Source: Candidatus Methanoplasma glyptotermitis (GTDB lineage Archaea > Thermoplasmatota > Thermoplasmata > Methanomassiliicoccales > Methanomethylophilaceae). Taken from it: a stretch of 43,238 nt of DNA. A program made the position numbers and the translations under genes. The stretch spans positions 1 to 43,238 of the forward strand of contig JAIRYF010000060.1 of the NCBI GenBank assembly GCA_031267895.1, written 5' to 3'. Under the pieces are notes generated by a model, which was not told the DNA's origin, searched no databases, and was given only the letters and a program-made list of their open reading frames with translations. Shown here piece after piece: positions 1-43,238 of the stretch (positions within the stretch are counted from its first letter, which is position 1; every line of letters begins with the position of its first letter).

Positions 1-1
1 C

Positions 2-112
2 TCCTCCGACGGCATACCGTATTGGATTCCCGTTCTCATAGTAGGAGCGTTCCTTGCCTGTATAGCAGCCGCCGCAGCAGGAAACGCAATAATCAAACGC
101 AGGAAAAGCTGA
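2..112 (+). CDS. C-terminal end of a cell-surface protein (5' end outside window)
   Basis: The reading frame enters from the left edge and ends at TGA 110-112. The visible 36 residues start with SSDGIPYWIPVL, continue as a hydrophobic Ala/Ile/Val-rich membrane segment and end with a basic tail (IIKRRKS). The same anchor, DGIPYWIPVLI plus an RRRK tail, ends the leucine-rich-repeat protein at 8206-10516, so this is very likely the tail of a paralogous surface protein anchored by one C-terminal membrane helix. Its extracellular part cannot be seen. The DNA is also alike after the stop codon, where both genes have a related terminator hairpin. Confidence 0.75.
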   Translation, partial: SSDGIPYWIPVLIVGAFLACIAAAAAGNAIIKRRKS

Positions 113-164
113 CCGTAAACAGAAACACAGCCGCGAACCCAAACCCTTTCCCAAACACAAACAG

Positions 165-198
165 AAGAGACCGTCCGCATCTGCGGCGGTATCTCTTT
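165..198 (+). terminator. Terminator-like hairpin after the surface protein
   Basis: AAGAGA-CCG and CGG-TATCTCTT form an imperfect stem followed by a T-rich stretch. The same hairpin, with a perfect stem, follows the paralogous surface gene at 10552-10590, which supports a real role in ending transcription. Confidence 0.55.
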
Positions 199-267
199 TC
201 TTATTTTCTTCTTTCCTGCATCGGCATTCCCTTTGTACTTCGAGTTCTTTTGCACCGCGAAATATCC

Positions 268-356
268 TCTCTCTCCCTGAGAACAGGGATTCCTTTATAG
301 GATACATCGACGAGAAGACCGGCAAGTTTCTCTCTCCCTGAGAACAGGGATTCCTT
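268..356. repeat. Pair of identical 28-nt repeats, 33 nt apart (CRISPR-like)
   Basis: Positions 268-295 and 329-356 carry the same 28 bases. Each contains a perfect CCCTG-AGAA-CAGGG stem-loop. The repeats are separated by 33 bases of unrelated sequence, so the period is 61, the geometry of a type I CRISPR repeat-spacer unit. There are only two copies, and no leader or cas gene is visible, so it may be a minimal or decayed array or simply a duplicated hairpin element. No gene is seen between 113 and 566. Confidence 0.4.
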
Positions 357-604
357 ACGGCCTTAATACAAAATGTTTCCGGTGAAACCTCGCATCTTCA
401 CTCCGAACTGGAAGAGTTTTAAGACGTTTTATACGGAAGAAGCGAACCATCAGTACACAAAGAAATACTGTTCAGATGCACAGCTCACATTATAGAGAGG
501 CCCGCAGACGTAAGGTATTTGTTTTTAAGAGGGTTTCACAGGCCACGTCGCCGACCTAGTTAAATAAGTGTAATATATTTCGGCTCTCGGGAGATAGATT
601 TCGT

Positions 605-1645
605 ATGGCAATGACTCCAAAAGAGAGAATAATCTCAGCAATGAAACTGGAAGAACTCGACAGGCCGCCCGTGGCGATTTTCACACAGGCCGCCACGGTC
701 TCGCAGATGGACAAGGTCGGCGCAGCATGGCCTGAGGCCCACAAAAAGGCAGAACTCATGGCAAAACTCGGAACCGCACAGGCGGACATGTTCGGATTTG
801 AATGTGTAAGAGCTCCGTTCTGTCTCACGGCCGAGGCCGAGAGGCTCGGATGCAGAGTGCAGGTCGAGAAGAAAGACGCAGCCCCCATGATAAAGGAACA
901 CCCGTTCCACTTCGACCCGATGTCGGGCGAGTATGATGACCCTGCAGCACTCATGTCTCCCGATGAATTCGTAAAGGGCGGCAGGCCCGCAGAGGCCATT
1001 AAAGCGATAGGGCTGATGAAAAAATCGCACGGCGAAAACTTCGCGGTCGTCGCGGGAAACACAGGTCCGTTCACCCTTGCAGGACACATGATCAACACGG
1101 AAAACATGGTCTTCGGTATGATGATGGCCCCCGAAGAGGTATCGAAGTGGGTGGCAGCGGTCAATCCGATCGTGAAGGCGTACACACAGGCACTGTCTGA
1201 CGCGGGCGCCGATGCCATCCAGATGTCCGAGCCTTCGGCATCCACCGATATGCTTGCGCCTGATATGTTTGAGGGTGCATCCGGTACGTACGTCAGAGAA
1301 AGCCTCGCGAAGGTCAAGGATGCGTTCTCAGTTCTCCACATCTGCGGAGACACATACCCGATACTTGACGGTATGATCTCAACCGGTGTCACGGGACTCT
1401 CGATTGAAGAGAAGGTCGATCCTTTCAAAGCAGCCGAGAAGGTCGCAAAGAGAGCTGCACTTGTGGGAAATGTCGGGTCGGTGAAACCGCTCTTCCAGGG
1501 AACACCGGAAGAGGTTAAAGCGGCGGCAATCAACAGTGCTAAGGCGGGATTCAGCGTCATATCCTCAGGCTGCGGTGTGGCTACAGCCACCACAGATGCT
1601 AACATGCAGGCGATGGTTGACGCAGTAAAAGGGTTCAAACACTGA
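605..1645 (+). CDS. Methylcobamide:CoM methyltransferase (MtaA/MtbA family)
   Basis: This cytoplasmic zinc enzyme moves the methyl group from a methylated corrinoid protein to coenzyme M, giving methyl-CoM for the methyl-CoM reductase encoded just downstream. The 346 residues match the usual length of the uroporphyrinogen-decarboxylase-like MtaA/MtbA fold. The zinc-thiol motif is visible: HICGDT in the second half and a second cysteine in SSGCGV near the C terminus. PWPEAH-type (AAWPEAH) and FGFECVRAPF segments are also typical. The TPKER start and the C-terminal TTDANMQAMVD segment look somewhat closer to MtbA (methylamine branch) than MtaA (methanol branch), so I leave the paralogue open. 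The ATG at 605 follows GGGAGAT, and a TATA-like TAATATATTT lies about 30 bases upstream. Confidence 0.9.
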   Translation: MAMTPKERIISAMKLEELDRPPVAIFTQAATVSQMDKVGAAWPEAHKKAELMAKLGTAQADMFGFECVRAPFCLTAEAERLGCRVQVEKKDAAPMIKEHPFHFDPMSGEYDDPAALMSPDEFVKGGRPAEAIKAIGLMKKSHGENFAVVAGNTGPFTLAGHMINTENMVFGMMMAPEEVSKWVAAVNPIVKAYTQALSDAGADAIQMSEPSASTDMLAPDMFEGASGTYVRESLAKVKDAFSVLHICGDTYPILDGMISTGVTGLSIEEKVDPFKAAEKVAKRAALVGNVGSVKPLFQGTPEEVKAAAINSAKAGFSVISSGCGVATATTDANMQAMVDAVKGFKH

Positions 1646-1799
1646 TCCCTGATCCAAACCTTTTCCAAACCCCTTCGGAATCATCCGTTCTCAAGTTTGG
1701 GTTTGGCATACCGGATGCCGCATCCGCCGGTTTTTGCATGTCCGAAGGTCTGTGCACAGTTTTGCAAATGTTTATTCATGCACATGCCGATGCCGGCAT

Positions 1800-2510
1800 G
1801 TGTCCCGAATTCTGAATACCAATGCGGAGTATGCTGAGAAGCTTAAGACAATACTCGGCCTCAGAGCAGAACCTGTGGCCGTTATACTGATCGGAGACGG
1901 GGATGAATATCCTGCAGGTCTGTCGCTTCCGGAGTCCCCGATGAGCCATTGCCAGGCAGTTTTCCGCGCCAGGAGGGGGGAGTGCATAAAGATGCCTTAT
2001 GAAATGCAGGTGTGCCACGTAGGAACATCGGTTCTGGGCATGGGAGAGACACCGGCGAAGATCGCATCGGGAGAATTCCATGCGGGCATAGGCATACACG
2101 ATTCTGCTGAATCGGCAAAGAAGATGATAGATGAAAGGATGGTTATACCCTATCATACGGTGGGCGAGGCAGTCTGTCCGCTGAGCAAAGCGGATTTCGT
2201 ACCGGATGCGGTGATAATTGCAGATATTCCGGAGAGGCTGTATTGGATAGCATCCGTGATGACCGCCGAGAAAGGGGGCCGTGCGGTGTTCAGCACATCT
2301 CCGTTCCAGTGTGCATGCGAGGACATAACCGCACTGCCCGTTGTTTCAGGCAGACCTAATGTATCTTTGGGGTGCTTCGGGTGCAGAAAGAGGACAGATA
2401 TGGCACCGGACGAACTTGCATGCGGAATTCCGTATGCGCTCATCCCCGATTATGTATCGCGTCTGGAGGGATATGCGGCGGGGACAATGTCCAAGGCCAA
2501 GCGGGACTGA
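1800..2510 (+). CDS. DUF169 family protein
   Basis: Conserved but uncharacterised family, frequent in methanogens and other anaerobes near methyltransferase genes. Family-like features are an N-terminal LRAEPVAVIL segment, a conserved cysteine in SHCQAVF, and a C-terminal cysteine cluster (LGCFGCRKRT) followed by ACGIPYALI. The frame is open from an ATG at 1734, but the extra 22 residues are rich in Cys, His and Arg and look non-coding, so I prefer the GTG at 1800 with TTTATTCA about 26 bases upstream as a TATA box for a leaderless message. Its position between the CoM methyltransferase and the mcr operon suggests a methyl-transfer or corrinoid role, which is inference only. Confidence 0.75.
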   Translation: MSRILNTNAEYAEKLKTILGLRAEPVAVILIGDGDEYPAGLSLPESPMSHCQAVFRARRGECIKMPYEMQVCHVGTSVLGMGETPAKIASGEFHAGIGIHDSAESAKKMIDERMVIPYHTVGEAVCPLSKADFVPDAVIIADIPERLYWIASVMTAEKGGRAVFSTSPFQCACEDITALPVVSGRPNVSLGCFGCRKRTDMAPDELACGIPYALIPDYVSRLEGYAAGTMSKAKRD

Positions 2511-2549
2511 ACGGTTTAGTGTTACTATTTCACATTTTAAAGATGTTTG

Positions 2550-2567
2550 TTTATGTCCGAACATAAA
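2550..2567. promoter_or_regulatory. Perfect hairpin/palindrome upstream of the mcr promoter
   Basis: TTTATGT-CCGA-ACATAAA is a perfect 7-bp inverted repeat with a 4-base centre. It lies about 40 bases after the DUF169 stop codon and about 25 bases before the mcr TATA box. It could end the DUF169 transcript or act as an operator for mcr. Confidence 0.4.
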
Positions 2568-2590
2568 ATAACTTGTTACGCAGAGAAACC

Positions 2591-2606
2591 AATATATACT
2601 AGATAT
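2591..2606 (+). promoter_or_regulatory. Probable mcr promoter TATA box
   Basis: AATATATACTAGATAT is the strongest archaeal box-A-like sequence in the gap before mcrB. Transcription would begin near 2620, which gives a leader of roughly 165 bases, long for an archaeal gene. Confidence 0.5.
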
Positions 2607-2631
2607 CACGCGCGCGTCTGAAATTCCAGAT

Positions 2632-2659
2632 TTTTCCATCCAATCCAAATGATGGAAAA
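2632..2659 (+). promoter_or_regulatory. Terminator-like hairpin in the mcr leader (possible attenuator)
   Basis: TTTTCCATC (2632-2640) and GATGGAAAA (2651-2659) pair perfectly over 9 bp around a 10-base loop and are followed at once by ATTATTTTTT. This is the architecture of a U-tract terminator placed about 130 bases before the mcrB start. A strong Shine-Dalgarno (AAGGAGG) follows at 2776-2782. Confidence 0.45.
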
Positions 2660-2787
2660 TATTATTTTTTGTCCCGAAATCTTGCGTTTTCAAATGGTTT
2701 TAAATCAGATAATACACTACTTGCCTTTGCAAGGGGAAAGCGAAAGATCACTATTTTTCGCCAGTTATTTGAACAAGGAGGTATGAA

Positions 2788-4116
2788 ATGCCAAAATACA
2801 AGGACGTAATCGACCTGTATGACGACAACGGTAAACGCATAGCCAAGCAGATACCGCTGGAAGCCATCAGTCCGTTGCGCAACAATGCGATCAAAAAAAT
2901 CGCATCTCTGAGCAAGAGAACTATCGCGGTCAATCTTGCCGGTATCGAGAAGGCTCTTAAGACCGGTAACATGGCCGGTGCGATGATCAAAGGGAAAGAG
3001 ATCGACATAAAGTTGGTCGACAATGCCAAGAAGATCGCGTCGATAGTCAAGGAAAAGGTCCAGGTAACATCCGATGACGGTACATCTGTATCGATCAAAG
3101 CGGACGGAAAGAGTCTGGTCGTAATAGTGCCCGAGGCGAGGACGGATGCCGGCGTGGAATACACAACCGGTTTCACAGCGGTTGCGTCTGCGGTCACCGA
3201 AGCTATTATTGATGAATTCAAAGTTCCGATGTACAAGGCCAATATGGTAAAGGGAGCAGTCTGGGGAAGATACCCGCAGACCGTAGGGTTCGACGGCGCA
3301 AACGTGAAATCGATTCTCGATGTCCCGCAGAACAATGAGGGTGCCGGATATGCACTCAGAAACATAATGGCGAACCATGTCGTCGCGCTTGTCAACAAAA
3401 ATGCGATGCAGGGTGTGGCACTCTCGTCGATATTCGAGCAGTGCGGTGCCTACGAGATGGGAGATGCGATCGGAAACTTTGAGAGAAGCCATCTCCTCGG
3501 TCTCGCGTACCAGGGACTGAACGCAAACAACATACTGTACTCGATCGTCAAGAAAAACGGCAAGACCGGAACTGTCGGTACTGTCATAGAGACACTCATG
3601 GCGAGGGCAATAGACGACGGCGTTATACACGTCAAAGAGACGCTCCCGTCGGGATACAAGGTCTACACAACGAAGGATCTTCCTCTGTGGAACGCATATG
3701 CGGCTGTCGGTCAGGTAGCGGCTGTCATGGTGAATGTCGGTGCGGCAAGGGCTGCGCAGGGTGTTCCCGGAACGGTCCTGTACTACAATGATCTGCTTGA
3801 GCACGAGACCGGACTGCCCGGTACAGACTACGGAAGATCCGAAGGTGTCGGTGTCGGTATGTCGTTCTTCTCGCACTCCATATACGGAGGAGGAGGACCC
3901 GGTCTGTTCCACGGGAACCACGTTGTCACAAGGCACTCGAAAGGAGTTCTGATCCCCGCAGTCACGGCAGCGAACTGTCTTGACGGAGGAACGCAGACAT
4001 TCTCGCCGGAAGCGACGTCCGGACTCATCAAAGAAGTGTTCGGAGACATGGCTGAATTCCGCTCGCCTATCCAAGTGGTGGGTGCCGAGGCAAAGAAGAT
4101 CGCAAAGAAGGTCTGA
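2788..4116 (+). CDS. mcrB: Methyl-coenzyme M reductase beta subunit
   Basis: Beta subunit of the alpha2-beta2-gamma2 enzyme that reduces methyl-CoM with coenzyme B to methane and the heterodisulfide, the last step of methanogenesis. The 442 residues match the family length. Typical stretches include the [12 protein letters not shown] start, the middle segment with [13 protein letters not shown], and the glycine-rich [23 protein letters not shown] near the C terminus, where the beta subunit closes the active-site channel. The ATG follows AAGGAGG with ideal spacing. First gene of mcrB-D-G-A, with 8 bases to mcrD. Confidence 0.98.
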
Positions 4117-4124
4117 GGTAGGTT

Positions 4125-4547
4125 ATGTTGAGTGAATCTACAGTGGAATACGCAGAAATACCGCTTCCGGAAGTGGAGATATTCTCCAACGCAATGCTGA
4201 GTGCAGAGACGACCGAGAAGGTTCTGAACGCACTCGAACCCATCGAAAACATCAGACAGATAAACATGACCGGCGAAGGCATTCCGAGAAATCTGAACAG
4301 CGGACCCGGCAAAGGACTGCCGAATAATCATTCCGAACGCAAGACTATAACGGTCGGCGGACGCGAGGTGGAACTCAAATATCTGGTCGGAGCTTTCTAC
4401 GTCGAGCTAGATGTAGAGAACGAAGAGATGCTGGATGAGGCAGTCGGGAAGATAAGGTCCGCATGCGAGTCCGCAATGCCGCACGGATTCAGTCTGTCGG
4501 TGGGAAGATACTCAAAATACAGGAAAACACTCAGAGATTACAGGTAA
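4125..4547 (+). CDS. mcrD: Methyl-coenzyme M reductase operon protein D
   Basis: Small accessory protein of the mcr operon. It is not part of the purified holoenzyme and is thought to act as a chaperone during assembly or cofactor F430 loading. The 140 residues match McrD in length. The conserved [13 protein letters not shown] segment and the [11 protein letters not shown] strand in the second half are family-like. It begins 8 bases after mcrB and ends one base before the GTG that could extend mcrG. Confidence 0.93.
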
Positions 4548-4557
4548 GGTGAAAAAT

Positions 4558-5334
4558 ATGGCAGCATATAAAAGACAGTTCTACCCAGGAACCACCACTC
4601 CCGCTAAGAACAGAAGAAAAGTGATGGATCCCAAGGTAAAATTGAAGAAACTTCGCGATGTCTCCATGGATGACGTAGTCAGACTCATGGGACACCGCAA
4701 CCCCGGGGAGGAGTACAAATCCATCCACCCCCCGATAGAAGAGGGAAAGGAACCGAACTGTCCGATAAGGAAGCTCGTTGAGCCTATAGACGGAGCAAAG
4801 AAAGGAGACAGAGTCAGATACATACAGTTCACCGACTCGGTCTATTTTGCACCCATATCCCCCTATCAGAGGGCATGGATGTACCTCTCAAGGTACAGAG
4901 GGATCGACACCGGAACGCTTTCCGGGAGACAGATCATCGAAGTAAGGGAGAGGGACCTTGAGAAACTCGCAAAAGAGATGATCGACAACGAGACCTTCGA
5001 CCCGGCCCTCACAGGTATCAGAGGAGCAACAGTTCACGGACACGCATGCCGTCTCGACGAGAACGGCCTGATGTTCGATGCCTGGCAGAGATACATTTGG
5101 GACAAGGACAAGAAAGAAGTAGTTTACGTCAAAGACCAGGTCGCGATTCCGATCGACAGGAAGATATCCGTCGGTAAGCCGGCATCGCTGAACGACCTCA
5201 AAAAGAGGACAACGATCTTCAGGGCCGACGGCGTAGACATGAGGGATGACAAAGAGGTCACGGCATACGGACTCAGAATCCACAAGCTCAGGACACTTGG
5301 CGGCTATCAGCCCTTCAACGTAAAGGATGTGTAA
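4558..5334 (+). CDS. mcrG: Methyl-coenzyme M reductase gamma subunit
   Basis: Gamma subunit of methyl-CoM reductase. About 258 residues, beginning [11 protein letters not shown] as in other McrG proteins, with the conserved [16 protein letters not shown] segment near residue 45 and [12 protein letters not shown]-like and [16 protein letters not shown] segments that line the F430 pocket. The frame is open nine bases further up to a GTG (4549), but the ATG at 4558 gives the family N terminus and sits about 7 bases after AAGGTGA, so I use it. Only two bases separate its stop from mcrA. Confidence 0.96.
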
Positions 5335-5336
5335 AC

Positions 5337-7001
5337 ATGGCTGGCAAACAGAAAGACAAGCTTTTCATGGAAGCAGTCAAGAAGAAGTTTAAAGAAGAAC
5401 CCACCGACATGGAGACCAAGTACTACGTGTACGGAGGATGGAAGCAGTCCAAGAGCAAGGTCGAATTCCAGAAATCCGCCGAGGCGATAGCCAAGAAACG
5501 CGGATTCCCGATGATGAATGAAGACATCGGTGTCCCGCTCGGTCAGAGGTCCTGGATGCCGTATCAGCTGTCCCACACAGATATCTATGTGGAAGCCGAT
5601 GATCTGCACTGCGTCAACAACCCCGCTATCCAGCAGGCATGGGACGACATAAGGAGGACGGTCCTCGTAGGTCTCGACTCCCCGCACAGCACGATCGAGA
5701 AGAGACTCGGAAAAGAGGTAACTCCCGAGACGATCAGCAGCTACCTTGAGGTTGTCAACCACACAATGCCCGGAGGCGCAGTCGTTCAGGAACACATGGC
5801 AGAAGTCAACCCCGCGCTGGTGTATGACTCATACGTCAAGGTGTTCTCCGGAGACGATGAACTTATTGACGAGATCGACAGCAGGTTCGTCATAGACATC
5901 AACAAGCTCTTCCCCAAGGCTCAGGCAGAACAGCTCAAAAAGGCAGTCGGAAAGACGCTGATGCAGGCTGTCCGTGTCCCGACCATAGTCGGAAGATTCA
6001 TGGACGGAGCGACCGTCTCGAGACACGCAGCCATGCAGATCTCGATGGCATTCATCTCCTCCTACAAACTTGCGGCGGGAGAGGCAGCAATCGCAGACTT
6101 CGCATACGCAGCCAAGCACCAGTCCATAAACATGGGTTCAATGATGCCCGCAAGGCGTGCAAGAGGACCCAATGAGCCCGGCGGAATACCCTTCGGATTC
6201 TTTGCGGATATGGTACAATCCGACCGTGTATATCCGGACGACCCCGGAAGGGCAGTTCTTGAGACTGTCGGTCTCGGTGCAGCGATCTTCGATCAGGTAT
6301 ACCTCGGCGGATACATGTCCGGCGGTGTGGGATTCACCCAATACGCCACAGCGACATACACCGATAATATCCTTGAAGACTACGTCTACCACTCGATTGA
6401 CGTGATCAAGGACAAGTACGGCGGATTCTGCAAACTGGACCCGTCAAAGTACGACGAACTCCTGAAGCTCGGAGATGATATCAACGCGTACGCACTGGAG
6501 ATGTACGAGAGATACCCCGCAATCATGGAGACGCACTTCGGAGGGTCGCAGAGGGCAACTGTCGCAGCGGCCACAACAGGTATAGCGGGATCAATGGCAA
6601 CGGGTGTCGCAGACTGCGGTCTGAACCTCTGGTACCTTTCGATGCTCCAGCACAAGGAGAGAGCGGGAAGGCTTGGATTCTACGGATACGATCTGCAGGA
6701 TCAGTGCGGTTCGGCTAACTCGTTCTCGTACAGATCCGATGAGGGTCTGCCGGCTGAGATAAGAGGTCCGAACTACCCCAACTATGCAATGAATGTAGGT
6801 CACCTGTCGGGATACTCCGGTATCGCAAAGGCATCCCACGTCGCACGCGGAGATGCATTCACCGCCAACCCCTACATCCGCGTCGCTTTCGCCGACCCGA
6901 GTCTGATCTTCGACTTCGCCAACGTTACGAAAGAGATCGGAAGAGGAGGACTCAGAGAGTTCGTCCCCGCCGGCGAGAGAACCGCTGTCATCAAAGGCTG
7001 A
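5337..7001 (+). CDS. mcrA: Methyl-coenzyme M reductase alpha subunit
   Basis: Alpha subunit carrying most of the active site, including contacts to nickel cofactor F430. The 554 residues match the family. Diagnostic parts are [15 protein letters not shown], the [13 protein letters not shown] loop (residues about 271-281, holding the arginine that is methylated in other methanogens), the KHQ histidine near residue 261, and [11 protein letters not shown] near residues 448-458. In that last motif Gly450 corresponds to the thioglycine and Cys457 to the methyl-cysteine position known from Methanothermobacter. Whether these residues are modified cannot be read from DNA. The start ATG is two bases after mcrG. 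Confidence 0.99.
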
Positions 7002-7005
7002 TCCG

Positions 7006-7293
7006 ATGATGCAGGGAGACATCCTGAAGTACATACCGACATCGACTGTCGGAAAGGCAACCGATATCAGAGAAAAGGACGGTAAGATCTGGGTTAAACT
7101 GGATTTCACAGGTCTTTACTACGATGCCGGCTATCTGAAGACAGCGGATATATCGGAGTACAAGGAGGTCTCATACAAAGAACGCGAGAGGAACTCCGCA
7201 ACCCGCAGAGAAGCCGTCGATGCACTTGAAGAAGCCCATAAAACGGAAGAAGAAGTGGATATAAGCGGTTTCATGCCGAGCGGCGGAGGATAA
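7006..7293 (+). CDS. Small DUF2098-like protein, last gene of the mcr operon
   Basis: A 95-residue soluble protein four bases after mcrA. The first half, with a GKATDIREKDGKIWVKLD segment followed by TGLYYDAGYL, is a small beta-barrel-like domain that resembles the methanogen family DUF2098. The second half is a charged helix (residues about 55-83) ending in a Gly-rich tail. Two ATG codons, at 7006 and 7009, are possible. No function is known to me. Its place between mcrA and the operon terminator means it is co-transcribed with methyl-CoM reductase. Confidence 0.8.
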   Translation: MMQGDILKYIPTSTVGKATDIREKDGKIWVKLDFTGLYYDAGYLKTADISEYKEVSYKERERNSATRREAVDALEEAHKTEEEVDISGFMPSGGG

Positions 7294-7310
7294 ACAATTT
7301 CCCTTAAAGC

Positions 7311-7353
7311 GGTCTCCTGTCTGTGATGTACCGACAGAAAGAGACAGGAGACC
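7311..7353 (+). terminator. Terminator of the mcr operon
   Basis: GGTCTCCTGTCT (7311-7322) and AGACAGGAGACC (7342-7353) are perfect 12-bp inverted repeats around a 19-base loop. They begin 17 bases after the stop codon of the last mcr-operon gene. A short AT-rich stretch follows, but no clean T run. Confidence 0.65.
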
Positions 7354-7391
7354 ACGGAATTTATTGGAATTTAAGTACGTGAACGCATTCA

Positions 7392-7409
7392 TTCGGCACG
7401 CGTGCCGAA
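7392..7409. promoter_or_regulatory. Perfect 18-bp palindrome
   Basis: TTCGGCACGCGTGCCGAA is fully self-complementary with no spacer, as expected for a dimeric regulator's operator. It lies 39 bases after the mcr terminator, inside an 850-base stretch with no convincing gene (7354-8205), so its target is unknown. The rest of that stretch shows only the inverted repeat at 8125-8179. Confidence 0.4.
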
Positions 7410-8124
7410 CGGGAAGAATCAGGCGGAATCGGAAATTTTTGATTGGAGACATTCCCCGAAGGTTCACGGAGATGGCTGGAGACGCCCACTTTAAGGTACT
7501 GATCGGCCGGCCAAGTCTGTTCCTATTCTGTATAGAACTATTGGGGATCTGAGCAGGATATAGCCATAGCTCATGTCCCGATTTTCCGCAATAAGCAAGG
7601 CTAATGTCGGAATTATTAGATCAACACGAGGAAGCCTGCCAGATACTTCTGAAAATGATCAAAAATGAGACGGAATCTGCGAACTCGACATCTGCGATTC
7701 TGGAAATTTCAATTTCTGGAAAATTCGACGGCAAATCTTACGCTGTATCCTTCTGTGTAATACTTCTCGCTTAACTGATGGGGCCATAGCAGTACATGCC
7801 GGCGGAAACACAGAGTCTCCCCCATCTTAAAGCCGTTAAGATGTTCTCACAATCCCGATTTATGAGATATTCTCTGACAAAAGCTGCCGTCCGACATGCA
7901 GTGATTTATTCATGTTCGTCTCCGAGAACAAGCGTCCGGGATGAAATCGATTTCCCATTACAGATAAGCCATATTGTCCGGGATACTCTGACCTGTGCCG
8001 GCATCCAGGTTCATACGCCGTGTCAGAGAATTATCTGTCTGACTCTGAACTCCGGCTCTTTCGTCCGGAACGGCGGATACGCAGCGCGGCTGCGGACGCC
8101 GCATAACATTTATTGTATATTGTC

Positions 8125-8179
8125 CCAAGTATACGTGAATTATATATCCAAGCACAATTATACGCCAAATTATACTTGG
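8125..8179 (+). promoter_or_regulatory. Promoter region with flanking inverted repeat, upstream of the LRR protein
   Basis: CCAAGTATA (8125-8133) and TATACTTGG (8171-8179) are perfect 9-bp inverted repeats on either side of a very AT-rich core that contains ATTATATATCC. The arrangement puts a putative TATA box inside an operator-like repeat some 30-70 bases before the ATG at 8206. Confidence 0.4.
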
Positions 8180-8205
8180 ATAGGTACAACAAGGAGCAAA
8201 ACACT

Positions 8206-10516
8206 ATGAACCTTAAATCTCCGGAAGGGATCCTTTCTTCCGCAAAAACATCTGTCCGCCCGTACAGGGGGGGGGGGAAATTATAATTTCCCCAGCTGTT
8301 TGAACATAACGGTACTGTTTGCGGTAGCTCTGTTTCTCGCAGCAGCATTCTTTGTAACATACTCCGAACCTAATGAGTCGGATGCAGCCACAGGCACCGG
8401 TACCGCCGATGATCCATGGTACTGCGGTCCCGGTGACAGCGGCAGCGTGAAAGCAACTCTCATAAACGGTGTTCTCACGATATCCGGTAACGGCAAGATG
8501 GAAGATTATACACTCGATCTGAATACAGTGAATTCGCCGTGGTACAGCGTCAGAACGAGCATAACCAGCCTCATGATCGAATCAGGCGTAACATCAATCG
8601 GCGACCGGGCATTCCAAGGCTGCAGAAATCTGGCCTCCGTCACCATACCTGCTGGCGTGACATCCATCGGCGGCTGTGCATTCCAAAGCTGCACCAGTCT
8701 GACATCCGTAAACATACCTGATAGTGTGGAAACCATCAGGGACGCCGCATTCTGGAATTGCAGCGGGCTGACATCCGTAAACATACCGAACGGTGTGGAA
8801 ACCGTCAGTGCCCATGCATTTTACCATTGCACCAATCTGACCTCCATTGTCATACCTGATAGTGTGGAAACAATCGGCAGCTATGCATTTAGTCAATCCG
8901 GCCTGACCTCCATCGATATACCGGAAAACGTGACATCCGTCGGCGGCTGTGCATTCCAAGGCTGCACCAATCTGACAGTTATCACCATACAGGATGGTGT
9001 GAAAACCATCGGCGAGGGTGCATTCACCCATTGCGGGATTGCCTCCGTCACCATACCGAACAGTGTGGAAACCATCGGCGACGGTGTATTCGCCAATTGC
9101 GCCAGCCTGACATCCGTCGTTATGCCGGATAATACGACAGCCATAAGCAAAGGTTTATTCAGTTACTGTACAAGCCTCGGAGATGCTATGGTACAGGAGA
9201 TACTCAGCGGTGTGATATCCATCGGGGACAGTGCATTCCAAGGCTGCACCGGCCTGATATCAATCGAGATACCAAGTACCGTGGAAACTATCGGAGACAG
9301 TGCATTCCGAAGCTGCACCAATCTGATCTCCGTTAAGATACCGAACAGTGCGGAAACTATCGGCGATTTGGTATTCGCCAATTGCACCGGCCTGAAAACC
9401 GTGGCAATACCGAACAGTGTGGAAACCATAGGCGACGGTGCATTCTACCTTTGCACCAACCTGGAATCCGTAACAATACCGGACAGCGTGACAATCTCCG
9501 ACAGCAATCAGGACTACGATACATTCGAAGGCTGCACCAATCTGGAAACCGTAACCGTAACGGGCATATCAGGCGGAAGCACCGCATCCGGCGGGATCGT
9601 AGACAAGTATTTCAAAAGCGACTTGGGAGATGATGTGAACTGGAAACTGCCCGGAATGTCCTCATCTCCCACTCCCATAAAATATCTGACTCTGAATGAC
9701 GTAAGTTCCTCGGATTACGATCCCAACAACGAAGACGGAAAAGGAGGAATAGCCGGAGCCGAAGGAAGAGAACTGTATTACGGCGATACCAAGTTCACTT
9801 GGAATACTGCCGAATCGGAATGGGATGACACATACACCGTAACCCTCACAGAAGGAACGGGAATATCGGGCTTCGGATACACCGTAACCAGAGACGGTTC
9901 CGTTATATGCACAGAGCAGTACACAGATCCGTTCAAAGTAAAACACGGAGATACTCTTACCGTAACCGCTCTGATGTACGGAGAGTACGCATTCGTATCG
10001 TGGTCCGCAGGAGAAGATTCATCGATACAGGATTCCGAAGAGAATCCGTTAACCGTATCATCGGTATCGGGAAACATATCCTTAACTGCAAACGGAGGAC
10101 TCATAGAACATTACGTTGAGTTCGATTCCGGTTTTAATTATACGGTATACGTTAACGGTTCTCCCGTATCCGGACCTGTAGGAGTTGCCGGAAAAGGAAA
10201 CCTTGTATTTTCGGTACAGACACCGGAAGGATACCGTGCGGTTCCCGCTATTGAGGGAATAGCCGATCTATCGGAACAGGAAGACGGATCGTACAGAATA
10301 TCCGAGATACATTCGAATGTGCGTGTAACCGTAACAGTAACCGCAGACGGCGGTAACGGCAGCGGTTCCGGCAATGATTCCGGAAACAATTCCGGCAACG
10401 GAAACAATTCGGGAACCGGGTCCGACGGCATACCTTATTGGATTCCTGTTCTCATAATCGCCGTGTTCCTTGCTCTCCTGATATTGATTCTGATCGCCAG
10501 ACGCAGGAAGGACTGA
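8206..10516 (+). CDS. BspA-type leucine-rich-repeat surface protein, broken at a G11 tract
   Basis: A secreted, membrane-anchored adhesin-like protein. From about 8300 the frame encodes a hydrophobic signal segment (VLFAVALFLAAAFFV), then roughly fifteen BspA-like (LRR_5) repeats of the type 'IPxSVETIGDxAFxxCTxLTSV', a beta-rich region (about residues 440-670 counted from 8300), a Gly/Asn/Ser linker, and a C-terminal helix with an RRRKD tail. The only good start, ATG 8206 behind AAGGAG (8191-8196), leads into a run of 11 G (8267-8277) and then hits TAA at 8284. The long frame is offset by one base, so 10 or 13 G would join them. Otherwise translation would need the TTG at 8300, which lacks a ribosome site. 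Such proteins mediate host or biofilm contact in gut microbes. Confidence 0.8.
8267..8277 (+). repeat. Run of 11 G in the 5' coding region of the LRR protein
   Basis: The tract lies 61 bases after the ATG at 8206. With 11 G the frame from that ATG stops after RGGGKL; removing one G joins it to the signal sequence and LRR domain. This is a typical arrangement for slipped-strand switching, but homopolymers of this kind are also common sites of sequencing error. Confidence 0.8.
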
Positions 10517-10551
10517 CCGGAAATAATAATCGATACCGTCCGAACACAAAC

Positions 10552-10590
10552 AAGAGATACCGCCGCAGATGCGCTGTGACGGTATCTCTT
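10552..10590 (+). terminator. Terminator of the LRR protein gene
   Basis: AAGAGATACCG (10552-10562) and CGGTATCTCTT (10580-10590) pair perfectly over 11 bp with a 17-base loop, followed by a pyrimidine-rich tail. It matches the hairpin at 165-198 after the other surface gene. Confidence 0.7.
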
Positions 10591-10600
10591 CTCTTTCGTT

Positions 10601-10630
10601 CCCTTTCTTTCAATTCCCTTTCTTTCAATT
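10601..10630. repeat. Two tandem 15-bp repeats in a gene-free spacer
   Basis: CCCTTTCTTTCAATT occurs twice head to tail (10601-10615 and 10616-10630). The surrounding stretch 10591-10870 contains no convincing gene. Confidence 0.6.
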
Positions 10631-10870
10631 CCCATTTCTCGTTTCATAATGTTGCTGTTTTTGGCATTTTCTCTGCGTACCGGTACTTCCGAATCATCAG
10701 AGGCTCTTTTTCGGGAAGGGAACATTCCTTGAAATACGGGCATCGGATTCTAACAAAATTGTGATGTTTATGCCGTGTCGGACTCTGAATGCTTTTTGTA
10801 CTCGTATCTCTGAAATACCCTTTATCCGGTTACGGAGCGAAACAGAGTGCGGCGGACAGCCACCGGAAAT

Positions 10871-11419
10871 TCAGATATCGTTGTACCCGACAAGCACGCT
10901 AGCAAGCTTAGGATCGTCCCGCAATTTGTAGTATTCTCTCATGATCAGGTCGCACGTAGGAGCGGGACTGCACGATACCACATCCACGCAGCCGTTGCCC
11001 TCGTTGAGTTCCGGAAATGAAACCGGAGGCATCACGAACTTCTCTCCTCCCAGACCTTTGACTTCAGGGAAAAGAACGAAGGCATCAGAAAGCCATACTA
11101 CGTCCTCTCTGTTGAGATACTCTTTTGCCGTAAAGGGGAACACCTCAAGGCCCATGAGTTCTCCGGTGTCCGATATGAGTATCACCGTGGGTTCGGGCGG
11201 AGGTCTGAAGCGGGGGTCTTTTATCACAGCTATGATGTGATCCCGTTTCAGAGCTTCGGCAAAACCGTCGTTGTGCACAACGATGTTGCCCATGGCAATG
11301 ACCTTCCTCTCCTCCTCGTTCATCCGGTCTAGGATCTCCTTGTCAAGGTGGAAGGCGTGTACGACGCCTTTCATGCCCCTTATTATTTCCAAGGGTTTGC
11401 TGACGACTTCCTCGCTCAT
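10871..11419 (-). CDS. Conserved hypothetical protein, 182 residues
   Basis: I do not recognise the family. The protein is soluble and mixed alpha/beta, with no signal or membrane segment. It has a central strand-rich part (PTVILISDTGELMGLEVFPF) and a C-terminal CVDVVSCSPAPTCDLIMREYY segment with three closely spaced cysteines that could bind a metal or Fe-S cluster. It lies downstream of the DUF6951-like and DUF4443-like genes on the same strand. A TATA-like TTTATAATC upstream of the ATG suggests its own leaderless promoter. Confidence 0.7.
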   Translation of the reverse strand: MSEEVVSKPLEIIRGMKGVVHAFHLDKEILDRMNEEERKVIAMGNIVVHNDGFAEALKRDHIIAVIKDPRFRPPPEPTVILISDTGELMGLEVFPFTAKEYLNREDVVWLSDAFVLFPEVKGLGGEKFVMPPVSFPELNEGNGCVDVVSCSPAPTCDLIMREYYKLRDDPKLASVLVGYNDI

Positions 11420-11510
11420 CGATCCAAAATGGGGAAATGATTATAAACAGTTAGCGATGGAAAAGGAAGTTATCGCCAGGCCCCGCCCGGGGTCAGGCGT
11501 GCCGGAGAGG

Positions 11511-11834
11511 TTACTCTATCCGGATAGTAACATCCCTCTTGAGTCCGAGTCCTCCGGCGACCTCTATCGCCTTTATGACTCCGCACGGCACGGGACATGC
11601 TGCGTGAGGAATGCTCTCGCTTGCGAATCGGTATATTTCGGTGCTGTTCATGGCTTCTTCGACTTCCGTGTACGGACATATCGATTTCACGGACCAAGAC
11701 ATTCTGAGGACATTTGGACAGTCGCTCTGTATGTCAACATCCACCAGCCCGCTGTCCGGGTTGGATTTAGCTGTAATCACGGTTTTCATTTTACAGACAC
11801 CGGCATCTACGGTGACTTTGCATTCGTCGCTCAT
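11511..11834 (-). CDS. DUF6951-like small cysteine-containing protein
   Basis: A 107-residue protein resembling a conserved archaeal family (DUF6951 as I recall it). Typical features are the start VTVDAGVCKMKTVI, SDCPNV near residue 39, ICPY near residue 53, and HAACPVPCGVIKAIEVAGGL toward the C terminus. Several cysteines are placed as in Fe-S proteins, but no function is established. Its ATG overlaps the stop codon of the winged-helix gene upstream (ATGA-type overlap), so the two are translationally coupled. Confidence 0.75.
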   Translation of the reverse strand: MSDECKVTVDAGVCKMKTVITAKSNPDSGLVDVDIQSDCPNVLRMSWSVKSICPYTEVEEAMNSTEIYRFASESIPHAACPVPCGVIKAIEVAGGLGLKRDVTIRIE

Positions 11835-12811
11835 TCTTCATCACTCCGTAATCTGATCAAGTTGTTTGTCCCGGCCATACTTCTGATGTCGACCACGCCG
11901 ATGGCTGCTATGACCATATTGTCGAGTTCAATAGGTGTCACGATGACCCTTATCCCTTTGTATGGCCCCGATATGGCGATCTTCCTGATCGTCGTTCCGG
12001 CGTTTATCACTTCTTCAAGCACGGCTCCGGTGTATGCATTATCGATGACCATGCCGGACTCGATCCTTATGCCCAGATTGTCTCTGCTTTTGGCGCAGAC
12101 CGGAAGTCCTCCGACAAGATCGTGTATTGCAAATGCCAGAGACAGGAGTTCGTTGCCTGTGCTTCTGTGGGTGAGTATGTCATCGAGCTCGCGCTTTATA
12201 TGCAGTCCGCCCATAAGCTCCAGGCCTGCCGTCACCGCTCCCCGTTCTGCTTTCTCAGTATCTAAAGCGGTACCGATTATGATCACATCTCCGTCGCTGA
12301 TCTCAAAACAGTCTCTCAGTGCCCTGTCCACTCTCTGATCGACCGGATAGTGCGACCCAGGGAAGATGAGCACATCGTTCGAACATACGAGTGTGGTCGC
12401 CCCCAGTGCCCCTATTTTTATGGCATTGTCTCTCTCTTCGCATCCGAACTTGACATTGCCTGCCATTCCCGGGACCCTCACTGCACAGTCTTTGCTCCCT
12501 ATCGTGATTCCCTGGACACCTATGTCTCCGATATCCATCTTAACGGCATTCCAGGCATCCGAACCGGCTTTGGTCAGAGTTACACCGTTCTTGTTGACCG
12601 TTATAAATCCGTCCTCCTGAAGCATATTGAGTATAGTTCTTGTGCTGCCTTCTCCGATACCTAAGAGCGAGGAAAGATTCTTTCTTCCGAGCGGACTGTT
12701 TTCGTTGATGCAGTACAGTGTTTTCCAAATGTGGTAGTCTCCGAACTTCGGGATCGGCCCGCCAAGTCTGGAAGCGTTTCGGTATGCCATATGGATGAAT
12801 TGTACATCCAT
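11831..12811 (-). CDS. Winged-helix DUF4443 / DUF2111-type regulator
   Basis: A 326-residue protein in three parts. Residues about 25-100 form a winged-helix domain (WKTLYCINENSPLGRKNLSSLL, then GIGEGSTRTILNMLQEDGF). The middle resembles DUF4443, with MAGNVKFGCEERDNAIKIGA and DGDVIIIGTALD. The last ~70 residues resemble the methanogen domain DUF2111 (NAYTGAVLEEVI, GPYKGIRVIVTPIE, VIAAIGVVDI). It is transcribed away from the atwA operon, and a 20-bp palindrome lies between them, so it may regulate itself and the methyl-CoM reductase activation genes; that role is inferred. The ATG at 12811 sits on a small ATGGATG/CATCCAT inverted repeat. Confidence 0.75.
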   Translation of the reverse strand: MDVQFIHMAYRNASRLGGPIPKFGDYHIWKTLYCINENSPLGRKNLSSLLGIGEGSTRTILNMLQEDGFITVNKNGVTLTKAGSDAWNAVKMDIGDIGVQGITIGSKDCAVRVPGMAGNVKFGCEERDNAIKIGALGATTLVCSNDVLIFPGSHYPVDQRVDRALRDCFEISDGDVIIIGTALDTEKAERGAVTAGLELMGGLHIKRELDDILTHRSTGNELLSLAFAIHDLVGGLPVCAKSRDNLGIRIESGMVIDNAYTGAVLEEVINAGTTIRKIAISGPYKGIRVIVTPIELDNMVIAAIGVVDIRSMAGTNNLIRLRSDEE

Positions 12812-12873
12812 CCTAAAAAGTTAACGCTCTTATGGCGGTAGGAATGTCTGTACAAGATGTGAAACGGGACCGC

Positions 12874-12893
12874 CGTATCAGGGTACTGATACG
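12874..12893. promoter_or_regulatory. Operator-like palindrome between the regulator and atwA
   Basis: CGTATCAG-GGTA-CTGATACG has perfect 8-bp arms and a 4-base centre. It lies in the 186-base divergent gap between the winged-helix gene (start 12811) and atwA (start about 12998). A TATA-like AATTTATATCG follows at about 12966-12976. Confidence 0.55.
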
Positions 12894-12997
12894 CAGTGTG
12901 TATTCTGTCTCTTCAGATGTCTGCTGCAGACTGCGCCTCAGTATCCCTGATTCGGTTCCCAACATAATTTATATCGTTTGTTCCCTTGCACATGCGT

Positions 12998-14593
12998 ATG
13001 GAAAGATCCGTTGAGCTTCTGACAATAGAGAACGTTACCAAAACTTTCAACGGAAGGATTGTTCTCAGCAATGTCAGCGCAAAGATCTCAACGGGAAAGG
13101 TATTGGGCCTTATAGGCAAGAGCGCAGCCGGAAAAAGCGTTCTGATCCATATGATAAGAGGCAGCGAAGGATATGCCCCCGATTCCGGACGCATCCTTTA
13201 CAGTGTGAATCGCTGTCTCAAATGCGGCAACATGGATCTCCCGTTCCCCGGCGTACCGTGCTCGAAGTGCGGTGCCGAACCCAAGACGGAGAAAATAGAC
13301 TATTGGGGACTCAAGGAATACGATCCGATCAGACAGGAACTCAAGGGACGCATTGCGATAATGATTCAGAGGACATTTGCACTTTTCGGCGATAAATCTG
13401 TTGTGGAGAATATACTGGAGGCTATAGATCAGAATGATCCGGCGCGCGTCGACAAAGCGGTGAATATGCTGGAGTTTGTCAATATGACCCACCGTGCGAC
13501 GCACATAGCAAGAGATCTGTCCGGCGGAGAGAAGCAGAGAATAGTGATGGCGAGGCAGCTGGCCAAAGATCCGCTGTTCTTCCTGGCAGACGAACCCACG
13601 GGCACACTCGATCCGAATACCTCGGAATTAATCCACAGGAGACTTGTCGAGTACGTCAGAGACCGAAACATATGCATGGTTCTGGCATCCCACTGGCCGG
13701 AGGCCGTGAACGAGATGGCGGATTATGCAATATGGCTTGATGCGGGCAATGCGGTCATGGAAGGAAATCCGAGAGACGTAACGGGAAAATTCATGGAAGA
13801 GTACCATTTCGAGAAAGGGGAAGCCGGACAAACCGGTGAGCCGCTGATTGTTCTCGAAGATGCCAAGAAACATTACTTCTCGGTTTCCCGGGGTGTGGTT
13901 AAGGCTGTCGACGGCGTGTCTTTCGACATCAGAGAAAGAGAGATATTCGCCCTCGTGGGCCTCTCGGGTGCGGGTAAGACTACCACATCCAGGATGATAG
14001 CGGGTATGACGCCCGCCACATCGGGCAAGGTCAGAGTGAGGATAGGAGAAGACTGGGTCGACATGTCTGAGAGCGGATTTGCAGGTAGAGGAAGAGCGAC
14101 GCCGTACATAGGATTCCTGCATCAGGAGTACACTCTGTACCCGTTTGATACGATTTTGCAGAACCTGTCCACCTCGATAGGCATGAAGATGCCCGCAGAA
14201 CTTGCCAAAATGAAAGCAATACGGGTTTTGCTCAGCGTAGGTTTCCCCAAAAAGGATATCGAGAAGATACTGTACTCGTACCCGGACTCGCTGAGTGTGG
14301 GGGAATGTCAGAGAATTGCTTTTGCGCAGGTTCTGATAAAGGAACCCAAGATAATAATATTGGACGAACCCACCGGCACGATGGATCCGATAACAAAAAT
14401 TATAATCGCAAAATCCGTGCTCAAGGCAAGAGACGAACTTGATGAAACATTCGTTGTAGTGAGCCATGATATGGATTTTATACTGAACTGCTGCGACCGT
14501 GCGGTTTTCATGAAGGACGGAAAGATCGCCGATACAGGACCGCCCGAGAAAGTGATACGCGGATTCCGCGAAAATCGTGAGATGGATAAATGA
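12998..14593 (+). CDS. atwA: Methyl-CoM reductase activation ATPase, component A2
   Basis: Cytoplasmic double ABC ATPase that drives reductive activation of F430 nickel in methyl-CoM reductase. The first nucleotide-binding domain has Walker A GKSAAGKS (residues 40-47), a zinc-ribbon insertion with Cys73/76/88/91 that is characteristic of component A2, signature LSGGEKQR and Walker [10 protein letters not shown]. The second has [10 protein letters not shown], a divergent signature LSVGECQR and IIILDEPTG. No membrane partner is encoded nearby, as expected for this soluble family. The frame is open to TTG 12986; ATG 12992 and 12998 are both possible, and a TATA box about 28 bases before 12998 fits a leaderless start there. 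First gene of the activation operon. Confidence 0.95.
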
Positions 14594-15210
14594 AAAACCA
14601 GATCGGAAGACACCTGAGTTTTGTCGAATGCAGAGAATCGATGGGTCTGGGCGTCGGAGGAGGGCTTGCGCAGAGGGCCACGATCTCGGAGAGCGGACAG
14701 GATGTTGTTGTGATAGCCATGGGTCCTGGGAGGAGGCACATAACAAAGCCGGTCTGCGAGATAACATATGCCCTCAGAGAGGAGGGGATAAACACAAGCG
14801 TGCTGGTCGTGAATGCCGGCTCCGGGGTTCCGTCAGATGCACCTGACATGACGACCACATCATATTTCGGTCTGGACCCCGTCGAAGCGGACCGGATACG
14901 GCAGTTCAAAGTTGCGATAATCCACCTCGGCAATGTCAGACAGCACATCATATACAAAGCAAGACTGATACTTAGAAACGCGGATATACCTGCAGTGGTC
15001 GTGTCCCAGGCACCCGTGGATTTCGAGGACTTCGCTGCTATAGGGATCAAAACCGCGCACGTGATGCCTTCCGACGAAGACATCAAGACGCGCGGAGAGA
15101 TAAGAGAAATAGTAACAGGTGTGATCAGAGGGGTCACCGCACCGCAGGATAAACTGGACGAAATAGTTTCCAAGGTTCAGAGAACATTGCCGTCCGAAAG
15201 AGGTGATTGA
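14590..15210 (+). CDS. mcrC: Methyl-CoM reductase activation protein McrC
   Basis: McrC is a core subunit of the ATP-driven complex that activates methyl-CoM reductase. The 206 residues show the family pattern: [20 protein letters not shown] at the start, [19 protein letters not shown], then YALREEGI and [12 protein letters not shown]. In many methanogens it sits inside mcrBDCGA; here the mcr operon lacks it and it is fused by a 4-base ATGA overlap to atwA. The next gene starts 8 bases before its stop. Confidence 0.93.
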
Positions 15211-16723
15211 TGCGAAGGTTACTGTCAACGGCAGAGTGAAGGAACTGAAGAAGGGAGCCGTATTGAACGATGCGCTGAAAGACGAGATATACCACCGCGG
15301 TTCGCTGATATCCATCCAGCTGTCTACAGAGGAACTGACCGAAGAAACAGATGATTTCGAACTTACCACTCCCCGCGGGACTATGATTCTCCGCCTGGAG
15401 GACACCGATGGCGCAAGGCTGTGGAGGTCTGTCGCAGGATCCGTGAAAGGTTCGACCGTGAGGTGGTCCACCAAGGACATAATCGCATTCGGATCGTTTC
15501 CGACGGAAATACCTTCTGACAGGGCAGAAAGACAATACAGCAGATATGACTGTTTCTTCACTCTGGGAGGATTTGACAATCGGTCGACATATCTGATGAT
15601 CGCGAAAAAAAATCATACGAGAGCGTACGGTGCAAGTATAGGAAAGATCGGAAAGATCACGCTGGGGCGGTATGTGCTTGAATCCCTGTCCGAAGGAGAA
15701 GGCCTGATCGACATAAGGCCGGTGACATCCCGGACAAGCAGTAAAAATACAATAGTGACCAAGGACTCCGGATATCCCCTGGATGATGGTTATTCGATAG
15801 ACACCAATGTCCAGATAAAACTGGACGGAAGATCGCCGGCATCCGCGGAACAGATACTCATGGTGGGGTCCAAAGGCTACCTGAACGTAACGGATTCGAC
15901 AGGGACGTTTATCGGCTGCAGTGACGATCTCGATGTTGAGGTACCCGACGAGGGTCGCATCACAAGGGACACAGGGAGCGTTGCGGTAAGGAGCACCGGG
16001 CACGGCACGGGACACATTCTGATATACAAAGAAAGGAGGCAGACGAGTCCCGTACACAACAGTGCGGGGACTGTGGAAAGAGGAATGGAGATCGCGGCCC
16101 GGGCCGTAAAGGGAGATATGATTACAATCGTCACGGAACCCGCGAGAGTTATGACCGTAGGCATGACGCAGTCAGACGGAGAAAAGTTCCTTTCTGGACT
16201 CGGGATAAGGCAGAAGAGATCCGGCGACACGTCAGATGATGCGGTAATTGTCGATCAGATTCCCGAAATGACTCTGAAGGCAGTATCCGCGGACGAAATA
16301 GAGACGTTTGCGGTTCCCGGAGAAAAGGTGTTCAGGATACAGCTGGATGAGTCCCGCCAAAGCGACGTCTATTACTTCAGAAAGGTCACGGGACTCAGCC
16401 GCAAACCGCTCGGTTCGCTGAAGGTGCAGTTTTCGTTCCCGGGGATGCCGATGATAACCTTCTACGGAGATGACGAGAGATCTAAAGGGCTGTATCCTCA
16501 GGACCCGTTCAGAAAATGCAAAAAAGGGGATATAGGAATAACAAACCAGTCCAGGCCCCATCACGGACTCATCGGAATAAGGCTGGAGGACAGCAAGGAA
16601 TACGGCCCGACCGGAGAAGAACCCTACGGAACCAACATTATCGGGAAGTTCGCCGACGATATCGGCAAACTGAGCGAGACCGAAGAAGAAGAAAACATTT
16701 ACATTACGGAGGACAGACTGTGA
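15203..16723 (+). CDS. mmp3: Methanogenesis marker protein 3
   Basis: About 506 residues, the usual size of the methanogen-specific marker 3 family (UPF0288). It starts with an ubiquitin-like [18 protein letters not shown] segment and contains the conserved [15 protein letters not shown] and [16 protein letters not shown] parts. As I recall, the reported structure of the Methanococcus activation complex contains this protein with McrC, Mmp7, Mmp17 and A2. The GTG at 15203 overlaps the mcrC stop by 8 bases; no better start exists nearby. A cysteine-poor protein, so probably structural in the complex. Confidence 0.88.
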
Positions 16724-17142
16724 GCGAAGAAAGGGAGACCCGAGTATTTATGATAACTCCCAACTCGATGATAACGCCGGATCAGCTGGTCAGGGAGATT
16801 CATGCGATGGGAAAAGGAGTCACCGTCAAAGAGACATGCTACGGCACGCTCGCGGAAGGCCCCAGAGAGTCGGTTAGAGGCGTTTTGAAAGAAATAAGGA
16901 AGAAGCATCCGTATGATATCTATTCGAAGGTGAGGGCATATCCCGCCGGCGACCCGAGAAGATGCCGCGCGCAGCATGGTACAAAACCGGGGTTTGTTCA
17001 GCTTGAAGCGGAATGGGAGGCTCTCCCTATGATACAATACGGTATACAGTGCTGCGAAAGAGGAGAGGGCTTTGACGTCCCCCGGGAGAAAGAAAAACTC
17101 TCCGCCGAAGAATTCAAAAAAATATGCGAGGCAGTACGATGA
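16720..17142 (+). CDS. mmp6: Methanogenesis marker protein 6
   Basis: 140 residues. The order within the operon and the family-like PESVRGVLKEIRK-type and RAYPAGDPRRCRAQHGTKPG segments identify marker 6. The Arg/Cys-rich motif followed by GIQCCERGEG suggests ligand or metal binding, but the molecular function is unknown. The frame is open further upstream inside mmp3, but GTG 16720 lies 7 bases after GGAGG and overlaps the mmp3 stop by 4 bases, so it is the likely start. Confidence 0.85.
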   Translation: MSEERETRVFMITPNSMITPDQLVREIHAMGKGVTVKETCYGTLAEGPRESVRGVLKEIRKKHPYDIYSKVRAYPAGDPRRCRAQHGTKPGFVQLEAEWEALPMIQYGIQCCERGEGFDVPREKEKLSAEEFKKICEAVR

Positions 17143-17573
17143 AAATATTCATAAGTCCGCCGAACAGCCTCATTCTGTTCGATCTGGTGGAGAGATTCGG
17201 CCACGAGCCGCTCGGTGCGATGGCTGCCATACAGGAAAGAATAGACAACATCGAGCTGGACATGCCCCCGATGAACGTCACGCTGGATGATGTGATCGGA
17301 GGCCTGAAGTATGCAGGAGTGGAGGTGCCGTCCGGAATAAGAGGCAGACTCTCGCTCTGGGGTCCGCTGATAGACACGGCCGATGCGGCGATAATAGTGG
17401 AAGATCCGCCGTTCAGCTTCGGATGTGTGGGATGCGAACGTTCCGACGAGATGGTCAAATATATGCTGCACAGGCGCGGGATACCTGTAATATCCGTGAA
17501 GTACCCCGAAAACAGCGAAGAGGCCAAGGCTGCGGTTGGACGTATAAAAGAATTCCTGGAGGGACTCAAATGA
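17139..17573 (+). CDS. mmp5: Methanogenesis marker protein 5
   Basis: 144 residues beginning [24 protein letters not shown], the characteristic start of marker 5. The middle has [25 protein letters not shown] and a CVGCE motif near residue 100, where the two cysteines could bind a metal. Function unknown. The ATG at 17139 overlaps the mmp6 stop by 4 bases and has GAGG upstream. Confidence 0.87.
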
Positions 17574-18790
17574 TAAAGATCGCACAGCTGTCATGCGGTA
17601 CCGAGTACAGCAGCGTTCAGTACGAGATAGAGAAGGCGGCCCGTTCGGTGGGGGCGAAGGTCGTATACCCCGACGTCTCGTATGCGGACGTGAACGAAGC
17701 AGTCAGGAGATTCGGCTTCAGCCCCAGGTCTCCGCAGCTTAGACTGATGATTGCCAGAGCCGCCCGGCTCGCAGACGAAAAGTACGATGCGGATGCGGTG
17801 TTCATAACAACATGTTTCAGGTGCGCCGAGGCAGCACTTGTGAGAAACGAACTCAGGAGGTTCATACAGGAGAACACGAAACTGCCGGTGGTCACATATT
17901 CGTTCACGGAGAGGCTGAAAGCCGCGCAGCTCCTGACAAGGATGGAGGCACTGGTTACAATCGTGACCAGGAAAGATGTCCTGGCAAGAGAAAGACAGGC
18001 CGGACTCACGGCAGGCATCGATTCCGGGTCGAGTACCACAAAAGCCCTGATAATGGAGAACAACAAGATAATCGGAAAAGACTGGACATCCTCAGGGGAT
18101 GTTGTGCAGTCTGCGACTTCGGTGCTTGAGAACGCAATGAAGGAGGCAGGCGTGGAATTCAAACAGATCGAGGCGATGGGCGTCACAGGATACGGAAGAT
18201 TCACCCTCGGCAAACATTTCGGCGCAAAACTGGTCCAGGAGGAACTGACGGTCAACTCGAAAGGTGCCGTGTGGCTGGCCGAAAGGCAGCACGGAGAAGC
18301 GACTATACTTGATATAGGGGGTATGGACAACAAGGCGATAACCGTGAGAGACGGTGTTCCCGATAACTTCACGATGGGCGGAATATGCGCGGGTGCATCG
18401 GGACGTTTCCTCGAAATGACATCAAAAAGACTCAAGATAGAGATAGAAGACCTGGGGAGGCTTGCCGACAAAGGCAACTGGCGGAATGCCAAGATGAATT
18501 CATACTGTTCTGTTTTCGGGATACAGGACCTGGTTACCACGCTGGGCGAGGGAAAGTCTTTCGAGGATGTGGCGGCCGCGGCATGCCACTCCGTCGCCGA
18601 ACAGGTCTACGAGCAGCAGCTGCAGGAGATAGATGTCAGACACCCCATAATCCAGGTGGGCGGGACATCTCTTATATCTGGTCTCGTGACCGCTGTCGGG
18701 GAGGTTCTGGGCGAGAGACCCATAGTCCCCCCGAATTCTCAGTACATAGGAGCCGTCGGCGGAGCCCTGCTGAGTTCGGGATTCCTCTGA
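17570..18790 (+). CDS. mmp15: Methanogenesis marker protein 15, BadF/HgdC-type ATPase
   Basis: 406 residues. The N-terminal ~140 residues are specific to marker 15 and contain [11 protein letters not shown]. They are followed by an ASKHA-fold ATPase of the 2-hydroxyglutaryl-CoA dehydratase activator type: phosphate loop [34 protein letters not shown]. As in those activators, two cysteines, in [13 protein letters not shown] and [12 protein letters not shown], are placed to hold a [4Fe-4S] cluster at a homodimer interface. This points to ATP-driven low-potential electron transfer, plausibly the electron donor for F430 activation (inference). ATG 17570 overlaps mmp5. Confidence 0.92.
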
Positions 18791-18799
18791 GGTGTTCGG

Positions 18800-19369
18800 A
18801 TGGACATAGAGGTGATAGCAGAGGACGGATTCGGAGGCGGGTCATACGAAAACCTGTTCAGGGAGATAATGTCGGACGTCGGCAAGGCATTCCACACAGA
18901 GAAGGCAGCCCTTGTACTAAGGCCGGAGGTTCCTCTGTTCGTTTTCTCCGTAAAGCTCAGGGCAGAGCCGTCCAGCAAGACAATAGCCGACACGGCGAAC
19001 ATAAGAACGGAGGGCAGCATCACTCATCTGACTGTCACCGATGAGAGATATGCACCGGACATCCTGAAAGAGCTGTGGGGCAGATTCGGCAGAGACAGCG
19101 TCGAACAGCAGACAAGATTTGACATGGAAGTGAAGGACGTGCCGGAGAAAGACATAAGTTCGATAGTCATAGCGTCGGGAGAGGAATATCTGAAAGAGAT
19201 AGTCGGGGCTGTGTGGAGATCCATGCCGGAAGGAATCAAAAACAGACACACATACATTGACGGATCGGCAGTCACGGTCGTGGCCACCGAAGAGAGACTC
19301 GAACCGTGGATGCTCGAGGAAGGTCTCGGGTATCACAAAAAGATTATGGGGGCTGGAAAAGATGTTTGA
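18800..19369 (+). CDS. mmp17: Methanogenesis marker protein 17
   Basis: 189 residues, starting MDIEVIAEDGFGGGSYENLF after a GAGGTG ribosome site. Operon position (between markers 15 and 7), size, and the VSTDERYAPDILKELWGRFGR-like segment match marker 17, reported as a member of the methyl-CoM reductase activation complex. No cysteines or membrane segments are evident, so it is probably a scaffold. The last 8 bases overlap mmp7. Confidence 0.87.
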   Translation: MDIEVIAEDGFGGGSYENLFREIMSDVGKAFHTEKAALVLRPEVPLFVFSVKLRAEPSSKTIADTANIRTEGSITHLTVTDERYAPDILKELWGRFGRDSVEQQTRFDMEVKDVPEKDISSIVIASGEEYLKEIVGAVWRSMPEGIKNRHTYIDGSAVTVVATEERLEPWMLEEGLGYHKKIMGAGKDV

Positions 19370-20297
19370 GGTTCTGATGTACGACGGAGGAATCTACAGA
19401 TCGGAAGAGCTGTTTGAACTTATAGAAGACACTGGAGGGACGGTGATTCAGAAGACCAGGAGTTCTCAGATGCTGACAGTAACAATGTCGATCCCGGACG
19501 GAGATGTCGGAACCGTATCCGAATTCTGCAGAGAGATAGGGGGAGAAGTGAAACATGTGCCTTTGGCCGGTACGGAGATAGCCGTTGTCGGTCCGACACT
19601 CGGCCGCCATCACATGCCGCACCCGATATGCGACATAGCCGAACATCTCAGGAGACAGGGTGCAATAACCGTAGTAATGGGTCTGGCCAGAGGGAGAGGC
19701 AAAAAGACTGCGCAGATAAGTTTGGAAGAAAAGATGATCATCGATGAGTACGACGCGGCCGTATTCTCGCTGGGCAACTTCAAAACATGCATAGAAGCGA
19801 AGACCGATCTGTTCAGCGATATCAAAATACCCACGGTCCTGGTATCCGGACCGGTGCCGGAAGGCATAGACGGTAAGTGCGATGCGATTGTTTCGGGAGT
19901 GGGACGCAAAGCGTCCAGAATGAGAAGCACATCGGAGAGAGAGAGGCTGGATGAAATAGCGGAGAAGGTCGGAATGGTACTCAGCGACAAAAAAAAGGCA
20001 CTGGACGATGACCCTCTGTTCATATACCCGGCGGAGATAAAACATCTCCTCGAGGAATACGAGCCGGTCAACATGTGCCTGAGGCCGGCACCTGTGGTCC
20101 TTCACCTTGACGGACTGAGAATTAAAATAGGATACGGCGAACACCGCGAAGCCATCGAAAACATGGAGATATACGGCCGAAAGATAGGAGACATATGCAG
20201 ACTGTCTCCGTCCAAGATAAACGACAGCAGCATAATCATGAGAATAAAAACACGTTCCGAAGTCCGGCATGAAGATGAGGGAAAGGCGGGCGGATGA
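19362..20297 (+). CDS. mmp7: Methanogenesis marker protein 7
   Basis: 311 residues. The start MFEVLMYDGGIYRSEELFELIEDTGG, the GPTLGRHHMPHPICDIAEHLRRQGA segment and VVMGLARGRGKK resemble marker 7, a component of the activation complex. The HHMPHPICDIAEHLR part echoes the [16 protein letters not shown] motif of McrC, so the two proteins share a conserved cysteine-containing fold and may be related. The frame is open upstream to 19257, but ATG 19362 gives the family start and overlaps mmp17 by 8 bases. Confidence 0.88.
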   Translation: MFEVLMYDGGIYRSEELFELIEDTGGTVIQKTRSSQMLTVTMSIPDGDVGTVSEFCREIGGEVKHVPLAGTEIAVVGPTLGRHHMPHPICDIAEHLRRQGAITVVMGLARGRGKKTAQISLEEKMIIDEYDAAVFSLGNFKTCIEAKTDLFSDIKIPTVLVSGPVPEGIDGKCDAIVSGVGRKASRMRSTSERERLDEIAEKVGMVLSDKKKALDDDPLFIYPAEIKHLLEEYEPVNMCLRPAPVVLHLDGLRIKIGYGEHREAIENMEIYGRKIGDICRLSPSKINDSSIIMRIKTRSEVRHEDEGKAGG

Positions 20298-20716
20298 TCC
20301 GCAGGGGAAAGTACATACTGGTTTTCAAAATGCCGGATGCAGATATCAGAGTCGGAGCTTTGGGCATGCTGCATTTCGGGGAGGGCACATACTGTTACAT
20401 AGGGAGTGCGATGAACGGTCTCGATCAGAGGATCGCCAGACACATGTCCGAACAAAAAACGATCCGCTGGCATATAGATTATCTGACGGTCCGCTGCAGC
20501 AAAATAGAAGCATATGAGGCCGTACCGCATGACGTAACGGAATGCGGGCTGGGGAACATAGTGTCGGAGATCGGCGGACGGTATTCGGCGGCAGGGTTCG
20601 GATGTTCGGACTGCAGATGCCGGACGCACCTGTTCATGCTGGACGGAGACGCGGAGAAAAAACTCATATCGGACTCCCGTTTCTCGCTGCACGGCCGGCC
20701 GCGCATCCGCATCTGA
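20294..20716 (+). CDS. DUF123 (GIY-YIG-like) domain protein
   Basis: 140 residues with the DUF123 pattern: GKYILVFKMPDADIRVGALG, YCYIGSAMNGLDQRIARHM, WHIDYL and a cysteine pair (GCSDCRCRTH) near the end. The family is a divergent GIY-YIG nuclease fold, usually of unknown role in archaea. It is the last gene of the activation operon (ATGA overlap with mmp7). A link to reductase activation is possible, but co-location may be accidental. No clear terminator follows; the next promoter is within 40 bases. Confidence 0.8.
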   Translation: MIRRGKYILVFKMPDADIRVGALGMLHFGEGTYCYIGSAMNGLDQRIARHMSEQKTIRWHIDYLTVRCSKIEAYEAVPHDVTECGLGNIVSEIGGRYSAAGFGCSDCRCRTHLFMLDGDAEKKLISDSRFSLHGRPRIRI

Positions 20717-20740
20717 CAGTCCAGCGGTCTGCACAACCAT

Positions 20741-20755
20741 TATAATATATCATTC
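20741..20755 (+). promoter_or_regulatory. TATA-like element before the flavoprotein gene
   Basis: TATAATATATCATT lies about 60 bases upstream of the ATG at 20805 in the 88-base gap after the DUF123 gene. A GGAGG ribosome site sits 8 bases before the start, so the transcript would have a short leader. Confidence 0.45.
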
Positions 20756-20804
20756 GCTACCGCTTTTAACAGACAGCAGCACTTTTAAGGTACGGAGGCA
20801 AGTC

Positions 20805-23525
20805 ATGAATTCAGCCAGTGAGATTAAGTCGGGGGCGATCGCAGATGTCGCCGAAGCGATCAGGGCGGCGATCGGGAGTGAGAACGTCAGGGTCTGCAGT
20901 TGGGGGTGCGAAGGCTCGGAGGTGCGTGTGACACCGAACAGCGCGGAAGAAGTCTCCAGAATCGTCGCAATCGCAAAGAAGAACGAAATCGGGGTCGTTT
21001 CGGGCAACAGCCCGTCTTGGACCACGGACGGGACGCGGTACGCCGGAGAAGGAGTGTTCATAGACCTCTCTAAAATCAGCGGCATAGTTAGGATAGATTC
21101 AACGGCAATGTCTGTCAGGGTCGGAGCCGGCTGCACATTCAGGACCTTGGCCGAAGCATGTTCCGAAAAAGGTTTCACGCTAGGTTCATGTCCGTTCGAC
21201 AGGTCCTCGACAGTCGGATCGTGGGCGGTTTCGAACAGCGTCGGTTACGGTTCGTACAAATACGGCAGCTCAAAAGACAATGTGATCAATATTCAGGCTG
21301 TGACAGAGGACTCATCCGTTATCGAAACGGGGTATGACAGCATAGGCTACTACATGTCGGGATACAATCTGACGCAGCTGTTCTCGGGTTCCGAGGGAAC
21401 GCTGGGAGTTGTCACGGAAGTGACTCTGAAGCTTGTGCCCAAGGGAGTCAGCAGACTCGCTGCATACAAGTTCGCATCGCCGGACGGAATGCAGGATGCC
21501 ATGACCGAGATTGTCAGACATCCCAGCATAAATCCGCGCAACATAGCATGGTGCAGCAGAAATCTGACAATATCAATCGTGCTGGACGGAACAGAAGAAT
21601 CCTCTGATTTCGAAGAGAAGGCACTCGACGGGATAATGGAAAAAGCGTCGGCGGTCAGGATCGGCGGGGACGAAGCGCGCGAAGTCTGCGGGGCAATATG
21701 CAGACCGAAGACAGCAGTATTATCCGAAGCCGCGGTTCCTGTGAAGAGCTGGAAAGACATGGCCGCAGCATGCGACAGCCGGGTGTACGGTGTCATCGCG
21801 GACCGCAGCACAGTGTACGTGCTGTCTGCACACGAGAACAGCGATTCCCTCGCCGAAAAGGCAGCAAAGTTCGGAGGGAGGTCTTTAGAGTGCACTTTCA
21901 AATGGAAGCCCCCGGCCCTCGCTGAAGAAGAGCGCGGAGACCTCAGCAGGAAAGTAACCTCTGAGACGATATCTGAACTGGAAAACATACTCGGAAAGAG
22001 CAATGTCACGACGAACGGTGTCGACCTGCTGCTGTACAGCAAAGACATGGCACCGCTTCCTAAGGAGGCAGGAATCGGCTTCAAAAATATACCGGATGTT
22101 GTTGTGAGACCTTCTTCTGTCAGTCAGATATCCGATGTCGTCAGGATTGCCCACAGATACGGCATACCTGTTGTTCCGAGAGGCAGTTCCTCATGGGGAC
22201 TGGGCGGATGCATGCCGACCAATGCCGGAATAGTTTTAGATCTCTCGTCCAAGATGAACAGGATCATTGAGATAAACACAGAGGAACTTTACGTGAAGGT
22301 CTGTGCGGGGTGCACATGGAAGGAGCTTCTGGAAGCATGCATGAAGAAAGGTTTCATAGTCGGGTCGTATCCCTCGAGTTTCCCTTCCGCAACGCTCGGA
22401 GCCTGGATAGCCACCAACGGAATGGGCATAGGTTCGTACAAATACAGCTCGGCAAAGGACAATATACTCAACACGGAAGTGATTCTTTCGGACGGGACAG
22501 TTCTTGAAACCGGCGATAATCATATGGGTTCTTACAAAAACGGCTACAACCCGAATCAGGTTTTCTCGGGATCCGAAGGAACGCTGTGCATATTCGGAAC
22601 GGTCACGTTTAGGATTTACCCTATGGGAGTGATAAAGCCCACCGCGTATTGTTATGAAAACCTCAGAGATATGCAGGAGACAATACAGAAGATCGCAAAC
22701 CACCCGAGCATAAGGCCTCTGCACATAGCTTTCTCCGACGAACTTCACTTTGCGAATCAAAAGAAAGCGGGTGTGCACGCACCAGATGTTAAGAACCTGC
22801 TGCTTGTCACGCTGCAGGGAGATAAGGCATTCGTGGACCGCGATTCTGCGGAATTGGATGCAATCGCATCGGATTTAGGCGGCAAAAGGATAAATGATGC
22901 CATAGCCGAACATGAATGGGAGGAAAGATGCTACGAGTTCAGGGCCAGGAAGATCGGTGTGGGAGAGATACCTGCCGAGGTCATTGTTCCGTTATCTCAA
23001 TGGGGAGCCTTCACCGATGAATGCTATGAGGGATTCAAGAACATGAAGATGGAGGCTGGAGGCATCATAGGCGTCATAGTAGACCGCAATACGGCCCTCT
23101 TCATGCCTTACTATTTCAAGGACGACGAGTCGCTTCTCGGTATGACCGCATTTGCATTCAACTTCTATCTGGGGGACAGGGCGGCCCGGTACGGAGGAAG
23201 GACGACGGGATTCGGTGTGTTCTTTGCGTGGAACCTGGACAATATCCACGATGCCGCCACCGTTGAGTATATGAGGTACATGAAGACTCGGCTGGACCCC
23301 CGGGATGTAGTCAACCCCGGACACCTGGTCTGCGGAAAGACAAGATTCGGCATCAATATGAGCAAGCAGCTCATGAGTATCGGAAGTTCGCTTATACAGA
23401 CCATAAAGAAGCTTCTGCCGGCCAACACAACATTCGCCGACAACAAGAAGCGGTTCCGGTACAACGAATTGGAACACCGCAAAGAGACGGACAGGATGCA
23501 CAAGCTGGGCGACGGCACCCAGTAA
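20805..23525 (+). CDS. Tandem-duplicated GlcD-like FAD-binding oxidoreductase (906 residues)
   Basis: Two consecutive FAD_binding_4 (PCMH-type) units in one chain. The second (from about residue 390) has the intact pyrophosphate loop PRGSSSWGLGG, then GAWIATNGMGIGSYKYSSAKDN, FSGSEGTL and the C-terminal FAD-oxidase ending DVVNPGHLVCGK. The first (about 5-385) keeps SNSVGYGSYKYGSSKDN and FSGSEGTLGVVTEV but has a degenerate FAD loop (SGNSPSWTTDG) and lacks the NPG ending, so it may no longer bind FAD. Family members oxidise D-lactate, glycolate or similar 2-hydroxy acids and often pass electrons to HdrD-like Fe-S proteins. GlcD/HdrD pairs have been discussed for this order, but no hdrD is in the window and the substrate is unknown. 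Confidence 0.85.
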   Translation: MNSASEIKSGAIADVAEAIRAAIGSENVRVCSWGCEGSEVRVTPNSAEEVSRIVAIAKKNEIGVVSGNSPSWTTDGTRYAGEGVFIDLSKISGIVRIDSTAMSVRVGAGCTFRTLAEACSEKGFTLGSCPFDRSSTVGSWAVSNSVGYGSYKYGSSKDNVINIQAVTEDSSVIETGYDSIGYYMSGYNLTQLFSGSEGTLGVVTEVTLKLVPKGVSRLAAYKFASPDGMQDAMTEIVRHPSINPRNIAWCSRNLTISIVLDGTEESSDFEEKALDGIMEKASAVRIGGDEAREVCGAICRPKTAVLSEAAVPVKSWKDMAAACDSRVYGVIADRSTVYVLSAHENSDSLAEKAAKFGGRSLECTFKWKPPALAEEERGDLSRKVTSETISELENILGKSNVTTNGVDLLLYSKDMAPLPKEAGIGFKNIPDVVVRPSSVSQISDVVRIAHRYGIPVVPRGSSSWGLGGCMPTNAGIVLDLSSKMNRIIEINTEELYVKVCAGCTWKELLEACMKKGFIVGSYPSSFPSATLGAWIATNGMGIGSYKYSSAKDNILNTEVILSDGTVLETGDNHMGSYKNGYNPNQVFSGSEGTLCIFGTVTFRIYPMGVIKPTAYCYENLRDMQETIQKIANHPSIRPLHIAFSDELHFANQKKAGVHAPDVKNLLLVTLQGDKAFVDRDSAELDAIASDLGGKRINDAIAEHEWEERCYEFRARKIGVGEIPAEVIVPLSQWGAFTDECYEGFKNMKMEAGGIIGVIVDRNTALFMPYYFKDDESLLGMTAFAFNFYLGDRAARYGGRTTGFGVFFAWNLDNIHDAATVEYMRYMKTRLDPRDVVNPGHLVCGKTRFGINMSKQLMSIGSSLIQTIKKLLPANTTFADNKKRFRYNELEHRKETDRMHKLGDGTQ

Positions 23526-23546
23526 AATTTAAACTCTTTCCCATTT

Positions 23547-24227
23547 TTAAATCAGATCCAAGAGCGAGGCGACGCTGTCGATAACGGGAATATCCGGATC
23601 CATCTCTGCCCAGTCTTCCAGAGAGGTCCAGCCTGTAAGAACGCCCATGAACCCGGCTCCCGAATCCCTTGCCGTCATCCAGTCTATCTTATGGTCTCCC
23701 AGAAAAAGAATCTCTTCGGGCTGCAATCCAAGGATATTTCCTAGATTGACCATCGCTTTGGGAGACGGTTTTGCTTCGTCTTCCGGAAAGTCGTCCCTGC
23801 CCACTACGGCATCGAAAATATCCGAAACATTGCTTCTCCTGAGTACATACTCGGCATACGAATGTCCGCCTCTTGTCAGAATTGCTGTTTTGTATCCTTT
23901 GTTTCTGAGAGCAAGAACGGTTTCGACCGCACCGTCAAACGGTTTAGAGCAATCCGCATATTCCATTTCTGTCCTTGTGGAACGGTCTGCGATTCTGTCC
24001 GGAAGGGTATCGATTTCTTTGCCTTTCCCGTTCTCCCTCAGCCATTTCATGCCGCTGTCCAATTCCGATTTCGGACCTCCGGTACGTATTATGCAGGACT
24101 CCGGAACTCCGGACTCAGAAAGTTCATCGAAAACGATATTGGCCAACTTCATATAATCCACCTTTGTGTCCATGAATGTGCTGTCCATGTCGAAGCTGAC
24201 GGCCTTATATTTCGGGTCCAATGACAT
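23547..24227 (-). CDS. HAD-family phosphatase (phosphoglycolate phosphatase-like)
   Basis: 226 residues with all four HAD motifs: motif I FDMDSTFMD (nucleophile and acid Asp near residue 16), motif II AILTRGG, motif III lysine in EAKPSPKAM, motif IV FLGDHKIDWMTA. A helical cap lies between motifs I and II, as in phosphoglycolate phosphatase and related Gph/PpaX enzymes. The substrate cannot be read from the sequence. The gene converges on the flavoprotein gene with a 21-base gap and has an AT-rich promoter at about 24240-24260. Confidence 0.88.
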   Translation of the reverse strand: MSLDPKYKAVSFDMDSTFMDTKVDYMKLANIVFDELSESGVPESCIIRTGGPKSELDSGMKWLRENGKGKEIDTLPDRIADRSTRTEMEYADCSKPFDGAVETVLALRNKGYKTAILTRGGHSYAEYVLRRSNVSDIFDAVVGRDDFPEDEAKPSPKAMVNLGNILGLQPEEILFLGDHKIDWMTARDSGAGFMGVLTGWTSLEDWAEMDPDIPVIDSVASLLDLI

Positions 24228-24351
24228 ACGGCACCCACTGTGATATTTTTTTATTAACTTTGGGATAAATAACGTTATGACCGAAAAGCGAGTTGTGAAT
24301 TCAAACTTGTTACAGTATGAGCAGCACGGCAGCTTTCATGGGAATAAAAGT

Positions 24352-24500
24352 TAGTATCCACCCTTCTGTTTCAGGCAGTATTCAACTGCGCGCTCTACCC
24401 GCCGGTCCCGGGCATTCATCCCGGCTGTATGAGCTTGCTCCGATGAGGTGTCGCCGTCGCATCAAATCCGTGGGAACGGAAATCAACTGTCGAGGTCAGA
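24352..24500 (-). pseudogene. Partial copy of the RNase P RNA gene (3' part)
   Basis: Reads on the minus strand. About 120 bases closely match the 3' part of the intact gene at 38156-38459 (GACGGCGACACC, GGAGCAAGCTCATACAGCCGGG, ATGAATGCCCGGGACCGG, CTGAAACAGAAGGG). The 5' half and the P1 strand are missing, and the extreme 3' end has diverged (GGGTGGATACTAA), so it cannot fold as RNase P RNA. It shares the flanking CTGACCTCGACAGTTGATT with the second partial copy at 25491-25656 but not with the intact gene. No other gene is seen between 24228 and 24549. Confidence 0.75.
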
Positions 24501-24549
24501 TTCAAAATAAACAGTAATCTTTATAGGCCGTCTCGGTGATGCTGAAGCC

Positions 24550-24870
24550 ATGGATCTGACATCTGAGAATAGAATACTCAGCTTCAAAGATATCTGTGAG
24601 ATAGTCGCACCCGTAGCAAAAGAGCACAGAGTACTCAGCATGTATCTATTCGGTTCAAGGGCAAGAGACGACGGGAACGACGAAAGTGATTTTGATTTCT
24701 GCGTAGCCGTTCCCGACGGGTACACACTGATGGATCTGGGGTCACTCCTCAATGACCTGGAGATTGCTTTGAAAAAAAAGGTGGACATTGTCTGTGAAGA
24801 TGATCTTCCCAGAAGACCGTCGTTCATGGAGGAAGTGATGCATGACCGCAGAGCAGTCTTTGAAGCGTGA
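24550..24870 (+). CDS. mntA: MNT-type nucleotidyltransferase antitoxin
   Basis: 106-residue minimal nucleotidyltransferase. It has the GSRARDDGNDESDFDF active-site motif (GSx10DxD) near residue 38 and a third acidic residue in KVDIVCEDD. In the type VII HepT/MntA toxin-antitoxin system the MntA protein AMPylates and silences the HEPN RNase toxin. Gene order (MNT before HEPN), overlap and sizes fit that system. TATA-like CTTTATAGG about 30 bases upstream suggests a leaderless start at this ATG. The pair lies between two partial RNase P RNA copies. Confidence 0.88.
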   Translation: MDLTSENRILSFKDICEIVAPVAKEHRVLSMYLFGSRARDDGNDESDFDFCVAVPDGYTLMDLGSLLNDLEIALKKKVDIVCEDDLPRRPSFMEEVMHDRRAVFEA

Positions 24871-25201
24871 TGCAGAGTATCTTGAGATTATCGTTGGATT
24901 TTGCGATGATATATGCGAACTGGTAGGTTTGCATGGTTCTGATGAAGAAGATTTCCATAAGATCTCACTTCAGTATGGGTGCATCTTCTCTTTGATACAG
25001 ATTGGAGAATATGTCAAACGTCTTTCGAAAACATTGATCTCTGAACACCCCAACGTTGATTGGGGAGCTGCAGCAAAGATGAGAGACTTTGTTGTTCATA
25101 ATTACATGGATGTAAACACTACAAGATTAAGATCAACAATACTCACGAACATTCCCTCGTTCAGAGAGAATTGTCAGCGTATTCTTAATTCAATCTCCTG
25201 A
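24842..25201 (+). CDS. hepT: HEPN-domain RNase toxin (HepT-like)
   Basis: 119-residue all-helical HEPN protein. The catalytic Rx4H motif is visible as RDFVVHNY near residue 83, as in HepT toxins that cut RNA. It follows the MNT gene with a 29-base overlap when the ATG at 24842 is used; GGAGGA lies 8 bases before it. A later TTG is possible. The two form a toxin-antitoxin or abortive-infection module, also known from defence islands. Confidence 0.87.
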   Translation: MTAEQSLKRDAEYLEIIVGFCDDICELVGLHGSDEEDFHKISLQYGCIFSLIQIGEYVKRLSKTLISEHPNVDWGAAAKMRDFVVHNYMDVNTTRLRSTILTNIPSFRENCQRILNSIS

Positions 25202-25490
25202 CCTTTTATCAATCACATAATATTGCCTGGCAGCGATCAACTGTATCCTCAACCATCCGGAGAAGTTCACGTCTCCCGCAGATCAAACAGACAGCCCGAA
25301 ACTAGATGAATGGGCAAGGAAGAGCGACGAGTCCCGCGGCAACAGGGTCAGGGTGATAAGGGCAGCGGCAGCCAAAACATCGTAGGACGTGTCACCGAAA
25401 AACGAATCGATCCCGCAGACGTTCCCAAAGCAGATGAACCGATGTTCCCGGCAGGAGCTGCACATAGTACCGCAGGTGTGGGTTAAAGAT
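25202..25490. other. Gene-free stretch with a coding-like remnant
   Basis: No complete gene. On the plus strand, about 25260-25387 reads as a hydrophilic fragment (SPKLDEWARKSDESRGNRVRVIRAAAAKTS) ending at TAG, without a start codon. It looks like debris of a lost gene between the HEPN gene and the second partial RNase P copy. Confidence 0.3.
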
Positions 25491-25656
25491 GTCAAGTCAT
25501 GATAGTACCCCCCCCCCCCTTCTGTTTCAGGTAGCATTCAACTGCGCGCTCTACCTGCCGGTCTCGGGCGTTCATCCCGGCCGTATGAGCTTGCTCCTAT
25601 GAGGTGTCGCCGTTGCATCAAATCCGTGGGAACGAAAATCAACTGTCGAGGTCAGA
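25491..25656 (-). pseudogene. Second partial copy of the RNase P RNA gene, with a G12 tract
   Basis: Same orientation and extent as the copy at 24352-24500. Here the exact RNase P 3' terminus is kept (GTACTATCATGACTTGAC on the minus strand), but the G run after ACAGAAG, 7 G in the intact gene, has grown to 12 (C at 25508-25519). The 5' half is absent. The two partial copies stand as direct repeats about 1.1 kb apart on either side of the MNT/HEPN pair. Confidence 0.78.
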
Positions 25657-25718
25657 ATACAAATGTATTTCAAAAATTCTGTAGATGAAGAGAACATGAG
25701 ATACAAGGATGAACATGT

Positions 25719-26260
25719 TTACAGGATAATTATCATCTGGTTAAGTTCATTGTCCAGTTTACCTATGTGTGTGAATCCACATTCTTTGTAATAATTGATC
25801 AATTCATCCTTGCAATCAAGTCTTATTACTCTGCACCCGATCGCATCGTAACTCTTTTCAAAGATCTTCAGGGCGTAATCCATCATTTCCTTTCCGAAAC
25901 CGTACTCGGTATCTTCGGCTCTTGCCAATTGTCCCAAAAGATATGATTGTGCGATGCCGTTGTTTTCATTCAGAAGTATATGTACGTCATGCGGTATATG
26001 GCCTCTGCGTTTCTTATCGACTTTGAAACATTTTATTGCCAGAGTGAAATAACCGCTGATCTCCACATTTCCGCCTAGTTCTCCTTCAATGCCAAATATG
26101 TTCCTGATATGCCTGCAGATTCGAATTCTATGGATTTTTCTTTCAGATATGATTCTGCGTCATGTTCTCTGAAAGCTACAAATGTTGATAAAAAGGACTT
26201 GGCTTCTGCCTCCCCCACCGCTTCAATGAATCTGCGAAGACTCAATATCGAAAAACTCAT
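25719..26260 (-). pseudogene. GNAT acetyltransferase, split by one frameshift
   Basis: The first frame (26260 down to 26075) encodes MSFSILSLRRFIEAVG, AKSFLSTFVAFREHDAESYL and GTYLAL, the start of a GNAT subfamily. It then ends KEN-TAG. One base shifted, the sequence goes on as EGELGGNVEISGYFTLAIK and through the acetyl-CoA region (SYLLGQLARAEDTEYGFGKEMM) to TAA at 25719. Joined near 26085 the protein is about 179 residues with no other break. It is either a recent pseudogene, a sequencing error or a frameshift-dependent gene. Acetyltransferases of this type with a small upstream partner often behave as toxin-antitoxin pairs. Confidence 0.75.
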
Positions 26261-26428
26261 TTAGAACGCAGGTCCCGATAAGTTTTTCGCCCTCCTCCGG
26301 GCAGCATCAACATCAACTGTCGATGTATAGGGTCCCCTCTCTTCAGCGTCCCTGAATGCTTGGACCATATTATCCAATTTCTCATCGGTGTCTATTACCA
26401 TCATTTCATAGAAAGACTTCGTTGCCAT
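26261..26428 (-). CDS. Small partner of the GNAT gene, possible antitoxin (55 residues)
   Basis: ATG 26428 to TAA 26261. The protein begins MATKSFYEMMVIDTDEKLDN, continues VQAFRDAEERGPYT and ends in a basic helix (AARRRAKNLSG). Its stop codon directly abuts the ATG of the GNAT gene, so the two are coupled. Small proteins of this style precede the same GNAT subfamily in Firmicutes, where an antitoxin role is suspected. GGGGTGAGAAAG supplies a ribosome site. Confidence 0.65.
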   Translation of the reverse strand: MATKSFYEMMVIDTDEKLDNMVQAFRDAEERGPYTSTVDVDAARRRAKNLSGPAF

Positions 26429-26757
26429 CTTTCTCACCCCTTGAGAAACAATATCGGCAGTACAAATGAATCACAAACACTCCATCCCGTCTTGGATAAT
26501 GTAATCCAAGTACCAATATGATACGTTCCCACTGATACGTAAACGTTCATAGTGTTATAAGAATGTGCCGAGTAGTAACGGAAAGGGACTTTTCGTGCAA
26601 CCCAGCACCTTTCCATATCATCTTCTCCCCTAGGTATTTGTCTTTGAAATCTTTCATAAATCCGAATTTTGCATTACCGTTCTTCTTCCGAGTCCATTCA
26701 TTGAATTCCTCATCGAATGTATAGTCGGAAAGGAGACGAAATGCTTTCGTAACGTCA
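26429..26757 (-). other. Stretch with coding-like remnants, no intact gene
   Basis: On the minus strand, from about 26757 to 26545, one frame reads continuously (FDEEFNEWTRKKNGNAKFGFM followed by KDFKDKYLGEKMIWKGAG) but has no start codon after the ABC permease stop. It is probably a truncated gene. A 60-residue frame at 26434-26616 overlaps it and looks spurious. Confidence 0.3.
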
Positions 26758-27555
26758 TTATTCTCTCCTGAGGGTCCTGCGTGAGAAGAACATACTTGCT
26801 CCGGTCATGACGAGTGCGAACGCTGTTATAACAATAAGGTCTCCGACCAGAGACAGACTCTGAACGGAGACCATCGAACTCATTCCGCCCCACGAATTTC
26901 GTATTGCATCTGCCGCATACGTCAGGGGGTTGGCGTTGGCAACTATCCTCAGAGCCTCCGGCAGTGCCGTCGTCGGAAACATCGCCCCCGATGCGAACAT
27001 CAGAGGCAGGTTCAGGAGCATGTTGATTCCCATCAGTGCTTCCTGATTCTTTATTATCAGGCCCAGAGCTGCGAATATGGATGAGAAGGTCATTGCTACG
27101 CAGACCACCGAAATAATTATGACTGTCAGACTCACCGCCGAGAGTCCTCCCGCATCCAGTCCGAGCAACAGTGCCATGACCAGCACTAAAAGTGACTGAA
27201 TGGCTGCCTTTACTGTGGTCGCAATGATCTTTGACAAAGGTATAACACCTCTCGGTATGGGTGCCGCCCTTACCTTTTCCAAAAATCCGAATCTGCGGTC
27301 CCATACCAAGGACATTCCGGCGGTCATGGATGCAGTGAGTGCCGTGACGACTATCATTCCTATGCAGAGGAAACTGAAATAGTCCAACTCCTGATCGAAT
27401 CCCCTCATCAGGCCGTCCATGGCGAAACCGAACAGTCCCAGCCATATAAGCGGCTGAGCTGCCATCATGAAAATCTGGATCTTGCTTCTGTACCAGTGTT
27501 TAAGCTCCCTTCCGACCAGCGCAAGAGTCTGGCTGACATACGTCCCTTCCCGCAC
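26758..27555 (-). CDS. ABC-2 type exporter permease
   Basis: 265-residue membrane protein with six hydrophobic segments and the ABC-2 pattern RAAPIPRGVIPLSKII in the cytoplasmic loop, as in DrrB/NodJ-type permeases. It forms an exporter with the ATPase encoded just upstream; drugs or lipids are typical substrates, but none can be named here. The frame is open to 27627 inside the ATPase gene, but GTG 27555 lies one base after the ATPase stop and behind AAGGAGGGG, so I use it. Confidence 0.86.
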   Translation of the reverse strand: MREGTYVSQTLALVGRELKHWYRSKIQIFMMAAQPLIWLGLFGFAMDGLMRGFDQELDYFSFLCIGMIVVTALTASMTAGMSLVWDRRFGFLEKVRAAPIPRGVIPLSKIIATTVKAAIQSLLVLVMALLLGLDAGGLSAVSLTVIIISVVCVAMTFSSIFAALGLIIKNQEALMGINMLLNLPLMFASGAMFPTTALPEALRIVANANPLTYAADAIRNSWGGMSSMVSVQSLSLVGDLIVITAFALVMTGASMFFSRRTLRRE

Positions 27556-27556
27556 C

Positions 27557-28561
27557 TCAGCCCCTCCTTCTGATGTTTTGAAGTTCCTGTTTGCGGATCT
27601 CGTGTCTGTTGGATCCCCTGTCCTCATCCCTCAGGGACTTTCCCGTGTACTTCAGAAACACCTCGTTGATGCTGGGCGGATGCAGGGATATGGATTCAAT
27701 CTTCCATCCTTCTCTGACAGATACGGCCAGGATATCTTTCTCAGTGCGTTCGCCGTCCTTTGTTTTGATGCAGTATCCGAACCCTTCCCTGACAGCACTT
27801 GAGACCCCGGCCATCTCCAAAATGGATCCGGACAGGTCCGTATCTTCACAGATGATCGCATTGATGATGTCTCCTCCGAGGGAGTCTTTAAGTTCCGCCG
27901 GGGTCCCGATGATTTTGATCTCACCCTCATCGATTATAGCTATCCTGTCGCACAGGGCATCGGCCTCTTCAAGATAGTGGGTGGTGAGGAAGACAGTCAT
28001 ATTGCTTTCTTCCTTCATTTTCCTGATGTATTCCCATATTATTTCTCTGGTCTGTATATCAAGTCCGAGCGTCGGTTCGTCCAGGAACAGCATTTTAGGA
28101 CGGTGTATCAGTCCTTCTGCCAACTCGAGTCTTTTCCTCATGCCCCCGGAGTATGTATCTACTCTTCTGTCCGCCGCTTCCTCCAGCTTCACCGTTCCCA
28201 GAAGTTCGTTGATCCTTTCTTCCGCGATCTTTCTGGGTACTCCGTAAAGATCGGCCTGAAGCCTCATGTTCTCTCTTCCGGAAAGTTCGTCGTCTGCGGT
28301 CAGCGACTGAGGGACCAGACCTATTGTTTTTCTCACGCTGTTTGCATTTTTAACGACATCTTCTCCGTCAAGCGTTACAGAACCCGACGTGGGCGTGAGA
28401 AGAGTGGTGATCATGGAAATGGTCGTGGATTTGCCGGCACCGTTTGGCCCAAGGAACCCGAATACTTCTCCTTCTTTAACGCTGAAAGAGATCCTGTTCA
28501 CGGCAAGCACATCTTTTTCGTATCTTTTGACGAGGTCTCTGACCTCTAGTATGTTGCTCAT
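27557..28561 (-). CDS. ABC exporter ATP-binding protein (DrrA-like)
   Basis: 334 residues. Walker A GPNGAGKST (near residue 39), Q-loop GLVPQSLTADDELSGREN, signature YSGGMRKRLELAEGL, Walker B MLFLDEPTLGLD, and the H-loop in FLTTHYLEEAD. The extra C-terminal ~90 residues with HPPSINEVFLKYTGKSLRD are typical of DrrA-type drug exporters. The ATG at 28561 overlaps the PadR stop by 4 bases. Confidence 0.92.
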   Translation of the reverse strand: MSNILEVRDLVKRYEKDVLAVNRISFSVKEGEVFGFLGPNGAGKSTTISMITTLLTPTSGSVTLDGEDVVKNANSVRKTIGLVPQSLTADDELSGRENMRLQADLYGVPRKIAEERINELLGTVKLEEAADRRVDTYSGGMRKRLELAEGLIHRPKMLFLDEPTLGLDIQTREIIWEYIRKMKEESNMTVFLTTHYLEEADALCDRIAIIDEGEIKIIGTPAELKDSLGGDIINAIICEDTDLSGSILEMAGVSSAVREGFGYCIKTKDGERTEKDILAVSVREGWKIESISLHPPSINEVFLKYTGKSLRDEDRGSNRHEIRKQELQNIRRRG

Positions 28562-29049
28562 TCTTTCTCACCGGCCACTCTCTCTATTGCTTCGTTGATC
28601 CTCAGAAGATCAGCTTCCAGCAGGTCGCGCGTTTCCGTCAGGGTTTTGAGTCTGTCAATCTTCGGCATCGAATTCACATCCGGAATTTCGGATGCTTCGA
28701 TACCCATCTCTTCGCATACTTCTACGATAACAGAAGTAAATCTCATCCTCATGGACGAGATCGCATTGAGAATCGGGAGGGCACTTATCAGCCATTCGGT
28801 GCCTTCTTCCGACATGAAATAGTATTCTTTGCCGCCTAAGTGCTCGGACACGAGCAGGCCCATATCCTGAAGTTTCTTTATCGCAGGATAGATCGCTCCG
28901 GTCTTGGGATCCCAAATACCTTTGAAATGCGCCCTCATATCTTTTATTATTCCGTATCCGTGCTTCTTGTCCTTTCTCACAGAGAGCAGGATCATTATCT
29001 GCACAGGACTGATCCTGTGGCCTTTGTATGACGGGCCGGGCGGTCTCAT
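28558..29049 (-). CDS. PadR-family transcriptional regulator
   Basis: 163 residues. N-terminal winged helix of the PadR type (ILLSVRKDKKHGYGIIKDM, GAIYPAIKKLQDMGLL) and a C-terminal helical dimerisation part with MPKIDRLKTLTETRDLLEADLLRI. First gene of the exporter operon, so it probably represses that operon and itself until an effector arrives. A candidate operator lies 27-56 bases upstream. Confidence 0.88.
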   Translation of the reverse strand: MRPPGPSYKGHRISPVQIMILLSVRKDKKHGYGIIKDMRAHFKGIWDPKTGAIYPAIKKLQDMGLLVSEHLGGKEYYFMSEEGTEWLISALPILNAISSMRMRFTSVIVEVCEEMGIEASEIPDVNSMPKIDRLKTLTETRDLLEADLLRINEAIERVAGEKE

Positions 29050-29075
29050 GTTTTCCTCCGAAGATCGTTTTTGAT

Positions 29076-29105
29076 ATATACTAGGTAATTATATACGCAG
29101 TATAT
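29076..29105. promoter_or_regulatory. Candidate PadR operator at the exporter promoter
   Basis: ATATACT (29076-29082) and AGTATAT (29099-29105) are perfect 7-bp inverted repeats with 16 bases between, overlapping the AT-rich promoter of the PadR gene. The spacing suits a dimer of a winged-helix protein. Confidence 0.45.
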
Positions 29106-29239
29106 TAATACTTATTTTAGACTGTCGCCCGGAATGATGTGTGGCCACCGGGCAGGTTCCGACGCCTCCTCAGGAAACAGTCGGGCTGACTTTTTTCGTA
29201 TCTGACTAAAATTTCGGATAGCCAAAATGTTATATATTA

Positions 29240-29255
29240 TTTAGGTAATCCTAAA
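29240..29255. promoter_or_regulatory. DtxR-like iron box before the first binding-protein gene
   Basis: TTTAGGTAATCCTAAA is a perfect 16-bp palindrome resembling the half-sites recognised by DtxR/MntR-type metal regulators (TTAGG...CCTAA). It lies just after TTATATATTATT and 10 bases before the ATG at 29266, a good place to block transcription when metal is plentiful. A related but less symmetric AAGGCAAATCTAAAAA stands at 36650-36664 before the second binding-protein gene. Confidence 0.5.
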
Positions 29256-29265
29256 AAAGATTCTT

Positions 29266-30224
29266 ATGAACAGTAAAATTTTGGCAGCCTTGGCCGTCGC
29301 GGTAATAGCAATCGCGGGGGGGGGGGGGCACTCGTCCTGCTGAGCAGTGACGACAGCGACAAAAATCAAATCGGGCCTCTGGAAGGTTGGCCGAGAGTGT
29401 ACACTGACGCCTCAGGACGCGAGGTCACTCTGGAGAAGCCATCCGAACGGACAGCCTTGATCTTCTTCCGCGGATTTGACTACGTATTCATGCTGGACGA
29501 GCCGCCCGTTGCATCCACCGAAGTAGCGGATGTCCTTAACGGATGGGCATCGCTGGAACCGTTTGCAAGCAAGTATGATATTATAGATGTAGGCTCGCAG
29601 ACAAGTCCCAATCTCGAGATGATTCTTGATGCTGAACCCGACCTCATAATCGTATACTCGGGAACATTCGATGCTATCGGCAGCCAGTTGGAAAAGATCG
29701 CCACCACCGTTACCGTAAGCAGCTATGGCGATGATTGGGTAACGCCGTTCATCGAATACGGGAAAATATTCGGTAAGGAGGACAGAGCGCAGGAAGAGAT
29801 CGACCGTATAAACGGTCTCCTGAGAGACAGCGCAGAGGAACTGTCCGCATATTCCGATAAAACATTCGGTTTCATGAGATGCGACGGAAAGACCTTCTCC
29901 GTCTATAACATCGAATATGTTTTCAGCACCGATAACGGTCTGGGTCTGACCGCACCGGAGGGGTTGCTTGCCAAGAACAGGCAGTCGATAGACCTGGAGG
30001 GACTGGCTCAGTTCAACCCTGATTTCCTGTTCCTTTACGATGTCGCGGATACTTCCGAGCATGAAGACTTCATGGCAGATCTGAGTTCAGATTCTGTGTG
30101 GAATGCCCTCACGAGTGTAAAAGACGGAAACGTGTTCCTGCTGGATCGCTCCGTGTTCTCCGGCGGGCCGCTCTCCATAGAGTACGGAACAGAAGCAATC
30201 TCCGAATGCCTGAGAGGAACGTGA
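29266..30224 (+). CDS. Iron/cobalamin-type ABC substrate-binding protein, out of frame at a G13 tract
   Basis: Periplasmic-type binding protein of the BtuF/FepB family. ATG 29266 encodes a signal sequence (MNSKILAALAVAVIAIA) that runs into 13 G and stops at TGA 29341. One base over, ALVLLSSDDSDKN and the mature domain (GWPRVYTDASGREVTLEKPSERTALI-like start, LEMILDAEPDLIIVYSG) continue to 30224. A tract of 14 or 11 G would give one uninterrupted ~320-residue protein similar in layout to the one at 36674-37633. Without that, only a leaderless fragment from GTG 29397 could be made, without a signal. It is the first gene of the importer/nitrogenase-like block. Confidence 0.8.
29316..29328 (+). 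repeat. Run of 13 G in the signal-sequence region
   Basis: The tract encodes the glycines at the end of the signal sequence of the binding protein. Its length sets the frame: 11 or 14 G are in frame, 13 is not. Confidence 0.8.
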
Positions 30225-30392
30225 GGCATTCGCACTCACCTGTCCGGGAGACCGATCGGTTCTTCTGGACAGACCCGCGGATCAGTCGATCGCCGGTTCG
30301 ATCGCGAAACCGGCATCGTACCTTTCCGGCGCGGATGCGTGCCGGAAAACCCGTACGATAGGATCGCGGCTTGACGAAGAAGGGGAGAGCAC

Positions 30393-31439
30393 TTGACAGA
30401 CAACGAAGAGTTTGCGAACGGTCAGCCTCCTGTCAGAAACAAGAGCCGGGCAGGATTGACCGGCATGATCCTGTCGGTCGGTCTGCTGTCTCTGTTCTTT
30501 CTCATGGCATTCTCAATAACGAAGGGAGCTGTAAAGATACCGCTTTCTGCAGTATGGGATGCTTTTTTCAATTTCAACGGTAATGATATCCAGCACCTGA
30601 TTGTGATCGACATCCGTCTCCCGCGCGCGATAGCCAGCGCGCTCGTAGGTGCGGCCTTTGCTGTGGCGGGAGCTATAATGCAGGGCACAACCCGCAATCC
30701 TCTGGCGGATTCCGGACTTATGGGTCTGAACGCGGGTGCGGGATTTGCTCTGGCGATGTGTTATGCCTTCCTCCCCGGACTGAGCTACATGCGGATCATA
30801 ATCGCTTCGTTTCTGGGGGCTGCTCTGGGCGCGGCGCTCGTAAACGGAATAGCATCTTTCCGCCTCGGCGGGTCCACTCCTACCAGGCTGGTGCTGGCCG
30901 GAGCCGCGGTCAGTATGTTCCTGATCGCACTGAGTCAGGGCATAGCCATATATTTTGAAGTGGCGCAGGATGTGATGTTCTGGACAGTCGGAGGCGTTTC
31001 CGGCTCCACGTGGGAACAGGTCGGTCTCATCGCCCCTGTGATACTGATCGCTCTTGCTCTTTCGGTGGCCCTTTCCAGATCCGTGTCCGTTCTCAGTCTG
31101 GGAGAGGATGTGGCAAAGGGACTGGGAGCGAACACAGCTCTGATAGGAGTCTTTTGCTCCGTTATCGTTCTTATTCTCGCAGGAACCTCCGTCGCAGTCG
31201 TGGGTGCCGTGGGGTTCGTAGGGTTGGTGGTCCCGCATTTTGTCAGATATCTTGTGGGAGTGGACTACAGATTCATAATCCCGTGCTCTGCCGTGCTGGG
31301 CGCATTGCTGGTGGTCGCAGCGGATCTGTTCGCCAGAAACCTTAATCCTCCCTTCGAAACGCCGCTCGGGGCAACGATTGCCCTTATCGGAGTTCCGTTC
31401 TTCCTTCATCTGGCGCGCAGACAAAAGAGGGCGGTCTGA
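30393..31439 (+). CDS. FecCD/BtuC-type ABC permease (first)
   Basis: 348 residues with about nine to ten hydrophobic segments and the FecCD signatures IRLPRAIASALVGAAFAVAGAIMQ, NPLADSGLMGLNAGAGFA, and VGFVGLVVPHFVRYLVG. Importers of this class take up ferric chelates, haem or cobalamin. TTG 30393 follows GGGGAGAG and is the likely start. The last base overlaps the first base of the next permease (TGATG). A 168-base spacer after the binding-protein gene holds GC-rich inverted repeats but no gene. Confidence 0.9.
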   Translation: MTDNEEFANGQPPVRNKSRAGLTGMILSVGLLSLFFLMAFSITKGAVKIPLSAVWDAFFNFNGNDIQHLIVIDIRLPRAIASALVGAAFAVAGAIMQGTTRNPLADSGLMGLNAGAGFALAMCYAFLPGLSYMRIIIASFLGAALGAALVNGIASFRLGGSTPTRLVLAGAAVSMFLIALSQGIAIYFEVAQDVMFWTVGGVSGSTWEQVGLIAPVILIALALSVALSRSVSVLSLGEDVAKGLGANTALIGVFCSVIVLILAGTSVAVVGAVGFVGLVVPHFVRYLVGVDYRFIIPCSAVLGALLVVAADLFARNLNPPFETPLGATIALIGVPFFLHLARRQKRAV

Positions 31440-32506
31440 TGACGGGATCCCGGCACAGCGGCAATCTGACCGAACAACAGGAAAAGAACGAGGAATATAA
31501 AAGAAAAAGAGAACTTCGAAATCTGACGATCATCGTCATATGCGCGGTTGTGCTGGCGGCGGTCGTATTCGTGTGCGCAAATATCGGTTACATTAAATTC
31601 TCTATACCGGACATTTTCAGGATATTTACCGGCGGCGGAACCAACCGTGAAAATTTGGTAGTGTTTGAATTCAGGATGCCTCGCATAATTGTATCAATTC
31701 TGGCGGGTGCCGCGCTGGCACTGTCAGGGTGTATACTGCAGGGAGTTGTAAGGAACGATCTGGCGGATCCGGGATTGCTGGGGATCAATGCCGGGGCGGG
31801 ACTGCTGGTGATCCTGTACGTCATGTTCTTTGGGACGCAATCCTTCCTTTCGGTGTTCACACTCCCGTTCTTGGCACTGATAGGTGCCGGGGTCGCTACT
31901 GCGGCCGTCTACGCACTGGCATTCAAAAGGGGAGAGGGAGTAGCCCCTATGCGGCTGATACTCACGGGAGTGGCGATACAGGCGGGTATAGCCGCTCTGA
32001 CGACCGTTCTGGTGGTGAAACTCGATGACGATCAGTTTGACTTCGTGGCCCGTTGGCAGGCGGGCAGCATATGGGGTTCCAGCTGGGATTATGTTATTGC
32101 GCTGCTTCCATGGCTGCTTATACTCGTTCCGTACGTTATGTCTAAATTCCGCGTGCTTGACGTACTGAACCTGGGAGACAGTGTGGCGGGAAGCCTCGGC
32201 GCATCTGTGGAGAAAGAGAGAAGAGGTCTTCTGGCAGCAGCGGCAGGACTGGCGGCATCCGCTGTGGCGATCGGCGGGAACATAAGTTTTGTGGGGTTGA
32301 TAGCTCCGCATCTGGGACGCAGGCTGGTAGGTCCGAGGCACCTGGTCCTGCTGCCGACATGCGCACTTCTGGGTGCGGTGCTGGTTTCTGTGGCTGATAC
32401 AATTGCAAGAGTGATAGTGGAACCTTCGGAAATACCTACAGGAATTGTAGTGGCGATCGTCGGTGCGCCGTATTTCCTGTATCTGCTGATGAGAAATAAA
32501 CATTGA
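31439..32506 (+). CDS. FecCD/BtuC-type ABC permease (second)
   Basis: 355 residues. After a charged 25-residue N-terminal extension come about nine membrane segments with FRMPRIIVSILAGAALALSGCILQG, RNDLADPGLLGINAGAG and ISFVGLIAPHLGRRLVG. It is a clear paralogue of the preceding permease, so the importer is probably a heterodimer, as in FecCD or FepDG. ATG 31439 overlaps the previous stop. Confidence 0.9.
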   Translation: MTGSRHSGNLTEQQEKNEEYKRKRELRNLTIIVICAVVLAAVVFVCANIGYIKFSIPDIFRIFTGGGTNRENLVVFEFRMPRIIVSILAGAALALSGCILQGVVRNDLADPGLLGINAGAGLLVILYVMFFGTQSFLSVFTLPFLALIGAGVATAAVYALAFKRGEGVAPMRLILTGVAIQAGIAALTTVLVVKLDDDQFDFVARWQAGSIWGSSWDYVIALLPWLLILVPYVMSKFRVLDVLNLGDSVAGSLGASVEKERRGLLAAAAGLAASAVAIGGNISFVGLIAPHLGRRLVGPRHLVLLPTCALLGAVLVSVADTIARVIVEPSEIPTGIVVAIVGAPYFLYLLMRNKH

Positions 32507-32521
32507 AAGGAGGGGTGAAAT

Positions 32522-33316
32522 ACGGAAAGCATTTCGACGAAGAATCTGGCAGTCTCATATGAAGACAATCATGTGGTGGAGAACATGGATATGAGCATAC
32601 CTCATGGGAAGATAACTGCCATCATAGGACCGAACGGGTGCGGAAAGTCCACCGTGCTGAAGGCCGTGGGCAGACTGCTGAAACCCAGAGGGGGCATGGT
32701 ATACCTGAACGGGAACGATATACAAAATCTGTCGACGAGGGAGATCGCCCAGAAGATGGCAATCCTTCCTCAGTCTCCTCAGTCTCCTCCCGGTCTGACG
32801 GTAGGCGAACTTGTGACATACGGACGCTTTCCCCATCAGCACGGATTCGGCAAACTGAAGCCTGACGACAAAAAGATCATAATGTGGGCACTTGAAGTCA
32901 CCAAACTTACGGAATTCGAGAATACGGCTGTGGATAATCTTTCCGGAGGTCAGCGTCAGAGAGTCTGGATAGCTATGGCACTGGCTCAGCAGACCGAACT
33001 GATTCTTTTAGACGAGCCCACCACATATCTGGACCTGGCCTACCAGCTGGAAGTACTGGAACTGCTGCACGGACTCAACAGAGAACAGATGTGTACGATC
33101 GTAATGGTCCTGCATGATCTGAATCTGGCCGCTCGGTTCGCCGATCACATGATAGCAATCCGAGACGGCGATGTGATCTGCCACGGGCCGCCGGAGCAGG
33201 TGATGACCGAGAATGTGCTGAGGACAACATTCCGCATAGATGCCAAGATAATTACGGAACCGCACACTGGTCGCCCCGCATGCATATCGTACGATTTGAT
33301 CAAAGAGAACAACTGA
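32522..33316 (+). CDS. FepC/BtuD-type ABC ATPase with an ACG in the start position
   Basis: ATPase of the importer. Walker A GPNGCGKST, Q-loop LPQSPQSPPG, signature NLSGGQRQRVW, Walker B LILLDEPTTYLD, H-loop VLHDLN. The first normal start codon in frame is GTG 32573, but that would remove the first strand and the A-loop (NLAVSYED) that stacks on ATP. These residues are present in frame upstream, beginning with ACG at 32522, which lies 8 bases after AAAGGAGG where an ATG is expected. So it either starts at ACG, or a T-to-C change has crippled the start. Length from ACG is 264 residues, normal for the family. Confidence 0.88.
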   Translation, partial: TESISTKNLAVSYEDNHVVENMDMSIPHGKITAIIGPNGCGKSTVLKAVGRLLKPRGGMVYLNGNDIQNLSTREIAQKMAILPQSPQSPPGLTVGELVTYGRFPHQHGFGKLKPDDKKIIMWALEVTKLTEFENTAVDNLSGGQRQRVWIAMALAQQTELILLDEPTTYLDLAYQLEVLELLHGLNREQMCTIVMVLHDLNLAARFADHMIAIRDGDVICHGPPEQVMTENVLRTTFRIDAKIITEPHTGRPACISYDLIKENN

Positions 33317-33331
33317 ACAGGAGGTGTTAAT

Positions 33332-34087
33332 ATCAGAAAGATTGCAATATACGGAAAAGGGGGCATAGGCAAATCCACCACCGCCTCTAACATATCGTCC
33401 GCGTGGGCATCCATGGGCCTGAAAGTCATGCAGATAGGATGCGATCCGAAAGCGGATTCCACACGCAGTCTGACGGGCGGCAGGAATATCAGGACGGTAC
33501 TGGACACTCTGAGGGAAAAAGGAGACGCGGAACTCAACGACATCGTTTTCGAAAGCTGTTCCGGAGTCCTGTGTGTAGAGTCCGGGGGACCGATTCCGGG
33601 GGTGGGCTGCGCGGGACGGGGCATAATCACCGCCTTCGAAAAATTGGAGGAGCTGGATGCTTACGGGATATACCGTCCGGATATTGTTCTGTATGATGTG
33701 CTCGGCGATGTGGTATGCGGAGGATTCGCCATGCCCATAAGGGACGGTTACGCCGATGAGGTCTGCATAGTGACATCGGGCGAGATGATGTCGCTGTACG
33801 CCGCTTCGAATATAGCCGGGGCAGTGAAGGGTTTCGGCAGCAGAGGATACGCCTCCCTGAGAGGGCTGATACTGAATTCCAAGAACATAGAAGGAGAGGA
33901 AGAGATCGTCGACAGGGCCGCGGAGGAAATAGGAACTTCTGTGATATACCGTCTTCCGCGGGATCCGGCCGTACAGCTGGCGGAAGCAGAAGGAAAGACC
34001 GTGACCGAGGCCTTTCCGGATTCGGATATGGCGTCCCGATACAGGGACTTGGCACATATTTTGATGAAAGAAGGTGAAAGACATTGA
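33332..34087 (+). CDS. NifH-like nitrogenase reductase family ATPase, ATC in the start position
   Basis: Homodimeric Fe-protein-type ATPase that passes low-potential electrons to a NifDK-like partner. It has the P-loop GKGGIGKST (residues 8-16), [11 protein letters not shown], and both cluster cysteines: Cys93 in PGVGCAGRG and Cys129 in [11 protein letters not shown], so a bridging [4Fe-4S] cluster should form. The first normal start, ATG 33413, would delete the P-loop. The homologous N terminus [12 protein letters not shown] is preceded by ATC (33332), 7 bases after GGAGG. It closely resembles NifH, BchL and CfbC; the sequence alone does not say which substrate is served. Confidence 0.9.
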
Positions 34088-35355
34088 ATGAACTCGGACA
34101 CCTGAAACGGCTGTCTTCGGTAAAGACAAACAGCTGCGTCAAATTCCTTACACCTGCGGCTTTTCCGGGCAACCATTGTCCGTTACACAGGGCACTGGCC
34201 CTCTGTGCGAATGTCAGAGGGATATCCACGCTGGTAGTGGGAACGCCGGAATGCGGCATATACAGCAGAAATATCATAGAGATGTCGCGGCAGAAAGGCT
34301 GCGAATAGCATTGGATGTATGTTCTCGATCAGAATGAGGTGGTGTTCGGATGCCGGAAAGGACTGGTCGCCGCCGTTAAAGAAATGGACCGCTCCGGGGC
34401 GGAGGCAGTCATGCTGATATCAACATGCATTCCGGAGGTAATAGGCGAAGATTTGGAATGCATGATCCGCGAAATGCAGCCTGATATCAAAGCGAAACTG
34501 AGTATCGTCAGGATCGGACACTTCAAGTGCAACAGCCATCCTTCAGGTATCTGGAAGACATTGGTCGCCTACGGAGACCTTATGGAAGATGCAGATACCC
34601 GTTCCGATACGGTCAATGTGCTGGGAAGGGGTCCGGATGGAGATCATCCGCCCATGCCGAAACTGCTGAAAGAACTGAGCGACAGGGGATTCAGACTGCG
34701 CTTCCTGGCACCCGGATCCGGCATAGATGATTTCATTGCGGCACCCGATGCCTCGCTGAATCTTGTGGTATCTCAGTTCATGAATCCTTTGGCGGATATG
34801 ATGAGTCAGAGATACGGAATATCTGCCGTGAGCCTTCACGAGACCTATGACGTCGAAGGCATTGATCTTCTGCACAGTTCCGTGGCGGATGCGCTGAATA
34901 TCTCCTGGGACAGTGAATTCAAAGAACAGAGAGAAAAGGCTGCCGCACTTCAAAAGCAGGCGGCGGATGTATTCAGAGGCACGCAGTTCGTTATGACCCG
35001 CGAGAACATGCTGATGCCCCTGCCGCTGGCCGCGTATCTGTCGGAACTCGGAATGATCCCAGCCCTGATCCACATGGAAGAGTATTATCCCGATGATAAG
35101 AAATGGGCAAAAGTTCTGATCGAAAAGGGGCATGATCCGCTGGTCTGCCACATGGTGAACGAGGAGACGGATGCGAAAGCGATCGAACTGGTCGGTCCGG
35201 ACATATCTTTCGGAGAGATACCGAGGAGTTCCGGAAAGATACGGTGCGTCTGCGATATGCAGGACCTCTACGGGTGCATCGGATACGAACGTACGATTGC
35301 TCTTCTGGAGAGGATGCTGACCGTTCTGAACCGCAGGAACGGTACGGAGGCGTGA
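34084..35355 (+). CDS. NifD-like subunit of a nitrogenase-like reductase, with an in-frame TAG
   Basis: Catalytic-type subunit. TTG 34084 overlaps the NifH-like stop. After 74 residues TAG (34306-34308) interrupts the frame, but it goes on as [19 protein letters not shown] and the two pieces together match one NifD-like chain of 423 residues. In this lineage UAG can encode pyrrolysine (residue 75 here). Three cysteines fit the P-cluster-side ligands of NifD: Cys32 (HCPLH), Cys57 (PECGIY), Cys115 ([12 protein letters not shown]). The FeMo-cofactor cysteine is absent: the matching stretch reads [11 protein letters not shown]. So it is not a nitrogenase; the closest analogies are DPOR, COR and CfbD. 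Confidence 0.85.
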
Positions 35356-35357
35356 AT

Positions 35358-36590
35358 ATGGGACTCTGCAGATTCAGGCCTCCGATGTCGGGAAGAATGG
35401 GTATCCTTTGGACGCTGGCATCCCTGAAGGATGCGGCGGCGGTCGAATACGGATGCATGGGGCACATGATGTACGGCAGAGTATTTCTGAACCGTGCGGG
35501 ACTGTCAGAGGGTGCAAGACTGTATTCGACGCACATAGACGAAACGGACATATCGATGGGAGACACCAAAAGACTTGACCGTGTCATCTGCGAAATAATA
35601 TCGAACGACAGACCGAAAGCAGTGTTTCTGCTGCCCTCCTCTGTTCCGATGGTTATCGGCACAGATCTTGCGGCCTTAAGCCGCGAACTGCAGCCGGAAT
35701 ATCCGGACGTGCCGATCATTCCTTTCGGGCGGGGGTCTTTCGATGTTCACGGATGCGACGGCGTCAGGGACGCGCTCACGACCCTGGCCGAGACCCTGCC
35801 TGAGGATACAGGGATCGATCCGGATCCGAAATTCAACATAATCGGCTCATGTGCAGACATGTTCAGATTCGGTGCGGACGCTCGGGAGACCGTACGGATA
35901 ATGAGAGGCGCTTTTGGTCTGAATCCTCTCTGTATCATGACATCGGATGCGTCCGTTGATGATATAAGGAAAATGGGAGGCGCACGTGTCAATCTGGTTA
36001 TGCGCAGAGAGGGAGAAAAAGCCGCAGCATGTCTGAATAAAAGATTCGGAACCCCCTGTGTATCAGGCCGTCCCTACGGTGTTGAAGGAACTCTTGAATG
36101 GATCGAAGCCGTCGCAGAGGCTCTCGGCATCTCTCCGGATCAGGAGTTCATCAGATCTGAGAAAACGGAATGTCTGCGCAGATTGGCTTATGCGGCACCG
36201 ATGGTCAGACACATCCTGAGGTCTCATCCGGACGAAGCGGCGGTCTCTTTGGGAGGCCATGCCGATGTTGTGAAGGGGATTCTCGGATACGCTGTCGGCG
36301 AAGTGGGGCTGAAGAAAGGAGCATGCTGGTGCGACTGCCCCGGCATGGCTTCCGAAGATATACCGTATCTTTCGGAAAACGAATGGACAGAGGCGGTGCG
36401 TCCGTACGGGAACGGGTTGCTTATGGCGAACGCAGAAGTTCTGATGCACTTCGGCTGCAATCAGAATCTCCAGATATCCAATCCGGACACCCGATGGAGG
36501 GTAAATCCTTACGAACCGCCGTTTGTCGGATTCAGAGGTGCACTGAACCTGGCGGACCTCTGGTTCAATGCTATGCTGGAGAAGAACTGA
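35358..36590 (+). CDS. NifK-like subunit of the nitrogenase-like reductase
   Basis: 410 residues. ATG 35358 follows GGAGGCGTGA; the frame is open upstream inside the NifD-like gene, but that extension reads as junk. The chain has the NifD/K fold with Cys4 (GLCRFRPP) and Cys33 (YGCMGH), the latter at the site of the middle NifK P-cluster cysteine. The third site is serine (LLPSSVPMVIGTDL, residues 94-95, against STTC...EVIGDDL in NifK). A single [4Fe-4S] cluster between subunits, as in DPOR, is therefore more likely than an 8Fe P-cluster. The C-terminal half holds CWCDCPG and HFGCNQNLQ, extra cysteines that could matter for the substrate site. Confidence 0.82.
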   Translation: MGLCRFRPPMSGRMGILWTLASLKDAAAVEYGCMGHMMYGRVFLNRAGLSEGARLYSTHIDETDISMGDTKRLDRVICEIISNDRPKAVFLLPSSVPMVIGTDLAALSRELQPEYPDVPIIPFGRGSFDVHGCDGVRDALTTLAETLPEDTGIDPDPKFNIIGSCADMFRFGADARETVRIMRGAFGLNPLCIMTSDASVDDIRKMGGARVNLVMRREGEKAAACLNKRFGTPCVSGRPYGVEGTLEWIEAVAEALGISPDQEFIRSEKTECLRRLAYAAPMVRHILRSHPDEAAVSLGGHADVVKGILGYAVGEVGLKKGACWCDCPGMASEDIPYLSENEWTEAVRPYGNGLLMANAEVLMHFGCNQNLQISNPDTRWRVNPYEPPFVGFRGALNLADLWFNAMLEKN

Positions 36591-36673
36591 CGGATGTGGC
36601 GGACGGATACCGAAAACAAATTAAAAACAACGATTTAAATATAAAAATAAGGCAAATCTAAAAAGTGATACAT

Positions 36674-37633
36674 ATGAACAAAATATATGCGCTGGTAATT
36701 GCAGCAGTCATCATAGCCACAGGGTGTGCGGCAGCTGTGCTGATCAGAGAGAACGGTAACGGCAATGAGACTTCAACGGAAGACGGAGAAGGATGGCCGA
36801 GAATAATCACGGATGCAGGCGGAAATGTTGTAGAATTGGAGAAAAAACCTGAGCGGATAGCACTTCTCCACACAGTATATCTGGAATATCTGCTGGCTTT
36901 GGGTGTCGTACCCGCAGCATCGGCCGGAGCCTCTGTGGGGACGGCTGCAGATGCGGTGAATACATGGGCTACGCTTGAAAGTTACAGAGACAGCACAGAA
37001 AACATAATCGATTTGGGCAGTGCAAGAGAACTCAGTCTGGAGGCAATCCTGGATTCTGATCCGGATGTGATCATCACATTCGTGGGGCATGCCGGCGTAG
37101 ATATCATATATGACAGGCTGGTCATGATCGCTCCGGTCGTTTTGATGAATTACTCGGACACCTGGCAGGAGCAGATGAAAGATCTTGCCGAGATAGTAGG
37201 CAAAGAATCCGAAGCCCTGAAAGTTATAGAAGAAATAGAAGAGATCGTCTATTCTGCAAAAAATACGCTGAGTTCGAAGGACAAAACATTCGCAATATTC
37301 AGGACAGGCGGGGGAAAATCATTCATCACCCGCGGGGATGCAGGTTATTACGAGATGTTCGGACTCAAGGCACCGCAGGGATGGCCGACAGAGATGGGTC
37401 CCGTTCTTACGCTGGAGGCCGTGGCCGGAATGAATCCCGACTATATCGTTTTCCAAGACACCCTGTCTGCGTCAAAGATGTTTGTTGAATCCCAAGAGGC
37501 TTTTGCCACATGGGGTGCTCTCGAAGCCGTGAAAAACAATAATGTCTTTTTCTTTGATGACTCTCTGAATTCCTTGGGGCCTCTGACTCTGAAACTGACG
37601 GCGCAATTGCTGCTTGATGTGTATTCGGAGTGA
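36674..37633 (+). CDS. Iron/cobalamin-type ABC substrate-binding protein (second)
   Basis: About 319 residues. Signal segment KIYALVIAAVIIATGCAAAVLI with a cysteine that could be lipidated, an acidic linker, then a BtuF/FepB-type domain (GWPRIITDAGGNVVELEKKPERIALL, LEAILDSDPDVIITFVGHAG). A GTG nine bases upstream is possible, but ATG 36674 gives the better signal sequence. It is the intact counterpart of the frameshifted binding protein at 29266, so the importer may have two alternative receptors. It has its own AT-rich promoter with a DtxR-like sequence. Confidence 0.88.
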   Translation: MNKIYALVIAAVIIATGCAAAVLIRENGNGNETSTEDGEGWPRIITDAGGNVVELEKKPERIALLHTVYLEYLLALGVVPAASAGASVGTAADAVNTWATLESYRDSTENIIDLGSARELSLEAILDSDPDVIITFVGHAGVDIIYDRLVMIAPVVLMNYSDTWQEQMKDLAEIVGKESEALKVIEEIEEIVYSAKNTLSSKDKTFAIFRTGGGKSFITRGDAGYYEMFGLKAPQGWPTEMGPVLTLEAVAGMNPDYIVFQDTLSASKMFVESQEAFATWGALEAVKNNNVFFFDDSLNSLGPLTLKLTAQLLLDVYSE

Positions 37634-37647
37634 TACGTAAACATAAC

Positions 37648-37677
37648 CGGACTCTGCATCTCCGTACGCAGAGTCCG
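37648..37677 (+). terminator. Terminator after the second binding-protein gene
   Basis: CGGACTCTGC (37648-37657) and GCAGAGTCCG (37668-37677) pair perfectly over 10 bp around a 10-base loop, followed by TTCAATCTTTTAT. It closes the importer/nitrogenase-like block 15 bases after the last stop codon. Confidence 0.7.
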
Positions 37678-38155
37678 TTCAATCTTTTATCCGAGGTCCG
37701 GCGGCGCAGCCCCGCCCTTTAGGGAACGGCCGCCGATGCGGGGCTTGTTATCAAAAATTCGGTACTCAGAACCGGGCGCAGATACACAGACAACGAAGAG
37801 GTCTTGGCATTGGCCGGGAAAATGTATCCGGAGGATACTGAGTAATCGTGTTCAGCGGGAAGGCACACACGGACACCGAATGCCGAAATGTTGACGGACT
37901 TTATTTGTCCATCCGTTTGGATAGGACGTATCGGAAATTGTCACAGTAGGCATCCGTGCGGTCGGAACATAAGAGACCTCTTAAGATGGTCGGAGAATAA
38001 AGTGATCAGTCCGGTGTGAACGGAACGGCTATTGCCATTGTGCGACCGTAAAACGATGTCAGAAAAGCGATACAGACAGCGGATGCTGTGCAAAAGTATA
38101 TGACAGAACTACGCGGTTATGGCTTTAGTCGCTATTTTAAGACGGAATAAGTAAA
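37678..38155. other. Gene-free stretch with possible remnant
   Basis: No intact gene. A GC-rich inverted repeat (AGCCCCGC ... GCGGGGCT) lies at about 37711-37746. A short plus-strand frame with no start codon ends at about 37845 (RTGRRYTDNEEVLALAGKMYPEDTE), coding-like and probably a gene fragment. Confidence 0.3.
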
Positions 38156-38459
38156 AGTGTCAAGTCATGATAGTACCCCCCCTTCTGTTTCAGGTAGCAT
38201 TCAACTGCGCGCTCTACCCGCCGGTCCCGGGCATTCATCCCGGCTGTATGAGCTTGCTCCGATGAGGTGTCGCCGTTTCATCAAATCCTTGGGAACGTCA
38301 CTGTCAGCAGATCATCCTTAACCAAGGCTGTGTCGTTTCTGGGCCCTTGCCAAAGCTCTCGCCTTACCGGATTTCCCGGTTCATCTTGCCCGCGGAGGAG
38401 GGAAGTTCCTCAGCCGGACCGAAGTCCTACCGTCGGCTACCCTTCATCTCTTGACACCG
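38156..38459 (-). ncRNA. rnpB: RNase P RNA
   Basis: Catalytic RNA that trims tRNA 5' leaders. Read on the minus strand, the ends GTGTCAAG (38457-38450) and CTTGACAC (38164-38157) form a perfect 8-bp P1 helix. Conserved archaeal RNase P blocks follow in order: GAGGAACTTCC (38411-38401), GGCAAGGGCCCAGAAACGACAC, ATCTGCTGACAG, GAAACGGCGACACC, CGGAGCAAGCTCATACAG, CGGGATGAATGCCCGGG and, near the 3' end, ACAGAAGGGGGGGTAC, which pairs with the GAGGAA block as P4. Length about 302 bases is normal. Exact ends are uncertain by a few bases. Confidence 0.87.
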
Positions 38460-38475
38460 ATGGTATGGAATGCGG

Positions 38476-38485
38476 TTATTTTTAA
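38476..38485 (-). promoter_or_regulatory. TATA box of the RNase P RNA gene
   Basis: On the minus strand TTAAAAATAA lies 18-27 bases before the expected 5' end of the RNA, the right distance for an archaeal promoter. Confidence 0.55.
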
Positions 38486-38887
38486 TCAGCGGTAGGTTAC
38501 TCGTACGAGACGACAGATCTGTCTTTATTTTCGTCCGGTCTGTCAGTATCAGCAGTCCGATCTTCAGATGATCTTCATACAATTGATTGCTCCGAACCGA
38601 GGAATATCTCGTAACCCCAACCCCTCCGGCACAATATCCGTTACTTTGATAATGTGCACTATCCCGTCCTATATCGTTGGAGGATGACCTCCTTCTGCGC
38701 ATGCTATTCCCATCCCGGGACTCCCCTTCTTTGAACAGCAGGCTGTCCCCGCGGGAGCAAAATGTCAGAAAGAGTTAATCTTTACCTATGGTTTCACCAT
38801 AGCATCATAATAAGTGTTTATATATACCTATAAAAACATGCTACGGTGAGCTATGTTCGATAAAAATGGTTTGAGTGATGAGAGAAA
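38486..38887. other. Gene-free stretch
   Basis: No convincing gene. A 91-residue minus-strand frame (38427-38702) runs into the RNase P RNA and is unlikely to be real. A CTATGG/CCATAG hairpin lies at 38788-38804, followed by an AT-rich stretch (TTTATATATACC) that may be the promoter for the broken frame at 38888. Confidence 0.35.
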
Positions 38888-39316
38888 ATGAGTAGCGTAA
38901 CTGAAGTTACAGGCAGTTTTGTGATAATGCACAGCGGAGCGGCAGTAAAGTCGGCCCCCCCCCCTCATACGTCATATCCGAAATCGAATCGCTAAGCATG
39001 CACACACATCTGAACATAGCGCAGGCAGTCGTGCTTCGGGTTATCAATGTCCTCTGAATGAGGCATCAATTGTGTATGGCCCATCGGGTCTGCTGACCGC
39101 CGTTCTTAAAACGAATGCAATCGGAACACCGCCGGCTACGATGTTGGGTATCATCGCAGGCATTGCAGGAATACACCGCAACGTGATGCAAACCGATGCG
39201 TTTGCCGATCGAATGAACCCCCTGCAATATATGAGCCGGTGTGTGAACCGGCAGGCGATTAATAATTGCGCCCCGTTCGACGCTCTCCAAAATGGGTATG
39301 AAGTATGCGTTTGGTG
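38888..39316 (+). pseudogene. Broken reading frame of unknown family with a C10 tract
   Basis: ATG 38888, behind GATGAGAG, encodes MSSVTEVTGSFVIMHSG and reaches a run of 10 C (38955-38964). With 11 C it would continue SYVISEIESLSMHTHLNIAQAVVLRVINVL to a stop at about 39057. A second shift there joins it to NEASIVYGPSGLLTAVLK and on to TGA 39316. The pieces look coding but the whole does not read without two frame changes. I do not recognise the family. It ends inside the start of the membrane protein at 39305, an arrangement like that of 41833-42240 and 42242. Confidence 0.4.
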
Positions 39317-39644
39317 ATAAAAATGGTTGTATTAGATCCGAAAATTGTCATTTCTCTTTTGTTGACTGTCGGTTACATTGGGCTGTTTGCATTTTATTGT
39401 TGGCACTGGAAAGGTTACGAGGGGTACAGAAAGGATGCATTTTTGACCATGAAAAAAAGCAAGGATCATTATTTACTGTGCTCCTGTATTCTCAGTCGGT
39501 GTTCCCGTAGTATTTCTGTGGCAGAGAATACCAGAATTCATTATACCGCCGACCGGTGTGTGGGCGATCCTGTGTGGATTTATGATCGGGATTCTCCTCT
39601 TTGATGCATTTGAATCAAGAAGAGTCAAACAATCTAAAACATAA
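39305..39644 (+). pseudogene. Small three-helix membrane protein, frameshifted in an A7 run
   Basis: The first frame gives one membrane helix (VISLLLTVGYIGLFAFYC) and a basic loop ending TMKKS. At seven A (39452-39458) the continuation lies one base over: ARIIIYCAPVFSVGVPVVFLW, GVWAILCGFMIGILLFDAFESRR to TAA 39644. Six A would join them. The joined protein resembles the intact 107-residue protein at 42242-42565 in layout and in the TMKKxRII / SMKKIKIIAYC loop and the LLFDAFESRR / VLFEIFETRK ending, so the two are probably homologues. Confidence 0.55.
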
Positions 39645-39671
39645 TGAAAGTAATAAATTGAGGCAGACATC

Positions 39672-39986
39672 ATGGAATTTTCAGTAATTAACACTGTAAC
39701 ATGGGCGGGGATCATAGTATCCATTCTCTTCGGGATTCTGGGGTACAAGTACCAAGCGGGCATCAGGGATGGAGTTGTGAAACTGGGGCGGCGGATCGCT
39801 GTTTATTTTGCCATCTTCCTTGTTGCGGCGGTTGCAGTGCTGATGATGCTGATCCTGATTGAAGATTCGTGGAGATGGCCGATAAACACGATTCTTATGA
39901 CTGTTGCAATAGGGCTGTTCGATGTATTCCTCTTCAGGGAGGCCAGACCGAATGCCGTACGCGTTCCGAAAAATAAACCACTTTAA
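39672..39986 (+). CDS. Small three-helix membrane protein (104 residues)
   Basis: Helices at about residues 8-25, 45-63 and 72-90, separated by a basic loop (RDGVVKLGRRIAV), and a basic C-terminal tail. No family recognised. It follows the frameshifted membrane protein by 27 bases, and both share the layout of the protein at 42242. Small membrane proteins beside decaying frames could be immunity proteins, but nothing in the sequence proves this. Confidence 0.6.
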   Translation: MEFSVINTVTWAGIIVSILFGILGYKYQAGIRDGVVKLGRRIAVYFAIFLVAAVAVLMMLILIEDSWRWPINTILMTVAIGLFDVFLFREARPNAVRVPKNKPL

Positions 39987-40498
39987 ATCAGAGAGGACCT
40001 TGCAAGATATGCGCGTAACCTGTGTGCAAGGTCCCCTGATATATTTGTATGAACCGTCTGAAGATATCTGAATGAGGACTTACCATACGGAAAGTCCGCC
40101 GAAGATTTGAGTCTGTAAGCATTCCGGCATTTGCATGCCGAGGTATGATTTGGGTGTCAATGCATCGGCGGAAACGAAATTACAGTCACGTCAAAATTTG
40201 GGACCTATTGTAATTGCCTGCACGAAGTTCTTGGGACTTATTGTAGATATTTACAACTATTCCCAACCACAGACTCAACTCACGATGAAGATAAAAATCT
40301 ACGAGAACCTTTTGAAATGGAAGAACCGTAGCCATAAATGTCTTGTGATAAGCGGACAGTGACGGCCGGGGGACACTCAAGACATCTCTGTCTTATGCCG
40401 GAGCTACCGTATGAATCATATTCTGATCAGTTGCCCCCAGAAGTCGGGATATCGACTCAGCCTCCCCCGCGATGTTGATTTATAAAGGTATCCTGGAA
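39987..40498. other. Gene-free stretch
   Basis: No convincing gene. Two related segments, GGGACCTATTGTAATT and GGGACTTATTGTAGAT, about 40 bases apart (40200-40246) form an imperfect direct repeat. The frame at 40135-40362 has no ribosome site and an unlikely composition. Confidence 0.35.
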
Positions 40499-41713
40499 TC
40501 ATTCCGTCAGAAAATCGATCACATTCACGATTCTTATGCCGTCTATGTTCTTGATAGGATATCTGTCTAAAGTGACAATAGTTTTTGGATGATTATCATC
40601 TATCGACCGCAGCGCACCGAGTTCCCTCTCTTTTGTTTTGGCATCCGCGATACTCATCGAAATTTGGAAGTAATGAATGTCTGATCCTTCAGTTGCCATG
40701 AAATCCACCTCGTGCCCATTCACAGACAACACCGCCGCATTCCCGTACCTGTACATCAGTTCCATGAACACAATATTCTCAAGGATGCCGTCCAGATCCG
40801 TATCGCGGAAACCGATCCTCTCGTTTCTGATTCCTATGTCGCATGCATAGTATTTGTCTGATGTGCGAAGGTATTCCTTCGTTTTGCTGTCAAATCTTTT
40901 CGCCTTGTAAAAAAGGAATGCCGATTCCAGAAATCCGATGTAGTTATCCACAGTCTCTGCGGACGTTTTGATGTTCTTGTTCCCCAAATATCCGACAATG
41001 TTTTTTACGGATGTTCTGTCGCCGATATTTTTCATCAGGAAACGCGATATGTTTGAGAGCAGAGGAGCATTTCTGACTTCCTTTCTTTCAATCACATCTT
41101 TTTCATATACTGTGGCATATGTTCCTTCCAGCAGAATTGATACCAAATCTCTTCTTTCTCCGGCCATTAACGCAACTGCAGGAAGTCCTCCGTATCGTAT
41201 GTACTCGCTGAATTTCGACTCTGTCGATTCTTTCGGACCGTACGTTTCTCTGAACAGAAGATATTCGCTGAATGCCAGAGGATATACCGGGATCTCGATA
41301 TACCTTCCTGAAAGTTTGGTTGCTATCTCCGAAGAAAGCATCTTTGAATTAGATCCGGTGATGTAGACATCCGCACCGGATATGCGCAATGATTCAACCG
41401 CCCTCTCCCATTCGGGGATGTTCTGCACTTCGTCTATAAATATATACGTCCCCTTTTCAGGTTTCATTGAATCTTTGATGATATTCATCAGCTGAAAGTG
41501 CGTTTCTATCGTTACTTCTGTCTCATCGTCCAGATTTATATGGAAGACCCTTTCCGGAGAGACACCCGAAGATCTTATCTCATCTCTAAACATCTCCATG
41601 AGCGTAGATTTCCCGCATCTCCTCATGCCTGTGATCGTCTTTATAACAGGCAGATCGCGGGCCGAACGGAGCATGTCAAGATAGTGATCCCTCGGGATGC
41701 GGATATCTTTCAT
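40499..41713 (-). CDS. AAA ATPase with DUF4143 domain
   Basis: 404 residues. N-terminal AAA_14-type ATPase: Walker A GMRRCGKST (near residue 29), Walker B YIFIDEVQ, sensor YITGSNSKML. The C-terminal DUF4143 part contains YACDIGIRN and GHEVDFMATEGSDIHYFQISMSI, a PD-(D/E)xK-like nuclease pattern. The family is abundant and mobile in archaea and gut anaerobes; its function is unsettled, with suggestions of a defence or toxin-like role. It stands alone, with an AT-rich promoter at about 41720-41750. Confidence 0.88.
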   Translation of the reverse strand: MKDIRIPRDHYLDMLRSARDLPVIKTITGMRRCGKSTLMEMFRDEIRSSGVSPERVFHINLDDETEVTIETHFQLMNIIKDSMKPEKGTYIFIDEVQNIPEWERAVESLRISGADVYITGSNSKMLSSEIATKLSGRYIEIPVYPLAFSEYLLFRETYGPKESTESKFSEYIRYGGLPAVALMAGERRDLVSILLEGTYATVYEKDVIERKEVRNAPLLSNISRFLMKNIGDRTSVKNIVGYLGNKNIKTSAETVDNYIGFLESAFLFYKAKRFDSKTKEYLRTSDKYYACDIGIRNERIGFRDTDLDGILENIVFMELMYRYGNAAVLSVNGHEVDFMATEGSDIHYFQISMSIADAKTKERELGALRSIDDNHPKTIVTLDRYPIKNIDGIRIVNVIDFLTE

Positions 41714-41832
41714 ATTATCAAGTTATACTTTTTCTTTTATTTAAATAAATCAATTTTATCAATTTATAAAGATCTCTAGGAATTTAAGTGGAAATGAGAA
41801 TCTGATACAACTGTGTGAAGTAATCTGGAGAT

Positions 41833-42240
41833 ATGCGGGAGTCGAAGACAAACGATGCGTTATCCGTCAGTGCACAGGAGAATACCGACATGTACGGAAG
41901 AGGTGTGAGAGCGTCTCTATGCGGGCCGTGCCTGTGTTTCAATACAAATCCAAGACCTAAGATACTCTTTGCATAATTGCCCTGGCCCGCGGAACCTGAT
42001 CTGTCGCTGTGCCAAGTGGAATGGAAATGGATGTTTTCACGAAAGTATTCGGCCCAAAACAGTCACGAAGGGATTGGAACGGACGCTGTCGGCAATGCCG
42101 ACAGCAACATGCCAGCGACCTGGGATTGGTTGTGCAACAGAGTGCGTCAAAACAGTAACTATAAAGTCACATGGACAACCATACCTTGTTTGGTGCTTTC
42201 CACAATGGATACGGATGCTGTTCTTTTGAGAGGAAACTGA
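41833..42240 (+). pseudogene. Possible broken gene before the membrane protein
   Basis: ATG 41833 opens a 47-codon frame (MRESKTNDALSVSAQENTDM ... PRPKILFA) ending at TAA 41974. The same frame continues with PWPAEPDLSLCQVEWKWMF and DAVGNADSNMPATWDWLCNRV to TGA 42240. Both halves look weakly coding and sit in one frame, so this may be one gene with a nonsense mutation. It ends directly before the ATG of the membrane protein at 42242. Family unknown. Confidence 0.35.
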
Positions 42241-42241
42241 A

Positions 42242-42565
42242 ATGGATGCATACATAATCATTTCCTCAATAATTCTATTTTGTTGGGGACTGTCATTATT
42301 TACGGCTGTATTGTTGTACTCACCGAAAAAGTATGCGGCATACAGAAAAATAGCATTCGCCTCAATGAAAAAGATAAAAATTATCGCTTATTGCATTCCA
42401 TTGCTTTTTTCAATTCTTCTTGCAATGGTATGGGTAGGTATGTTTTCAAATGGGGTTTACCTAATGATCATTGGAACAGGGTTTCTGTCGGGGTTGGTTT
42501 TGTTCGAAATATTTGAAACAAGAAAATCGTACAATCTGGAAAATGAAAACAATAACAGACATTGA
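42242..42565 (+). CDS. Small three-helix membrane protein (107 residues)
   Basis: Helices at about residues 4-25, 49-69 and 74-91, a basic loop (SPKKYAAYRKIAFASMKKIK) after the first helix and a polar tail rich in Asn and Glu. It is intact and resembles the frameshifted protein at 39305. The family is unknown to me. It starts one base after the possible broken gene at 41833-42240, so the two may have formed a pair. Confidence 0.65.
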   Translation: MDAYIIISSIILFCWGLSLFTAVLLYSPKKYAAYRKIAFASMKKIKIIAYCIPLLFSILLAMVWVGMFSNGVYLMIIGTGFLSGLVLFEIFETRKSYNLENENNNRH

Positions 42566-43008
42566 GGAGATTATACTCTGATGTGGAGGTGAAGACACAC
42601 ATCTATTTTTATAACTGTGAGCAAAAATGAATTGCATCTGTCAAAATGTGAGGCTGGCAGTTAATCCCGACTTTGATACCAAGCGAGATATAAGAATCCA
42701 TGATCAGAGGAATCCCGGTCAATCTCCTGATGGAACTTTGCGAATATGTTGGATGCAAAAGATGTGGCAATTTCTATAATGCAACCTGACCTAGACAGTT
42801 GGAATTTTTCAACATTTATTGCGACGAAAATCTGACAGATAATTCGCAATGCCGACACGCCCTCTGGGCAGTATCGGCCGGATGGCCGATTTGTACTTCA
42901 TGATCTGTCCCTTTCGGAAAATAATCCGTGTTTATTTCCGAAAAGAATTTGACAGCTGCATCTTTCCATATTGTTACAGCCTTGAATCTGCGGTTTGTAT
43001 AGGTTACG
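42566..43008. other. Gene-free stretch with decayed frames
   Basis: No intact gene. Minus-strand frames at 42661-42858 and 42816-43076 overlap and break off; they look like debris. Confidence 0.3.
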
Positions 43009-43238
43009 TCAGCCGATGACGATCTGCCCCGGCACCGGGGCCTCCAGGCCGAAGACCCTGAAGATCTCCCTGACATTCTTCGATATTACGGTAAGCCTCC
43101 AGTCCCCGGTATTGCCTACAGCGAACACCGTGTTCAGAGACAGGAGCACCTCGTCCACCGTCATGCTGTTCACCGAGTCTCTTTTCGCTTTCGCTGATAA
43201 TACCTGTGCATCATGATCGCGCAGGATATTCCGGATCC
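43009..43238 (-). CDS. C-terminal fragment of a protein, possibly a transposase
   Basis: The frame enters from the right edge on the minus strand and ends at TGA 43009. The 75 visible residues read cleanly (SMTVDEVLLSLNTVFAVGNT, GDWRLTVISKNVREIFRVFGLEAPVPG). The composition is that of a real protein, and the segment resembles the end of IS1634/IS4-like transposases, but this is a guess from a short piece. Nothing after the stop resembles a terminal inverted repeat. Confidence 0.45.
   Translation of the reverse strand, partial: IRNILRDHDAQVLSAKAKRDSVNSMTVDEVLLSLNTVFAVGNTGDWRLTVISKNVREIFRVFGLEAPVPGQIVIG

Follow-up and report, generated by a model that had tools for sequence, protein, structure and literature searches.

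IS1634-type ends adjoin two partial copies of the RNase P RNA gene around a mntA–hepT pair in Candidatus Methanoplasma glyptotermitis

The DNA considered here is a stretch of 43,238 nucleotides (‘the window’) from Candidatus Methanoplasma glyptotermitis, and makes up the whole of one contig (C47; JAIRYF010000060.1) in an assembly of 72 contigs and 1.72 Mb that is estimated to be 98% complete. Its gene content suggests a methylotrophic methanogen of the Methanomassiliicoccales kind. The gene for RNase P RNA, rnpB, lies intact at 38162-38452 on the minus strand; it is of the archaeal type, and matches model RF00373 over its full length (1-288; 193.5 bits, E = 3e-56). In four sister species (G002, G007, G008 and G012), rnpB is followed directly on its 3' side by a gene for a HAD hydrolase, found here at 23547-24227 on the minus strand. 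Between the two genes, in this genome only, are 13.9 kb of DNA (24270-38141) with toxin–antitoxin (TA) pairs and ABC transporter, iron-uptake and nif-like genes. The uninterrupted rnpB–HAD site of the relatives is compatible with any mechanism of insertion. Other DNA occupies the same spot in G005 (purine genes), G015 (a surface protein) and G014 (a phage-antirepressor-like gene), and nif-like genes lie downstream of rnpB in G011. The genes that adjoin the 5' side of rnpB in the sisters (TetR–Rrf2–cysK–isc) occur here on another contig, C63, which carries no rnpB remnant beside them.

Several other features of the window may be recorded. The iron-uptake and nif-like genes (29397-37633) encode binding proteins, FecCD permeases, a FecA-type ATPase, a NifH-like protein and two nitrogenase-component-1-like proteins; the cluster downstream of rnpB in G011 is a different one, in the opposite orientation, with a NifH that is 49% identical. 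A 210-nt stretch upstream of rnpB (38587-38796) has an 86% identical counterpart on contig C69. An AAA_14/DUF4143 ATPase encoded at 40499-41713, on the minus strand, matches the PADLOC candidate defence family PDC-S01 (E = 1.5e-142), and coding sequence at 8561-9454 contains nine 132-nt direct repeats in register, spaced mostly 69 or 135 nt apart.

Near the HAD gene, within the 13.9 kb, are two further pieces of rnpB, and these are the subject of this report. ‘Copy 1’ (24352-24478, minus strand) comprises the 3' half of the gene without the last part of its 3' end, and is 94.4% identical to the intact gene. ‘Copy 2’ (about 25484-25634, minus strand) includes the 3' end and some 10 nt of 3' flank, matching rnpB and its flank down to 25484, at 93.8% identity. 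An independent Infernal search recovered both fragments, with E = 5e-10 (copy 1) and 9e-7, so they are not chance matches. They lie on the same strand as the intact gene, 1156 bp apart, as direct repeats that stay in register (24358-24508 and 25514-25664), and the order of the locus is thus intact rnpB, 12.5 kb, fragment, 1 kb, fragment, HAD, all in direct orientation. Both begin at one common position of rnpB; their interiors are rnpB sequence, with no open frame of note. The RNA parts of the two copies are 88.9% identical, and the distances among the three rnpB segments are nearly star-like. No such fragments were found in any other congener, by searches that included Infernal with RF00373, nor, in particular, beside HAD or in the downstream DNA searched in G005, G011, G014 and G015. 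The first-pass annotation described this locus as a MNT/HEPN pair framed by direct repeats of the rnpB 3' half, and this is confirmed by RF00373, by Infernal and by comparison of the repeats. It also pointed to a flank, CTGACCTCGACAGTTGATT, that the copies share and that is absent as such from intact rnpB; this, too, is correct. As it anticipated, the segment is missing from all the sisters that were examined; the remainder of the surrounding 13.9 kb, however, is missing along with it.

The pair itself consists of a gene for a MntA-type nucleotidyltransferase antitoxin (24550-24870, plus strand; PF18765, E = 7e-12; PF01909, E = 7e-10) and one for a HepT-type HEPN RNase toxin (24842-25201, plus strand; PF01934, E = 6e-14). 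The motifs that define active HepT/MntA pairs, GSX10DXD and RX4HXY (PMC7641770), are intact in both, as GSRARDDGNDESDFD in the translated antitoxin and as RDFVVHNY in the toxin. A PF01909 gene with the former motif beside a PF01934 gene with the latter is the arrangement of class I HepT/MntA systems, a class marked also by RNase activity that AMP transfer silences. Neither protein reaches its curated NCBIfam equivalog cut-off. Beyond copy 2 (25719-26440, minus strand) is a probable GNAT-type TA pair, the toxin frame of which is broken (open frames 25719-26066 and 26075-26260).

What the copies share as a flank is a terminal inverted repeat (TIR), that of an insertion sequence (IS) of the IS1634 family that has multiplied in this species. 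When copy 2 is searched against its own genome, it returns the three rnpB places and some 44 short matches that cover the flank only; placed side by side, these read CCTGACCTCGACAGTTGATTT, followed by several different interiors. As a pattern with up to two mismatches allowed, the TIR occurs at 37 sites in this genome, compared with none for the reversed pattern used as control and with one weak site (two mismatches) across 16 congeners. An IS with these ends, complete but split, is present on contig C69, with its tips at L089:2880 and 6555 and a 5-bp duplication, ATAAA; its transposase gene is interrupted by a second IS of the same family, and the halves match the IS1634 model NF033559 with E = 6e-29 and 7e-19, one of them passing the curated cut-off. 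A further member of the wider set of IS1634-type miniature elements (MITEs), beginning CCTGACCTAGACAGTTGG and 90% identical to one on contig C65, lies elsewhere in the window, at 42785-42971.

Which side of the TIR is the inside is fixed by a palindromic 53-bp MITE on contig C30, in which CCTGACCTCGACAGTTGATTT reads inward from both tips. The outer end is the tip, CCTGACC. In copy 1, the TIR occupies 24479-24500 (minus strand), with CTGACCTCGACAGTTGATTT matching exactly at 24480-24499, and its tip, at 24500, points right, toward mntA; in copy 2, it occupies 25635-25656 (minus strand), with the exact motif at 25636-25655, and the tip, at 25656, also points right. In both copies, then, the tip is directed away from the rnpB piece, and the RNA piece lies on the inside of the element end. 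Homology between the copies ends exactly at the tip, and the sequences beyond the tips are unrelated. On the inner side, the IS interior beside the tip reads TTGATTTTCRTTCCC in some copies, and rnpB at the junction reads CGTTCCCAAGG, so the chimera was joined across a microhomology, CGTTCCC. The copies share not only the TIR but two changes close to the junction, CACGG and GATGC, that are found neither in intact rnpB nor in its closest sister sequence. The TIR–rnpB3' chimera therefore arose once.

Whether a whole element can be recognized depends on the other end. For copy 1, the sequence from 24306 (CTTGTTACAGTATGA) can be aligned, with small gaps, to the left end of the IS, CTTGAGTTCGACAGTTGA, which suggests a putative, degenerate left end, CTTGTTACAGTATGAGC (24306-24330, plus strand). 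It is bordered at 24300-24305 by TTCAAA, an exact 6-bp match to 24501-24506 on the far side of the tip, and the two may be the left and right copies of a target duplication. Duplications of the IS1634 family are typically AT-rich and 5-6 bp long (PMC2266710). Copy 1 may thus be a complete MITE of 195 bp (24306-24500). When the flanks were shuffled, a 5-bp duplication together with an end at least as good arose at a rate of about 0.004, in a post hoc test, and an exact duplicated 6-mer alone has a chance of 0.04. Were copy 1 the product of transposition, the unoccupied site would read ...GAGTTGTGAA-TTCAAA-ATAAACAG...; a search of relatives for such a site was uninformative, since their mntA loci share only the promoter with that of the window. 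No recognizable left end or target duplication was found for copy 2.

We consider it moderately probable that a small, non-autonomous unit of the IS1634 family—a MITE, or a MITE end—has captured part of rnpB, and that the fragments form its interior. The inner side of an IS1634-type end would have been joined, through the heptamer CGTTCCC, to the 3' half of the lineage's own rnpB, and the resulting chimera would then have been copied to give copies 1 and 2, both within the species-specific insertion zone between rnpB and HAD. Movement would have been by transposase supplied in trans, a step that, like the capture, we infer. The exact right-hand TIR in both copies, the presence in the genome of an IS with the same end and the lack of a transposase gene in the copies themselves are all in keeping with a MITE, and the proposal that rnpB was picked up by a mobile element fits with a flank that proves to be an IS tip with the rnpB piece inside it. 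Several observations tell against the MITE reading. Copy 2 has no recognizable left end or duplication; that of copy 1 is degenerate, and the test of it was post hoc. There are just two copies, close together and oriented like rnpB, which suits duplication without transposition as well. Both reach, or nearly reach, the 3' end of the RNA, an outcome not predicted by random capture. A 3'-end copy without an IS1634 TIR occurs, moreover, in another genome, described below.

The companion proposal, that the mobile element carried the TA module, finds no support. The pair is not enclosed by the TIR tips, and the segment has differing outer flanks, so the pair is best read as a neighbour: mntA–hepT is probably an independent resident of the insertion zone that happens to lie between the two copies. 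A composite transposon spanning 24306-25656 was rejected on the same mismatch, TTCAAA on one side and ATACAA on the other. At three of the six hepT loci of the genome (on contigs C47, C13 and C23), an IS1634-type TIR is no more than about 0.6 kb away, against an expectation of about 4% per locus if the 37 TIR sites were evenly spaced over 1.7 Mb. The association is thus closer than even spacing would give, though variable regions are where hepT genes and TIRs alike accumulate. Two other arrangements were also rejected: a long target duplication made by IS1634-type insertion into rnpB, as in each copy the tip faces away from the rnpB piece, and a tandem duplication through CGTTCCC that included a shared cargo, as the two intervals share no sequence.

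Three other explanations deserve to be weighed. The chimera might have formed once near rnpB and been duplicated locally, by homologous or illegitimate recombination and without transposition, unrelated genes being inserted later. We regard this as rather unlikely: two copies only, in the same orientation and 1156 bp apart, and nearly star-like distances in a repeat-rich region are what it would lead one to expect, but sequence outside the tips is unrelated, and a boundary exactly at the tip is a prediction of transposition, not of random duplication. Much less credible, indeed scarcely so, is that the fragments are retrocopies, copied through RNA from the 3' end of RNase P RNA. The three fragments known from two genomes are all truncated at the 5' side and run to, or nearly to, the 3' end of the RNA; those of the window, however, start at an IS end, and copy 2 retains at least 10 nt of 3' flank, possibly outside the RNA.

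The remaining explanation, improbable in our judgement, is site-specific integration, in which rnpB served as the target. Two tandem elements would have entered the 3' half of rnpB, the gene being regenerated at 38 kb and att fragments left at 25.5 and 24.4 kb, with the integrase since lost or acting in trans. Three rnpB 3' halves in direct orientation, ending at HAD, the ancestral neighbour, have the look of such a history, as does the single rnpB position at which both fragments begin, and copy 1 does lie near HAD. About 80 bp of other DNA intervene, however, and the HAD side retains its own ancestral flank, GGGATAAA, while copy 1 has a second, similar piece; copy 1 is thus not simply the left-over 3' end of rnpB. 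A search with PF00589 found no integrase in the 43-kb window, the four matches of the genome being on contigs C48, C52, C54 and C72. The supposed arm of the element is an IS end present at 37 sites rather than an att arm; G005, G014 and G015 have DNA at the same spot but no rnpB remnant beside HAD; and the 5' neighbour of rnpB in the sisters is on another contig here. The idea of rnpB as an integration target is thus not supported at this locus, and a review of archaeal tyrosine recombinases leaves RNase P unmentioned as a target (PMC8371274).

What keeps that idea alive, at low probability, is a second genome. When RF00373 was applied to 147 genomes of the order, extra fragments turned up only in the present genome and in G110, of another genus, and a direct scan for 3'-end repeats of some 1.36 Mb downstream of rnpB, at 85 loci, identified the same two. 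On G110 contig C173 (L116), intact rnpB (549-844) is followed 2.45 kb downstream by an exact, 80-nt repeat of its 3' end (3297-3376). A defence pair, AbiLi/AbiLii (RloA/RloB-like), lies between the two, and a GNAT-type TA pair, similar to that of the window, follows just after the repeat (3457-4302); a related GNAT frame is found near rnpB in G012. No IS1634 TIR was found bordering the G110 repeat and no integrase in the G110 genome; its HAD gene is elsewhere, with no rnpB remnant beside it. With the assembly 67% complete and in about 180 contigs, the repeat could be an artefact. It concerns one of about 84 other loci, and the explanation given for the window does not account for it. We judge it improbable, to the same degree as integration, that small TA and defence cassettes lacking an integrase (mntA–hepT here, AbiL in G110) land repeatedly at the 3' end of rnpB in at least two genera of this archaeal order, each cassette being bounded by a direct repeat of that end. 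In the other genomes with a HAD motif 0.5-3.3 kb from rnpB, mostly housekeeping genes lie in between, and so we do not claim a defence hotspot. Should the G110 repeat stem from this process or one akin to it, the region directly downstream of rnpB would merit attention as a site at which methanogen-related archaea take in defence and TA genes.

On this reading, the wider lesson of the locus is that an apparent att-site signature, with 3' fragments of an RNA gene flanking a TA pair, can come from the capture by IS ends of part of an essential RNA gene. Such loci would be misread by methods that infer integrative islands from displaced 3' fragments of RNA genes. In the open-access papers searched, we found no instance of an IS or MITE capturing part of an RNase P RNA gene. 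Neither rnpB 3' ends nor the TIR turned up in viral contigs, and named genomes yielded no match to the TIR–rnpB junction.

It remains to set the locus beside the systems that it resembles. Like islands in tRNA and tmRNA genes, it shows inserted genes flanked by directly oriented 3' pieces of an RNA gene; unlike them, it has no PF00589 integrase, and the common flank is an IS end. Its TA pair is that of the HepT/MntA (HEPN/MNT, type VII) systems, with the PF01934/PF01909 combination and both motifs (PMC7641770), and apart from scores below the equivalog cut-offs it is ordinary. Two members of the IS1634 family generate repeats of 8-514 bp, the long, variable duplications of IS1549 and IS1634 (PMC2266710), and here, too, long direct repeats lie near an element of that family; those duplications, however, abut the tips on the outside, whereas the repeated rnpB is inside the tip, and hence the repeats are not target duplications. 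With the IS and MITEs of the IS1634 family in general, the copies share the TIR sequence, the orientation of the tip and a family IS in the same genome; duplications of the expected kind are ATAAA at the full IS and, putatively, TTCAAA at copy 1. They differ in what the end encloses, the 3' half of a catalytic RNA gene of the host taking the place of IS sequence.
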